Shown piece after piece: positions 1 to 64,000 of a DNA stretch of 64,000 nucleotides; positions within the stretch are counted from its first letter, which is position 1, and each line of letters opens with the position of its first letter. A program made the translations under genes and the position numbers. The notes beneath the pieces are model-generated. The model saw nothing but the letters and a program-made list of their open reading frames with translations. It was not told the DNA's origin and made no database searches. The stretch covers positions 82,501-146,500 of the forward strand of contig NC_087385.1 of NCBI RefSeq assembly GCF_963675165.1, given 5' to 3'. Origin of the DNA: Halichondria panicea. Lineage: Eukaryota > Porifera > Demospongiae > Suberitida > Halichondriidae.

Positions 1-617
1 AAAAATGACCTGTACACCCCCAGAGTCAAGTAAGTTTACAATGCATTGTTTTCTTAATATTATTTACTTGTGTTTTTAGGAACATTCAAGAGTTGCGTGA
101 TGAGATTGTGAAGGCACGTGAGAGATACAAGTCCACCCACCTTCAACTAGAGCAATGCAAGGCCACCCTCTCCTGCTCTGAACTGAGCAAGCAGATCGAT
201 CAACTGGAGGATCAAACTCAAGTAAGAGTGGGTCAATACAGTGGGATGGTTAGTCACCCTAGCTGTTATTGACAATTCCTAGCCACACAATGTGTTTGTA
301 CACTGTCCACAATCACTCAGTTAGTTATCGTACCCCCCCCTCAATAATTACATTAGCGAGACTACGGTACACATGTGTGATAATATACTAGGCCACTGTT
401 ATGAGGCTAGCTTCATTGTGTGCAGAGACTGAGAGAGATGAACGAGTGTCTGCTGGGGAAGGTGTTGGACCACCCTCTCTTTGATGTGGTGAGGGAGGCT
501 GTACAGTACCTGGGATTAGATATCAACCACGAGGGGAGACTACATGAGGTGGAGGAGGGGCAGGCTGAGGCTGAGGCAGAGGGAGCTACAGAAGTGCTAG
601 ATGCACAGCCGGTCTAG
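1..617 (+). CDS. Coiled-coil protein, C-terminal part (5' end outside window)
   Basis: Three exons fit one frame: up to 29, 80-221 and 426-617, with donors GTAAG at 30 and 222 and acceptors TTTTTAG and TGTGCAG. The product is rich in Glu, Lys, Arg and Gln in heptad-like spacing (for example ELRDEIVKARERYK), then a hydrophobic stretch (VLDHPLFDVVREAVQYLGLD), then an acidic Glu/Ala tail ending in DAQPV. This suggests a coiled coil with a short folded tail. I do not recognise the family. The stop lies 286 bp before the PPP4R1 start on the same strand. Confidence 0.7.
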
Positions 618-902
618 CCAGAGACTGAAAATTGAACTCAGTATAAATACGTTGACAATGTTGACAATGCTAAAAATTAATCTAATGTTATGCATAATAC
701 AGTTAGCTATTCATATAAAAGAGGCAAGGGTTTGGGCAAAAACTCATAACCTCAACTAAAGGCCGCTTTTTGTAGCGGCTTATAATGGAGGCTAGCGAGA
801 AGCAATTAAAGGTCAAAGGTCATTGAACCGTTCGATCGACCATAAGAAAATTCATATTTGGCAAGCCATGGCGTGTGTGTATTAGCGTTGTGCGAGGACT
901 CC

Positions 903-3900
903 ATGATGGCAGGTGAGTGTGTGTGTGTGTGCCCCTCAGAGCTAGTACTGTGTAGGAGCCTTTAAATAAGTTATAAAGGTCATGATTTTATACACACACA
1001 ATTCATATTCACAGAATTGAGGTTGGACTTGTCAAAAATTGACAGTGATTTGGAAGCACAATATGGTGAGTGAGTGTGTGGATGCCCGGCTGGTTTAGGT
1101 GTGGTCACTAGGGCTCTGACTAATGGCGTGGCTACATGTTCATGATGGGGGAGGGGAGCAGTGCACAGTGTACATGTGTACTAGTAATGAAAGTTTGTGT
1201 TAGTCTTGTGTTAGCAGTAGATGCCTTCCTGTATCAATCATATCTGTGTTTGCCATTGGAAGAACTATTATTCATCACATTCACCTTTGTGTGTAGATGT
1301 ATATGTAGTGCGAATACTTAGTTGTTGATTATGTCATTGTGTGGGTGTGAGTGTGTGGGTATGTGGGTGTGTGAGGACCCACCCACTACACTATGCAATG
1401 GTCGGAGGTGGCATGTTTGCTAGCACTTGTTGTGATTGTGATTACATATCTTGTTAGATGTTATTGGCATGCCCACTTATATAGGACGTAGCCATCACCT
1501 TGGCAACTAGACTATTAGCGGCCAATGTATTGGCTGTACATGTGATGGCTGTACATGTGATGGCCATTGGCACAGACACTGTGTGTGGCATCCCTCACAC
1601 CACCCACACCACACACACACGCCCACACAGATGACCAGGACGATATACCCGATGATGACGAGGAGTGTGTGGAAGACCTGGACCCGCTAGTGGACAACCT
1701 CTCTCCTGATGACCTCCTCTCTCCTCTAGAGAAACTTCAGAAGTACTTCCAAAGCGATGATGTTGGGGAAAGGTTGGTCATCTGCCCTCTACTGTTATAG
1801 AGCTTGAGTACCGTATTATTACTAATTAACAAAGAGTAAACCTGACAATCTAACCTTTGCGTTCTAGCAAGGATCGTGATGTCATACAAATACTGGTATT
1901 TGCGAAATTTCATTATAATTATGTTTGATGCATTGCCTCCATGCAGGGACATAGCTCTGAGGATCATACCTGATGCAGTCCAGTGCGTGAGCAGCTTTGC
2001 AGAGTTTGATCTCCTATTAGACGTTGTGTTTGCCCTGGCCTCCGACTATGGTAGGAATATAATCCCATTATATAATCTAGTCTCAGTATTGTATTCCTTC
2101 ATTGCCTCATTGTGTTCAGAGCTTGCACATGACAATACTTTAATAGGAAGTATCCCCCCTCAGGCAATACACAGCATATAGCTATAAGCTAACTTACTTA
2201 GCTATAAATTATCGGTATAAAAGTTATTCTATCTCCCTAGGGGGCCCTCCCACCACCAGTGCAATTAAATGTACATAATTATTATTTACATAAGTATTCG
2301 CACAGTATAGCAGAGGTTTGCTCTCCCCTCCCTGTACACAGAGCCTTGTATTCGCACAGTATAGCAGAGGTTTGCTCTCCCCTCCCTGTACACAGAGCCT
2401 TGTATTCGTACAGTATAGCAGAGGTTTGCTCTCCCCTCCCTGTACACAGAGCCTTGTATTCGTACAGTATAGCAGAGGTTTGCTCTCCCCTCCCTGTACA
2501 CAGAGCCTTGTATTCGTACAGTATAGCAGAGGTTTGCTCTCCCCTCCCTGTACACAGAGCCTTGTATTCGTACAGTATAGCAGAGGTTTGTTCTCCCCTC
2601 CCTGTACACAGAGCCTTGTATTCGTACAGTATAGCAGAGGTTTGCTCTCCCCTCCCTGTACACAGAGCCTTGTATTCGTACAGTATAGCAGAGGTTTGCT
2701 CTCCCCTCCCTGTACACAGAGCCTTGTATTCGCACAGTATAGCAGAGGTTTGCTCTCCCCTCCCTGTACACAGAGCCTTGTATTCGCACAGTATAGCAGA
2801 GGTTTGCTCTCCCCTCCCTGTACACAGAGCCTTGTATTCGCACAGTATAGCAGAGGTTTGCTCTCCCCTCCCTGTACACAGAGCCTTGTATTCGCACAGT
2901 ATAGCAGAGGTTTGCTCTCCCCTCCCTGTACACAGAGCCTTGTATTCGCACAGTATAGCAGAGGTTTGCTCTCCCCTCCCTGTACACAGAGCCTTGTATT
3001 CGTACAGTATAGCAGAGGTTTGTTCTCCCCTCCCTGTACACAGAGCCTTGTATTCGTACAGTATAGCAGAGGTTTGCTCTCCCCTCCCTGTACACAGAGC
3101 CTTGTATTCGTACAGTATAGCACAGGTTTGTTCTCCCCTCCCTGTACACAGAGCCTTGTATTCGTATCAACGTGCTGGCCAACCTCTCACCTTTGCTGGA
3201 GCGCAACGCTGCCCTACGAGGTGATGGGGCTGAGTTTGCCCCAGAGAATGAGGAGAGATTGTTTGGGATACCAGTCAAGATGCTCGTGGACATCAACCTG
3301 CAGGTACAGTACCTGTAGCTCACGGGGTATTAGAATAACAGCTCCTCTGATTAGTGTTCTTGATGTGTGTTCTAGTTACCACAAGTCATAGTTCAATCGA
3401 TTCTTATATTATTAATTTTAATTTCAAGAGATTGTGTTTTTGTAAACTTTATCTCTAATGACAGGGTTTTCCCCTTCTCAGGTACGCAGGGCTAGCCAGA
3501 ACTTTGTAGTGAGTCTACTGGAGGACGAGAGAGGCAACAAAGGTAAAGTAGAGGAAGGTTTCTGTACACAAAACCTTTCATTGCTGTTAGAGGGCTTCAT
3601 TACTCGTGTGTGTGTGTGTGTGTGTGTGTAGGTAATCTGCTGAGTCAGCTGTGCCCGATGATCAAGCGCTGCCTTGGCAAGGACGAGAACTATGACCTCA
3701 GAATGGACACTGTCCTGGTGAGTTAGACCCCCCCCACCAAGGTCACATGATTATGTTGAGCTTGATTTCAATGATCCATTGTACACGTACACGTACTTGT
3801 ATAGTGTGGGCTACTCACTTGCAGTACATGTACATGTATAGTGTGTGCTGTGTAGTTTCAATTTGCACTGGCCAATTTCATTGTTTTTCTAAAGAGTTCT

Positions 3901-6900
3901 CTTTCATGTTGTACCAAATTGGGCAGATATTATAATTATATTTGATGAATGAGCCATTTGAACTGACTTGGCGTTGTTTATATTGGCGTCTCAGGCGTGG
4001 CTACTACAGCAATGACATTGTGTTGCGCTAATTTGCCAGGATCTTCAGTAAAATTCGCCAAATTGCCAAATTTCCCAGTTATACGATGCTCCTTGCCCCC
4101 TGTATAGATGCTTGGGCGTATTGCTGGTATCCTTGGTCGGGAGTTGATTGTGGAGCACTTTGTTCCCCTCCTTCCCTCTCTGGCACTGGACACCATGTTC
4201 CATGTACGCAAGGCCTACGTCATGAGTTGCAGGGAGCTGTGTCCTGTACTGGGAGAGGACGATGCAGAGGAACATCTGGTGAGATTATCTATAGTCACTG
4301 TGGTAGCTTTCTTTGAGAGCCTGTAGTTTGTGTTTAGAATGTCCTATTTCATGATTAAACCAAAGATGTACTATTTTGAGATTGCGGGATGTAGTTGAAC
4401 ATAATTATTAACAACCATAACTTTAGTATCGTTGATCCAATGTAAACAATTTCAGGATTTTCTGAAAGCTTAGAAAGAGACTTACTTTTTAAATAATCTA
4501 AAATTTCGTTGGGGCCATAATTTGTCATTTTTCCGCCTTGGACCATGGGCTATTATTATTCATGGTATGGACAATAATAATTGGCAAATACTTTTGTCTC
4601 TCAAATATAAATTTTGATGACATCATTTGAAAGGTCTCTGTCTAAGCTTTCAGAAAATCAGAAAAACATTGAAATTGGATCCACGGAATGCAAGTTATGA
4701 CAGATGAAAGAACCACTACTATAATATATCTATATAGCCTTGTGTTTTCATCTAGAATTCAGCTGTTTTGGCAGCTATAATCAGATTAACAACTCATCTT
4801 CTTGTTCTTTATTGCCCAGCTGCCGCTATTCTTTAAGCTGTGTAAGGACGAGGTGTGGGGAGTGCGTAAGGCGTGTGCCGATGTGTTCACTGATGTGTCT
4901 GCCTCGTGTAACCTTGGTACCCGTCACGACAAGCTCACTCCAGTCTATCTCAGCCTACTGCACGATGACTCAAGATGGGTAAGCCCCTGTAGTTAATAGG
5001 GCTAAAGGTAAAGCCCCCTCGTTAGCAGTTATCTAGATTTCACATGCATATAGCCATGCAGTAGATGGTTGTGGGCTAGGTTAAGATCATCTCTATACAA
5101 TGTATATCTCCACAGACTGTACTGATCTTATCACTATGCCCCTCAGGTCCGCAAGGCTGCATTTCAGTCGCTGGGTGCTTTTATCTCCACCTTCTATGTT
5201 CCCGGGACTTCCCCTGACCTAGACGATAGCCTACCCCCTCTCAGTGACTCGTTCCTAGACACTGAACAACTATCCACTAGTAGTACAGGGCAATCGACCT
5301 CTGACCCCTCCACCATCACCAGTACCGGGGGATCGACCTCTGACCCCACCACCAGTACCGAGCAATCGACTTCTGACTCCTCGACCACAAGCAGTATCGG
5401 GAAATCAACCTCTGACCCCTCCACTAGCAGCAGTACTGAGCAATCAACCTCTGACCCCACCACCAGTACTGGGCAATCGACCTCTGACCCCTCCATAGAG
5501 ACACGACACACAGAGTCCACACCGCCAGTGGTAGACGTTAATTCAAATTCCGAGGAATCAAAAGAGGTTGTGTTTGTTCCTAGTGAGATAGCGCGCACTA
5601 GTAGCCAAGAATCTCTCGAGAAGTCACTGCAAGACATGACAGTAGAGGATTTAGAACTGCTTGAAAGTACCCCCCTCGATAAAGGTCACGACCTTTGTGC
5701 TGACGAGAGCACCCCCCTCGATAAAGGTCATGATCTCTGTGCTGAGGAAAGCGAGGAGAACGACATTCTAGACAGTGCCATAAAGAAGATAGGTGTACAG
5801 TCACCTTTGACCCTTGACGAGCCGCTAGTCATACACCCACCACCAATCAAATCAGTCAAACTAGACGGAGAAGAGGAGGCAGCAAATAATAAAACTGACA
5901 ACTCCAAGAGAGATGATATGCACACACAATCTGACAATAATGGAAACAGAGGTCCAGCAGGGCAGACCCCCCGCCCTGATTACACCAGACCCCCCGGGGA
6001 GATATCCAAACACAGCCGATTGGCTGAGCTACTACAAGACGACAGTGCTCGGATACGAAGCAGCTCTGAAGGGTCGTCATTCAAGTCGTACTTTGACCCC
6101 GTGTTACGCGGTGAGATGGGTAGTACCTCTAAGAAGAGGAGGTGGTCCCTCGACAAGAACAACACCACCTCTCAGGTATAGCAACAGCACCACCTCTCAG
6201 GTATAGCTAGAACAACACCACCTCTCAGGTATAGCTAGAACAACACCACCTCTCAGGTATAGCTAGAACAACACCACCTCTCAGGTATAGCTAGAACAAC
6301 ACTACCTCTCAGGTATAGCTAGAACAACACCACCTCTCAGGCATAGCTAGAACAACACCACCTCTCAGGTATAGCTAGAACAACACCACGTCCAGGTATA
6401 GCTAGAACAACACCACCTCTCAGGCATAGCTAGAACAACACCACCTCTCAGGTATAGCTAGAACAACACCACGTCCAGGTATAGCTAGAACAACACCACC
6501 TCTCAGGCATAGCTAGAACAACACCACCTCTCAGGCATAGCTAGAACAACACCACCTCTCAGGCATAGCTAGAACAACACCACCTCTCAGGTAGAGCTAG
6601 AACAACACCACCTCTCAGGTATAGCTAGAACAACACCACCTCTCAGGTATAGCTAGAACAACACCACCTCTCAGGTATAGCTAGAACAACACCACCTCTC
6701 AGGTATAGCTATGAATAGCTGTGTGTGTGTAACATGTTCACTAGCGGCTTAATTGCAACATGAGTATTCTTATTGCTTAGTGATGTGATACAGCATTATA
6801 GGACCTTACGTCTATTTATATAATGTGTGCAATCTCCACTTGTTACTTACCTGTGTACTGCTGTAGTTTCTTCATGCAGTGTATGGCTACTTCAGTGTGC

Positions 6901-9900
6901 CTTTAGTTCACTAGGGACACCAATTGTGCATTTTACAATCTCGTTCTGTTGCAGTTTAGTTGTCTAATAATTATAATCGTTGCTCTGTTTTTATACGTCC
7001 CCTCCGTCCCTCCGTCCCTTAGGTTCGTGTGTTCATTCACTCTGTGTCTGGGAAGGTGATGGAACAGGATATGTCTGTAGTTGACCACGCCCCCTTATCA
7101 CCAGACACACCCACTGACCTCACACACAACGCCACGACAACCAACTCTGTTGCCATGGATATCACACTGGAGGGTATGGACAGCTTGCCCTCTGACCTCA
7201 ACATGTTCTCAGACCTCGGTCAGGTCAGTGCAGCTAGCTACCATATAGCGGGTGTCAAGGTATATAGTGGCACCTCTAACATCTAACTCTCATGGTTGCA
7301 TGTACAGTCCACTGTAGACAGACATGTTCATTGCATGTACAGTCCACTGTAGACAGACATGTTCATTGCATGTACAGTCCACTGTAGACAGACATGTTCA
7401 TTGCATGTACAGTCCACTGTAGACAGACATGTTCATTGCATGTACAGTCCACTGTAGACAGACATGTTCATTGCATGTACAGTCCACTGTAGACAGACAT
7501 GTTCATTGCAGGTACAGTCCACTGTAGACAGACATGTTCATTGCATGTACAGTCCACTGTAGACAGACATGTTCATTGCAGGTACAGTCCACTGTAGACA
7601 GACATGTTCATTGCATGTACAGTCCACTGTAGACAGACATGTTCATTGCATGTACAGTCCACTGTAGACAGACATGTTCATTGCATGTACAGTCCACTGT
7701 AGACAGACATGTTCATTGCATGTACAGTGGTGGTCTGCTGGGACTGGTGTTATTTGGCTTGTCACCACCTAGTGCATGTAATTTAATACTCTTTTTTGGC
7801 TTTCAATGTGTTAGCAACCTTTGTCCTGTTAAAACATCTTACACTTACAACATAGCCTTGTTGTCATGAATACCACTCCTTGTGCGCTATATTGCAGTAA
7901 CCATTTTGATATTGGAATTGTCATTAGTTGTGTAACTGAATTAGCATTTGACATTCTAACTGACAATGTATGACAGGAGGTGGTCCATTATTGTGCCTCA
8001 CAGGAGGTGGTCCATTATTGTGCCTCACAGGAGGTGGTCCATTATTGTGCCTCACAGGATGTGGTCCATTATTGTGCCTCACAGGAGGTGGTCCATTATT
8101 GTGCCTCACAGGAGGTGGTCCATTATTGTGCCTCACAGGAGGTGGTCCATTATTGTGCCTCACAGGAGGTGGTCCATTATTGTGCCTCACAGGAGGTGGT
8201 CCATTATTGTGCCTCACAGGAGGTGGTCCATTATTGTGCCTCACAGGATGTATGGTCCATTATTGTGCCTCACAGGAGGTGGTCCATTATTGTGCCTCAC
8301 AGGAGGTGGTCCATTATTGTGCCTCACAGGAGGTGGTCCATTATTGTGCCTCACAGGAGGTGGTCCATTATTGTGCCTCACAGGAGGTGGTCCATTATTG
8401 TGCCTCACAGGAGGTGGTCCATTATTGTGCCTCACAGGAGGTGGTCCATTATTGTGCCTCACAGGAGGTGGTCCATTATTGTGCCTCACAGGAGGTGGTC
8501 CATTATTGTGCCTCACAGGATGTATGGTCCATTATTGTGCCTCACAGGAGGTGGTCCCTGATGAGCTGATGGAGAGCTACCTGAGCATGACAGAGCAGGT
8601 GAAGGCCCAGGTGGTGGACACTGACCTACCCTACTACTGTGCCTACTCTCTGCCTGGTGTGGCCCTCACTCTAGGTCATGAGTACTGGGACATTGTCAGA
8701 CCAACCTTCTCACTGCTGGCCTCTGACATGCAGGTACACACACACACACCACATGCTGCTAATCATCAGCCACAACTATACTGTATTTGGCATGGTAATA
8801 AAAATACTTTAGGCCCAAATTTATTGCAAAGGTAATAATCCGAAAATTCCCAAGACTTGTAATATCTACTTTGTTGCCTGGAAAGCACTAAATCAACTAT
8901 TGTAGGCCCTCCTATCCTTTATGCAGTCTTACAAGCAATGTCATCTGTGTTTGGAATTGAATTAGGCCACCATACACCAGTCAGGCAATCTGTTGCCTAA
9001 AGTTGCCTGGTGTATGGTGGCCTTTAAGAGACTATATGCATAGCCCCACCCACTTGTTAGACCCACTCTCCAATTTATGTAACTTCTGTTTCAGTGGGCC
9101 ATAGTTGCGTGTGTGTTACTACTGGGGCTTCGGAGCGGGAGGTAGGTGGTCGGGAGGTAGGTGATCGGGAGGTAGGTGGTCAGGGACTCCGGCGTGCGCA
9201 CATTTATCTTTCGTTTCTGAAGTTCTCAGTATAAACACTGTAGTGGCTGAGACCTTCAGTTCACTGGCCTCATGAGACCTTCATTTCACTTTCCTCATGA
9301 GACCTTCAGTTCACTGGCTGAGACCTTCAGTCTGCACCGCGCTGATCACTGGCTGAGACTTCATGAAGTTGGCTGGGACTCCAGCCTAGGTCGGGACGCC
9401 GGCTGAACAACTTTTTTTTTACTTAGTTTTCATGATCATAGATAAAGGAAAGGAATTGGAAACAGAAGTCAAACGTCTAACTTAATTTGGACTCTGTGTT
9501 GCCAGCCCAAACAAGTTTTATGGCTGTTAAAAGCAAATCTAGACCGTTATAACCCTTTGATACATTTACAAAGTCTTGTTGTCCCTATTCTATCTCTAGA
9601 ACTGTCTGACTAAGTAGTGTACTGTGTCACATAATCATGGTCTCAAGTATTGTATGGAACTGCAAGCTAGGCAGTAGAATTCTTAAAGGCCACCATACAC
9701 CAGGCAACAAGTTGCATACAACAGATTGTAAGCAATTTTTACATACACGAGACAATTCATTGCTTACAACCATTGTAGGCAATGAATTGTCTCGTGCATG
9801 GTGGCCTTAACAAAAAGCGTTGTAAAAAAAAACAATCAGTGCAACAGTTGCTACCTGAAGTTAATCACTACCTGTCCCTTCCTTCCCTCTAGTGGCGCAT

Positions 9901-10777
9901 CCGTCGAGTGCTGTCCTTCTGTCTGCACGAGCTGGCCAAGGTGGTGGGAGAGGAGCGGATGGTGGGAGACATACTGCCAGTGTTTGAGGAATACTGCACC
10001 AAGGACATTGATGATGTGAAGATAGGAGCTCTCTCCCATCTGGCCGAGTTCTTCGAGGTGTGTGCATGATGTTGGGTAAAGAGCAGTAGACGAGCAAACC
10101 AATTATTGGTGACTGGTACCTGGTGAAGGGTCATTATATTAAAAAGCTCAAAAAGCTTTGCTAAGATCTTTGTGAATATTTCTTTTTCGCTGGTCATGTA
10201 GTAGTAGTTATATGTATTCTCCTCTGACGTAGTTGCTGCCCACTGGTCTGCGTAGCCGTCACCTCCCAGCAGTGTTGCACGGTCTGCAAGATATGGAGAA
10301 TGAAAAGAACTGGCGATATAGGAACCTCCTAGCAGAGTGAGCCCCCTCAATCCTTACCCCCTCAATTGTTACCCCCCCCCCCCATCTTAATCCCTACCCC
10401 TCAATCCTTAACCCCCTGTAGACAACTGGTGCTGCTCTGTGACCTGTTTGACTGTGACTATCTGGAACGCCACGTTTATCCTGTTGCATTAGCACTGGCC
10501 GAGGACAAGGTCGCAGAGGTCAGAGCCACGGCAACACTTGTGGTGAGTTGATGAGGATGAGACCTGTGGATTATGACCATGCTGGTTGATGTACCCACCA
10601 CCCACCCACACATACATGTGGATTATGACCATGCTGGTTGATGTACCCACCACCCACACACACATACATGTGGATTATGACCATGCTGGTTGATGTACCC
10701 ACCACCCACACATACATGTCATTGTGTACTTATGTTCGCTTACAAGGCCTTTAAATCTGTTACAAGCCCAATAGCAT

Positions 10778-10853
<76 letters not shown>

Positions 10854-13800
10854 CTGGGTGTGATCCTCCAGAAGCTGTCACAGATGGATCTAAACAAGTG
10901 CAGGGCTATTCTCAATCAGCTCAAGTCTTATGGCTCCAATGATAAGTGGCTCTACAGGTTAATGTAAGTCACTTGACCCTTAGTGAGGTAACCTAACACT
11001 GTAGGCATTGCTTGGATACAGTCTATAATCATGTGTGGGACAGATCATGAAATGTGTGCAGTGTTGATCACCTTTTCCTGTGTTGTATTTGTTGGTTAAT
11101 CTACTGTGTTCTGTGTTATCACGGGTCTGGCTGTTGGTGTGTGGGTCCCCTAGCCCTGTGTTATCACTGGTCTGGCTGTTGGTGTGTGGGTCCCCTAGTC
11201 CTGTGATAACAGTTTGTGTTGGACTGTATTCTTACCCTCCTACCAGCCAGCGACCCAGTCCTGCACACACACCACATGCTACCAGCCAGCGACCCAGTCC
11301 TGCACACACACCACATGCTACCAGCCAGCGACCCAGTCCTGCACACACACCACATGCTACCAGCAAGCGACCCAGTCCTGCACACACACCACATGCTACC
11401 AGCCAGCGACCCAGTCCTGCACACACACCACATGCAGTGTACAAGTGTACAGTAGTTACACGTAGCTTCATATCATAGCAGGAAGTGTTACAAGTATACA
11501 ATTCCCATGCATTACTTTAGGTAGCGTATTTCAACCCAACACCCCCCCCCCCCCAAACACAGGTATGTGAAACAGTGTGAGACGTTCCTATTGGACGGAC
11601 GGATATCATGTGAGCTGTTTGCCAGCGAGTGTCTCCCCATTCTCCTCCAGCTAGCCAGGGACAAAGTTCCCAATGTCAGAATAGCAGTGGCTAGGATGAT
11701 CAAGGAGTCAGTGCTCAAAATAGGTGAGACCTCGTTACCCTGTGTGTGTGTGAGCCCCTGCCCTGATTACCTCGTTACCCTGTGTGTGTGTGAGCCCCTG
11801 CCCTGATTACCTCGTTACCCTGTGTGTGTGTGAGCCCCTGCCCTGATTACCTCGTTACCTGTGTGTGTGTGAGCCCCTGCCCTGATTACCTTGTTACCCT
11901 CTGTGTGTGTGAGCCCCTGCCCTGATTACCTCGTTACCTGTGTGTGTGAGCCCCTGCCCTGATTACCTCGTTACCCTGTGTGTGTGTGAGCTCCTGCCCT
12001 GATTACCTCGTTACCTGTGTGTGTGTGAGCCCCTGCCCTGATTACCTCGTTACCCTGTGTGTGTGTGAGCCCCTGCCCTGATTACCTCGTTACCCTGTGT
12101 GTGTGTGAGCTCCTGCCCTGATTACCTTGTTACCCTCTGTGTGTGTGAGCCCCTGCCCTGATTACCTTGTTACCCTCTGTCCGTATAACTGGAAAGTTGG
12201 GCAAATTAGCCATTTGAAACGACTTGGGGTCTCAGTCGTGGCTACTACAATGACGTTGTGTCCACTGGAAAACCTTATTTTAAATTTGGCCATCAGTAAA
12301 ATTCGCCAAATCACCAAATTAAAACACCATGCAGCTATGCCCTGCTCTGGTTACCTCGTTAACTGTGTGCTGTATGTGTGTACAGTGACCTACAAGGCTG
12401 GGTACTTAGCAAATGATTACAATAACAGATTGCTCATAATTTTAAATAATTACAAAACGAATTGCTTCATTCACTTTAAGTTATGAACTCTTTAACCCCA
12501 ACTCAAGCTTTTGTCTGTCCCTGACAACCACCTCCCCCTCATTGTCCCTGTAGATTACTTCCAGACGGAGAACAAAGAGACCTTCTCCCTGGAGGAGCTG
12601 CAGATCACACTGGAGTGTCTCCAACACGACCAGGACAGGGACGTCAAGTTCTTTGCTGGGGGAGAGGTCAGCGACACCAGGAGGTACGCTGTGTGTGTGG
12701 TGTGGGTGTGTGGGGGGCATTGCGTGACACCAGGAGGTACGCTGTGTGTGTGGGTGTGTGAGTGTGGTGTGGGTGTGTGGGGGGCATTGCATGACACCAG
12801 GAGGTATACAGTGTACATGAGTAACCTTCAATGCCTTTGTGTACAGTATTATTTGCACCCACACCCCACACACACTCCACACATCACTCACACACCACCC
12901 ACACACAGGCTGATGATGCTCCCTGTGCAGTGGTATGCTCAGAGGCAGCGTTCTGAGTCCCACAACAGCAACGACCAATATCAGGACGCACTGGAGGACC
13001 AATCAGATAACAAGCCACGCCCACTTTCCCTCACAATGGCCGGGGTTCTCGCTATGTCTTTTCAGAATCATAAAAAGTCACCAACTACAAACTATGGAAG
13101 TTTGGATGCTCCCAAAATTCAAGACACCACCGTCAAATCTGAAGAAAGGTCTCAGGATACTACTGTAGAATCTCAGGATACTGCTATGGAAACTCAGGAT
13201 ACTATGACAGAGCCCGATACTACGACAGAGCACGATACTACTATCGAACCCACTGTAGAGCCTCAGGATACTACTATGGAATCTCAGGATACTACTGTGG
13301 AGCCTCAGGATACTACTGTGGAATCTCAGGATACTACTGTGGAGCCTCAGGATACTACTGTGGAGCCTCAGGATACTACTGTGGAATCTCAGGATACTAC
13401 TGTGAAATCTCAGGATACTACTGTGGAGCCTCAGGATACTACTGTTGAAATCACTGTGGATTGTAGAGACAATTTCGAAGCTGTCGCTAATAGTAACTAT
13501 GCAACAACAATGGATGGGACACAACTCGTGGACAACAATAATTTAGCAACAAATCAAAATACTAGTCTGGATAATAGTGAAGGTAGGTTTGTCTATTCTG
13601 CCCACCAGTGAGGGGACTGTGGTGAGGGGTTGAATAGGCTGCCCACCAGTAAGGGGACTGTGGTGAGGGGTTGAATAGGCTGCCCACCAGTAAGGGGACT
13701 GTGGTGAGGGGTTGAATAGGCTGCCCACCAGTGAGGGGCCGGTGGTGGGGGGTTGAATAGACTGCCCACCAGTAAGGGGACTGTGGTGGGGGGTTAAAAG

Positions 13801-14677
13801 GCTGCCCACCAATAAGGGGGACTGTGGTAGCAATGTGGTGAGGGGTTGAATAGGCTGCATTTGATGAGTGGGAAGTTACCTTTTGTCATGTACCCCACCA
13901 TTGTGTTGCTTGAATAGATACCTCCCCTCAGGGTTAGTAACTACTGTAGTCATGGCCTACCATTAACTAGCTGTTAATATTACATTTGCTTGCCAACTAA
14001 TAATACAGTCATTATATCTACTTCCAATGGTTGCTCAGACAACCATATCAAAGAAAGTTTAATTTTCTTAGAGCCAATGTTTTGTTTGCCAGTAACTTGA
14101 GTATGTGTGCATGTCAACTTATACTCTTTATGGTACTCCTATATCCTGTCTTGCAGAGCGAGTGTGAGAGGCTCTACTCTTCTAGCATCAGTGAATCAAT
14201 GCAAGCAGCTCTCTATAGTGTTCTCTATAGTGGTGGACCTCTTTAGCTTTAAACACACACACACACACTCTAGGTATGTCTTTGCACGTATACAATTGTT
14301 ATTGTTGGCTATTTTGAAGTTTATAATTATATTTATGCTTCTGTGTTTTTAATGAAGCTAAAAGAAATTGAATTATGTACATGTCATGTGATTGTGTACA
14401 TGTCATGTGATTGTGTACGTGTGGGCAGCTCTGTGCATGGGAAGCTGGCTTGTGTACGTGTGGGCAGCTCTGTGCATGGGAAGCTGGCTTGTGTACGTGT
14501 GGGCAGCTCTGTGCATGGGAAGCTGGCTTGGAGTGACTGTTAAGTGTTAGGATTGTTTACTTTGTTTAATTAACTTGATTGTTTTCAGTGCCTATTCAGC
14601 AATTGTTGTTGGAAGCCTTCCATTGGACACACCGCAATGATGCAGCTGTGTGTGTATGTGTGTGTGTGTGTGTGTGA
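903..14677 (+). CDS. PPP4R1: Serine/threonine-protein phosphatase 4 regulatory subunit 1-like (HEAT-repeat protein)
   Basis: PPP4R1 is a HEAT-repeat regulatory subunit of the PP4 catalytic subunit. I assign 20 exons: 903-912, 1015-1065, 1631-1772, 1947-2050, 3152-3303, 3482-3542, 3632-3717, 4108-4278, 4820-4978, 5147-6175, 7023-7223, 8548-8733, 9893-10057, 10233-10336, 10422-10542, 10854-10963, 11563-11723, 12554-12683, 12909-13582 and 14589-14677. Phases agree throughout and predict 1301 residues; human PPP4R1 is about 950. Family signatures are DEVWGVRKACADVF, RWVRKAAFQSLGAFISTF, CAYSLPGVALTLG, LASDMQWRIRR, RDKVPNVRIAVARM and DRDVKFFA. Exon 10 encodes a low-complexity Ser/Thr-rich linker. 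Exon 19 encodes a tail of about 14 SQDTTVE-type repeats. The N-terminus is acidic, as in the family. The last exon fits in phase but has no family support and ends in a GT microsatellite. Introns 4, 10, 11, 12, 15, 16, 17, 18 and 19 hold tandem repeats. Confidence 0.9.
2295..3167 (+). repeat. 54-bp minisatellite, 16 copies, spanning the exon 5 acceptor of PPP4R1
   Basis: Sixteen 54-bp units run without interruption to the start of exon 5. Each contains a pyrimidine tract (CTCTCCCCTCCC), then TGTACACAG, then AGCCTTGTATTCG, which are the first 13 bases of the exon. Each copy is therefore a full 3' splice-site context. Copies differ at only a few sites: C or T in TTCG(C/T)ACAG, C or T in TTTG(C/T)TC, and GCACAG for GCAGAG in the last unit. 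In the exon 5 frame each upstream unit meets TAG eight codons in. The long open frames here on both strands are repeat artefacts. Confidence 0.95.
3880..4090. repeat. Interspersed repeat copy in intron 7 of PPP4R1
   Basis: Stretches here (GGCGTCTCAGGCGTGGCTAC, then CAGTAAAATTCGCCAAAT) recur with substitutions at about 12200-12325 in intron 17 of the same gene, in the same orientation and with similar spacing. This suggests a dispersed non-coding repeat family. No coding capacity or terminal repeats were seen. Confidence 0.55.
4412..4703. mobile_element. Foldback MITE-like element, copy 1 (about 290 bp)
   Basis: The left arm (CCATAACTTTAGTATCGTTG ... GATTTTCTGAAAGCTTAG) is the reverse complement of the right arm (CTAAGCTTTCAGAAAATC ... 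CAAGTTATG), with about 80-bp arms around a centre containing ACCATGGGCTATTATT. Two more copies lie at 57875-58156 and 58209-58491, and a partial copy at about 32070-32215. Length, foldback structure and copy number indicate a non-autonomous DNA element. It lies in intron 8 of PPP4R1. No target-site duplication was confidently identified. Confidence 0.75.
5270..5500 (+). repeat. In-frame Ser/Thr-rich repeat inside exon 10 of PPP4R1
   Basis: Degenerate units of about 33-45 bp encode variations on STEQSTSDP (STGQSTSDP, STGGSTSDP, SIGKSTSDP). The repeats stay in frame and lie in the central linker, which is acidic and Ser-rich in other PPP4R1 proteins, so they probably lengthen a disordered region. 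Confidence 0.8.
6158..6712 (+). repeat. 28-bp minisatellite, about 19 copies, spanning the exon 10 donor of PPP4R1
   Basis: The unit begins GTATAGCTAG and ends AACAACACCACCTCTCAG. Exon 10 ends with the same bases (AACAACACCACCTCTCAG) followed by GTATAG at 6176. Every copy therefore repeats the last 18 exon bases plus the donor. A few copies have GCATAG, GTAGAG or a shortened CACGTCCAG. Splicing at any downstream copy would read GTA TAG and stop. Confidence 0.95.
7297..7731 (+). repeat. 35-bp minisatellite, about 12 copies, in intron 11 of PPP4R1
   Basis: The unit contains CATGTACAGTCCACTGTAGA followed by CAGACATGTTCATTG. Copies are nearly identical (T or G in GCA(T/G)GTACAG). The array lies inside the intron, clear of both splice sites. 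Confidence 0.95.
7974..8557 (+). repeat. 27-bp minisatellite, about 21 copies, spanning the exon 12 acceptor of PPP4R1
   Basis: The unit is GAGGTGGTCC followed by ATTATTGTGCCTCACAG. Exon 12 begins at 8548 with GAGGTGGTCCCTGATGAG after CCTCACAG, so each unit holds the acceptor plus the first ten exon bases. One unit near 8044 has GATGTGGTCC. Two units (near 8247 and 8519) are 29 bp with GATGTATGG. These two break the 9-codon frame, so entry at any upstream acceptor ends in a stop or the wrong frame at the exon. Confidence 0.95.
8962..9028. mobile_element. Short hairpin MITE copy A in intron 12 of PPP4R1
   Basis: AGGCCACCATACACCAG at the left is matched by CTGGTGTATGGTGGCCT at the right, around a loop with GGCAATCTGTTGCC. 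The ends lie against TTA-type sequence. A second, longer element with the same ends lies at 9683-9810. Confidence 0.7.
9683..9810. mobile_element. Hairpin MITE copy B in intron 12 of PPP4R1
   Basis: The left end TTAAAGGCCACCATACACCA and the right end TGCATGGTGGCCTTAA form terminal inverted repeats. Internal inverted segments (ACAATTCATTGC and GCAATGAATTGT) add a second stem. TTAA is present at both edges, compatible with TTAA-targeting insertion, but four bases are weak evidence. Confidence 0.65.
10570..10853 (+). repeat. 52-bp repeat (three copies) and (CA)n microsatellite in intron 15 of PPP4R1
   Basis: Three near-identical units contain GGATTATGACCATGCTGGTT and GATGTACCCACCACCCAC. They are followed at about 10780-10852 by an uninterrupted CA tract whose last CAG is the acceptor of exon 16 (10854). 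The acceptor therefore sits directly on a microsatellite. Confidence 0.9.
11233..11435 (+). repeat. 39-bp minisatellite, five copies, in intron 16 of PPP4R1
   Basis: The unit contains TACCAGCCAGCGACCCAGTC and CTGCACACACACCACATGC. Because 39 is divisible by three, long spurious reading frames appear on both strands. A two-copy repeat with TCTGGCTGTTGGTGTGTGGG lies just upstream (about 11110-11205). Confidence 0.9.
11729..12180 (+). repeat. 40-bp minisatellite, about 11 copies, starting at the exon 17 donor
   Basis: Units contain ACCTCGTTACCCTGTGTGTG and TGAGCCCCTGCCCTGATT. The array begins six bases after the donor at 11724 (GTGAGA). Copies include GTGTGAGC, which resembles a weak donor, but no exon sequence is included in the unit. 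Confidence 0.9.
12200..12325. repeat. Second copy of the interspersed repeat seen at 3880-4090
   Basis: GGGTCTCAGTCGTGGCTACT and CAGTAAAATTCGCCAAAT match the intron 7 copy in order, orientation and approximate spacing, with several substitutions. It lies in intron 17 of PPP4R1. Confidence 0.5.
12671..12815 (+). repeat. Three-copy repeat of the exon 18 donor of PPP4R1
   Basis: GACACCAGGAGGTA occurs at the true junction (exon ends at 12683) and again at about 12726 and 12792, separated by GT-rich filler with GTGGGGGGCATTGC. Each copy repeats the last 11 exon bases plus the donor GT. Confidence 0.85.
13145..13445 (+). repeat. Coding 21-bp minisatellite in exon 19 of PPP4R1
   Basis: About 14 units of 21 bp, some degenerate, encode SQDTTVE, PQDTTVE and related heptads in the C-terminal tail, all in frame. 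The repeats are rich in Thr, Glu and Asp and look disordered. Copy number is likely to vary between individuals. Confidence 0.9.
13598..13860 (+). repeat. 40-41-bp minisatellite, about six copies, in intron 19 of PPP4R1
   Basis: The unit contains GCCCACCAGTAAGGGGACTG and TGGTGAGGGGTTGAATAGGCT. It begins about 15 bases after the donor of exon 19 (exon end 13582). The last units are more diverged than the first. Confidence 0.9.
14408..14530 (+). repeat. 39-bp repeat, three copies, in intron 19 of PPP4R1
   Basis: The unit contains TGTGTACGTGTGGGCAGCTC and TGTGCATGGGAAGCTGGCT. It is preceded by a two-copy 19-bp repeat with TGTACATGTCATGTGATTG. The array lies about 60 bp before the proposed last exon. 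Confidence 0.85.
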
Positions 14678-14755
14678 GGGGGTGTATCAGATAGTGTGCA
14701 TATGGGGGTGTGGGAGGTGTTGGTGGTGGTGTGTGTGTGAGGGGATGTTGGTGGC

Positions 14756-14800
<45 letters not shown>

Positions 14801-17286
14801 GGATGTTGGTGGCTTGTGTGGGGGTGTGAGGGGATGTTGGTGGCTTGTGTGTGGGGGTGTTGGTGCATGGCTTGTGTGTACTTCCACTTCATTAAGGTTT
14901 TCCTGTGACTCTATTAGCCTCCACCACTGGAAGCTAACCTTATATCCACACACCCAAACACTCCTATATGTATATTCCCTGGTACAGAGGCTGCAGCTCT
15001 AATAAGCTTATCCACCACATCCACACACCCAAACACTCCTATATGTACATTCCCTGGTAGAGGCTGCAGCTCTAATAAGCTTATCCATCATCCACACACC
15101 CAAACACTCCTATATGTATATTCCCTGGTAGAGGCTGCAGCTCTAATAACCTTATCCATCATCCACACACCCAAACACTCCTATATGTACATTCCCTGGT
15201 AGAGGCTGCAGCTCTAATAAGCTTATCCATCATCCACACACCCAAACACTCCTATATGTACATTCCCTGGTAGAGGCTGCAGCTCTAATAACCTTATCCA
15301 TCATCCACACACCCAAACACTCCTATATGTACATTCCCTGGTAGAGGCTGCAGCTCTAATAACCTTATCCATCATCCACACACCCAAACACTCCTATATG
15401 TATATTCCCTGGTAGAGGCTGCAGCTCTAATAACCTTATCCATCATCCACACACCCAAACACTCCTATATGTACATTCCCTGATAGAGGCTGCAGCTCTA
15501 ATAACCTTATCCATCATCCACACACCCAAACACTCCTATATGTATATTCCCTGGTAGAGGCTGCAGCTCTAATAAGCTTATCCATCATCCACACACCCAA
15601 ACACTCCTATATGTATATTCCCTGGTAGAGGCTGCAGCTCTAATAAGATTATAATTAATTACCCAATTAGTGACAGTTTGTTTTAGGTCTAATACAATGG
15701 TGATAATGACATCATCAAAATGTGCTAATTTGCTAATGAGACTACAATACCTAGCTTGCTATCACTAGTGCTGGTCAATTGATTCATCACTATTCCTTTA
15801 TAGTTATAGGTAGCTAGGGCGAGTAACACCCCACCCTCCCCACACACACACTATTCCCACCCCCACACACACACCCTCACAGCATATATACATGTACACA
15901 CATACGTACATGACCCACCCTCTGCCAACAGCTGCCACGATGGCCCCACCCCACCCTTGTTAGCAATGTGATCAGTGCCAGAGATCTCCATTAGCTGTGT
16001 GTGTGGTGACCTCTCTTACGTTATCCAGGGTTAGTGTAAGTTATAATGATCTACACCTACAAGCTAACATTACGACAGCTGATGATGATACACGGTGTCT
16101 ATTTCCTCTCCATGTCACTAGTTGCATCAGTCAATGCCTTCTGGGGATATTTGTGCATTTATTATAGATACCATATATTCCTATTGCAATAACAGCCCCT
16201 CGTTATACTGACCACTAGCTGCCGATCGTTGAACCAAATAATGACATACAAGAATTATACTTCCTTTTTTAGTGATTTCTTGGAAGCACGTTACTTCTCT
16301 GATGTCACTTATTAGGTGTTAGACAATTGATGGCTGTCAACATTTGGCCATTGCCAGATAGTGCAGTACAGTGAGTGTACATGTGTGTATGATGGGTAAT
16401 TATGTTAGCAGTGGCGGTGGGAAAAAGGAAAAGCTTTGTACAAACATTGCAGCACCTAGTAGTTGCCAACATCAGCTATTATATATACTCCATCAAAACA
16501 GCAAAATCAAGAAAACTCACAAAACAGCTACAGACCATAAATTCCCCATGCAGCAGCTCATGAAATACAGTACTAGTTTATAATGTGCACATCTCTAGCT
16601 ACAAAGATAGTCAATAATGTTCTGATATGCTTTGCTTTGACCGACTGTATATTAGTAATAATGATGTTAGGATTGGGAGCAGCTGGTGGCTGGAGCGCGG
16701 TGACTGGACCATTGAGCAGCTGATGTGTGGGGAATTGTGGTACACAATAGGAGCTGATCACTATAGCCCATAGCAGCAACGGAGCAGCCCTCCCCTGGGG
16801 GTAGTACGGGGGTACGTCCCTCCCTGGGGGGTAGTGGTGTGGGGGGTTGCATGTACACTAATAACCTCTTAGCTATAGCCATAGCAGCAACGAGCATACA
16901 CATGTACCTCCCCTTGGGGTAGTACGGGGTACGTCCCTCCCTGGGGAGTTGTTTATAGAATGCATGAGCGAGCGAGTTGTTTTATTCCAGTGTGTACCTG
17001 ATGTATCTTAGCAACTGAATCGAATCAATATTTGGTTTTATGTTAATTGGGCGCTTGGCACTCAAAGATAAACAGTACAATCACGACCTGATAACTTGTT
17101 ATATGACCACTGCCTCCCTAGCTGTGTATGCCATGTATTAGCAGCCATCAAAGACAGAGGAATAGTTATTACTAGTCTTGTTAGCACTTGAACCAGCTGA
17201 GTTGCAAATGAGCATTAGTCTATGAAGTGTAGTATGTGTCAATGTATCACCTCACCTATTAGCACTGGTCTAATTCACAGCTAGTA

Positions 17287-17362
<76 letters not shown>

Positions 17363-17851
17363 TGTGTGTGTACCCACACAAAGGATTCCAATAGTAACTA
17401 GCTAATAATTATAGCACTTCTATAACAGTATCAAGTAGGTAAAAAATTATTATTCCATGGCTGCATAAAGAGTTGGTTGGTGTTGGTAGTAGATTCCTGA
17501 CGATGTGGGTATGTGTGTGGATGGTTTACACTGCCATTAGAGGTACAATAACACAACACATTCCTCCTCTACCCACATCCACTAAGTACATGCACCTGTA
17601 CAACTGGTCACATGAATTAATAGATTATTATCGCTTCAAATTTCATATAAATTGTATTCATAATTACAGAGAACTTGCACAACAGACAATGAGAATTTGA
17701 CCAGTGATTAATCAGAAGAGGTGTGCACAAATAAAGGATTGAAACACAATGATTAGAACAAGACAAGTACAATGACATAAAACCACAATGACATAAAGCC
17801 ACAATGAATGAATTAGTGATGCAGCAACACAAACAACACACACGTACAGTT
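14678..17851. other. Repeat-rich intergenic region with no supported gene
   Basis: GT-rich microsatellite follows the PPP4R1 stop up to about 14880. The nine-copy minisatellite at 14995-15645 comes next. A two-copy segment of about 110 bp with GTACGTCCCTCCCTGGGG lies near 16790-16950. A (GT)n tract occupies about 17286-17370. Short open frames exist but none has splice support, domain content or family likeness. The 3' ends of PPP4R1 (+) and the ankyrin gene (-) face each other across this region. Confidence 0.7.
14995..15645 (+). repeat. About 70-bp minisatellite, nine copies
   Basis: The unit contains TCCACACACCCAAACACTCC, TATATGTA(C/T)ATTCCCTGGTA and GAGGCTGCAGCTCTAATAA. Copies alternate between AAGCTTATCC and AACCTTATCC, so two unit types are interspersed, consistent with block duplication. 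Confidence 0.9.
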
Positions 17852-20572
17852 CTAACGAGTTAAAATGCCCGGGAACAAAGTGCCAACTCCAGGCCCTAAC
17901 ATAACGTTCTTAAGCAGCTTCTCTACAGCTTCGTCGCTGGCCACGTCGACTGGAAACTCACAACTGCTATTGAGGACTGATGCTTTAGCCCCATTGTCTA
18001 GTAATAACTGAGCAATCCTGAGGTCTCCCACAGCACTGGCAGCATGGAGGGGGGTCCAACCATCCGTGTCCTGGATCTGAACATTGGCATCAAAGTCAGT
18101 GATGAGGTGTTGAGCAAGGGCAAAGTTCTCCTCCAGGACGGCATGATGGAGCGCGGTGATTCCAGAGTTTTCGTTCACTCTGTTTACATTGATTTCGGTT
18201 TTGTGCTTGACAAGTTTTAGGACAGAGTCGACATTACCATCGAGGCAGGCTTCTTGGAATTTGTAGTCCAGGCTACCGGGGACAAGGTCACTGTCCAGCA
18301 CATCTCTTGTAGTCCCTTCGTCTTCTGATAATATTCGACTTCGATGGCTGCAATCGCTTGAACCATCCATTGTACATATTCCTTGATCTTCTGATATACC
18401 GTCACCATCGCTGTTTGGCTGATAGCCAGATTGTTCTTCGTGGCGTTTAACAACTAGTTCGTAACTTGAGTAGGAGGATGTGCTATCATTGAGATCTCTC
18501 TCTCGCTTGTATTGTGTGAGGCTCCTAGTTTTGTTGTCCCCCACAAACACACTATCAGCTGTCTCCATGTCAGGTGACGGGGAAATGGAGGTGTCCTGAG
18601 TGTTGGCCAGAGCTGTGCTGTGCTTGAGTCCTAATCGTTCTTTAAGGTTGGATTTACTAGTACCAAATAATTCTGCACTATTGACCTCATCGTCAGAATC
18701 AGACTCAGCGTGACTGTACTCGCGCTCTTCTTCGCTAAAACATTCTGTGTCTGAGAAATCGTTAGAATCTGGTGATTTTCCATTCATTGAGTGCAAGAGC
18801 ATCTTACGGACTTGTGGGTTCTTTGTGATATCGTATGGAGTCTCTTCTTTGTCGTTCTTCATGGTAGAGTCTGCCCCGGACAGTAGTAGATATCGCACAA
18901 ACACTTCCTGGCCAGTGACGGCTGCTGCGTGTAAAGGTGTCCATAGCTCACAGTCTATGCAGTTCACATTAGCTCCATTACATATGAGTGCCTTTGCACA
19001 CTCCAGATTACCATCAATGGCACTTTGATGCAGAGCAGTGAGCCCGGCAGGACTTATTCTGTTCACATCGCAAATCATACCAGACTCCAGCATCTCAGCC
19101 ACGGCCTTTGCATCTCCAGAGAGCACGTTTTCATGCAGCAACAGCTCTGGTTGGAATGTGACAGATCTTCGTCGACCATTTGAACTTCGTCTGCGTTGTG
19201 GAGACACGATACTCGACTTTCGTGGCTTTTTCCTGAGTGCTCTGATTCCAGCATTCTCCATTTCTTCGTCGGAACTAACTCCTTTTTCTCTATTACAGAT
19301 CTCAGTCAATTGCTGCATTGCACTGTCAGAGAGCAACAACTTTGCAGGAGACTCTACTGGTTCTTCCATTATAGTGCTAGAACTGTTGTTGACTGGTAGT
19401 TCCACCGAGGATAGTGTTGTCCCGGTCATAGGAGGGTTGGAGAAGCTGACTTTGCGACCTGGACGAGGGTTTTGGAAGTGTGCCTTGAGAGGGTTAGTAG
19501 TGGCAGGGTCACTTTGTGTTCTAATAGCCTGTCGATGGCTCTTGACTCTGGGAGAATTGATCACTCTCTGACTACCAAACTCAGTATCTAGGTCAGTAGC
19601 TTGAGACTCTAGGCTTAGTAGTGAGAGGCCTATCTGCAACTGGAAACCACTGTGCGTGTAGAGTGCATTTATAGCAGTGCCCTCCCTCGCCTTGAGGCAA
19701 TTAGCCTGATTAGATTCATAGGAAGTAGTGGTTGCAATTGATTCCGGCGTGGTTTGCACTTGAACAGTTTCATTGGTAGTGACTTGTTTGACTGGTTTAC
19801 TTGCTGTGTAATCAATATCGTCTGCACCTGGATGGGTTCCAGCCTCGGTTGGCATTAAGGTCGGGTTGTTGCTATTAGTCACCGAATGCTCTTTGTGGCT
19901 AGGGCTAGGGTGGAATTTCAGGGTCATTGCAGATCCTTTAGACAGCATACATTGACCACTATTGCTTGAGGCAATATTACAAGAGTTTGTCGAACGTGAA
20001 TAAAGAGCCGTTTTAGAGGTCGTCTTTTGTCCATTTTTGGCTGTTGTTTGTGGAGAACACAGGTTACCACGAGAACCCTTGGAGAACGAGTTATGAGCAT
20101 TGCTATGGCTGCCAGTCTGATTAAGCCCCAGGTACTTGTAATACTGTTTGGCTAATTCCACTTCACCCAATTTGCACATTTCTTCGCATAGCAACAGTTC
20201 TGTCTGAGTGCTCCCAGCCACGTCGATAACTAGCTCACTCTGATGTGTTGTCAACATTGGAGTCATTCCTTTCGATATCAGTTTCTTAACAATCACAATA
20301 TTGTCGACTAGCGCAGCATCGTGTAAAGCAGTCCAGCCTCTCACGTCACACTTGTAAATATCGGCACCTTTTTGAATTAAATATTCGGCTAATTTTGAGT
20401 GCTGATTCACAATGGCCAACTGTAGGGCAGACATTCCAGAGATATTCTCAGAGTTTACTTGTGCTCCATGTCTATCGATGAGTCTTCTAGCAGTAGGCAG
20501 ATCACCTCTCACCACTGCATTTAATAACAGTTCGTTCTTGAGGCTGAGTAAAGGACTGGATGATGGGTCCAT
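17852..20572 (-). CDS. Ankyrin-repeat protein with PP1-docking motifs (MYPT/PPP1R27-like modules, triplicated)
   Basis: This is a single uninterrupted 906-residue frame, unusual among the intron-bearing genes here. Three ankyrin blocks lie at residues 11-153, 471-592 and 760-890. Each has the order of a MYPT/PPP1R27 module: a GD..V helix, G.(T/S)AL(H/Q)...A, a GA or DA step, GWT(A/P)LH(A/D)A, and a P.D(I/V)A-like end. RSVTF (469-473) directly precedes block 2, exactly where PPP1R27 and MYPT proteins carry the RVxF motif that binds the catalytic subunit of PP1. RKVSF (373-377) is a second candidate. The linkers are rich in Ser, Asp and Glu. It is probably a PP1-targeting or scaffold protein. 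The precise orthologue is not clear, so no symbol is given. It lies head-to-head with DYNC1LI. Confidence 0.85.
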   Translation of the reverse strand: MDPSSSPLLSLKNELLLNAVVRGDLPTARRLIDRHGAQVNSENISGMSALQLAIVNQHSKLAEYLIQKGADIYKCDVRGWTALHDAALVDNIVIVKKLISKGMTPMLTTHQSELVIDVAGSTQTELLLCEEMCKLGEVELAKQYYKYLGLNQTGSHSNAHNSFSKGSRGNLCSPQTTAKNGQKTTSKTALYSRSTNSCNIASSNSGQCMLSKGSAMTLKFHPSPSHKEHSVTNSNNPTLMPTEAGTHPGADDIDYTASKPVKQVTTNETVQVQTTPESIATTTSYESNQANCLKAREGTAINALYTHSGFQLQIGLSLLSLESQATDLDTEFGSQRVINSPRVKSHRQAIRTQSDPATTNPLKAHFQNPRPGRKVSFSNPPMTGTTLSSVELPVNNSSSTIMEEPVESPAKLLLSDSAMQQLTEICNREKGVSSDEEMENAGIRALRKKPRKSSIVSPQRRRSSNGRRRSVTFQPELLLHENVLSGDAKAVAEMLESGMICDVNRISPAGLTALHQSAIDGNLECAKALICNGANVNCIDCELWTPLHAAAVTGQEVFVRYLLLSGADSTMKNDKEETPYDITKNPQVRKMLLHSMNGKSPDSNDFSDTECFSEEEREYSHAESDSDDEVNSAELFGTSKSNLKERLGLKHSTALANTQDTSISPSPDMETADSVFVGDNKTRSLTQYKRERDLNDSTSSYSSYELVVKRHEEQSGYQPNSDGDGISEDQGICTMDGSSDCSHRSRILSEDEGTTRDVLDSDLVPGSLDYKFQEACLDGNVDSVLKLVKHKTEINVNRVNENSGITALHHAVLEENFALAQHLITDFDANVQIQDTDGWTPLHAASAVGDLRIAQLLLDNGAKASVLNSSCEFPVDVASDEAVEKLLKNVMLGPGVGTLFPGILTR

Positions 20573-21017
20573 TGCTGTTCTGCAAGGTTCAGTTGATACT
20601 GGTAATCCACTTAGGCTTAGTTAGGCTCCTCCTACGCGCTTGCTTGCTTGGTTGAATAGGACTTCTTACTGCAATTTGTAGGGAACAATAGATTGCTTTT
20701 GCTTGAAGAATACGAGTACGCTAAGGCTCGATGAATGTGTATGTACGTTATCTGCAGAGATCTGCCTACCGATTACTGTATGATTATTTTTATGCACATG
20801 CTGCTCGCTAGTGTGATTAGGCTAGAGATTATTCATACCTTGCTGTGTCCGTCTCTCTCTGCTGGTGGTCTGCGCTGGTGTTAGCTTGCCATGAATCTTG
20901 CAAGTAAGCTTATCTTGTTGAGTCTAAAGAAAGGGGGGTGGGGCATGTGCTGTTTGCAGGCCACGTTTTGCACTTTGACCTCAATAGCATAATGTAGGTT
21001 TCCCTTGACCACTAAAA
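20573..21017. promoter_or_regulatory. Putative shared promoter region between the ankyrin gene and DYNC1LI
   Basis: The 445 bp between two divergent start codons must hold both 5' UTRs and promoters, unless untranslated exons lie further out. No TATA box at a convincing position was recognised. Confidence 0.4.
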
Positions 21018-24000
21018 ATGGCTACGAGTGAAGAAAAACAAAACGGTACAGAGAAGCAAGAGGACCTATGGTATGTCCACACGCACCACCTCACACCATA
21101 GTGGTCTCATTAGGCCACTGTATGACATGTGTTGAAGGCTTGTATCTAGTACTATACTAGTATGGTGTCAAGAACATGGTGTGTGTTTGTACGTGACTTT
21201 ATACCTTGTGTGTATTGCACAGGTCGGCCATTTTGAATGATGTGGCAGTGAGTAGCCGGAGGAGCAAGCAACACGTCACTAAGACACTACTAGTCCTAGG
21301 TACGAGGGGGCGTGTGGAGTGTTTATTTTGTATGGTGGGCTTTATTTAGACACACAAACAAATCTTATTGTGTTAGCATAGATATGCACGACTAGGTTAC
21401 GACTAGACATACGTATTGCCATGGTTACCATGTACCGGCTCATTAGGTTACCAAGGGGAGCTAGCCACAATGTCGATATACGATAATAATAATTATAAAT
21501 TGGGGGAATAACACAGCTGAATATGGCGTCCAATAAGATGTCTGGTGGTTCCAACAGTATGTATCATATCCCCTAGCTGCTCTTGTTACTATGGGACACG
21601 CCCCCTCCCTCCCTCCAGGTGATGTGAGCTCTGGTAAGAGCACGCTGGTGGATCAAATGTGTCGACTGTCCAAGTCCAGTGGTCTGGGGGCCAAGTTCCC
21701 TCTCAGTGGCTGCTCCCTGGAGTATCGGTTCATTGATATACAGGACGAAGAGACAGACGGTGAGTGGGTGTGTGAGGTGTGTGGGTGGTGATATGCCCAG
21801 TGGCACCTGTTTTCAATCATTTAAATGTGCCTCTTGTATGCAGTAAACTGCATCTCTAGTGGTGCTTATGTTTGTCTAGAGCCACCAACCAGTGGGCACA
21901 TCCCTGTACTAGTGTGAGGTATGGGTGTGTGGGGTGTGAGTGTGAGTACTGTGATGGTTGTAGTTTGTGTTTGGGGGATTGTATTGCAGTGTGGTCCCTG
22001 TATTATCTTGTTCCCAGGACATTAGCCACAGACTCTAGTTCACTTGTTCATAGCTCAGATAATTTAGTGATGTCAGGTAATGTTGGTCTGTGAGAACGAG
22101 TGTGTTCCCTACAATGTCTCTATTCAGAGTGCTCTGTGTATCACCACGATAGGAATGTGTAGCTGATCCACGGGTTGTCCTGTATTCACTTGTCCTCATC
22201 TCTACCTGTATATGATTTCAACAGACAGGAATCTTGTAACTCAGTCCTAGGTCACTGTCAGTGTGCTCAGTCTTAGGTCACTGTCTGTGTGTGTGTGTGC
22301 TCAGCCCTAGGTCACTGTCAATGTGTGTGTGTGTGTGTGTGTGTCTGTGAAATACATAAATAGTAATGAAAGTCTTTTAGCTACAGCAATGACCTTTAGT
22401 GATTCAGTTAGGATTTCCTGTAAACTAATTATTGGGAGTTGCGTGTTTTCCACACACATCATACTAGTCATAGCTAAGTACACTGTCATAGCTGGTCATA
22501 ACTAGTCATAGCTAAGTGCTCTGACACAGAAGACCATTTGGCCAGCTTCCCTTGTAGTGCACTGTGAGGTTGTCTTCCCTGAAGCCTGACTAGTACAGTA
22601 CATTCAGATTGATTCCTTCCTTGATTCCTTCCAGTTATAGGAAAATCATTTTTAATCTTTCAATACGAATTTCATTATACCCTGAATAGTGTAGATCAAC
22701 TCTCCTGGTAGGAACACCTTCCTGTGGACATTCCAATGAACTGGTACAATTGAAATGAACCCTGTGTATAGTTACCGTGTGTGTAGTGTGTTGCAACGTA
22801 CACTGATTTGTTTGTAATCTGAACACACACAGTTACAAACAGAAGTCAACTGTTAATGTGTGTCACTGTCTTCCGAGGCTTCTCCATAAATTACTGGCCT
22901 CACAGTTTAATAATATGATCAGCCATTTCAAGGCTTGTCTGAATTCCGAATTGAGTGAGATTGGTTGCACAATAACAAGCACTAATAGAGCGTATGGCTT
23001 GCACTAGCTAGTGTGCTGGTGTTAGTGTGTTTCTGTGGCTATTGCTGCAATTTATCCGTTGCCCTAAACCATCCATAGAATGCAGTCTCTCTACTAAAAC
23101 CGGATCATTGTCTGATGAAGATTAACTGCTCCAGCCCTCAGGGCTATAGCTGAGGCAGGGTTTCACTGCGTATATAGCTGGAGGGCATAATTATATCATT
23201 GTTTGTGTATAACTGAAAGTACTGCACAATGCAGTGTGCTGGGTGATTGCCCACACCTCATGCCAGACACACACACACCTGCAGTGCTAGTCTAAACTGA
23301 AATGTGTTTAATTACAGTTGAGGTAGTGATTAGAATGTGGTATTAATAGCCTGTATGGTAGGGCCTCCAGTGCTGACACAGGTGGGGTATTGTGGGTCAT
23401 TGTGTTGGTCACTGCAGAACCTATTGTCCAGTGTGCATTGTCAGTGTGTGTGAGAGTCATCTGCCTCACAATGATGCCCTTTAGTGGAGGCCTTGCTGTA
23501 GACTAGTCTTCCGCTGTTTGTGTGTGTGTGTGTGTGTGCAGTAGATGCTCCAGTGTGACCTGTATACATAACATGCACTCTTAAAACATAAACACTTGTA
23601 ACACTTGTAGTAAGAGGGCTTGAAACTAGAGTACCTAACCTGTGTGTGTGATAGACCTGTGTGTGTGATAGACCTGTGTGTACACCAAGCCTTCATGTTG
23701 CAAGAGGTGGTGGGAAGTTAGGGGGGGTGAGCCGGATATTATGGAAATTTAAACTGCCTGATCATGCAATTGCCTCACATCTGTGTGTGGCCTTCACCAA
23801 CTCTCCCATACTCCCATACATGCATGCATATACACTCTCTTTGTTCTCTTTGTTTTAAGTACTTCAATAGTAGAATCCTTTATTAGAGATATTTGTTAGA
23901 TGGCCTCCAGTAGCTGCATTCCAGTGGCCGACACTCTGGCTCTAGGGGTGAGAGGTCAATTGATTTTCTGGTCAAAACGTGTTTTTTTTATCTGTCTTCA

Positions 24001-27000
24001 ACCCTCGTCCTCCCTCCCCCCCAGACCTGCTGGATCGTATGAGTGTGTGGATCCTCGATGGCGTGGTGTGGCACTCTCAATTGCTCCCCTTTGTCCTCAC
24101 CAGGGAGACCCTCCCACATACTACAGTGCTCCTGGTGGCAGACCTCTCTCAGCCATGGGGGATATTAGAGAGTCTAGAGAGATGGGCCCAAGTGGTAAGG
24201 AAGCATGTCTCCACTCTCAACATTCCCCCCAAAGAGCTCAAGGATATGGAGGACAAGAGTGAGTCACTGTGTACCCTACTGTTGCTATGCTGCTTCCTAG
24301 TGGCTACTACCAGAGGAGGTACGACACGCGTGCCTCGATTTAGCAATTAGCCTCTGCAATAACGTTGAGCATGGGTGGATAATCGAGGCATACTTCCGCC
24401 CACGCTCAACATTATTGCAGAGACTAATTGCTAAATCGAGGCACGCGTGTCGTACCTCTTCTTGGTTACTATGTAGTGTGTTTGTTGTTTTTAAAAGGTT
24501 AATATTGTGTGTTTAATGTTAGTACATTCTTCTGATGTCATCACAAAGACTAAGCTCTGCTGTATACCACACATTGGCTGTTACAGCATTAGACACTGCT
24601 AGGGTCTGTGTTGTCTTGTAGAGCATTAGACACTGCTAGGGTCTGTGTTGTCTTGTAGCTATTTCCTGTGTGTAACTATGTAACTGTACGACCAATCAGT
24701 GAAGACCTTAGTGACGTGCCCTCCAAAGCATGACCCTCTTTCCCCTGTACTGTTCTGTACTGTTTTATACTCCCTAAGAACGTTTCAGGATCCCTAGTCA
24801 TACTCCAGTGTCAGTGGATGTTGTGTCTTCTGTTTATCAAAACAAACATGTGTTGGGAGATCATTACTGTAATATTAGATTATCAAAAATAATATTATAT
24901 TGAAAGCAACAATTCCTGCATCCCTTCAGTAACTACCTTCCGTGTGTGATGATGGGGATACTGAAACCTTGGGTTGTGTTGTTGCATCACTCCACTTTGT
25001 TTCTGTGGCAGCCAGTGACCCAGTTCATTGCTGTACATGTGTATACTGTATATAATATCTAGCTGCTGCTGTGTTTACTAGTGCAGTCAGTGTGTGGCTT
25101 TCAACAAGGACACAGTACAAGTGGATGCTGTTGCTATTTGCTTCTGTTGATACAAACAGCCCATGCTTAACATAGTGAATCCACCACTGGTAGGCATAGC
25201 GTATGTATAGTCTGTGTGCAATAATCTGCATGTATTAGCAAGCCCATACTGACTGACCTCTGTTATTCATAGCGTACCCCTACTCAGAGGCTAAGTTGCC
25301 ATTACCTTGTTAGTACATACAGCCTGGTCTATGGACTAGCGTACATGAATAGTGTACTGCAGTGTGTTCATTCACTGTGTATTGTGTTCATTCACTGTGT
25401 ATTGTGTTCATTGATCTATAATTGGGTAATTTGAAAATGGGCAATGCTTGTTTGTCAGTCATGTTTGTGATCATGTGTTCTTGTCATTGTAAACCATGCT
25501 CTATGTTTATACACTGTGAGGTACACACGCATGCCTGGGGTAGCATGTGTCATGTCCCTCCTCTGGTACACACACATACCTGGGGTAGCATGTGTCATGT
25601 CCCTCCTCTGGACACACACACATGCCTGGGGTAGCATGTGTCATGTCCCTCCTCTGGTACACACACATACCTGGGGTAGCATGTGTCATGTCCCTCCTCT
25701 GGACACACACACATGCCTGGGGTAGCATGTGTCATGACCCTCCTCTGGACACACACACATGCCTGGGGTAGCATGTGTCATGTCCCTCCTCTGGACACAC
25801 ACACATGCCTGGGGTAGCATGTGTCATGTTCCTCCTCTGGACACACACACATGCCTGGGGTAGCATGTGTCATGTCCCTCCTCTGGACACACACACATGC
25901 CTGGGGTAGCATGTGTCATGTTCCTCCTCTGGTACACACACACATACCTGGGGTAGCATGTGTCATGTCCCTCCTCTGGTACACACACACATACCTGGGG
26001 TAGCATGTGTCATGACCCTCCTCTGGTACACACACACATACCTGGGGTAGCATGTGTCATGTCCCTCCTCTGGTACACACACACATACCTGGGGTAGCAT
26101 GTGTCATGTCCCTCCTCTGGACACACACACATACCTGGGGTAGCATGTGTCATGTCCCTCCTCTGGACACACACATACCTGGGGTAGCATGTGTCATGTC
26201 CCTCCTCTGGTACACACACATGCCTGGGGTAGCATGTGTCATGTCCCTCCTCTGGTACACACACATGCCTGGGGTAGCATGTGTCATGTCCCTCCTCTGG
26301 TACACACACACATACCTGGGGTAGCATGTGTCATGTCCCTCCTCTGGACACACACATACCTGGGGTAGCATGTGTCATGTCCCTCCTACTGGACACACAC
26401 ACATACCTGGGGTAGCATGTGTCATGTCCCTCCTCTGGACACACACACATGCCTGGGGTAGCATGTGTCATGTCCCTCCTCTGGACACACACACATGCCT
26501 GGGGTAGCATGTGTCATGTCCCTCCTCTGGACACACACACATGCCTGGGGTAGCATGTGTCATGTCCCTCCTCTGGACACACACACATGCCTGGGGTAGC
26601 ATGTGTCATGTCCCTCCTCTGGACACACACACATGCCTGGGGTAGCATGTGTCATGTCCCTCCTCTGGTACACACACACATACCTGGGGTAGCATTGTCA
26701 TGACCCTCCTCTGGTACACACACACATACCTGGGGTAGCATGTGTCATGACCCTCCTCTGGTACACACACACATACCTGGGGTAGCATGTGTCATGTCCC
26801 TCCTCTGGTACACACACACATACCTGGGGTAGCATGTGTCATGTCCCTCCTCTGGTACACACACACATACCTGGGGTAGCATGTGTCATGTCCCTCCTCT
26901 ATAGAACCTCAGTGCAAAGCATGCATACACACCAAAGGCCACCCCCCTGGGTACAATATAGCACCTCAATGATAAAGAGATATCTAATCCCAGCAATGAT

Positions 27001-28431
27001 CCCTCTGCTTCCTCCCTCAAGCCTCATTAGCCCTCCATTAGATGACCTAGCCCAGCATCACTCACTGTATCCTGTACTGGCCATTGCCCTCAATTAGCCT
27101 CATTGGTGATGTCACTGAGTTTAGTCAGTGGGGACCACACTTAAACACGATCATGTTACAATAATCATCTTGAACCACATGTGAAGTAGTTGCAATAAAT
27201 TACACTTTACCAAGAATATTTAAATGTCTTTACTTTATCCTGTCAATATTTGGTTCCTCTGTACACATTGTTACTGCACCAGTTCATTGTATCAGATGAG
27301 GTCTACATTCTCTATTAATGGTTTATGATGATTCTATTGTAGCTAGCCTATGTTTGTTGCTGTGAGTCATGGTGAGTCATGGTGACTAGTGTGACTGGTA
27401 TGCACAGATGGTGGGAGGTTAATTTGAACTTAACGATAAGTGAAACACTCCAATCAGTATATGCAATAATGTACGCAAGAGCTCTTTAATCTTTAATCTT
27501 TAATCTTTAAGCTACAATTAATCGCTTCTGTAGCTCTCAGAATTACCTTTCCATTGATATGTTTAGATACAAGTGCTCAGTGATTAGTGTGTTACCTAAT
27601 GGTCTACCTATTGCACATGATAACCCTCCCCCCTCATTGTACAGTGGTGTCACTGTTCCAGGGGTACATGGACCCAGAGGACCCACCAGTGGTGACTGAG
27701 GGGGAGAGTGTCACACTGCCACTAGGAGAGACCACTCTCACTTGTAACCTCGGGCTACCAGTCGTTGTGGTCTGTTGTAAGGTACAGTCTAGTGTGGTGT
27801 TGAGATTGTGCACATCTGTATGAACATTATATAGGAGCCCTACATGTAATCCCCCCCACCTCACACACACACCCACCCACCCCCACACCTCACACCCACC
27901 CACCCCACACCTCACACACACATACATACAGTCTGACTCAATAGTGGACCTAGAGAAGACACACGGATACAGAGATGACCACTTTGATTTTATACAGCAG
28001 TCCATCCGCAAGTTCTGTCTCAACTGTATCCTCCCATCCACACCACCATATATGGGCATCCTTGTCCCGTTCCTAGATATATATTTTTACCTGTAAGTAC
28101 ACCCAATGGCTGTTCTCCCTAACCTCTCCTCAGATGGGGCAGCATTGTTCTATATCTCCTCTAAAGAAGATAAAAACGTGTCCCTACTACTCCAGTACCT
28201 CATGCACAGAGGCTACTCTCTCCCCTTCAAGACTGGGGCATCAGTGGTGGACAAGGACACTGTCTTCATGTAAGCAACCACTGCTGTATTGATACCACCT
28301 CATACACTGTCCATACATTGTAACAGGTTTACTCTACTGGCCTTAAACATTAACATTATACACACTGTATCATTAATGTTTACCGCTCAACCATACCCCC
28401 CCCCCCCCACACACACACACACACACACACA

Positions 28432-28484
<53 letters not shown>

Positions 28485-29312
28485 CGTCTGGTTGGGACAA
28501 TGAGAACAAGATTGGCATATTGTATGAGCACATGAAAGACATCTCCCCTACTGCCCCCTACGAGACTGTCATCATACCACCAAAGACATCACAGGTAATG
28601 CCTCTAGGACTTATACCAATACATCTTTGAAATAGCATTAATCAACACATCCCCACCAGCTTAAGTATAGTCATGCCCTGGTACACTGAGAGGAGGTCGT
28701 GTTTCAGCTCTAAGATAACAAGTCAGAAATGATACAGTTTAAGAATTGTTGTCATTCCATTAAGCCACTAATTGCCCTCAACACAATAGAGCTAGTTTGA
28801 ATGTGTTTGCTCAGTCCACCACACTAGTACGCATATGCACATGAATATGCTCCTGCATATCATTAACTGAGGCTATGAATATCATTAACTGCCCCCCCTA
28901 CCTGTACCTGGCAGGTCCCCTCTTGTGTTTGTGTGTGGACTTGTTTGTTGTTTTGTTTCTTGTAGCAAATAATATGATATCACTATTGTTTGTAGTAACT
29001 CTTTGAATGTCCTATATATCAAATAGTGTGCTTAAATTAGCGATTCCTTTGGGCTCTAAATTTTCTGTTTTCCTTTGGAAAATGCGTGGGCTATTGCCTT
29101 TATGATTTCTCTGAACATGACCTAGCTAGCTTTGATGGTGACAGGTTAAGTGGAGGAATGTCTAGTTTCAAAGTGAGCACTTGCTAACAATTAGTTGTAT
29201 GTTTATGAAGCAAGTGGCTTCTGGGACAATATTGTGATTGCTTGAGTGTAGGAGGCTGTTTGTTTGTTTGTTAGCGTGTTTCCATCATCCACTGTAGCGG
29301 TGGAAAGCGCGC

Positions 29313-29347
<35 letters not shown>

Positions 29348-32300
29348 AGGGGGGGGGTGATGGAGTCACCATTTATAGTAACCTCTTATTAATAACTGGT
29401 AGGAAGAGATGACGCGTGTGGCCACTGCTAATATAGCTTGATTAGTGTGCTTGTGCTTATAGAGTGAATGTGCTTATAGAGTGAATGTGCTTATAGAGTG
29501 AATGTGCTTATAGAGTGCTTGTGCTGTAATTGACCATTAACGACCATCATCTATTTCTATCCGTTTTGCAAAACTGCTTATCCTCTTGCTACCTAATAGG
29601 ACCTCCCCTCTCATTGCTTGCTGTGTGTGTCCTCTTGCTACCTAATTAGGACCTCCCCTCTCATTGCTTGCTGTGTGTGTGTGCCTATTTCCTTGGTTGT
29701 CTTATAAGTGTTCTGTTGTTGTGTGTATGTGTACAGATCAAGGTCAAGTACTGACATTTGATGTGTGGGAATATTAATACAGCAACTAAGAGAATCACCC
29801 ACTCTTGCTAGTGTGTGTGTTGAAGCACTATGTTCCTATAGCAGCCATTCAGTACTAGTCTGTATTGAGTACTGTGTGTGTGTTCTTATAGAGCTGGTCA
29901 TTAATGTTCTGGCTATTCAGTATCCTAGGAAGGTGGGCAGTACTGGTGGATTATGACCATTAGAAGGCATCGAGGGTCTTGTTTTATCACGGTGGGGTGG
30001 AGGCTGTGTCTTGTTTGTATCACGGGGGGGGGGAGGTTGTGTCTTGTTTGTATCACGGTGGGGGGGGGGGGAGGCTGTGTCTTGTTTGTATCACGGTGGG
30101 GGGGGGGGAGGCTGTGTCTTGTTTGTATCACGGTGGGGGGGGGGGGGAGGTTGTGTCTTGTTTGTATCACGGTAGGGGGGAGGTTGTGTCTTGTTGTATT
30201 GTGTAGTATCATTGGTATCCTGGTATGCTCACACACCACAGCCTGAGACTCACCTGGGAGAGGTGACTGCTGAGGAAGATCAAGTGTTTCTCATGGCACA
30301 GCAAGTTAGTACCATGATGTTTAACATAATAGCACAGGGCAGAACTATAATTATACGCTGTGTACTGTGTGTGCCTCTCATTACCCACTCCCCCTAGGCC
30401 CACCTCGTCCGGAGTCCTAAACCAGCCGGAGGAGCACCAGTGAGTACCTGTGTGTGCGTGTGTGTGTGTGTCTCGAGAAAATAGCATTTTTTGAGCAAAC
30501 AAGAATTTCTAAAGTCTAGCGTGTCCATATTTTGTTTGATGGCTATTAATACCAGTTGTTACTATCTCCCCAGCCCCCCAGCAAAGAGAAGGGTTCCCCA
30601 ACACAGCGACCCACTAGCTCTCCCAGGAGCTCATTACCCACTCCCTCTGACACGGTGAGTGTTGCCATGTGGTAGGGATCATCTCAGGCATTTGTCATAT
30701 ATGTAATTATAACTGTCTTTAGCTTATTGAGTCAGCTTTTAGGATTCTGACAGTCTGATTTCTGTAGCTTAGAAGGTGCTCTTTCAGATGGTACACTCTT
30801 AAATTGCAAATTTAGAACAGGCCATAGTTTTTTATTTTCGGGAAAAGACCATGGGCTGTAGCTATATACAGACCACGGTATTTTGTTAAAACAGGCTGCC
30901 CAATTGATTTTAACACATCATCTAAAAGTGACATATTTTTGCGTGTATTAATTTCTGCTATTTCTGCGAATGAGAGTAAAATCGCAAAAATTAATACTCG
31001 CAAATAATTGGCCGCCCTCTTGTTTAATGTATCCAGATCGACATTTCGCAAAATATTATACCGTAAAATGTACAAAACTGTAAAAACGCAAACAAATCTA
31101 CCTGTGAAAATATGTCACCTTAACCCTTTCCCCGCTTTAGCCGACTATAGTCGGCATGGCTACTGATAAATTTCAAAAAATCGTTGTGCACGCTGTGTTG
31201 GAGCTATGCGCACGCTGCAGGTACCAGCACATGCGCATTGAGCTGCTCTTCCACGTGGTATTTTTAATATTTTGCTTGGAGGTACGGTTCGATCAGAATT
31301 GTCGAAAGAAAAGTGACCGTTTTATAATTGCTACAAGATCTTCGTAGTACAACCTCAGGGAGGTTCTAGGGAAGCTAGAGAGTGAGAATATCGATGCCTA
31401 TGGCCTTGTAGAGTGAGAGGACAGTGACTGGGATCATAGCTAGGTAGGAAGCTTCCTTTCAGAGGTCAAGCTAAAAAGAAAGAGCCTGAGAATCCTGAGG
31501 AAGACGCACTTGAGGTGGACCATCTTCCTGAACCTGGTAAGTCACTATAGAGTAGCATTTGTAGTCTTGATAGCTTCACTATAGGTTTGTTTAGGCTAGT
31601 TAGTACAACAGTGAACATCATGAGCCACCATTAAACTTGTAAACCTGTGTGTAGGTGAAGAAAATATTTCCCGGGAAAAGGGCGTCTGCCGATGAACCTC
31701 AAATACAAGTTTCTGCAGATCCTGATTGAGTCCTGAGTCAGCCATGTCACCGTGAGAACATTCTGAACACTTATATCATGTGTTCAGTCACTTCGTAACA
31801 TCACACAATATTGTTTGTGTACATAATTATGAATTTTTGTTAACAATTGTTATTTGTGGGGTGGTGGTTGGTTGCTAGGCAACAATGATGATTCCATGAA
31901 TGCGACAGGTCCGGTTCTACCTGTGGAACTTTGTTACAAGTGTTTTTAATATACGGTTCATGAGTTATAAATTTTTTAAACAAAATATGCGAATATTCAC
32001 TTTTAATTAAAGCAGGGAAAGGGTTAAGGTATCATAAAAAAAAATTTTTTTAGCAATAAAGTTATTACCAATTTGACCATACCATGGTCCAAGGCCGAAA
32101 AATGACAAATTAGGGCTCTGAATTTTTGGATTGAAACACATCATTTGAAAGGTCTCTTCAGAACATTTAAAAAAATTTGACATTAGACCAACAAAACAAG
32201 TTAAGGCCATTCCAAGATCCTTTATTTAACGCAAGCCACTGCATTTTTAGAGTGCTAATTTGTACTGAAGGTAGTCATTTTGTTTTAATAAAGTTTGTTT

Positions 32301-32476
32301 GACCCCTACAGGGAGACGTGAAGCCACCAGCCAATGAGACAGTACTGGCCACATTCTTCAACAGTCTACTGAGCAACAAGAAGCAGTCTGGTGGGAGGAG
32401 TGGGGCTGGCAGGCAAAGCCAGACAAGAGCTGATGTGGAGGCAGAAATCGATAGAATGCAGATCAAGAAATCATAA
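21018..32476 (+). CDS. DYNC1LI: Cytoplasmic dynein 1 light intermediate chain
   Basis: This subunit links the cytoplasmic dynein heavy chain to cargo adaptors. There are twelve exons: 21018-21070, 21223-21299, 21619-21759, 24025-24258, 27645-27781, 27932-28025, 28134-28269, 28483-28594, 30242-30304, 30398-30439, 30574-30654 and 32312-32476. They sum to 444 residues, slightly shorter than vertebrate LICs (about 490-520). A Ras-like fold is marked by the P-loop GDVSSGKST (exon 3), SVWILDG, and PWGILESLERWA. The central block includes KTHGYRDDHFDFIQQSIR, ALFYISSKEDKN and FIPSGWDN.KI. A Pro/Ser-rich region leads to a short C-terminal helix with ETVLATFFNSLLS, the adaptor-binding segment of the family. 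AATAAA at 32475-32480 overlaps the stop codon. Introns 3, 4, 8 and 11 are long and carry repeats. Confidence 0.93.
24316..24458. mobile_element. 143-bp near-perfect foldback in intron 4 of DYNC1LI
   Basis: Arms of about 63 bp (24316-24378 and 24396-24458) match as inverted repeats with about four mismatches around a 17-base loop. The ends are GAGGTACGACACGCG and CGCGTGTCGTACCTC. RNA from either strand would form a long hairpin. It is probably a hairpin MITE; no clear target-site duplication was found. Confidence 0.85.
25511..26900 (+). repeat. 46-48-bp minisatellite, about 29 copies, in intron 4 of DYNC1LI
   Basis: The unit contains CTGGGGTAGCATGTGTCATG and TCCCTCCTCTGG, then a short variable CA run. 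Variants (TGCC or TACC, GGTACAC or GGACAC, GTCC, GACC or GTTC) are mixed along the array. There are no unique spacers, so it is not a CRISPR array. Confidence 0.95.
29440..29690 (+). repeat. Small tandem repeats in intron 8 of DYNC1LI
   Basis: TGCTTATAGAGTGAATG recurs about four times from 29453, followed by a two-copy repeat of about 50 bp containing ACCTCCCCTCTCATTGCTTG. No genic signal was seen in this 1.6-kb intron. Confidence 0.75.
29988..30200 (+). repeat. G-rich minisatellite, about six copies, in intron 8 of DYNC1LI
   Basis: Each unit has a long G run (7-13 G) inside GTATCACGGT...GGAGG and then TGTGTCTTGTTT. The repeated G runs on the transcribed-sense strand could form G-quadruplexes in the pre-mRNA. 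The array ends about 40 bp before the exon at 30242. Confidence 0.85.
31120..32027. mobile_element. Non-autonomous piggyBac-like element (908 bp) in intron 11 of DYNC1LI
   Basis: The element is bounded by TTAA on both sides. Terminal inverted repeats CCCTTTCCCCGCTTTA (31124-31139) and TAAAGCAGGGAAAGGG (32008-32023) match at 15 of 16 positions. TTAA duplication and CCC-starting ends are hallmarks of piggyBac elements. Just inside the left end is a perfect 16-base palindrome, GCCGACTATAGTCGGC (31140-31155). Only short open frames are present and no transposase domain was recognised. The flanks resemble parts of the foldback family, so it may have inserted into an older repeat. Confidence 0.8.
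32070..32215. repeat. Partial copy of the foldback MITE family
   Basis: ACCATGGTCCAAGGCCG, AAAATGACAAATTAGGGC and CATCATTTGAAAGGTCTCTT match the centre and right arm of the elements at 4412-4703 and 57875-58491. The left arm is missing or displaced by the adjacent piggyBac-like insertion. Confidence 0.6.
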
Positions 32477-32765
32477 TAAATTATGTGTTCAGTTTTATGC
32501 TCACAGACGTTTTTTCAACTTCCAGAAATTTATATAATTATATAGCAGTCAGTTATTAGTTGACTCTGCAGTCTGTACATTTGTGTGATTCTCTGTGCAC
32601 GTAACGACCAGGTGTGCAGCTCTGCATGTTTTATGTGATAATGATCTATATTGAACAATTCAGTGAAATAGATTATTATATCAACATTATAGGCCCTTGG
32701 TACGGTCATAGGTAAACAAAAGAATCAAAATTTATTATTATACCACATGACTGGTACAGCATGAA

Positions 32766-33791
32766 TTATTGGGAATGTTTGTGGCTAAATTGTTCCAGTC
32801 CTGTCTTGAATCTGTCCATGGTGAGGCCGCCGGCTTGATCTTCAATATAGAAGCATGTCACACCTACAGAGAAGGCACAGAGAATGTCTTACATACACTA
32901 GAGCCTATAATTATAGCATGCAGAATCAGCCATGGCTTCACAGAACAATGTATGTGTACCGCTCAACAACAAAGGCCAATACTTGTTGGTTCCACTGACT
33001 ATACTCGCCTAGTGTTGTGATGTCACTAATATTGTCTTCCATGTTATCAAAGAAGAGCATGTCCTTGTACTCTACACCAGACGCACTCTGTATACTGTAT
33101 GAGAGGCTAGTCATGTGACTATCACATGTAAGGGAAGGACTTACTTTTTAAAGTGCTTAAACTTTTTCGTTGGAAATATTTGAAAGTGTGAGAAAAATTT
33201 ATCAATTTTTAACACAGCCATTAGTTGCCGTGATGTTTGGGGGTCTGTGGTACTGTGTGGGGGGTAAGATTAGACGAATAATCAGAAGTGAGTATTACCT
33301 CGAGGCAGCTGCTAATTTGATCCCCTTCTCTTGTAGAGCGGTCATGATGGTCCTCACATCAGGGAACAGTGCCAACTTGTGTCCATGCCAATCCACTGCA
33401 CCACCTTTCCTGAGAGGGGGGGAAGGGGCATTCAGTACATGCAGTGCATGGGTGAACAGATATTGAGTATATAGCTTAGCCAGAGCTAAAAAAAATCACA
33501 TGGAGAAATAATCAAGTACTGATCCATGGAAGGCTTGAGGAGATGGTTCTAAGTGTGTGTTAGTGTTTTGACTTACTTGTCTGATCGGAATGGTTGAATG
33601 GTCATGTCCACATGTAGCTCCCACACTGTGTAGTCTGTGTGAGGAGGTGGACATGTCAATTCAGGTCAGTTACAACAATTTGGGGTTAGCACTCACCCAA
33701 ATTAAGTACCACCATCTTTGGCAGTACCTTCATAGACTGCATGAACTCAGACAGACCATCTCCCTCGCACTCAGCTCTAGTGGAGGACATC
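32766..33791 (-). CDS. MDP1: Magnesium-dependent phosphatase 1-like HAD protein, altered active site
   Basis: Six exons in transcript order are 33698-33791, 33577-33634, 33299-33409, 33145-33252, 33009-33094 and 32766-32863. They give 184 residues; human MDP1 is about 176. Family signatures are LNLDYTVW, FPDVRTIMTALQEKGIKLAAASR, a helical segment ending FFSHFQIFPTKKFKHF, DMLFFDNMEDNISD and VTCFYIEDQAGG. MDP1 is a small HAD phosphatase with motif DxDxT, whose first Asp is the nucleophile. Here that position is Asn (AAT at 33702-33704, in NLDYT). The motif IV pair FFDD reads FFDN. The motif II Ser and motif III Lys appear kept. The intron after 33009 starts with GC (AG|GCGAGT), a GC-AG intron. 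The gene is divergent from DHODH and tail-to-tail with DYNC1LI. Confidence 0.88.
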
Positions 33792-34034
33792 TCCAGCTCC
33801 AGGGACGGACGGACAGGGGAGTCTAGTCAGTGTACACGTAAGTAAGTAGGTACACGAGTGCAGTGTACAGCATAATGCATGCCAGAGTAGGCATGCACAG
33901 GTGGATGGTAACTAATATTGTGGCATGGTCTCTCTAGCCGGCCTGTGCATCAAAGAGGGGTGGAGCTCGCGGTGCACGCTAATTAGAACAACCCACATGG
34001 ACCAGAGAGCTAGGGTGAGAGTGAGAGTGAGAGA
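33792..34034. promoter_or_regulatory. Putative bidirectional promoter, MDP1/DHODH
   Basis: Only 243 bp separate the two divergent start codons. A GAGAGTGAGAGTGAGAG run lies directly before the DHODH ATG. No TATA box was recognised. Confidence 0.4.
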
Positions 34035-36440
34035 ATGCCTTCACTGGGAGGTCTCCTGAGGGCGGGTAGTGTGGCTGTGCTGAGTATGAGTGGTGGACTC
34101 TGCTATGGCTACTTCACCTTCCATCAGTGGATGTTTGATACCGTGTTTATGCCAATAACAAGGCAACTGGACCCTGAGACAGCACACTTGTCTGCAGTGG
34201 CTCTGGCTGCAAGAGGATGGCTCCCTCGAGACAAGAGCAAGGATCCTGACATTCTGGTGAACCTGCAGTATAGCGCTGGTGTCTATTAATATAGAGAAAC
34301 TGATCTTGTGGGTACTACCGTATAGCGGGTTATTTTCGAGCACTAAATTTTCAGATTTATACCCAAACAAAACATTTCTATTTTTGAGAACAGAGGTTCA
34401 AATGACCACACCCCTACAGTAGAGTTTCAATAAACTGTATTTCTGAGTCAATCCTTGAATAACCCACTATACGCTATCATAGATGGCTTGTAGTGTATTG
34501 ACTTGCCCCCCCCCCCCCCTCCAGCGTACTAGTGTGTGGGGTCTGTCTCTCTCCAACCCCCTCGGGCTGGCAGCTGGGTTTGACAAACATGCTGAGGGCT
34601 ACCAGGCTCTATTAGAGATGGGGTTTGGGCTGGTTGAGGTGGGGAGTGTGACCCCTCATCCCCAGGCTGGGAACAATAGGCCCAGAGTATTCAGGCTGGA
34701 GGAGGACAGAGCTGTCATCAACAGGTCAGCTAGCTGTGGTGGTGTGTGTACTGTTGTGGGGCTTAGTTCCAGGTCAGCTAGCTGTGGTGGTGTCTGTAGT
34801 GCTGTGGGGCTTAGTTCCAGGTCAGCTAGCTGTGGTGGTGTGTGTAGTGTTGTGGGGCTTAGTTCCATAGATTATAGGTTGCAAGTAAGTATGAGGTACA
34901 CCTTACCTGAATTAATATTTGATGTACAAACGGTTATCTGCGTTTGTGTGTGTGCATTTCTTATTATCAGTAGCAGAATTTAATTTTCAATTCAAGATTT
35001 TCTCTCTTTGCAGATATGGATTCAACAGTCACGGCCATGCTGTGGTCAAGGATCGACTGAGAGGCTGGAAGCAAGCCAAAGAGAGGCCCTCCCTGCAACA
35101 CAAGCTGTTGGGGGTCAACCTTGGTAAGAACAAGAGCAGCCCTTCACCAGAGCAGGACTATGTGAGAGGAGTGAGGGAACTGGGGGCATCTGCTGACTAT
35201 GTGGTGATCAATGTGTCCTCTCCCAACACTCCCGGGCTAAGAGACATGCAAGGCAGGCAGGCACTAGAGACACTACTGGATAAGGTGATCACTCCACTGC
35301 TGTATTATAGCTAGATTTTATCTCTTTTCCCCACCTTTCAGTCAGTGAAGTCATTGAGTACATAAGTAACATTCTTACTTTACTGCATAATATTATTTGG
35401 ATCTGAACTACTTTTAAATACAATTTCTATACTTTTCTTGCTTGTCTGTAGCTCCTAGGGCATAGTCTTGTTATGTTTATACCTGTGTCTTACCTGTTGC
35501 ATATTCCATATATAATTATATGACGTGCAGGTGCTTGCAGAGAGGGACAGTCTCCCTCACCCACTGCCCCTGCTCGTTAAGATTGCACCTGACCTCAGTC
35601 AAGAGGACAAACGAGACATTGCCATCGTGGTAACAAGAGAGAAGGTCAGTGCAGACTTGATTGTAGAGCTGAAATGACAATTTTTTGTATACATGTAGGG
35701 TGGTGTTGATGGGTTGATTGTCTCCAATACCACAGTATCGCGACCTTTGACCCTTACTAGCAGCTACCAGGGAGAGGGGGGTGGTCTCAGTGGAGAGCCT
35801 CTCAAGGAACTGGCCACACAGACCATCAGGGACATGTACTCTCTCACTCAAGGTGAGGAGGGCACCAATGGAAAGCTTCCCACACCCGTATAGTACTAGG
35901 TACTTGAATTTTGTGGAATGGCCTCTAAAAAATGTTGTTGAATACATTTTGCGCTATTCATAGCTAAGCATTTTGTGGCCCTACATTTCGTGGAGGATTG
36001 CTAACCCATGGAAATTAAGTACCTCGAAAATGTTTCAGTATACGGTAGATAGTTGTTTGTAGTTGGATAGAACTAGTAAAGAGCACATGATTAATATGGT
36101 GTAAACCATGCATCGCCATTTTACAGTTTCTAAACAATAATTATATACATTTTGTGTTTGGCTGCTTTTTGCCGTAGGTGAGGCTGTTCTAATGTGTACA
36201 CCATCTCTTCGTGCAGGGGAAATCCCCATCATTGGTGTTGGGGGTGTGTCTAGTGGTCAAGATGCCTACAACAAGATAGTGGCTGGTGCTAGTCTGGTGC
36301 AGCTCTACACGTCACTGTCCTACGAGGGTCCCCCTGTCATTGGGAGGGTTAAGAGAGAACTGGCGTCCATTCTCAAGGAGAAGGGATTCACCAGCGTCAC
36401 ACAAGCAGTCGGATGTGAACACACAAACACAATCAAATGA
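34035..36440 (+). CDS. DHODH: Dihydroorotate dehydrogenase (quinone), mitochondrial
   Basis: This enzyme oxidises dihydroorotate to orotate with ubiquinone in de novo pyrimidine synthesis, at the mitochondrial inner membrane. Six exons (34035-34256, 34525-34724, 35014-35284, 35531-35644, 35699-35852, 36217-36440) give 394 residues; human DHODH has 395. A basic/hydrophobic N-terminus with one membrane segment (about residues 8-28) fits a mitochondrial class 2 enzyme. Motifs are [49 protein letters not shown] (with the class 2 catalytic Ser), [25 protein letters not shown] and [15 protein letters not shown], followed by the FMN phosphate loop. The donor of exon 2 is triplicated by a 48-bp repeat. 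A broken copy of exon 6 lies at 41356-41626. Confidence 0.95.
34316..34464. mobile_element. MITE-like element in intron 1 of DHODH
   Basis: CCGTATAGCGGGTTATTTTCG on the left pairs with GAATAACCCACTATACGCTA on the right, giving imperfect terminal inverted repeats of about 20 bp. Similar ends (CCGTAGAGCGGGTTATTTTTA) occur near 57040 in TOP3B, supporting a dispersed family. Confidence 0.6.
34723..34868 (+). repeat. 48-bp repeat, three copies, carrying the exon 2 donor of DHODH
   Basis: Exon 2 ends ...CATCAACAG at 34724, followed by GTCAGCTAGCTGTGGTGGTG. The same AG|GTCAGCTAGC recurs at about 34771 and 34819, each after GGGGCTTAGTTCC. The unit includes only the last AG of the exon, but every copy is a donor-like AG|GTCAGC. 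Confidence 0.9.
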
Positions 36441-36728
36441 TAGCGTATTCTACTATGTCCTTATTTGTGTTCTGTACCACAGCATTAGTGAGCTTCAGTT
36501 TCGCTCATCGCTATTAAAAATTATATATCTCTCAGCTGTTAGACGTAGGTATGGCCAGCTACCCTCCTATCTTCCAACCATAGATTGGCCACGGGTAAGC
36601 TTGAAAATTGGGGTTTCATCAATAATTATTGTGGTTGGCATAATTAAAACGCAACACATTCCATCACCAAATTCATTGACATAAGGCTCCCTCGGGGTCT
36701 GGCCACGGATTTCACTACAAGAGGTTAG

Positions 36729-37648
36729 ATGGTGGATGAAGTACTGTTGAGAGCTTATGATGAGGTACTGCTGTGGGAGGATTGCAGGGACAAGGCCAGT
36801 CGTCTCCTCTCCTCTCTGGCTAATCTAGTGGAGCAGTTGAACACAGTACACTCCTGTATGAGTCAGCCTGGCAAGCTGGGAGTGTTGTGTCAGCATTCCC
36901 AGGCTCTGTACTGTCTGCAAGGCAAACTGGTGGAGGCCATGGAGAGAGCACTTGTCTCTGTGCAGGCTGAGAGGTGGGTGTGTTTGTCCGTGTGTGTGTG
37001 TGTGTGTGTGTGGGAGGTCATTGCTCTCAATGGTAGTGTTTGTTACACAGATGCAAGATGCTTGAGATCGTGTGTTTACTGAAGAAATGCTCAAGGGAAG
37101 CAGAAACAAAGCTGAAGCACATAACAGGTTAGCACTATTAATTTGTATTTGCGACCTAAATTATCAGCTCCATAATTGACCCAAAATAGTACCCGTATGT
37201 TGTAGCTTTTCTATTTCTCAAAGCATTGTTTAGTCGACTTATAGATCTCAATAATTAGTACATTAATACAGTGTATGGTTGAGTTGCCCTGTCTGATGCA
37301 TGCAGGGAGATGCAGTGTTGAGAGTGTGTGCTGCAGGACTAGTCAGACCTTCTCCCCTGCTGAGCAATGTGGTTGGTTGAGACTCATCCATGCTGCCTAC
37401 ACTGCTGACACTGAGGACAAGGCTCTGGCTGTGGATACTGTACAGTACACTGTCCATGGGGTGGAGGAGGCCCTCACTGTGTGGGCAAGAGATCCTGTGG
37501 AGAGCAGTGGTGAGTACTGCAGTACACGAGTTTGGATAGTTTATTATCAATTAATTTTACAGAGGCAGTGAATTTGCTGAGGTACTCCATTGGTGCAAGG
37601 GAACAGTTTCGACCAGATTTAGCTGCTAAAACTCAAAGAACAATATAG
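36729..37648 (+). CDS. AIRIM: AIRIM (C1orf109-like) protein, copy 1
   Basis: Human AIRIM (C1orf109) works with the AFG2 AAA-ATPases and CINP in late ribosome maturation. Exons 36729-36973, 37051-37127, 37306-37509 and 37563-37648 give 203 residues, the length of the human protein. The recognisable part is the N-terminal helix, LLSSLANLVEQLNTV, close to the family's LLSSLSNLAEQL. Helical segments then follow in the same order, with conserved spacing to a C-terminal Trp-containing helix. The assignment rests on this local match and the length, so it is less certain than the other orthologues. It starts 288 bp after DHODH. A second complete copy lies at 41959-42871. Confidence 0.72.
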
Positions 37649-37850
37649 ACAAATTCATATAATTTTTTATATTATAATTATTATAATATAATTATATATT
37701 TTTTGTATTTGTATTTGCATCTTTTGTTGTGCCAAAAAACCCTTGACATAATTATGCATGAGCTATACAAGATACGCCCACTTTCTTAGCTAGCCTGGCT
37801 ACCAGTCTAGGGCTGAGACAACAAACCACAACAACACCCATCTTATAACA

Positions 37851-39861
37851 ATGGCGGATGTTCCTGCAGCGTTTCGAGATCAACTCAAAGCTTTCGAACT
37901 TGATGTTGTCCATTTCACTGGTGAGGAACTAGGAAAAGGCTCTTATGGAAGTGTAGAAATTGTAGAAGTGACCGGAGAACGCTGTGCAGCAAAAATTCTC
38001 CATGAAGCTTTAGTGGAATCTAACTCAAGGTTGCCCAACCAGAGGGCTAGAGGCCGTGGATACCAGCCAAGATCTCTCATAGAAGCCTTCACGACTGAAT
38101 GTACGCTAATGAGTGAAGTTCGCCATCCTAACATTGTGAGGTTTCTGGGTATTTGCTATCATAGGCCGGGGGAAAGCATTCCAGTCATTGTTATGGAGCT
38201 GCTCAAAACCTGCTTACACGAGTTACTTGAGTCCGAGACGAGAAAAAGCCAAGTTATACCGCTTTCAGTAAAGCTGTGTATCTTGTTGGATGTCTCTAAA
38301 GGCTTGGTACATTTGCATAGCCTGGATATTGTTCATCGTGATCTGACCGCTCGCAATGTTTTGTTGAGTCAATCTCTCACTGCTAAAATAGCTGATCTGG
38401 GTATGGCTCGTTTGATTGAGTTGAAACCTGGCCGACAAGAAGCGACGATGACAAAAGGTCCTGGAAATGCCAACTACATGCCACCAGAGGCCAGAGATGG
38501 TGGTCCAATGACAGCCCAGTATGGCAAACCAATCGACTGCTTCTCCATGGGCCACCTCATTCTGTTCACTACCACACAGGAATTTCCTGAGCCACTGTAT
38601 CCAACTTACTTCGACAGTCAATCAAAGACAACCAAAGTTCGTACAGAGATTGAGCGACGTGAAGATAGTTTCCAAGCTGCCGTCACAGAAGTTGGGCAGG
38701 ATCATCCGCTGCTGCAGGTGGCCTCACAATGCTTACAGAACAACCCTCAGGTTAGGCCAATAGTTTCTGAGATAATGATGCAAATTCAAGAAGAAGCTGT
38801 AGGTGAACTACGACAGAAAAATTTAAAACTTGAGTCAGATTTGAATGAACATCAACGTCAATCTCAACAAGTTATCGATGAACTTACACGCGATGTTGAG
38901 GATCTCCAGAGCAAACACGTTGAGGCAGTCAAGGAAAAGGAAGCTCTGTTGAAGAAACTGGAGCAACAACAAGAGGTAAGATGACATTCATGTTTATACC
39001 GGGGGTGAGGTATACTGTAAAGCGGAAATGTATTATAGTGTTGTATTTGTGTCATGCATGCTGATCAATTGTAAATTGTTGCAGGTTCACAAGCCCAAAC
39101 CAGTCATACGGAATGAAGTTAGCTACCCACCTAAGACGCCATTTTCACAAGAACAAACACCTCCTAATACTGCCATTGCCAACACTGTGCCTTATGATGC
39201 AGTGGGTGAAATATCCGAAGAACATATTGTTGATCCTGAAGCCAATAAAGAAGAACACAGAGGTGATACAAGAGATGATAATTTGGTGACACCAGAATGG
39301 TTGAACGAAATTGCTTCTGAAGATCGTTATGGCTATGATAACTTAAGGCAATCTAAGGGCTTCAAAAATTACGTCAAAGCAGCCCCTGACTTGAAGCAGA
39401 AGACGGCGGTATCTGAGACCCTTGGCCACCAACAAACCAATGAACCATCACCTAACCTACCTAACCTGGACACTCCCGAACCTGATACTACTCGAGTACA
39501 AGCTTACGGCTGGCAACACAATGATTTTGAAAATAGACCAGCTGGACATAAACCAATAGCTAAGCGTCGAAATAAACTTGGTGTAGAAAAATCTGCCACT
39601 GATTCACATGTACCTACACTCACTATCGAGACTCCCTGCAAACCTTACACAAGCCCACTGAGCAGCTTGGAACATCAATCAGTGTCATCGAGTGATTCTG
39701 AAGACTTACCTAACCCACCTATCCTGGACACTCAAGAGCCTGATACTACTCGAGTACAATCAGTGTCATCGAGTGATTCTGAAGACTTACCTAACCCACC
39801 TATCCTGGACACTCAAGAGCCTGATACTACTCGAGTACTTTATAGAGATACAGCGTTTTGA
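37851..39861 (+). CDS. Protein kinase K1 (tyrosine-kinase-like loop, coiled coil)
   Basis: Exons 37851-38975 and 39085-39861 give 633 residues. The kinase domain (about 22-300) has the loop GKGSYGSV (28-35), Lys48 in CAAK, Glu83 in the C helix, HRDLTARN (162-169), DLG (182-184) in place of DFG, and YMPPEA. Arg within HRDLTARN is typical of tyrosine kinases. The P+1 region (GNANYMPPEA) lacks the usual tyrosine-kinase Trp, so specificity is uncertain. A coiled coil covers about residues 300-375. Exon 2 encodes a disordered tail with a duplicated segment (SVSSSDSEDLPNPPILDTQE). Unlike K2-K4 it has no C-terminal Cys finger and ends VLYRDTAF, so the tail may be truncated. AGATACGCCCACTTTCT upstream is shared with K2 and K3. 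Confidence 0.85.
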
Positions 39862-41355
39862 AGAACACTAGTCAGGGAAAAATTCGTACAAAAATTTACC
39901 GCATTTTAATGTACTTGGGCGGGACTTATGAAATTTGTTGGTAAGGTTAGGGTATTGTGATCACTCATGAATATTCATGAGTTTAATTCTGTCAGCTTTT
40001 TCTCTTTTGCACCGGGTCCAACATCTCTAGCTCAGCATGCCCACGCTCATTTTTCACCCTTCTACCTTTTTTTATTTTTTATAATTATAATAGGAAAAAG
40101 AGCATGTATACATGTACATAATAATTTATTGGGAACAGTTACAGTTAATTAAATTTGAATTCTACCCTCCTAACTCTACGTCTATTTCTTTCTTTATTCC
40201 TCCAATTAATACCGTATTTTATCTCATTGAACGATTATACAGTATTTTATCTTATTTAACGATGTGATAAAGAACAGAAAAGGAGTAGACTCGCAAGCCA
40301 CTCCCTTTTCTCTGATTGGACGGGGGCGGGAGAAAAGGGACTGGTGACTCTGGGCTACATTTTGTGTCTCTACCAGAATTTGGGTAGAGATTATTCATTG
40401 ATTTTTCCACGTGATCCAAAAATTGCGTGAGGTTAAGTAGAATTGCGTAGCCTGCAAAAGTGATCGCGGGCTTCTTAGCTACAGTTTAAGAATGGATGCT
40501 AGTGCTAGAAAAGAGAAGATGATGGAGTAATAACATCATCAGGCATTCAGCTAGGATATAGTCATCTAAGACACCAGCAGAGATTAGCTTGTTTTAGTTT
40601 TACGTGATGAGAACTGGCAGCCGAAAGTCATTGGTTACCTAAAGCTTTTAATAACCTGTACAATACAAGACAGATAATGGCAGAGGGCAGCAGTTGAATT
40701 GAGAGTAGTCAGACTTGTACAAGCTGTCTTAAACCGCTGCCACTCCTCGGTTCAAAGAAGGACTGCCAAGATTTCTACGTTCATCAGCTGTTCCATGCTA
40801 ATCCACAAGTTGTGGCACAACAGACACTGGTACAAGGATCTATAATATCAAAAGGCTGGCTAGATAGATCTGTATACTTGTCTTCTCTGAGCTGTGTGTC
40901 TTTAGCTTTTGACGCATCAGAATAAATTGGATAATTTGCACGTGACATTAATATTTAATAGCATTCCTGATTTACACAAAATGTAGCCCAGAGTCACCAG
41001 TCCCTTTTCTCTCGCCCCCGTCCAATCAGAGAAAAGGGAGTGGCTTGCGAGGCTAGAAAAGGAGAGGCACAGCCAGCCCCGGATATTTTCTATTTGAACG
41101 CTAGGTCAATAAGCGAAAACTTGGCCTGGGAGCTATGGCGCAATATTTAGTGCCAAAATTAGAGTATATACGTATTTGTATCTGGGCCAGGGTGAACTGG
41201 GGTAGACACTAGATGATAGTGATACACTTTTTAGTGTAGACTATCACTTGGGGTACTCTTTATCACTTTAGGTACACAAATAATTCTTTTGAGGGTACCT
41301 GCTCTTCCATATTATAATGACCTGAAGAGTACCCTCAAATATATTATTTTCCGTA
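39862..41355. other. Intergenic region, K1 to duplicated DHODH exon
   Basis: It holds the TIR element at 40286-41054 and AT-rich sequence with TAATTATAAT-type runs. No coding sequence was supported. Confidence 0.7.
40286..41054. mobile_element. Non-autonomous DNA transposon with about 80-bp terminal inverted repeats
   Basis: The left end (AGACTCGCAAGCCACTCCCT through GGGCTACATTTTGTG, to 40366) is the near-perfect inverted match of the right end (CACAAAATGTAGCCC from 40975 through AGTGGCTTGCGAGGCT). AGAAAAGGAG flanks both sides (40276-40285 and 41055-41064), a plausible 9-10-bp target-site duplication. Long inverted ends with a 9-11-bp duplication fit a Mutator-like element. The interior has no transposase frame. 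Confidence 0.8.
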
Positions 41356-41626
41356 GGTGAGGATGTTCTAATGTGCTGTGTACACCATCTCTTCGTGCAG
41401 GGGAAATCCCCATCATTGGTGTTGGGGGTGTGTCCAGTGGTCAAGATGCCTATGACAAGATATAGCGGCTGGTGCTAGTCTGGTGCAGCTCTACACATCA
41501 CTGTCCTACGAGGGTCCCCCTGTCATTAGGAGGGTTAAGAGAGAACTGGCGTCCATTCTCAAGGAGAAGGGATTCACCAGCGTCACACAAGCAGTCGGAT
41601 GTGAACACACAAACACAATCAAATGA
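41356..41626 (+). pseudogene. DHODH last-exon pseudogene fragment
   Basis: The sequence matches intron 5 and exon 6 of DHODH (about 36176-36440), including the acceptor CTCTTCGTGCAG. A length change near 41461 (ACAAGATATAGCGGCTGG where the gene has ACAAGATAGTGGCTGG) breaks the frame and creates TAG. No other DHODH exon is nearby. It marks the left edge of a segmental duplication that also carries AIRIM copy 2. Confidence 0.92.
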
Positions 41627-41958
41627 TAGCTAGTTAAAGTCTACTATATCCTTAATATTTCATAAGTTGTGTCTGCACCACAGCATCAGTGAGCTACAGT
41701 TCCGCTCATCGCTATATATTATTTCGTTAAAATTATATATCTCTCAGCTGTTAGACGTAGGTATAGCTAGCTCCCTCCTATCTTCCACCCATAGATTGGC
41801 CATGGATAAGCTCAAAAATTGAGGTTTCAATCTATCTTTCTTTTTCGGTTTTCAATGTTGTGGCTGGCATAGTTAAAACACAACACATTCCCATCACCAA
41901 AATTAATTCATAGTTCAATAAGGCTCACTCGAGGTCTGGCCGCGGATTCGAGAGCTAG

Positions 41959-42871
41959 ATGGATATGGATGAAGTACTGTTGAGAGCTTATGAGGAGGTA
42001 CTGCTGTGGGAGGGTTGCAGGGACAAGGCCAGTCGTCTCCTCTCCTCTCTGGCTAATCTAGTGGAGCAGTTGAACACAGTACAGTCCTGTATGAGTCAGC
42101 CTGACAAGCTGGGAGTGTTGTGTCAGCATTCCCAGGCTCTGTACTGCCTGCAAGGCAAACTGGTGGAGGCCATGGAGAGAGCACTTGTCTCTGTGCAGGC
42201 TGAGAGGTAGGTGTGTTTGTCCGTATGTGCGTGTGTATGTGTGTGTGTGTGTGGGAGGTCATTGCTCTCAATGGTGGTGTTTGTTACACAGATGCAAGAT
42301 GCTTGAGATTGTGTGTTTACTGAAGAAATGCTCAAGGGAAGCAGAAACAAAGCTGAAGCACATAACGGGTCAGCAGTATTAATTTTATATTTGCGACCTA
42401 AATTATCAGCTCCATAATTGATCCAGATCCAAAATAGTACCTATGTTGTAGCTTTTCTATTTCTCAAAGCATTGTTTAGTCGACTTATAGATCTCTGTTG
42501 TATGGTTGAGTTGCCCTGTCTGATGCATGCAGGGAGATGCAGTGTTGAGAGTGTGTGCTGCAGGACTAGTCAGACCTTCTCCCCAGTTGAGCAATGTGGT
42601 TGGTTGAGACTCATCCATGCTGCCTACACTGCTGACACTGAGGACAAGGATCTGGCTCTGGAGGTTGTACAGTACACTGTCCAGGGGGTGGAGGAGGCCA
42701 TCACTGTGTGGGCAAGAGATCCTGTGGAGAGCAGTGGTGAGTTAACATTTCTCAGTAATAATTACATGTATAATATGACAATTTCTTGCAGAGGCAGTGA
42801 ATTTGCTGAGGTACTCTGTTCATGCAAGGGAGAATTTATTACTAGCGTCTAAAACTCAAAGAACAATTTAA
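41959..42871 (+). CDS. AIRIM: AIRIM (C1orf109-like) protein, copy 2
   Basis: Exons 41959-42206, 42292-42368, 42533-42736 and 42792-42871 give 202 residues with the same structure as copy 1. The frame is intact and splice sites are kept. Differences include MDMDEV at the start, scattered substitutions, and a shorter, changed C-terminus (VHARENLLLASKTQRTI). An intact frame beside a broken DHODH fragment suggests selection, or a recent duplication. Confidence 0.7.
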
Positions 42872-43018
42872 TGCTCCGTTCCCACTCATATTTCCCTGTT
42901 TAGAATATGTATGGTACAATACAATGTATATACTACTAACATTTTCACCTGGTACTTGGTGCTGTATGAGGTTATAATTTATAGCGGATTTGTTTCTAAT
43001 GTAATGCTGTGCATGGAC

Positions 43019-43073
43019 TAGCCTCGAGACCACGCCGATTAATCAGCCTGGATTCGAGGCTATGCATGGACTA
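43019..43073. mobile_element. Miniature hairpin insertion (about 42 bp) with 11-bp flanking duplication
   Basis: TAGCCTCGA...TCGAGGCTA forms a stem around AATC-rich sequence. TGCATGGACTA occurs immediately before (43010-43020) and after (43063-43073), like a target-site duplication. Related hairpins lie at 46859-46890 and, degenerate, at about 46651-46690. Confidence 0.65.
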
Positions 43074-43486
43074 CCCTCGATTCCAGGCGCGGTGCAGCCA
43101 TAATTATCTATGGTGCAGCTAAAGTAATTAGCCTCTGATTACTCTCAGCAAGAGTCTCCTAATGAACTCTTGCTCTCAGCAAAAACATACGGCGGGGCGT
43201 GGGCTTATTATAAATTTTTTGCGGGGGGGGGGGCGTGAAAGCTCTCCATCTAGCTCGGGGCTAAGAAAAATTACAGGAAGTGGTGATAATTATGTTTAAT
43301 ACTGTAGCACAATTAACAGTTAAAAGTTGAGGATGGGGGCAGGGGGGAACATGCCCCTCTTGAGGGGATATGATTATCCACCCACGCACCGCCCATGTCG
43401 TATGTTTACCGGTACGCATGCGCGTGTCTCAACCCCTACAAGATACGCCCATTATTTTCCCATGTGTCAAAAGAGATCTTAATTAA

Positions 43487-46301
43487 ATGGCAACCCAAAT
43501 TTATAGTACAAGAGAAAAAGTTCAAGCTGAGTTTTATCAACAACTTAAAACATTCGAGCTCCTCAATGTTAAACTTACTGGTGAAGAGCTAGGTGGTGGC
43601 TCATTTGGGTATGTAGTTGTTGTCGAAGTACCTGGAGCACGACCGGATACACGATGTGCAGCCAAGATTCTCCATAGCCAGTTGGTACAAGAAGTTCTTA
43701 ATCTTGAAGACAGAGAAAAATTACAACCAAGAGGTAATTATCGCCGTAGATCTCTGATTGAATCGTTTAAGAATGAGTGCATATTGTTGAGTGAGATTAG
43801 GCACCCCAATGTTGTTGAGTTCTTTGGTATTTGCTACCCTACTGGAGTGACCTTACCTGCTCTTGTTATGGAGCTACTGATGACAAATTTGCACGATTAT
43901 CTTGAGGACAATACCAAAAAGAAAGTACTTATTCCATTATCAATGAAGAATGACATTCTGCTTGATATATCGAAAGGTCTTGTATACTTGCACAGAAAAA
44001 GCATAATACATCGCGACCTCACAGCAGCCAATATCTTGCTCACTAAATCTCTCACTGCTAAAATAGCTGACCTAGGCATGGCTCGTCTAATAGCTGAGCA
44101 GCATGAGGCCAAAATGAGTGTACTTCCTGGAAATCCGAATTACATGCCACCAGAAGCAATTACTGGTGATCAGTATTCTGCCATCTATGGAAAGCCGATT
44201 GACTCCTTTTCCATGGGACACATCCTTCTGTTCACTCTCACTCAAATGTATCCAGAGCTTTTATCTGCAAAGTATCTTGATTCAGCATCTGGAAAAAATG
44301 TTGCTCGCTCTGAGGTTGAACGACGTGAATATAGTTTTCAAGCTCTGTATGCATTCATTGAAAAAGGTCATCCTCTGGCTCAACTTGCTAGAATGTGTCT
44401 TCACGATAATCCCGAAATTCGGCCATCAGCTGATGAGATAATGCAACAGTTTCTTGAGCTGCAGAATGAAATAATAAAGCAAGAAAACCATCGACTTGTA
44501 TATGATATTCAAACATGGGAACATACGACTGGTGCACTAGAGAAAGAAAACGCTGAATTACGAAGAGAAAGAGATAGCGTTTTACTGGGATTGTCTCACT
44601 TTAAGCATCTTGTCGAAGAATTACAACAAACAAACACAGAACTTAATAGTGACTTAGAATATTTTCAAAACTTCAGTAGAGACTTAAAAAAAGCAAATGC
44701 AATCCTTTCACAAAAAGTAGTCGAAAATCAACAAGCATTGTCCGATCTTCAGAACAAATATTTTAAGATGCTGATTGAAAAGAAGGTAAGTGGAAATGTT
44801 TCATAATTATATCTGACTGTTGCTTAATTTCAATGAAACTGTACAATGCTTACATGTGTATTATTTGCAGGTCGATAAAGTATGTAGCCCTGTGCCTAAT
44901 GATGCAATGGGTGAAGCCTTCGAAGGACTTAGTCTGATTGGAGGAGATGACGGACCTTGTAGCATGGTTAATGCTCGCTCTAAACACAATAATGATTCGT
45001 ACTTGAATAGTCTAGCATCAAATAACGCTGAGTTCAACAAACAGGCCGAAAATGCTTGGAAAGTGGACACACCAACTCAGGAACAAACACTTTCTAATAC
45101 TGCCATTGCTGTCCCTTGTCTTAATGGCTATGATAAGGGATTTAAAAAGTATGTCACACCTAACCTACCTAACCTGGACACTCCCGAGCCTGATGCTACT
45201 CGAGTACAAGCTAATCACTGGCAACACAATACGTGTGATTATGAAAATAGACCAGCTGGATATAAACCAGCTCCTGAAGTAAAACAGAAGACGGAGGTAC
45301 CTGAGACTTCTGGCCACCAACAAACCAATGAACCATCACTTAACCTACCTAACCTGGACACTCCCGAGCCTGATACTACTCGAGTACAAGCTTACGACTG
45401 GAAACACAATACGTGTGATCATGAAAATAGACCAGCTGGAAATAAACCAATAGCTAAACGTCGAAACAAACTTGATGTGGAAAAATCCTCCACTGGTTCA
45501 CACCTACCCACACCTAGTATTGAGACTCCCTACAAACCTCACACAAGTCCACTGAGCAGCTTATTGTTATCGAATGATTCCGGTGACTTTCGTAGTGCAC
45601 GCAGTCAACAGCCTACAACTCTCAATAACACAACAGATGATCATTTGTATCTAAAACAAGATGATTTTGTAGTTGTGAGTAGTCCAGAATCTTCAACACA
45701 GCCTACCACTACTGATAATATCGGGAGTCAAGAACGTGAGCACACAGGAGAATATGAATATGTTAGCATAGATTCTTCAACCACTACTGGGAGTCAAGAA
45801 CGTGAGCACACAGGAGAATATAAAGATGTTAGAATAGATTCTTCAACACAAGAACTGATTAATACCATCATCAATTTAGATTCAAGTGAGCAGCCTCCCT
45901 CACGTCCTCCTGGTAGCTTGTCTCCACAGCCTGCCTCACGTCCTCCTGGTAGCTTGTCTCCACGTACACGCCCGAGATTAGCAGCAGTGTCTAAAGGAAG
46001 CCCTACCACATCTGGATCGTCCATCGTTGCGACACCACACTCGGCTACTGCTACTGCTCTGTCTCCACTGTCACCAGATGTGGCAGTGTCTAAGAAGCAT
46101 CTTGGTGCAATGTTGTCTAATGCTGTGGGTCGTGAACAATCAACCACACATACTAATTTAGATAAAGGTCCTCGATCTCCAGTTAAGTCTCCGCTGCCTA
46201 CCAATGTGGATGGAGCATGGACTTGTGATTATTGTACTAATCTTGTGTTTGATGGTAACATTTGTGATGTTTGCTCTCATGCACGTACCACTCTAGTATA
46301 A
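43487..46301 (+). CDS. Protein kinase K2 (tyrosine-kinase-like loop, coiled coil, C-terminal zinc finger)
   Basis: Exons 43487-44785 and 44871-46301 give 909 residues. The kinase domain has the loop GGGSFGYV, Lys60, HRDLTAAN (from His175), DLG (195-197) and NYMPPEA. A long coiled coil follows (about 330-433). Exon 2 begins with a linker carrying repeated NLPNLDTPEPD(A/T)TRVQA units, also present in K1, then two GSQEREHTGEY(E/K) segments. The C-terminus has WTCDYC, ten residues, CDVC, resembling a RanBP2-type zinc finger, and ends ARTTLV. Gene structure and position after AIRIM copy 2 mirror K1 after AIRIM copy 1. An ACGCATGCGCGT palindrome (about 43413) and AAGATACGCCCAT lie upstream. Confidence 0.88.
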
Positions 46302-46481
46302 CTTTTTTTGCTCATGTGATTCATTCGTTTTGAAGTGATAAATGTCATATAATAATTATTCATGTGATCAGTGTTATTAATTTTATATACATAGTAGCAA
46401 TTAATTGATGCTCCGATGGATAGTTAACTTATTAGCAACTAAAATTTACTGCCATGTTGCATGATTAATTGCTCTCCACAG

Positions 46482-46586
46482 CGTTTGTTGGATGAATCAT
46501 GGACTTGTAGCTATTGTACTAATATTGTGTTTGATAGTATTGACATTTGTGATGTTTGTTCTCATGCCCGCACCACACTTGTATAA
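46482..46586 (+). other. Orphan duplicate of the K2 zinc-finger exon end
   Basis: After the acceptor CTCTCCACAG, an open frame encodes RLLDE, SWTCSYC, a spacer, CDVC and SHARTTLV, then TAA. It closely matches the end of K2, which stops 180 bp upstream. It could be an alternative last exon or a leftover from duplication. No donor in K2 exon 2 that would join to it in frame was identified with confidence. Confidence 0.6.
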
Positions 46587-46858
46587 CTGTGCTGTTATCA
46601 TTGTTTTGTTTGTGTGTGCTCATCAAACATGTTGTTGTCTTAAAAATTAAAGCCTCGAGACCATGAACGGCCTGGCCTTATCTCGGGCTACAAATAATCG
46701 TGCGATTACTGTTATATAACCATGCATGGCATTGTGATGTTTAGTAGCTACGTGTGGTATATAGTTATTAGTAACCAATTTGCAGTATAATTATATAAAA
46801 TTATACCCAGCGTTAAATAATTAATTAACTTTGTTGAGGTTTTGGTTTTGGTGATTAG

Positions 46859-46890
46859 TAGCCTCGAATCAGGCCTGGTCTCGAGGCTAG
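46859..46890. mobile_element. Miniature hairpin insertion upstream of K3
   Basis: TAGCCTCGAATCAGG pairs imperfectly with CCTGGTCTCGAGGCTA. GTGATTAG precedes (46851-46858) and follows (46891-46898), like an 8-bp target-site duplication. Its ends match the hairpin at 43019-43062. Confidence 0.65.
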
Positions 46891-46959
46891 GTGATTAGAC
46901 GTATAAATACCACATTTGCGCATGCCCAAGGTTGAGCGAGATACACCCACTTTCTCACA

Positions 46960-49201
46960 ATGGCAGAACATCAACAAACCTTTGTACAACAGCTAAAAGA
47001 GTTTGAGCTACCTAATGTGGAGTTCACTGGAGAGAAGCTCCGCGGAGGCAGTGGTTCTTATGGCTATGTCGAGGTGGTCCTGATAGCAGGAACACGTTGT
47101 GCAGCAAAGTTCTCTCATCAAGTCTTTGAAGAGTATCAATGGAAGAAATCTCCAGCAGACTATTTCAGAAAAGAATGCACTCTCATGAGCCGGCTCAGGC
47201 ATCCACATATTGTCCAGTTCCTGGGTGTCTGCTGCCGCCACCAAGAAGCCCTGTTACCTGCACTAGTCATGGAGCTACTCATGACCTGCCTGCACAACTA
47301 CCTAGAGGCAGCAAAGACAGCATCTCTCCCTATGGCCATCAAGCATAACATACTCCTGGGTGTCTCCAAAGGCCTGGTGTACCTGCACAGCATGGATATT
47401 GTCCATCGCGATCTCACTGCTAGGAACATTCTTTTATCAGATTCCCTCACCCCCAAGATCGCAGACTTGGGTATGGCGCACCTGCAAGCTGGTAGAGAAG
47501 CTACTACTATGACTAATACCCCAGGTAATGCCAATTACATGCCACCAGAGGCTAAGGACAATGACATCACTCGCTACGGGAAACCAATCGATTGCTTTTC
47601 AATAGGTCATCTCATTCTCTTCACTATCACTCAAGTAGTTCCTATTGTGTTGGGTTCAACTTACTTCAACGAAACAACTGGTCTTCTGATGGCCCGCACT
47701 GAGATGGAACGACGTGAACAAGGCTTCAAAATATCCAGGGAAATAGTTGGCCTTGACCACCCTCTGGTCCTGCTAGCCTGTGACTGTCTGGCAGTTAGGC
47801 CAAGTCTGCGACCAACAGCACCTCAAATTATGCAGAAACTTCAGACAATGTCAATCATCCCGTATCGAAGTTGGGAACTGACAAAACACGAAATGATGCA
47901 GGTTGTGATCAAGCATGAAGATACCATTCACAAGTTGCAGGAAAGCTTGGCTTCGAAGCAGACAGTGACTGAGCAAAACACAGCGGCACAAGAAGAGCCT
48001 ATATTGAGTGAACTCTACCAACAAGCACAGGTATACATGGGTATCAGTATTCAACTAACAATAATATTATAATACTTGCTATATAGTTTAACCTATTCTA
48101 TCTCCGATAATTATAATATTATTACAGGCTGATGACCAACCGTTGGAAAGTTCGTACGTCAATGTCCCACAATCACCAACCACACTGCAGTGGAGCTCTG
48201 ATGAGTCAGAACATGATTATGTGAACGATATGCATGTGAAAAAGCCATCACCTGGTTGCAAGCAAAACACTCCCATACAGCATGCCAAAAGCTTTCCTCA
48301 ATTACTGCTGCAGGATGATGATCGAACATTGAAACGTCCGTACGTCAATGTCCCACAATCACCAACCACACTGCAGTGTAGCTCTGATGAGTCAGAACAT
48401 GATTATGTGAACGATATGCAGCCATCACCTGGTTGCAAGCAAAACACTCCCAAACAGCATGCCAAAAGCTTTCCTCGATTACTGCTGCAGGATAATGACC
48501 GAACATTGGAGGATCCATACGTTAATGTCCCACAATCACCAACCACACTGCAGTGGAGCTCTGATGATGATTCAGAAGATGATTATGTCAACCAGCCGAT
48601 GTACACGAATAGGAATATTGAGTCACCAGTGGTGTACGACGACGTACCCCCCAAATTTCAATTAACGTTTAAGTCCCGGCCTAAGACTAGTAAGCCGTCA
48701 ACCTTGCCTCCAGTAGCCATCGCTCCTAACAACAGCACAATAAAGAGCCCACTAGTCAGTAGACTATACCGCAAAGAAGTACCACCATCTCCCAACAATC
48801 AGTCAATGGCAAGAAGAAAAATCGAATCGTTGCAATTGAAAAAGCAGTCATCACTGTCCTCTCTAGTGACCTTCCCCAACTCTCCCGTTCTCTCTCCTCA
48901 CAAGACAACCTTCCAATCTGGGTACCGGTCAAGAGTAAGTGCTATGACTGGACTAGAGAGCCCTAAACTCTCACGCACTAAATCCTTGCAAAGCACAAAG
49001 GCACCCACAAACAGAGAGCCTGGATCACTGACTGAAGTAGTGGCTAAAATGACACCAGTGACCAACAAAGAAAGTCGCTCTTTTAAGGGTGAACGGTTCC
49101 GCAAGAGATCCATCAGTGCAGAGGCAGTGCTTGGATCCTGGACTTGTAGGCACTGCGGTAAACTGAGGTCTGTGGGGACTGTGTGTGATGTATGCACGTA
49201 G
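46960..49201 (+). CDS. Protein kinase K3 with YxN-motif repeats and C-terminal zinc finger
   Basis: Exons 46960-48030 and 48128-49201 give 714 residues. The kinase domain has a lengthened Gly loop (RGGSGSYGYV), Lys50, HRDLTARN (from His149), DLG (169-171) and NANYMPPEA. A helical segment precedes the intron. Exon 2 encodes three repeats of about 55-60 residues, each with YVNVPQSPTTLQ and DYVN(D/Q) plus HAKSFP(Q/R)LLLQ between repeats. YVNV and YVND fit the pTyr-x-Asn consensus bound by GRB2-type SH2 domains. MYTNR is another candidate. The tail has basic Ser-rich segments and ends in WTCRHC...CDVCT, a finger like that in K2 and K4. It is about 90 percent identical to K4 in the kinase domain by eye, so the duplication is recent. 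Confidence 0.88.
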
Positions 49202-49308
49202 TACTGCAAACACATTTAGTTATACTAGTGAACTGTTTGTTTTTACTCGTGTTTTTAATAAAACCACAAAACTTATCAGTAACATGCAACTTAGTTATGT
49301 ATACAGTT

Positions 49309-49425
49309 CTCCAAGAGGGGGTGGAGTCAGTGGCGGACAGTGAAGCCAATGAGCTAATGTTTACACGGAAACTATAGGGGGCTGCCAGATATAGGCGTGG
49401 GCTCGATCAGGCTTACTACTGTACT
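49309..49425 (-). pseudogene. Relic of the BLOC1S4 last exon
   Basis: CTCCAAGAGGGGGTGG, GACAGTGA(A/G)GCC(A/G)ATGAGCT, TAGGGGGCTGCCAG and GGCGTGGGCTC...AGGCTTACTA match 52341-52450, the last exon of BLOC1S4, in the same order and orientation. Small insertions and stops break the frame. The rest of BLOC1S4 is absent. The K3/K4 duplication therefore carried along the end of the neighbouring tail-to-tail gene. Confidence 0.88.
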
Positions 49426-49657
49426 ACTATATATGTTTCGACAATGAGTCAATTATAGATCTATACGATTGACAACAATGGGTGCAGTAAATGTCAGTGA
49501 CTTCAACCGAAGCTCAGGAAATAATAGGCAACAATCAACCACATTCATAGTTATAGCATGGTTACAGTATCTATGGTGACTTCATGCAAATTACCAAATA
49601 GATCCAGTGCGCATGCCCAAATTAGGTGCACAACAGCGAGACGCCTCCAGGTATGCT

Positions 49658-52159
49658 ATGGCAGACATCATCAGTGAACAGACCTTTGTAGAACAGCTAA
49701 AAGAGTTTGAGCTACCTAATGTGGAGTTCACTGGAGAGAAGCTCCGCGGAGGCAGTGGTTCTTATGGTTACGTTGAAGTTGTCCTGATAGCAGGAACACG
49801 TTGTGCAGCAAAGTTCTCTCATCAAGTCTTTGAAGAGTATCAATGGAAAACATCTCCAGCGGACTATTTCAGAAAAGAATGCACTCTCATGAGCCAGCTC
49901 AGGCATCCACACATTGTCCAGTTCCTGGGTGTCTGCTGCCACCACCAAGAGGCCATGTTACCTGCAATAGTCATGGAGCTACTCATGACCTGCCTGCACA
50001 ACTACCTAGAAGTAGCAAAGACAGCATCTCTCCCTATAGCCATCAAGCATAACATACTCCTGGGTGTCTCCAAAGGCCTGGTGTACCTGCACAGCATGGA
50101 TATTGTCCATCGCGATCTCACTGCTAGGAACATTCTTTTATCAGATTCCCTCACCCCCAAGATCGCAGACTTGGGTATGGCGCGCCTGCAAGCTGGTAGA
50201 GAAGCTGCTACTATGACCAATACCCCAGGCAATGCCAATTACATGCCACCAGAGGCTAAGGACAATGACATCACTCGCTACGGGAAACCAATCGATTGCT
50301 TTTCAATAGGTCATCTCATTCTCTTCACTATCATTCAAGTATTTCCTATTGTGTTGGGTTCAACTTACTTCAACGAAACAACTGGTCTTCTGATGGCCCG
50401 TACTGAAATAGAACGACGTGAACAAGGCTTCAAAATAACCAGGGAAATAGTTGGCCTTGACCACCCCCTTGTCCTGCTAGCCTGTGACTGTCTGGCAGTT
50501 AGGCCAAGTCTGCGACCAACAGCACCTCAAATTATGCAGAAACTTCAGACAATGTCAATCATCCCGTATCGAAGTTGGGAACTGACAAAACACGAAATGA
50601 TGCAGGTTGTGATCAAGCATGAAGATACCATTCACAAGTTGCAGGACAAATTGGCTTCGAAGCAGACAGTGACTGAGCAAAACACAGCGGCACAAGAAGA
50701 GCCTGTATTGAGTGAACTCTACCAACAAGCACAGGTATTGGGTATCAGTATTCAACCAACAATAGTTACTAATTTAACCTATATTCTATATCTACTGCAG
50801 GCTGATGACCAACTGTCGGAAGGTTTGTACGTCAATGTCCCACAATCACCAACCACACTGCAGTGGAGCTCTGATGAGTCAGAATATGATTATGTCAACG
50901 ATATGCAGCCATCACCTGGTTGCAAACAAAACACTCCCAAACAGCATGCCAAAAGCTTTCCTCGATTACTACTACATGATGATGACCGAACATTGAAACG
51001 TCCGTACATCAATGTCCCACAATCACCAACCATACTGCAGAGCTCTGATGAGTCAGAAGATGATTATGTGAACGATATGCATTTGAAAAAGCCATCACCT
51101 GGTTGCAAGCAAAACACTCCCAAACAGCATGCCAAAAGCTTTCCTCGATTACTACTACATGATGATGACCGAACATTGAAACGCCCGTACGTCAATGTCC
51201 CACAATCACCAACCACACTGCAGAGCTCTGATGAGTCAGAATATGATTATGTAAACGATATGCATTTGAAAAAGCCATCACCTGGTTGCAAACAATTGCA
51301 AAACACTCCCAAACAGCATGCCAAAAGCTTTCCTCGATTACTACTACATGATGATGGCCAACTGTTGGAAGGTTCGTACGTTAATGTCCCACAATCACCA
51401 ACCATACTGCAGTGGAGCTCTGATGAGTCGGAAGATGATTATGTCAACCAGCCGATGTATATGCACCAGTCATCACCTGATTGCGAGCAAGACACTCGCA
51501 AACAGCATGCCAATACCCTTCCCCAGTACGTGAACGTCCAATCACCAAAACTAGATGTGGATTACGATGAAGTACCCCCAAAATTCCAATTTTTTTCGGA
51601 GTCTCCTAAAGCTAAGAAGCCGTTAGCCTTGCCTCGGCGCACTCGGGAAAATCCAGTAGCCATTGCTCTTAACAACAGCACAACAAAGAGCCCACTAGTC
51701 AGTAGACTATACCGCAAACAAGTACCACCATCTCACAACAATCAGTCAATGGCAAAAAGGAAAATCGAATGTAAAAGGCAGTCATCACTGTCCTCTCTAG
51801 TGACCTTCCCCAACTCTCCCGTTCTCTCTCCTCACAAGACAACCTTCCAATATGGGTACCGATCAAGGGTGAGCGCTATGACTGGACTAGAGAGCCCTAA
51901 ACTCACACGGACTAAATCCTTGCAAAATATAGAAGCACCTCAGAACAAAAATCCTGAACCATGGGCTGAAGTAGTTGCGACACCAGTGACCAACAAAGAA
52001 AGTCGCTCTTTTAAGGGTGAACGGTTCCGCAAGAGATCACTCAGTGCAGATGCAGTGCTTGGATCGTGGACTTGTAGGCACTGCGGCAAAAAACTGAAAT
52101 TTGTGTCTGGAACTGTGTGTTACGTATGTTGTACTGCACACACATTAAATTTTAGTTAG
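49658..52159 (+). CDS. Protein kinase K4 with YxN-motif repeats and C-terminal zinc finger
   Basis: Exons 49658-50734 and 50801-52159 give 811 residues. The start is placed at 49658 because MADIISEQTFVEQLKEFEL aligns with the K3 start. The kinase domain matches K3, with Lys52, the HRD Asp at 153 and DLG (171-173). Exon 2 has four repeats with Y(V/I)NVPQSP and DYVN(D/Q), against three in K3, then YVNVQSP and YDEVPPKF. The C-terminus has WTCRHC, a spacer, CYVCC, a finger with one changed position. The 66-bp intron (50735-50800) has no stop and a length divisible by three, so retention would insert 22 hydrophobic residues in frame. The homologous K3 intron (97 bp) would not do this. Confidence 0.88.
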   Translation: MADIISEQTFVEQLKEFELPNVEFTGEKLRGGSGSYGYVEVVLIAGTRCAAKFSHQVFEEYQWKTSPADYFRKECTLMSQLRHPHIVQFLGVCCHHQEAMLPAIVMELLMTCLHNYLEVAKTASLPIAIKHNILLGVSKGLVYLHSMDIVHRDLTARNILLSDSLTPKIADLGMARLQAGREAATMTNTPGNANYMPPEAKDNDITRYGKPIDCFSIGHLILFTIIQVFPIVLGSTYFNETTGLLMARTEIERREQGFKITREIVGLDHPLVLLACDCLAVRPSLRPTAPQIMQKLQTMSIIPYRSWELTKHEMMQVVIKHEDTIHKLQDKLASKQTVTEQNTAAQEEPVLSELYQQAQVLGISIQPTIVTNLTYILYLLQADDQLSEGLYVNVPQSPTTLQWSSDESEYDYVNDMQPSPGCKQNTPKQHAKSFPRLLLHDDDRTLKRPYINVPQSPTILQSSDESEDDYVNDMHLKKPSPGCKQNTPKQHAKSFPRLLLHDDDRTLKRPYVNVPQSPTTLQSSDESEYDYVNDMHLKKPSPGCKQLQNTPKQHAKSFPRLLLHDDGQLLEGSYVNVPQSPTILQWSSDESEDDYVNQPMYMHQSSPDCEQDTRKQHANTLPQYVNVQSPKLDVDYDEVPPKFQFFSESPKAKKPLALPRRTRENPVAIALNNSTTKSPLVSRLYRKQVPPSHNNQSMAKRKIECKRQSSLSSLVTFPNSPVLSPHKTTFQYGYRSRVSAMTGLESPKLTRTKSLQNIEAPQNKNPEPWAEVVATPVTNKESRSFKGERFRKRSLSADAVLGSWTCRHCGKKLKFVSGTVCYVCCTAHTLNFS

Positions 52160-52282
52160 TTTACTATTCGTGTATTTTATAGAACCGTAATTTTTATCCA
52201 TTGAACTTTAATTTCAAAAATACAAAACTGTTTATTATCACAAAACCACAAAATGTAAACTTGCGTACACAATCAGTCTAAA

Positions 52283-52718
52283 CTACGTAACAGTTGCATG
52301 TTCATTAACAAGTTCTCCTGGACTTGACGACCTCTGACCTCCAAGAGGGGGTGGGGTGGCAGACAGTGAGGCCGATGAGCTGGTGAAGTAGTCTCTAGTC
52401 CGGAACACTCTAGGGGGCTGCCAGGTGGGCGTGGGCTCAGGCTTACTACGTCTCTGAGAGGGGTACAATACATGACAATGGGTGATAGTATTGCGTAGTT
52501 TGACCTATCCTTAATATGACTATTCTCATGAATCAATGTCAGACATACAATGTACACTAACATTTTCAACAATGTATAACTATGACAATAGCTGTAGAAT
52601 CAGTGACTTACAAAAGCTGAGAACATCTTTCTCAGTTTGCTTGGGTCCAATTCTTTCTCTGCCTTAGAAATGGCTTCCTCCATCTGGTCGACATTATGAC
52701 CCACCAAGCTCACAAAGG

Positions 52719-52813
<95 letters not shown>

Positions 52814-53890
52814 ATGATGTGTGGATGTGTGTGTGTGTGTGTGTGTGTGGATGATGTGTGGATGTGTGTGTGTGTGTGTGGATGATGTGTGGATGTGTGT
52901 GTGTGTGTGTGTGCGCGTGTGTGTGGGTGTGCGTGGGTGTGTGTGTGTGTGCAGATGTGTGTGTGCGGGTGTGTATGTGTGTGTGGGTGTGTGCATGATG
53001 CCATTGTACCTAGCTAGTATTAGCAAGTTAGAAGACAAACTAATTACAGTGGGCTGCCAGGAAGCTACTAGTACACTGTACATGTACACACAGTGTGCAT
53101 ATCCACACACACACTCTGCTATTCTGTTAGGAATATCTTAAGCCTTAAATACTGTCAAAGATGTGGCTATTCTCAGTCACACAAACTTGCTTCGTTTACT
53201 ATATAAAACAGGCCTCCTCAGAAGTGGCTACTCTTGCCTACTATCCTATTTTATCCTCCCACTGTCCACCTCACCTCCACTTGGTCTATTCTGGTGTACA
53301 GGGTTTTGAGTTGCTCGCTGTTGTCATGGAGATGACGCATCTTGTCCGAGGTGCTGGAGATGTTAGTATGCATGTGAGCCAACTGCGCTTTGAACTCTTC
53401 CACACGAAACACAACATTCTCAATACGTTCGTCCAATTGCTGCGTCTGTGAGTGTGGTGTGGGTGTATGTGAGGGGTGTGGGTGTGTGGGTACATGAGGT
53501 GTTGTGGAGATATAATGTACTTTCTACAATTCTTAGCATTGAACTGGTAAACTTGTGCGTGTGTGTGCATTTCACGTACATCCTGCTTGCTGTTGATGAC
53601 AAGATAGCTAGCATAGTCCTCAGCCATTTTTTTTAGATCCACTCCTTCTTCCTCCTCTCCCCCTGAGTCTACACCACCATCCTCTGTATATAGAGTGAGG
53701 ATGATATGAGGGGGGAGTGGCACACACACACACACACACTTGTCTCACCATCTCCTGACATGTCTCTCTCCTCCTCTGTCTCGGGGGCGGATGCAGGGGG
53801 GCTAGTGGTGGCAGCTGGTGGCTCTGATGTGTCCATAGTCTCCTCTCCGTCGCTGTGAGGCACCTCACTCTGTTCACTAGGGTCAGCCAT
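52283..53890 (-). CDS. BLOC1S4: BLOC-1 subunit 4 (cappuccino)
   Basis: BLOC1S4 is a subunit of BLOC-1, which sorts cargo from endosomes to lysosome-related organelles. Exons in transcript order are 53749-53890, 53580-53683, 53275-53445, 52612-52719 and 52283-52453, giving 231 residues; the human protein has 217. It has an acidic, Ser/Pro-rich N-terminus, then DYASYLV, then a helical region with [31 protein letters not shown] and [12 protein letters not shown]. These match the family's coiled coil. The C-terminus has VFRTRDYF, matching the conserved FRTEDYF. The acceptor of exon 4 abuts a long GT/CA microsatellite. Its stop lies 123 bp from the K4 stop, tail-to-tail. The end of this gene is duplicated as a relic at 49309-49425. 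Confidence 0.9.
52721..52992. repeat. (GT)n and GTGGAT microsatellite in intron 3 of BLOC1S4
   Basis: An uninterrupted GT tract of about 90 bp is followed by alternating GTGTGGATGATGTGTGGATG blocks. On the gene strand this is CA repeat running straight into the acceptor CACAG of exon 4, so the pyrimidine tract is replaced by the microsatellite. Confidence 0.95.
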
Positions 53891-54115
53891 GATCAAAGCC
53901 AGTCACAAGACGCGGCCAAACCTCGAAAAACGAGGGCAATATCTGCGACTAATTTTCGAGGCATGAGCTAAGTCAATCCATAAAGTAGCAAGGTTGATGA
54001 GATGTATAGCAGAGATCAGAGATGTACAGTAACATAACAAATGTAGTGGTATAATGAATATAAAAACAAGTGACACCAATAGTGATTGAGACAATACAGA
54101 CAGACACAGAGGGAG

Positions 54116-55072
54116 TCAAGTCTTAGCCTCCCCAGTCACTGGAATGGCCGCTAGCTCTGATCTCATGCACAGGAACTCCCCCACCACCACTGTGATCACT
54201 AGTGAGGCGGTGTTGGTGATCCACCAGGCCCACGAGTGAGGGAGGCCTCCGTACAACACTGAGAGGAGGAGGTGGAGCAGGTACACTGTGATACTGAAGT
54301 CAAGGCACTGCAAGGAAGAGGGGCAATGAATGATGGAGGGGCTGTATTGTCAATACCTACCAGTTTTGCTCTCCTCACAATCCACCACATTGCCAGTGCA
54401 CTGTACAGGGAGAGGACAGTAAAGTCTCACACATTAGCCACAACAATGTTTGACTGCAAATTAGGAAAGCTTGTTTGGTAATCTTTGCCCACCCCAATAC
54501 CTGTCTAGAAACACACACACACAATACTGGAACTACATTACCTTAATTTACTTACGTAGAGAATGCATTAAGAGCGACTGCCCCCATCACCAACCAGCCA
54601 TCATGAGGCCCCTCAAACTCCTGCACATTTAAACATTACATCATTATTACATCATCACCTACATATTGGGAGTATACGTACACAAGAGAGGCTGTGTATA
54701 ATGAACTGTGTGAGCTGTTACTACCACATGACCCAAGGCTTAGAGACGGTGGCCCTGAGAGTGTCACAGACTGTCATAATGACAGTACGTTACTATAGCA
54801 CCAGGTGGTGTGGGTGAGGGACACACACGTCCATCACCACACGATGAAGATACCCACAGTGCAAGCGTACTATTGTTCTAATACAGTGTGGGTGTGTGGG
54901 TGTGGCTTACTTTGTAGTCGAATAGTTGGTCTACAGAAAGTTGTATGCCTGCTATCATGTCTGCCAGGACCAGCCACAAACCCATAGTCACATAGAAACA
55001 GCACTGGAGGGCCAGAATCTGACTGCCTACCAGGAGTGGGTCAAATATGTTCGATCTGAAACCCATTGCCAT
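54116..55072 (-). CDS. SYS1: SYS1 Golgi trafficking membrane protein
   Basis: SYS1 is a four-pass Golgi membrane protein that recruits the ARFRP1 (Arl3) GTPase. Exons in transcript order are 54911-55072, 54556-54620, 54361-54400 and 54116-54307, giving 152 residues; human SYS1 has 156. Matches include FRSNIFDPLLVGSQILALQ, GLWLVLADMI, LDQ-like SVDQLFDY, CLDFSITVYLLHLLLS, WAWWITN and VVVGEFLCMRSELAAIP. Hydrophobic segments fit the four membrane spans. Exon 3 is only 40 bp. The gene is divergent from TOP3B. Confidence 0.93.
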
Positions 55073-55229
55073 CGCTGAGCTGAGAACTTCACTTCTTTTG
55101 TTGATTTGTCTTTTGTCTTCACTGAAACGGCTGACTAATTAAAAACCAGTAATGTGTTTGTTTCACCGACCACCATTACCTAGTAGGCTAGTTTACTTAG
55201 ACGACCTTTCCCCTACTTTCTTTGTTAAG
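55073..55229. promoter_or_regulatory. Putative bidirectional promoter, SYS1/TOP3B
   Basis: Only 157 bp separate the two divergent start codons. It contains ATTAAAAACC near the middle. No convincing TATA box or CpG-rich stretch was identified. Confidence 0.45.
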
Positions 55230-58200
55230 ATGAGCTCTGTACTGATGGTGGCTGAGAAGCCTTCGTTGGCGCGATCACTGGCAGAGATATTGTCCAAGAA
55301 GTCCTGCAATCGGAGGAAGACCATGTGCAGTGCATGTGACGTGTATGAGTGGACTGGACACTTTCCTGCCCTCAGAGGAGCCGCTAGGTTCAAGATGACG
55401 TCTGTGTGTGGTCATGTGATGGGTCTTGACTTCCCGGCAAAGTACAACCGATGGGATCAAGTCGATCCAGTGAGCGCACACTTACGTACTTAATAAAATC
55501 ACACACACACACACACACACATGCCCACACATGTCACAGATTGAATTATTTGATGTGGAGACTGAGAAGAAGGAATCCATCCCTAACCTCAGAATGAGAG
55601 ATTTCCTTCGCAGTGAGGTACGTGGTACACCCACACACTCCTCACACCTCACACACGCCCACACACACACAGGGACAGGGAGTGGACTCTCTGGTCCTGT
55701 GGTTGGACTGTGACAAGGAAGGGGAGAACATATGCTTCGAGGTAACCATAGTAACTATAGAGCAAGCTGTGGCATGCCCTGTACTTTTACTGTATAACTT
55801 CATATTCTCATTGCCTAGGTGATTGACGAGGTGAAGCCTGTAATGAGGAGGGGCCTACCTGACTCCCAGGTGAGAGAGTGACGAGAGTATTAGCTGGAGA
55901 CACTATGCCATTCAATGTACGAGGCAAATTTAGTTAATGGCGATTTTAATTGGAGGATCATGCTGCATCATGTGCGATATCATTATGTACTAATCTTGTA
56001 GACATTTAATTTGCAGCATTTGATATCATTATTCTACTATTCTCCTCACTGCAGGTGATATGGAGGGCAAAGTTCTCTGCCATCACAGAAGGTGCCATCT
56101 CTCAGGCATTCAACTCTCTGGGCAGCCCTAACTGGGACCAAGCACGCTCAGTGGATGGACGTATGGAACTGGACCTGAGGGTCGGCTGTGCATTCACAAG
56201 GTTCCAAACCAAAGCTTTCCAGGTGAACATCACGATCAGCATGATATCACGATCAGCATGATATCAAAGATGCAAATTTGTGTAGAATTGAGATTTAGAA
56301 TTTAAATAGCCACCGTTTAGAACATGCTGATTACATCACCCCGCCCCCACACACACACATGCTGGTTACATCACCCCCCCCACACACACACATGCTGATT
56401 ACATCACCCCGCCCCCACACACACACATGCTGGTTACATCACCCCCCCCCACACACACACATGCTGGTTACATCACCCCCCCCACATGCTGATTACATCA
56501 CCCCCCCCCACACAGAACATGCTGATTACATCACCCCGCCCCCACACACAGTCATCACCCCCCCCACACACACACACATGCTGGTTACATCACCCCTCCC
56601 CACACACACATGCTGATTACATCACCCCCCCCCACACACACACACATGCTGGTTACATCACCCCGCCCCCACACACAGTCATCACCCCCCCACACACACA
56701 CACATGCTGGTTACATCACCCCCCCCCCACACACACACACACATGCTGGTTACATCACCCCCCCCCACACACACATGCTGATTACATCACCCCCCCCCCC
56801 CACACACAGTCCAAGTACACAGGCCTGAACAACAGTGTGATATCATACGGGCCATGTCAGACACCCACTCTGGGGTTCTGTGTACAGAGGCACGATGAGA
56901 TCATGGCATTCAAGTCTGAGAAGTACTGGAAACTGTCCCTCAAAGTGAGCTAGTTCATTGTCATCAGTCGGGGCCAAATGTTCCATAAAGTAGCTCCAGA
57001 GGTTGTTTTTTTAAAGAATCAGGCCTGTTTTCAGAGCTACCGTAGAGCGGGTTATTTTTATGATGGACATTTTCTCAGAAAATTAGTAATCATTAATGCT
57101 CAGTACAATCTATGTCACTCCCAGGTGAAGCATGGCTCGGCTGTGGTGACTCTGGATTGGTCAGCGGATGGAGTGTTTGATCATGAGGTTGGCCACCTCC
57201 TCCTGAGTCTAGTGCGAGACCACACCCACGCCCTGGTAGTGGGCGTGGCTGAGAAACCTCGTTCCAAGGCCCCGCCCATTGCCCTCAATACTGTAGAGCT
57301 GCTCCGAGTGGCGTCGTCACGGTTACACATCGGACCCAAGTCCACTATGGACATGGCAGAGCGACTATACATTGAGGTGAACCCTATCATACATTAACCC
57401 CTTGTAACCCTGTGTACGCATTAACCCCTTGTAACCCCACACATATAGGGCTTCATCAGCTACCCTCGTACGGAGACCACTTCTTATCCCGAGGGTTTTG
57501 ATTTCCAGACCATTCTGAACGATCTCAAGAGGCACACTGAGTTTGCAGAGTACACCTCCTCCCTCCTCAGCATAGGGGTAAAAGTACCAAGGTACAAAGG
57601 TCATGTTGGTCATGTGTGCTTGGTGTTTGACCTTTGCCCCCTCCCAGCTCAGGGCGTGATGTTGGGGACCACCCCCCCATCACTCCAATGAGGAGTGCTA
57701 CCCGAGCACAAATGAGGGATTCTGATTGGAGGCTTTATGATTACATTACACGACACTTCCTAGCCACTGTGAGTGCATGTGTGTGTAAACATGTGTACTC
57801 AGTACATATTGCTAATAATGTAAGTGATTCAATAGCTCTCAGAATTACCAATATTTAACACGGGAGGGTTGAAACAGCCATAACTTTCCTACCGTTGATC
57901 CGATGTCAAAAATATTAGGATTTTCTGGAAGCTTAGAAAAATACCTTTCAAATGATGTGTTTCAACACAACATTTTGTTGGGACCATAATTTGTCATTTT
58001 TCGGCCTTTGACCATGGGCTATTATTCATGGTACGACCAAATTGGCAAATACTTTTATCTCAAGTTTGATGACATCATTTGAAAGGTCTCTTTCTAAGCA
58101 TTCAGAAAATCATAAAATTGTTGACATTGGATCAACGGTACTAAAGTTATGGCAGCTGAAAGAGCCCAAGATTGAGATTATGAGGGTGATTGTTTGAATA

Positions 58201-61200
58201 TCTTTCAACAGCCATAACTTTAGTACCGTTGATCCAACGTCAAAAATGTTATGATTTTCTGAAAGCTTAGAAAAATACCTTTCAAATAAAGTGTTTCAAT
58301 CCAAAATTTTGTCGGTGCCCTAATTTGCCATTTTCGACCTTGGACCATGGATAATAATCCATGGTGTGGACAAATAATTGGCAAATGGCTCAAATATGAA
58401 CTTTGATGGCTCATTTGAAAGGTCTCTTTCTAAGCTTTCAGAAAATCGTAAAATTGTTGAAATTGGATCCATTGAATTCAAGTTATGGCAGTGAGAGAGT
58501 TCCTAAACCATTGATTAAACGGGAGGGGGGTAGCCTTGCGTTTGTTTCTAGAATACAGCTGTTTTGGCAGCTATCTTTGAGAGCCTGTAATTTGTAATAA
58601 TGCATTCAATAGCTCTCAGAATTACCTTTCCAGCAAAATTCAGGATTTAACCATCCGTGCATACAGTGTGAGTTTGTCTGTTGCCTTCCCCCAGCTCTCT
58701 CCTGACTGCAAGTACAAGCAGACACAAGTGGACTTTGCCCTCGGACGTGAGGCATTCTCCTGGTCTGGTTTAACCCCTGTGTCACCAGGTTACACGGCCA
58801 TCTACAGCTGGCATGCCATAGAGAGTTCGGAATCCACAGTCAAGTTTGAGAAAGGGCAGTGCTTGGAAGTAGCTCAGGTGATATTATTATGACCCTTTAG
58901 AATACATTTGAAAACTTTCCTGGGCTTCAAGTGTACCTGTCTTATTGTATTAATTTTATGCTGTACATTAGGTATCTTTTTGTAGCTCTTTACTAGTGTT
59001 ACAATATAACTATTGTGTGTGCTTAGATTAGTGAGTGGGTCGAATCAATTCTGTTTTCGGAGCTATAATTATTCGAGAGGCCATAACTTGTGTTGTGAAC
59101 GTCGATTTCACTGTTTTATAGTGTTGCAAGTTTTAGGGTGTGGTGATTTTTTACATACAAATTTATGTGGAGCAACTATTTTACTATTATAGTGTTCATG
59201 TCGTGTGTGTGTGTTGCTCCCCCTCAGCTGAAGCTGGCGGAGCACCAGACCACACCCCCTGGTTACCTCACTGAGAGTGAGCTCATCTCACTCATGGAGA
59301 AGCACGCCATTGGAACAGTGAGTGGGCAGGACTGGGGACTGAGTGGGCGGGACTGGCGTGTGTTCATTTATGTACTAACATGTTGGTACGCATTTTATGC
59401 TTGGTTAGTACTAGCGTTGTAAATCACCGGTTTTGATTTATTTATTACATCATAATTATTTTATGATAGACCTCCCGATAGAGCTGCAGGCATGTTTTAC
59501 CGTTACCTTCTGAACACAAGTTATGGCCGATTATTATAGTTCACATGATACAGTGATCAGTACATCTACAATGACCTATGACCTATGACCTATGACCTAT
59601 GTGCTCTACAGGATGCCAGTATTGCTGTACACATTGAGAACATCACCACACGTAACTATGTCCATGTGGACAGTGGGCGGAGACTCATCCCCACTAAGCT
59701 AGGTATTGTCCTAGTCCACGGATACCAGAAGATTGACCCTGAGTTAGTACTGCCCACCATACGAGCGGCTGTGGAGGAACAACTGGAGCAGATTGCACTA
59801 GGAAAGGTATAATAATTATTAGCATAGTTCCAATACTTATTTTTCAGGCACTCAAAATATTGCTACAAAGACACTTTTTGTATGAAGTGTACAGCACACA
59901 CACCTCTATCTCCTATAGCCACACCTACTACCCCCCCCCCTCTCTTGTAGGCTGATTACTCAGTGGTGGTGACTCATGCTCTGGACATCTTCAGACGAAA
60001 GTTTGCTTATTTTGAGTCGAATATTGATGCCATGGATGAGCTGTTTGAGGCATCCTTCTCCTCCGTGGCTGAGTCAGGGCGGCCCCTCTCCAAGTGTGGG
60101 CTGTGTAGGAGGTATCTCAAGTACATATCATCACGACCACAGCGCCTCTACTGTGCGCAGTGTGATCAGACGTATAGTTTACCTCAGGGGGGAAGCATCA
60201 AGTTGTACAAGGTGTGTGTGTGGGTGGGATCTGTTTGTGAGGGTGTGAGTGTTGTGTGTGGGTGTGAGAGGAGTGTAGTGTGTGATGGTGTGTGTTGTAT
60301 GCAGGAGATCAAGTGTCCGCTGGATGAGTTTGAACTGCTACTATTCACTTCTGTCAATGGGAGAAAGGTTTGAACATACACACATACTTTCAGAACTTAC
60401 ATTTTAATTTTATCATAATTTAATACTGCCCCCCCCACACACCGCACACCCACGCACACCCACACACACAGTCGTACCTTGTGTGTCCCTACTGCTACAA
60501 TGAGCCACCATTCAAGGCTGTGAGTGGAGGGATGAGTTGCAGTGTGTGTCCTCACGAGAGCTGCCCTCATGCTAAGCCACAGCACAGAGTGGAGAGATGC
60601 TCCGAGTGTGAGAATGGAGTGCTAGTGCTGGAGCCTCACTGGCAAACTGGGGGAACACCAAAGTGGAAGATCTCTTGCAACAGCAGCAAGTAAGAGAATA
60701 ATAATTATATTACAGTGTTGAAATGTTGTAGCCAGTCAGTCTATTAAAATTTTATTGGAGTTTGCATGTACAGCATTTTTAGTTAAACAATGTGTATTTT
60801 CTCACTCTAAGTTTAGAGCATTTTCCATGATGTTAGAGAGTGTCCTGATAGTGTTCCTCTGTGTGTGTGCAGGTGTAAGGAAGTGTATGTGTGCTTTGCT
60901 GGCAGTACTGATGTCTCCAGCTCCCCTGAAGTGTGTCCTCACTGTGACTCCAACCTCCTCTCTGTAGACCTCACCAAGGTGAACCATCATAGCTCACCAG
61001 TTATATGTACGTAGCAGGCCTGTGTTTTCTCAATGCTACCCCCCCCACACACACGCACACATTATAGCCCCTCCCCTCACACACACGCACATACACACAT
61101 TATAGTCCCTCCCCCCTCACACACACGCACATACATTATAGCCCCTCATAGCTCAGGGTCTAGAGCAGCCAGTTGCTTTCTGTACTTAACAGCGAGACGT

Positions 61201-61254
61201 AGCATGTAATCTCATCATGAAATGAATGTGTTTTCTCAATGCTACCCCCCCCCC

Positions 61255-61295
<41 letters not shown>

Positions 61296-61470
61296 ACAGG
61301 TGCCTAATCTCCCTGAGGCTGAGGGCAAGCACACTGGCTGCTGGCAATGTGACCCACTACTCTCTGAACTGGTGACACCATTTGATGCTCGTACTGATAG
61401 ACCACGCCCCCGGCACACTGGAGGGAGGCGTGGCAGGGGACGAAGGGGGAGGGACAGGGGACGAAGATAA
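55230..61470 (+). CDS. TOP3B: DNA topoisomerase 3-beta
   Basis: This type IA topoisomerase relaxes DNA and, in animals, also acts on RNA with TDRD3. Seventeen exons are 55230-55469, 55540-55617, 55673-55741, 55819-55869, 56055-56222, 56810-56944, 57125-57376, 57449-57591, 57648-57768, 58695-58877, 59228-59317, 59612-59806, 59951-60211, 60305-60367, 60472-60689, 60873-60978 and 61300-61470. They give 847 residues; human TOP3B has 862. The Toprim domain shows [16 protein letters not shown] and [12 protein letters not shown] (acidic DxDxE). The catalytic Tyr is in [24 protein letters not shown] and [18 protein letters not shown] are family blocks. Several Cys pairs follow ([38 protein letters not shown]), and an Arg/Gly-rich tail ([14 protein letters not shown]) fits RNA binding. 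Confidence 0.96.
56322..56800 (+). repeat. About 38-bp C-rich minisatellite, about 12 copies, before exon 6 of TOP3B
   Basis: The unit contains ACATGCTG(A/G)TTACATCACC, then a C run (with or without G) and a CA run. The array ends in the pyrimidine/CA tract that forms the exon 6 acceptor (CCCCCCACACACAG at 56809). Two internal units contain CCCCCACACACAG|TCATC, which resemble that acceptor. Confidence 0.9.
57875..58491. mobile_element. Two tandem foldback MITE copies in intron 9 of TOP3B
   Basis: Copies at 57875-58156 and 58209-58491 each have about 80-bp inverted arms (CAGCCATAACTTTAGTACCG ... GATTTTCTGAAAGCTTAG and the complement) and the central ACCATGG. Flanking motifs TAGCTCTCAGAATTACC (57834 and 58609) and CTTTGAGAGCCTGTAATTTG (58577) recur at 4309 and 27532, suggesting these are the outer ends of a larger composite element. 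Confidence 0.75.
61020..61292 (+). repeat. CA-rich repeats in intron 16 of TOP3B
   Basis: Short repeats with TTATAGCCCCTC and ACACACGCACATACA, plus a duplicated TGTTTTCTCAATGCTACCCC, are followed by a CA tract leading into the acceptor of exon 17. Confidence 0.8.
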
Positions 61471-61664
61471 CATTGAACTATAAACTCTGACTTCTATTAT
61501 ACCAATCTTATATTTATAGCAATCTTTTTTTCTTACAATTATGTTCCTGTGATGGACGTATAAATTTTTAATGTTTACTGACGATTGTTCATTGGCAATA
61601 ATTCACTCTGCATGATGACAGTACAACAAATATTAATGGTGGGTGTGTTAGAGTCCCTAGCTAG

Positions 61665-63259
61665 CTAGGATGGTGATGCTACTAGCCCAGCAGGTCCCTG
61701 CCCCAGGCTCTGTCCAGCCACTGTGCTTCTTAGAGGCCTGAACCCTAGCTCTTCAGTGGGCACACGAAAGGTGGCTAGTTTAGCCTCATACGTCTTGATG
61801 AGGTCGTTATGGGCCTGCAGGAAAGGAGGTTATAATAGTGTATATAATTATAGTGACAGGGGCTCTACCTTGCAGACTCTGGCTAGCTCATATTGGAGGT
61901 CTCTGATGGCACTATTCTTAGAATCCAGCACATCCTGTGAGAGCAAACACAATGTAAATTATTACAACTATCTTGAAATGCAACCGAAAATTAAAGTCAA
62001 CCAGTATATACAGTGGGACGGCACTGACTATAGGCTCTGTACACTTGAGAGTAGCGTTGCGAATGTCAAAATAGTAGCTCTTTGATAGTGCTGCAATAAT
62101 CGGGCCCAAAGTCTACACACTGGAGGAGGTCGATTAGAGTAGTAGTTTTACCCAAGTGAGGGTTGTACCATTTAGTAGAACATACCTCCAGTTTCCTGGT
62201 TACCATGGTGAGAGCGGAGGGGTCAAGGTTCGAGGCTGAGAGGACCTCATTGAGTTGTGCCTCCTTCTTCTCCAGTGAGTCAGCTAGTGCAGTGAGCTTC
62301 TTCTCCAGTAGCAGGTTCTTGAACCCTGTCTTCTGTTGGACCTCGTGAATGGCCTTCACAAACTTGCTGTATAAATCATCACGCTCCTTCTGAATCTGAA
62401 CAGAAACAACATGATATGATTTGGTATGTTACGATGGCATTGGTTGTGTATGGTTGACACTATGGTGCGATTGTGTAGACGAGTGTACACATGTTACTGT
62501 GTGTGTGTGTACCTGAGCAAATCTCTGTTCCAGTACTTCGTGTTCCCATATCAGACTCTTGAGTTCTGATTCCTGTACCTTCAGACGAGCCTTGGCATTC
62601 TAATAAAGTAATGACAACATTATTATTATTTGAAGTACTAACTGTGAAGTTTGGGGCAAGTGAAAATTTCCAAATCTTACTTGAGATAAGTATAACAATT
62701 TACCCATTGCCCCAAACTTCCAAGTGACTGCAGTACACATTATAGAGAGCTACACTCACAGCCAGTGAGACTTTGTCCCTCTCATAGTTAGCTAGCTGCC
62801 TCTGTAGTTCAGCCACCTCCTCCCGTGCTCTGGCCAGGGGGTCTTGGAGGCGTCTGTTCTCAGCCTGGGTCTCAGCTAGCTGCTTCTCGAGACGCTCCGA
62901 GTCTTTCTTCATCTTCTCCACCGTGTCCTTGAGTGAGTTGATGAGAGCCAGGTTGTTGAGAGTGATGTCATTGTAATAGTTCTTGATGTCACTGAAGGCC
63001 TTCTCGTGATTCTTCATAAGAGCATTGATCTGACCATTCTTACGCTGGAAAATACAACACACAAATAATAATTATACAAGGCATTGCTAATACATGTACA
63101 CAATCCTCACCTCTTCAACCTCATGGACCTCTGTCTTCCTGCGTAGCTCTAACTCATCTCTCTGAGCAGCCATCTTGGCCTCGTGTTTAGACTGGAGCTC
63201 TGTATGGAGAGGGTGTGGAGTGTGTGTGTGGTGAGTGTGTGGAGGGTGGTGGTGATGTA

Positions 63260-63300
<41 letters not shown>

Positions 63301-63516
63301 CTTACCAGCGGCCAGTCTCTCAAAGTCCTCCCTTGCTTTAGTTGTCAATTGATCGTGCCCCTAATACACACACACAGAGGAGTGTAGTGAGCATACAAAC
63401 ACAGATCCATGCATGGACAACATACCATTTTGAGAGTTTTCACAGCTTCCTGATGAGCTAGTTCCATCTCCTTGAGCTCAACCTACACACACACACACAC
63501 AGTGAACACACACCAC

Positions 63517-63567
<51 letters not shown>

Positions 63568-64000
63568 GATAACACACACCACTAACACACAATCCCTGTA
63601 CACACCTTGAGAGACCTCTTCTCCTTAATGAGGCCTCCCTCCCTGTCCTGGTGGTCACTCTGTTCCAGTGTCACCGCCACGCTACCATCTCTCTTCAGCT
63701 CAGTGATGTTGTTCTGATGCTCATACAGTAAGTGCTTCACCTTCTGCTTGTACACCTACCAACACAAACAACACGGGAAAGAAAGATTAGCTAAGAAAGT
63801 AAGTTGATAGTACAAAGCAGAAATTCTAAATGGATATTAGAAGACAAAGAAGGCTCTAAGCACACAATGTTGGTTTGTACCTTGATCTCAACCTGGTGCC
63901 TTTCCTCTGAGTCCTCTAACTCTCTCTCTTTGTTCCTCACAGTGGCCTTGTTCTCATCCAACTGTTGCTTAGTGATCTCCCAGAATGAATTGACCTTGTC
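61665..64000 (-). CDS. GAS8: Dynein regulatory complex subunit 4 (GAS8), C-terminal part; 5' end outside window
   Basis: DRC4/GAS8 is a coiled-coil subunit of the nexin-dynein regulatory complex in motile cilia and flagella. Exons in transcript order are 63883 to beyond 64000, 63606-63755, 63426-63482, 63306-63360, 63111-63199, 62760-63044, 62513-62599, 62186-62395, 61869-61934 and 61665-61814. The product is almost all heptad-like coiled coil. Matching segments include [83 protein letters not shown] and [20 protein letters not shown]. The C-terminus has [13 protein letters not shown]. It lies tail-to-tail with TOP3B, 195 bp between stops. In a sponge, expression in choanocytes would be expected. 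Confidence 0.94.
63230..63575. repeat. GT/CA microsatellites in GAS8 introns
   Basis: A (GT)n tract lies at about 63262-63296 and a (CA)n tract at about 63520-63565, each inside a short intron. The intron between exons at 63482 and 63606 is almost entirely CA repeat. Confidence 0.85.

Follow-up and report, generated by a model that had tools for sequence, protein, structure and literature searches.

Minisatellites that overlap an exon edge and repeat its splice site have been described in several genes. In the human IFI6 (6-16) gene, a minisatellite offers several splice donors (Turri et al. 1995, via PMC4526556); two of its downstream repeat units act as donors, and the variants encode different isoforms (PMC4526556). 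Internal tandem repeats at exon–intron boundaries in human segmental duplications differ between paralogues, have a mean of 4 copies and RNA support, and include 27 intron modifications after curation (PMC2812944). In Caenorhabditis elegans, a minisatellite is reported to be associated with alternatively spliced regions (PMC4039745).

Here, we show that three minisatellites in a single PPP4R1-like gene of the sponge Halichondria panicea straddle splice junctions. The array at exon 10 resembles that of IFI6, in that both lie at the end of an exon and have units that repeat the donor; unlike the situation described for IFI6 (PMC4526556), every downstream donor copy here closes the reading frame, and two acceptor arrays are found in the same gene. 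The human boundary repeats are also minisatellites lying on exon–intron boundaries, with units of 30 bp on average (PMC2812944), whereas the sponge arrays sit in one gene and run to 16–22 copies at exon edges predicted from DNA. A duplication in a potato RdRp gene likewise spans an acceptor and the start of an exon, though it comprises two copies and made a new intron (PMC4974935), whereas the sponge arrays number 16–22 copies and show no trace of intron birth. The IFI6, human boundary and potato cases are precedents for the sponge arrays.

Methods

The window is a 64,000-nucleotide stretch of the H. panicea genome (GCF_963675165.1, contig NC_087385.1, positions 82,501 to 146,500), and all coordinates refer to it. 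Exon edges are predicted from reading frame, from splice consensus and from similarity at the protein level, which is presumed for exons 5 and 12 and absent for exon 10. For random placement, the PPP4R1-like gene was represented by 15 arrays and 34 junctions on 8.6 kb of sequence with the arrays collapsed. Sampling beyond the window covered 250 kb elsewhere and 20 kb adjoining the window. Genome-wide, counts of tandem splice-motif patterns were compared with those of reversed motifs across 131 Mb.

Results

The PPP4R1-like gene comprises 18 hand-curated exons that join into a single stop-free frame of 1050 amino acids, and a further 3′ exon reaching to about 13611 is likely. The predicted protein carries HEAT repeats (Pfam, E 1.2e-23) and matches chains of the PP2A scaffold subunit (best E 1.1e-30) over residues 204–324 and 824–1040. 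Its HEAT-bearing N and C halves enclose a repeat-rich, low-complexity middle, which we take to be the layout of PPP4R1, where HEAT-repeat halves flank a low-complexity centre. No PPP4R1 chain is among the 21 hits of the protein; the name PPP4R1 comes from the sequence-only reading and from a presumed similarity to the human protein. No second copy of the gene came up when the genome was searched with a 192-aa piece.

Table 1. Positions of the gene, exons and tandem arrays considered here, with the basis of each assignment.
Feature	Position	Strand	Basis
PPP4R1-like gene	903..12690	+	1050-aa open frame, HEAT Pfam match, PP2A scaffold matches
54-bp minisatellite, 16 exon 5 acceptor copies	2294..3166	+	Tandem Repeats Finder
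Exon 5, proper acceptor 3151/3152	3152..3303	+	frame, splice consensus
Exon 10, proper donor 6175/6176	5147..6175	+	frame
28-bp minisatellite, 20 exon 10 donor copies	6156..6711	+	Tandem Repeats Finder
35-bp minisatellite x 12.4, entirely within intron 11, off junctions	7296..7728	+	Tandem Repeats Finder
27-bp minisatellite, 22 exon 12 acceptor copies	7973..8557	+	Tandem Repeats Finder
Exon 12, proper acceptor 8547/8548	8548..8733	+	frame
40-bp minisatellite x 11.4, starts 5 nt past exon 17 donor, donor excluded	11729..12180	+	Tandem Repeats Finder, sequence
48-bp array x 3.0 at donor of dihydroorotate dehydrogenase gene	34722..34867	+	sequence

As the sequence-only reading had proposed, Tandem Repeats Finder and the curated 18-exon model agree in placing arrays across three junctions of this one gene. 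All three are head-to-tail minisatellites with units of 27–54 bp, 95–98% match and 16.2–21.5 copies (54-bp array, 16.2 copies at 98%; 28-bp array, 20.0 at 95%; 27-bp array, 21.5 at 97%, two of its units being 29 bp), and in each, as in IFI6, the unit extends over the exon edge, so that the splice site recurs with every copy. The proper junction lies inside the array in every case, with exon 5 taking up the final 15 bases of the 54-bp array, exon 10 the first 20 of the 28-bp array and exon 12 the final 10 of the 27-bp array. Of the copy numbers first reported, the 16 at exon 5 stands, while about 19 and about 21 become 20 and 22, all three counts including the real site and taken as they appear in this one assembly; similarly, a range of 10–18 exon bases per unit holds for exons 5 and 12 and falls short of the 20 at exon 10. 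When the 131-Mb genome was searched with a piece of each array, no other location for any of the three was found, the match counts being lower bounds.

The units thus provide dozens of near-identical competing splice sites, as had been suggested, most of them tied in score with the real one. The exon 5 acceptor scores an identical 6.1 in 16/16 copies, and the exon 12 acceptor 4.5 in 21/22, with the first copy at 1.1; the exon 10 donor occurs as 15 GT and 5 GC copies. With most copies thus equal in score, the correct site cannot be chosen by strength alone. Reading frame does separate them, and the claim that only the exon-proximal site leaves an open frame is borne out at every array (1/16, 1/20 and 1/22 copies for exons 5, 10 and 12), with all 55 of the 55 non-proximal copies leading to a premature stop. 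The means differ: a single TAG shuts the frame for all 15 upstream copies at exon 5, use of any of the 19 downstream copies at exon 10 brings in the in-frame TAG within the first GTATAG, and at exon 12 both 29-bp units close the frame for the 21 upstream copies.

We then asked how far the placement of these arrays departs from chance, the sequence-only reading having judged three such arrays in one gene to be unexpected. That judgement is not supported under nulls that keep array length: for all 15 arrays in the gene, 2.25–2.59 are expected at junctions against the 3 seen (P 0.40–0.50, for overlaps of at least 4 or at least 1 bases), and the same 3 give P 0.26–0.33 among the 11 arrays of at least 2.8 copies and P 0.10–0.14 among the 7 of at least 4.8 copies. 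Requiring an overlap of 8 bases on each side lowers these to P 0.25, 0.17 and 0.06 for 15, 11 and 7 arrays. A null placing one unit gives, at 4 bases, P 0.18, 0.09 and 0.04 for the same three sets, and its lowest value in the gene is P 0.016, at 8 bases. In a gene so rich in repeats and introns, three junction arrays are close to the number that chance would give, and are not clearly beyond it.

Counts from a wider sample tell a mixed story. In the window, with the curated model replacing gene-finder calls over the PPP4R1 region, 7 of 46 arrays lie at junctions (7.49 expected), as do 5 of 24 (4.36) and 4 of 13 (2.31), all noisy figures in that our home-made gene finder recovered 29 of the 34 junctions in the curated PPP4R1 model and called 13 that are absent from it. 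In 250 kb of other blocks, 6 of 75 arrays are at junctions against 9.37 expected. With the one-unit null applied to the sampled blocks, junction arrays number 10 among the 50 with 2.8 copies or more (4.77 expected, P 0.011) and 6 among the 26 with 4.8 or more (2.37 expected, P 0.02), in a test that used uncurated gene calls, included one block with a stretch read as N and was redone on the window alone. Junction arrays that are likely false were kept in these counts, namely 9136 in the sampled blocks and 14411, 14944 and 48125 in both the sampled blocks and the window. Given the nominal excess in some one-unit tests, there may be a moderate, about twofold enrichment at junctions.

Across the genome, with splice motifs as a proxy, an excess of junction-type arrays is not evident, as tandem donor and acceptor motifs do not clearly outnumber their reversed counterparts. 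Donor-motif arrays occupy 10 loci against 10 reversed-motif loci, both small numbers, and 18 matches against 37; the 10 donor loci, unrelated by eye, compare with 6 reversed-motif families, also by eye (ratio 1.5, P 0.46). Acceptor-motif arrays yield 16 matches against 94 reversed-motif matches, a comparison made by matches rather than loci in which one satellite seems to dominate the control.

Discussion

These arrays are probably ordinary minisatellites that arose by local tandem duplication in an array-rich hotspot and are tolerated at junctions because an intact edge remains. The first half of the window is dense in repeats: positions 1–32000 hold 13 arrays with 4.8 copies or more, against 10 in 250 kb elsewhere, and under a stricter filter the window has 10 against 6. 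Replication slippage or unequal exchange would give rise to minisatellites in place and, with start points roughly random in an intron-rich gene, some first duplications would straddle a junction. Unlike duplications inside conserved exon parts, these could be tolerated, since one intact edge would always remain beside the exon, and expansion would then proceed on the intron side. Normal protein would require use of the exon-proximal copy, and transcripts from other copies, with their premature stops, would presumably be cleared by nonsense-mediated decay. The duplication mechanism, the selective tolerance, the proximal choice and the decay are all steps that we infer. What this explanation leaves unexplained is why the three junction arrays have the top copy numbers of the gene's 15 arrays, a ranking expected by chance 1 time in 455, though picked post hoc.

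That ranking is what would be expected if junctions actively promoted the birth or growth of arrays, for instance through co-transcriptional structures at splice sites, making junction arrays commoner or longer. The one-unit nulls for longer arrays (P 0.01–0.04) and the additional array that touches a donor of the gene for dihydroorotate dehydrogenase point the same way, as does the excess of donor loci over reversed families, which is not significant. We nevertheless consider promotion by junctions unlikely: matched-length nulls give no clear excess, donor-motif arrays equal their control by loci and fall below it by matches, acceptor-motif matches are outnumbered by a control seemingly dominated by one satellite, and junctions hold, if anything, fewer arrays of 1.8–2.8 copies than expected (6/78 against 10.6). 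It is less plausible still that the arrays regulate the gene, with some transcripts splicing to non-proximal copies, gaining a stop and being degraded, such that copy number tunes PPP4R1 output. The premature stops and shared scores of the non-proximal copies would suit such a role, and intron 11 has branch-site-like motifs directly before the first exon 12 acceptor copy (TTGAC at −26, CTAAC at −18 and CTGAC at −14), where just two CTCAC motifs, at −33 and −4, precede the proper acceptor. The stops, however, are expected anyway from one TAG at exon 5, one at exon 10 and two 29-bp units at exon 12. Across 428 predicted introns, the sequence preceding acceptors shows no enrichment of branch-site-like motifs (YTRAY 0.276; control stretches 0.286), so that the position of those in intron 11 tells little. 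We think it very unlikely that both hold together, with junction-spanning arrays growing more readily and copy number setting productive PPP4R1 splicing, the remainder being stop-bearing; if true, repeat length would act as a dial on a phosphatase subunit, one that a single gene has acquired three times over.

Misplaced exon edges, with exon 12 using the first acceptor copy and the array translated in part or whole, are highly improbable. The 27-bp unit does read as nine open codons (EVVHYCASQ) in the exon 12 frame, but the two 29-bp copies shift that frame, and use of any of the 21 acceptor copies upstream leads to a stop. Similarity to human PPP4R1 presumably begins at the proximal copy, which counts against misplacement, and we take EVVPDELMESYLSMTE of exon 12 to be similar to human DVVPQALLDQYLSMTD and YEPCIR of exon 5 to human SEPTVR. 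The 3′ edge of exon 10 lies in a low-complexity region and is predicted from frame, with no similarity support. Most improbable of all is that the arrays are nascent introns gained by tandem duplication of AGGT-containing sequence, a route raised in the sequence-only reading. AGGT occurs in 3/3 units, a feature shared with intron gain of the Rogers type as described in PMC4974935, and in potato the tandem duplication over an intron–exon boundary created a new intron (PMC4974935). Unlike Rogers-type gain, the introns here extend beyond the arrays: each of the three has its partner splice site, and 243–311 nt that are not array sequence, on the far side of the array, so none is made from an array alone, and in none did the duplication supply both splice sites. 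The AGGT donor of the exon 12 unit, GTGGTC, is moreover far from the GTRAGT consensus.

Even with an origin as ordinary as local duplication, the gene is a natural experiment in which 16, 20 and 22 sites, mostly of identical score, compete. As these differ chiefly in position, they offer a test of position and exon context versus strength in splice choice, and if copy number affects output, minisatellite length would be linked to gene dosage. The array in the dihydroorotate dehydrogenase gene, whose predicted protein matches Pfam DHO_dh (E 1.9e-93), takes in the last 3 exon bases and thereby repeats CAG/GTCAGC.

Splice-site copies and reading frame

Three minisatellites in the PPP4R1-like gene multiply a splice junction so that, with the real site included, the exon 5 acceptor occurs in 16 copies, the exon 10 donor in 20 and the exon 12 acceptor in 22. 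Scored with position weights derived from this genome, each of the 16 exon 5 copies reaches 6.1 and 21 of the 22 exon 12 copies reach 4.5, the first scoring 1.1; the exon 10 donor copies score 4.3 in 14 of 20 cases and 3.2 in one, while five have GC for GT and were left unscored. The real sites of the gene score 3.6-8.0 (17 donors) and 3.2-7.3 (17 acceptors). Most copies thus equal the real site they adjoin.

Consistent with the sequence-only reading, only the site adjoining the exon leaves the frame open: use of any other copy leads to a premature stop (15 of 15 for exon 5, 19 of 19 for exon 10, 21 of 21 for exon 12), a 55 of 55 result that amounts to far fewer than 55 independent facts because few causes lie behind the stops. 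These are a TAG within the 54-bp unit, a TAG inside the GTATAG of the 28-bp unit and, in the otherwise open 27-bp array, two frame-shifting copies of 29 bp. With scores the same at most sites, splice choice would depend on position, exon context or removal of faulty messages, and the proximal copy is required for normal protein. Such arrays probably begin when a local duplication happens to straddle a junction, keeping the exon and its own splice site intact and adding copies on the intron side; this would be less harmful than duplication inside a conserved exon, and the array could then grow.

The arrays belong to the same kind as several known cases. These are a minisatellite that provides several donors in human IFI6 (Turri et al. 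1995, as cited in PMC4526556), tandem repeats at exon-intron boundaries that change splicing in human segmental duplications (PMC2812944) and, in potato, an intron created by tandem duplication across an intron-exon boundary (PMC4974935). Beside these, the PPP4R1-like gene stands out in carrying three such arrays at once, and by their high copy number.

Features of the window discussed in the text
Feature	Position	Strand	Basis or remark
PPP4R1-like gene, 18 exons	903-12690	+	Hand curation; within first 13 kb of window
Intron 4, non-array sequence	2051-2293		243 nt
54-bp minisatellite x 16.2	2294-3166	+	Tandem Repeats Finder; covers 15 bases of exon 5
In-frame coding repeat, 39-bp unit	5282-5495		STSDPST-like protein
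28-bp minisatellite x 20.0	6156-6711	+	Tandem Repeats Finder; covers 20 bases of exon 10
Intron 10, non-array sequence	6712-7022		311 nt
Intron 11, non-array sequence	7729-7972		244 nt
27-bp minisatellite x 21.5	7973-8557	+	Tandem Repeats Finder; covers 10 bases of exon 12
In-frame coding repeat, 21-bp unit	13252-13449		TTVEPQD-like protein
Two predictions with near-identical ends	33741-41626		First is dihydroorotate dehydrogenase gene
48-bp array, dihydroorotate dehydrogenase gene	34722-34867	+	First bases are last three of exon; donor CAG/GTCAGC repeated three times
Two kinase-like predictions	36729-52606		Neighbouring genes
127-bp array x 3.8	56322-56808		Alternative Tandem Repeats Finder row: 33 bp x 15.1

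Junction overlap and chance

With each array collapsed to a length of one to two units, the gene measures 8585 bp and has 34 junctions. It holds 15 arrays with a period of at least 12, of which three lie on junctions, 10 are intronic and two exonic. The earlier view that three junction arrays in one gene are unexpected by chance is not clearly supported: when intervals are placed at random at their observed length, 2.25 overlaps are expected with at least four bases on each side (P 0.40) and 2.59 with at least one (P 0.50). In our judgement matched length is the fair null, this being the length at which the observed arrays were classed. Under it, P falls to 0.26-0.33 when arrays of fewer than 2.8 copies are dropped (11 remain) and to 0.10-0.14 with a minimum of 4.8 copies (seven remain), and requiring eight bases on each side gives 0.25, 0.17 and 0.06 for the 15, 11 and seven arrays. 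Placing intervals of a single repeat unit instead gives 0.18, 0.09 and 0.04 at four bases, the lowest value being 0.016 (eight bases, seven arrays); each P in the gene rises if placement is conditioned on being non-exonic.

Whole-window counts combined the curated gene with gene predictions from an imperfect finder (29 of the gene's 34 curated junctions recovered, 13 extra predicted), and overlap stood at 7 of 46 arrays against 7.49 expected (P 0.65), or 5 of 24 against 4.36 (P 0.44) and 4 of 13 against 2.31 (P 0.19) in two further array sets. In 250 kb sampled elsewhere, six of 75 arrays overlapped a junction (9.37 expected), and among those with at least 2.8 copies three of 22 did so (2.21 expected). 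Over all sampled blocks, 10 of 50 arrays with at least 2.8 copies overlapped, compared with 4.77 expected under the one-unit null (P 0.011) and 7.23 at matched length (P 0.18).

That splice junctions themselves promote array birth or growth is improbable, an idea kept alive by two observations: of the gene's 15 arrays, the three at junctions have the highest copy numbers (odds of 1 in 455 by chance, a post hoc observation), and a further window array repeats the dihydroorotate dehydrogenase donor three times. Genome-wide counts of splice motifs in tandem showed no clear excess: with three motifs in succession at gaps of 15-45 bases, the donor motif and its reversed form each gave 10 loci. The genome contains AGGTRAGT 13,655 times and the reversed motif 12,473 times; in the collapsed sample, 14 of 22 AGGTRAGT occurrences coincide with a predicted donor. 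In tandem, AGGTRAGT gave 18 matches and the reversed motif 37, five of the reversed loci having one common sequence by eye, which leaves six families; neither 10 loci against 10 nor 10 loci against six families departs from a ratio of 1 (P 1.0 and 0.46). The acceptor-like TTTNCAGG gave 16 tandem matches at eight loci (about four families by eye) and its reversed form 94, a weak control because a single satellite makes up 15 of the 17 matches read. These counts speak against a strong junction-linked mechanism and are compatible with a mild one. The patterns detect perfect motifs in three successive copies; the PPP4R1 arrays themselves would escape them.

Four of the 10 donor-motif loci read CAG-AGGTRAGT, with an acceptor-like CAG immediately 5' of the donor; their units open with GT and close with AG, resembling a tiny intron. 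A satellite with a unit like GGACATTTATAAATACCCAT forms opposite-strand pairs on contigs C5, C7, C10 and C17, five with a spacing of about 4-5 kb, one of about 10 kb and one of about 21 kb, arranged as if at both ends of mobile elements, with sequence read for C5 and part of C7 and the others inferred from like spacing.

Origin and genomic setting

Introns 4, 10 and 11 each retain non-array sequence, and the opposite splice site of each lies beyond the array, so that most likely the introns were there first and the arrays lengthened them. A genome search with one piece per array found no place beyond its own locus, which makes origin in situ most likely.

The gene lies within a minisatellite hotspot that exceeds the other sampled regions by roughly five- to tenfold. 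Arrays with at least 4.8 copies number 13 in positions 1-32000, none in 32001-64000 (one if the 33-bp row for the last array in the table is taken) and 10 in 250 kb elsewhere; a stricter filter leaves 10 in the window and six in the 250 kb. The gene is close to a contig end, and human variants in repeat number cluster in subtelomeres (PMC7608644), but the sampling here covers one end and array density changes abruptly along the window.

The genome totals 131.5 Mb, and the window covers 82.5-146.5 kb of one 7.05-Mb contig. Joined, the 18 exons form a single open frame of 1050 residues, in which Pfam recognizes HEAT repeats at E 1.2e-23 and, at E 7.8e-10, a PPP2R1A-like HEAT domain. Almost every matching solved structure is a PP2A scaffold subunit (best E 1.1e-30), and a 192-residue piece matched this locus alone in the genome. 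Searches with the gene product returned no PPP4R1 record among their results; we assume the name from the sequence-only reading, from the layout of the human protein and from short stretches around exons 5 and 12 that presumably match it. The two coding repeats in the gene region encode low-complexity protein.

Further along the window, the predicted product of the dihydroorotate dehydrogenase gene ends in residues that reappear nearly identical at the end of the next prediction, suggesting that its last exon was copied in a local segmental duplication. Two neighbouring predicted genes seem by eye to encode related proteins resembling kinases; in the second, kinase-like units are repeated and there are coding repeats of 177-183 bp.
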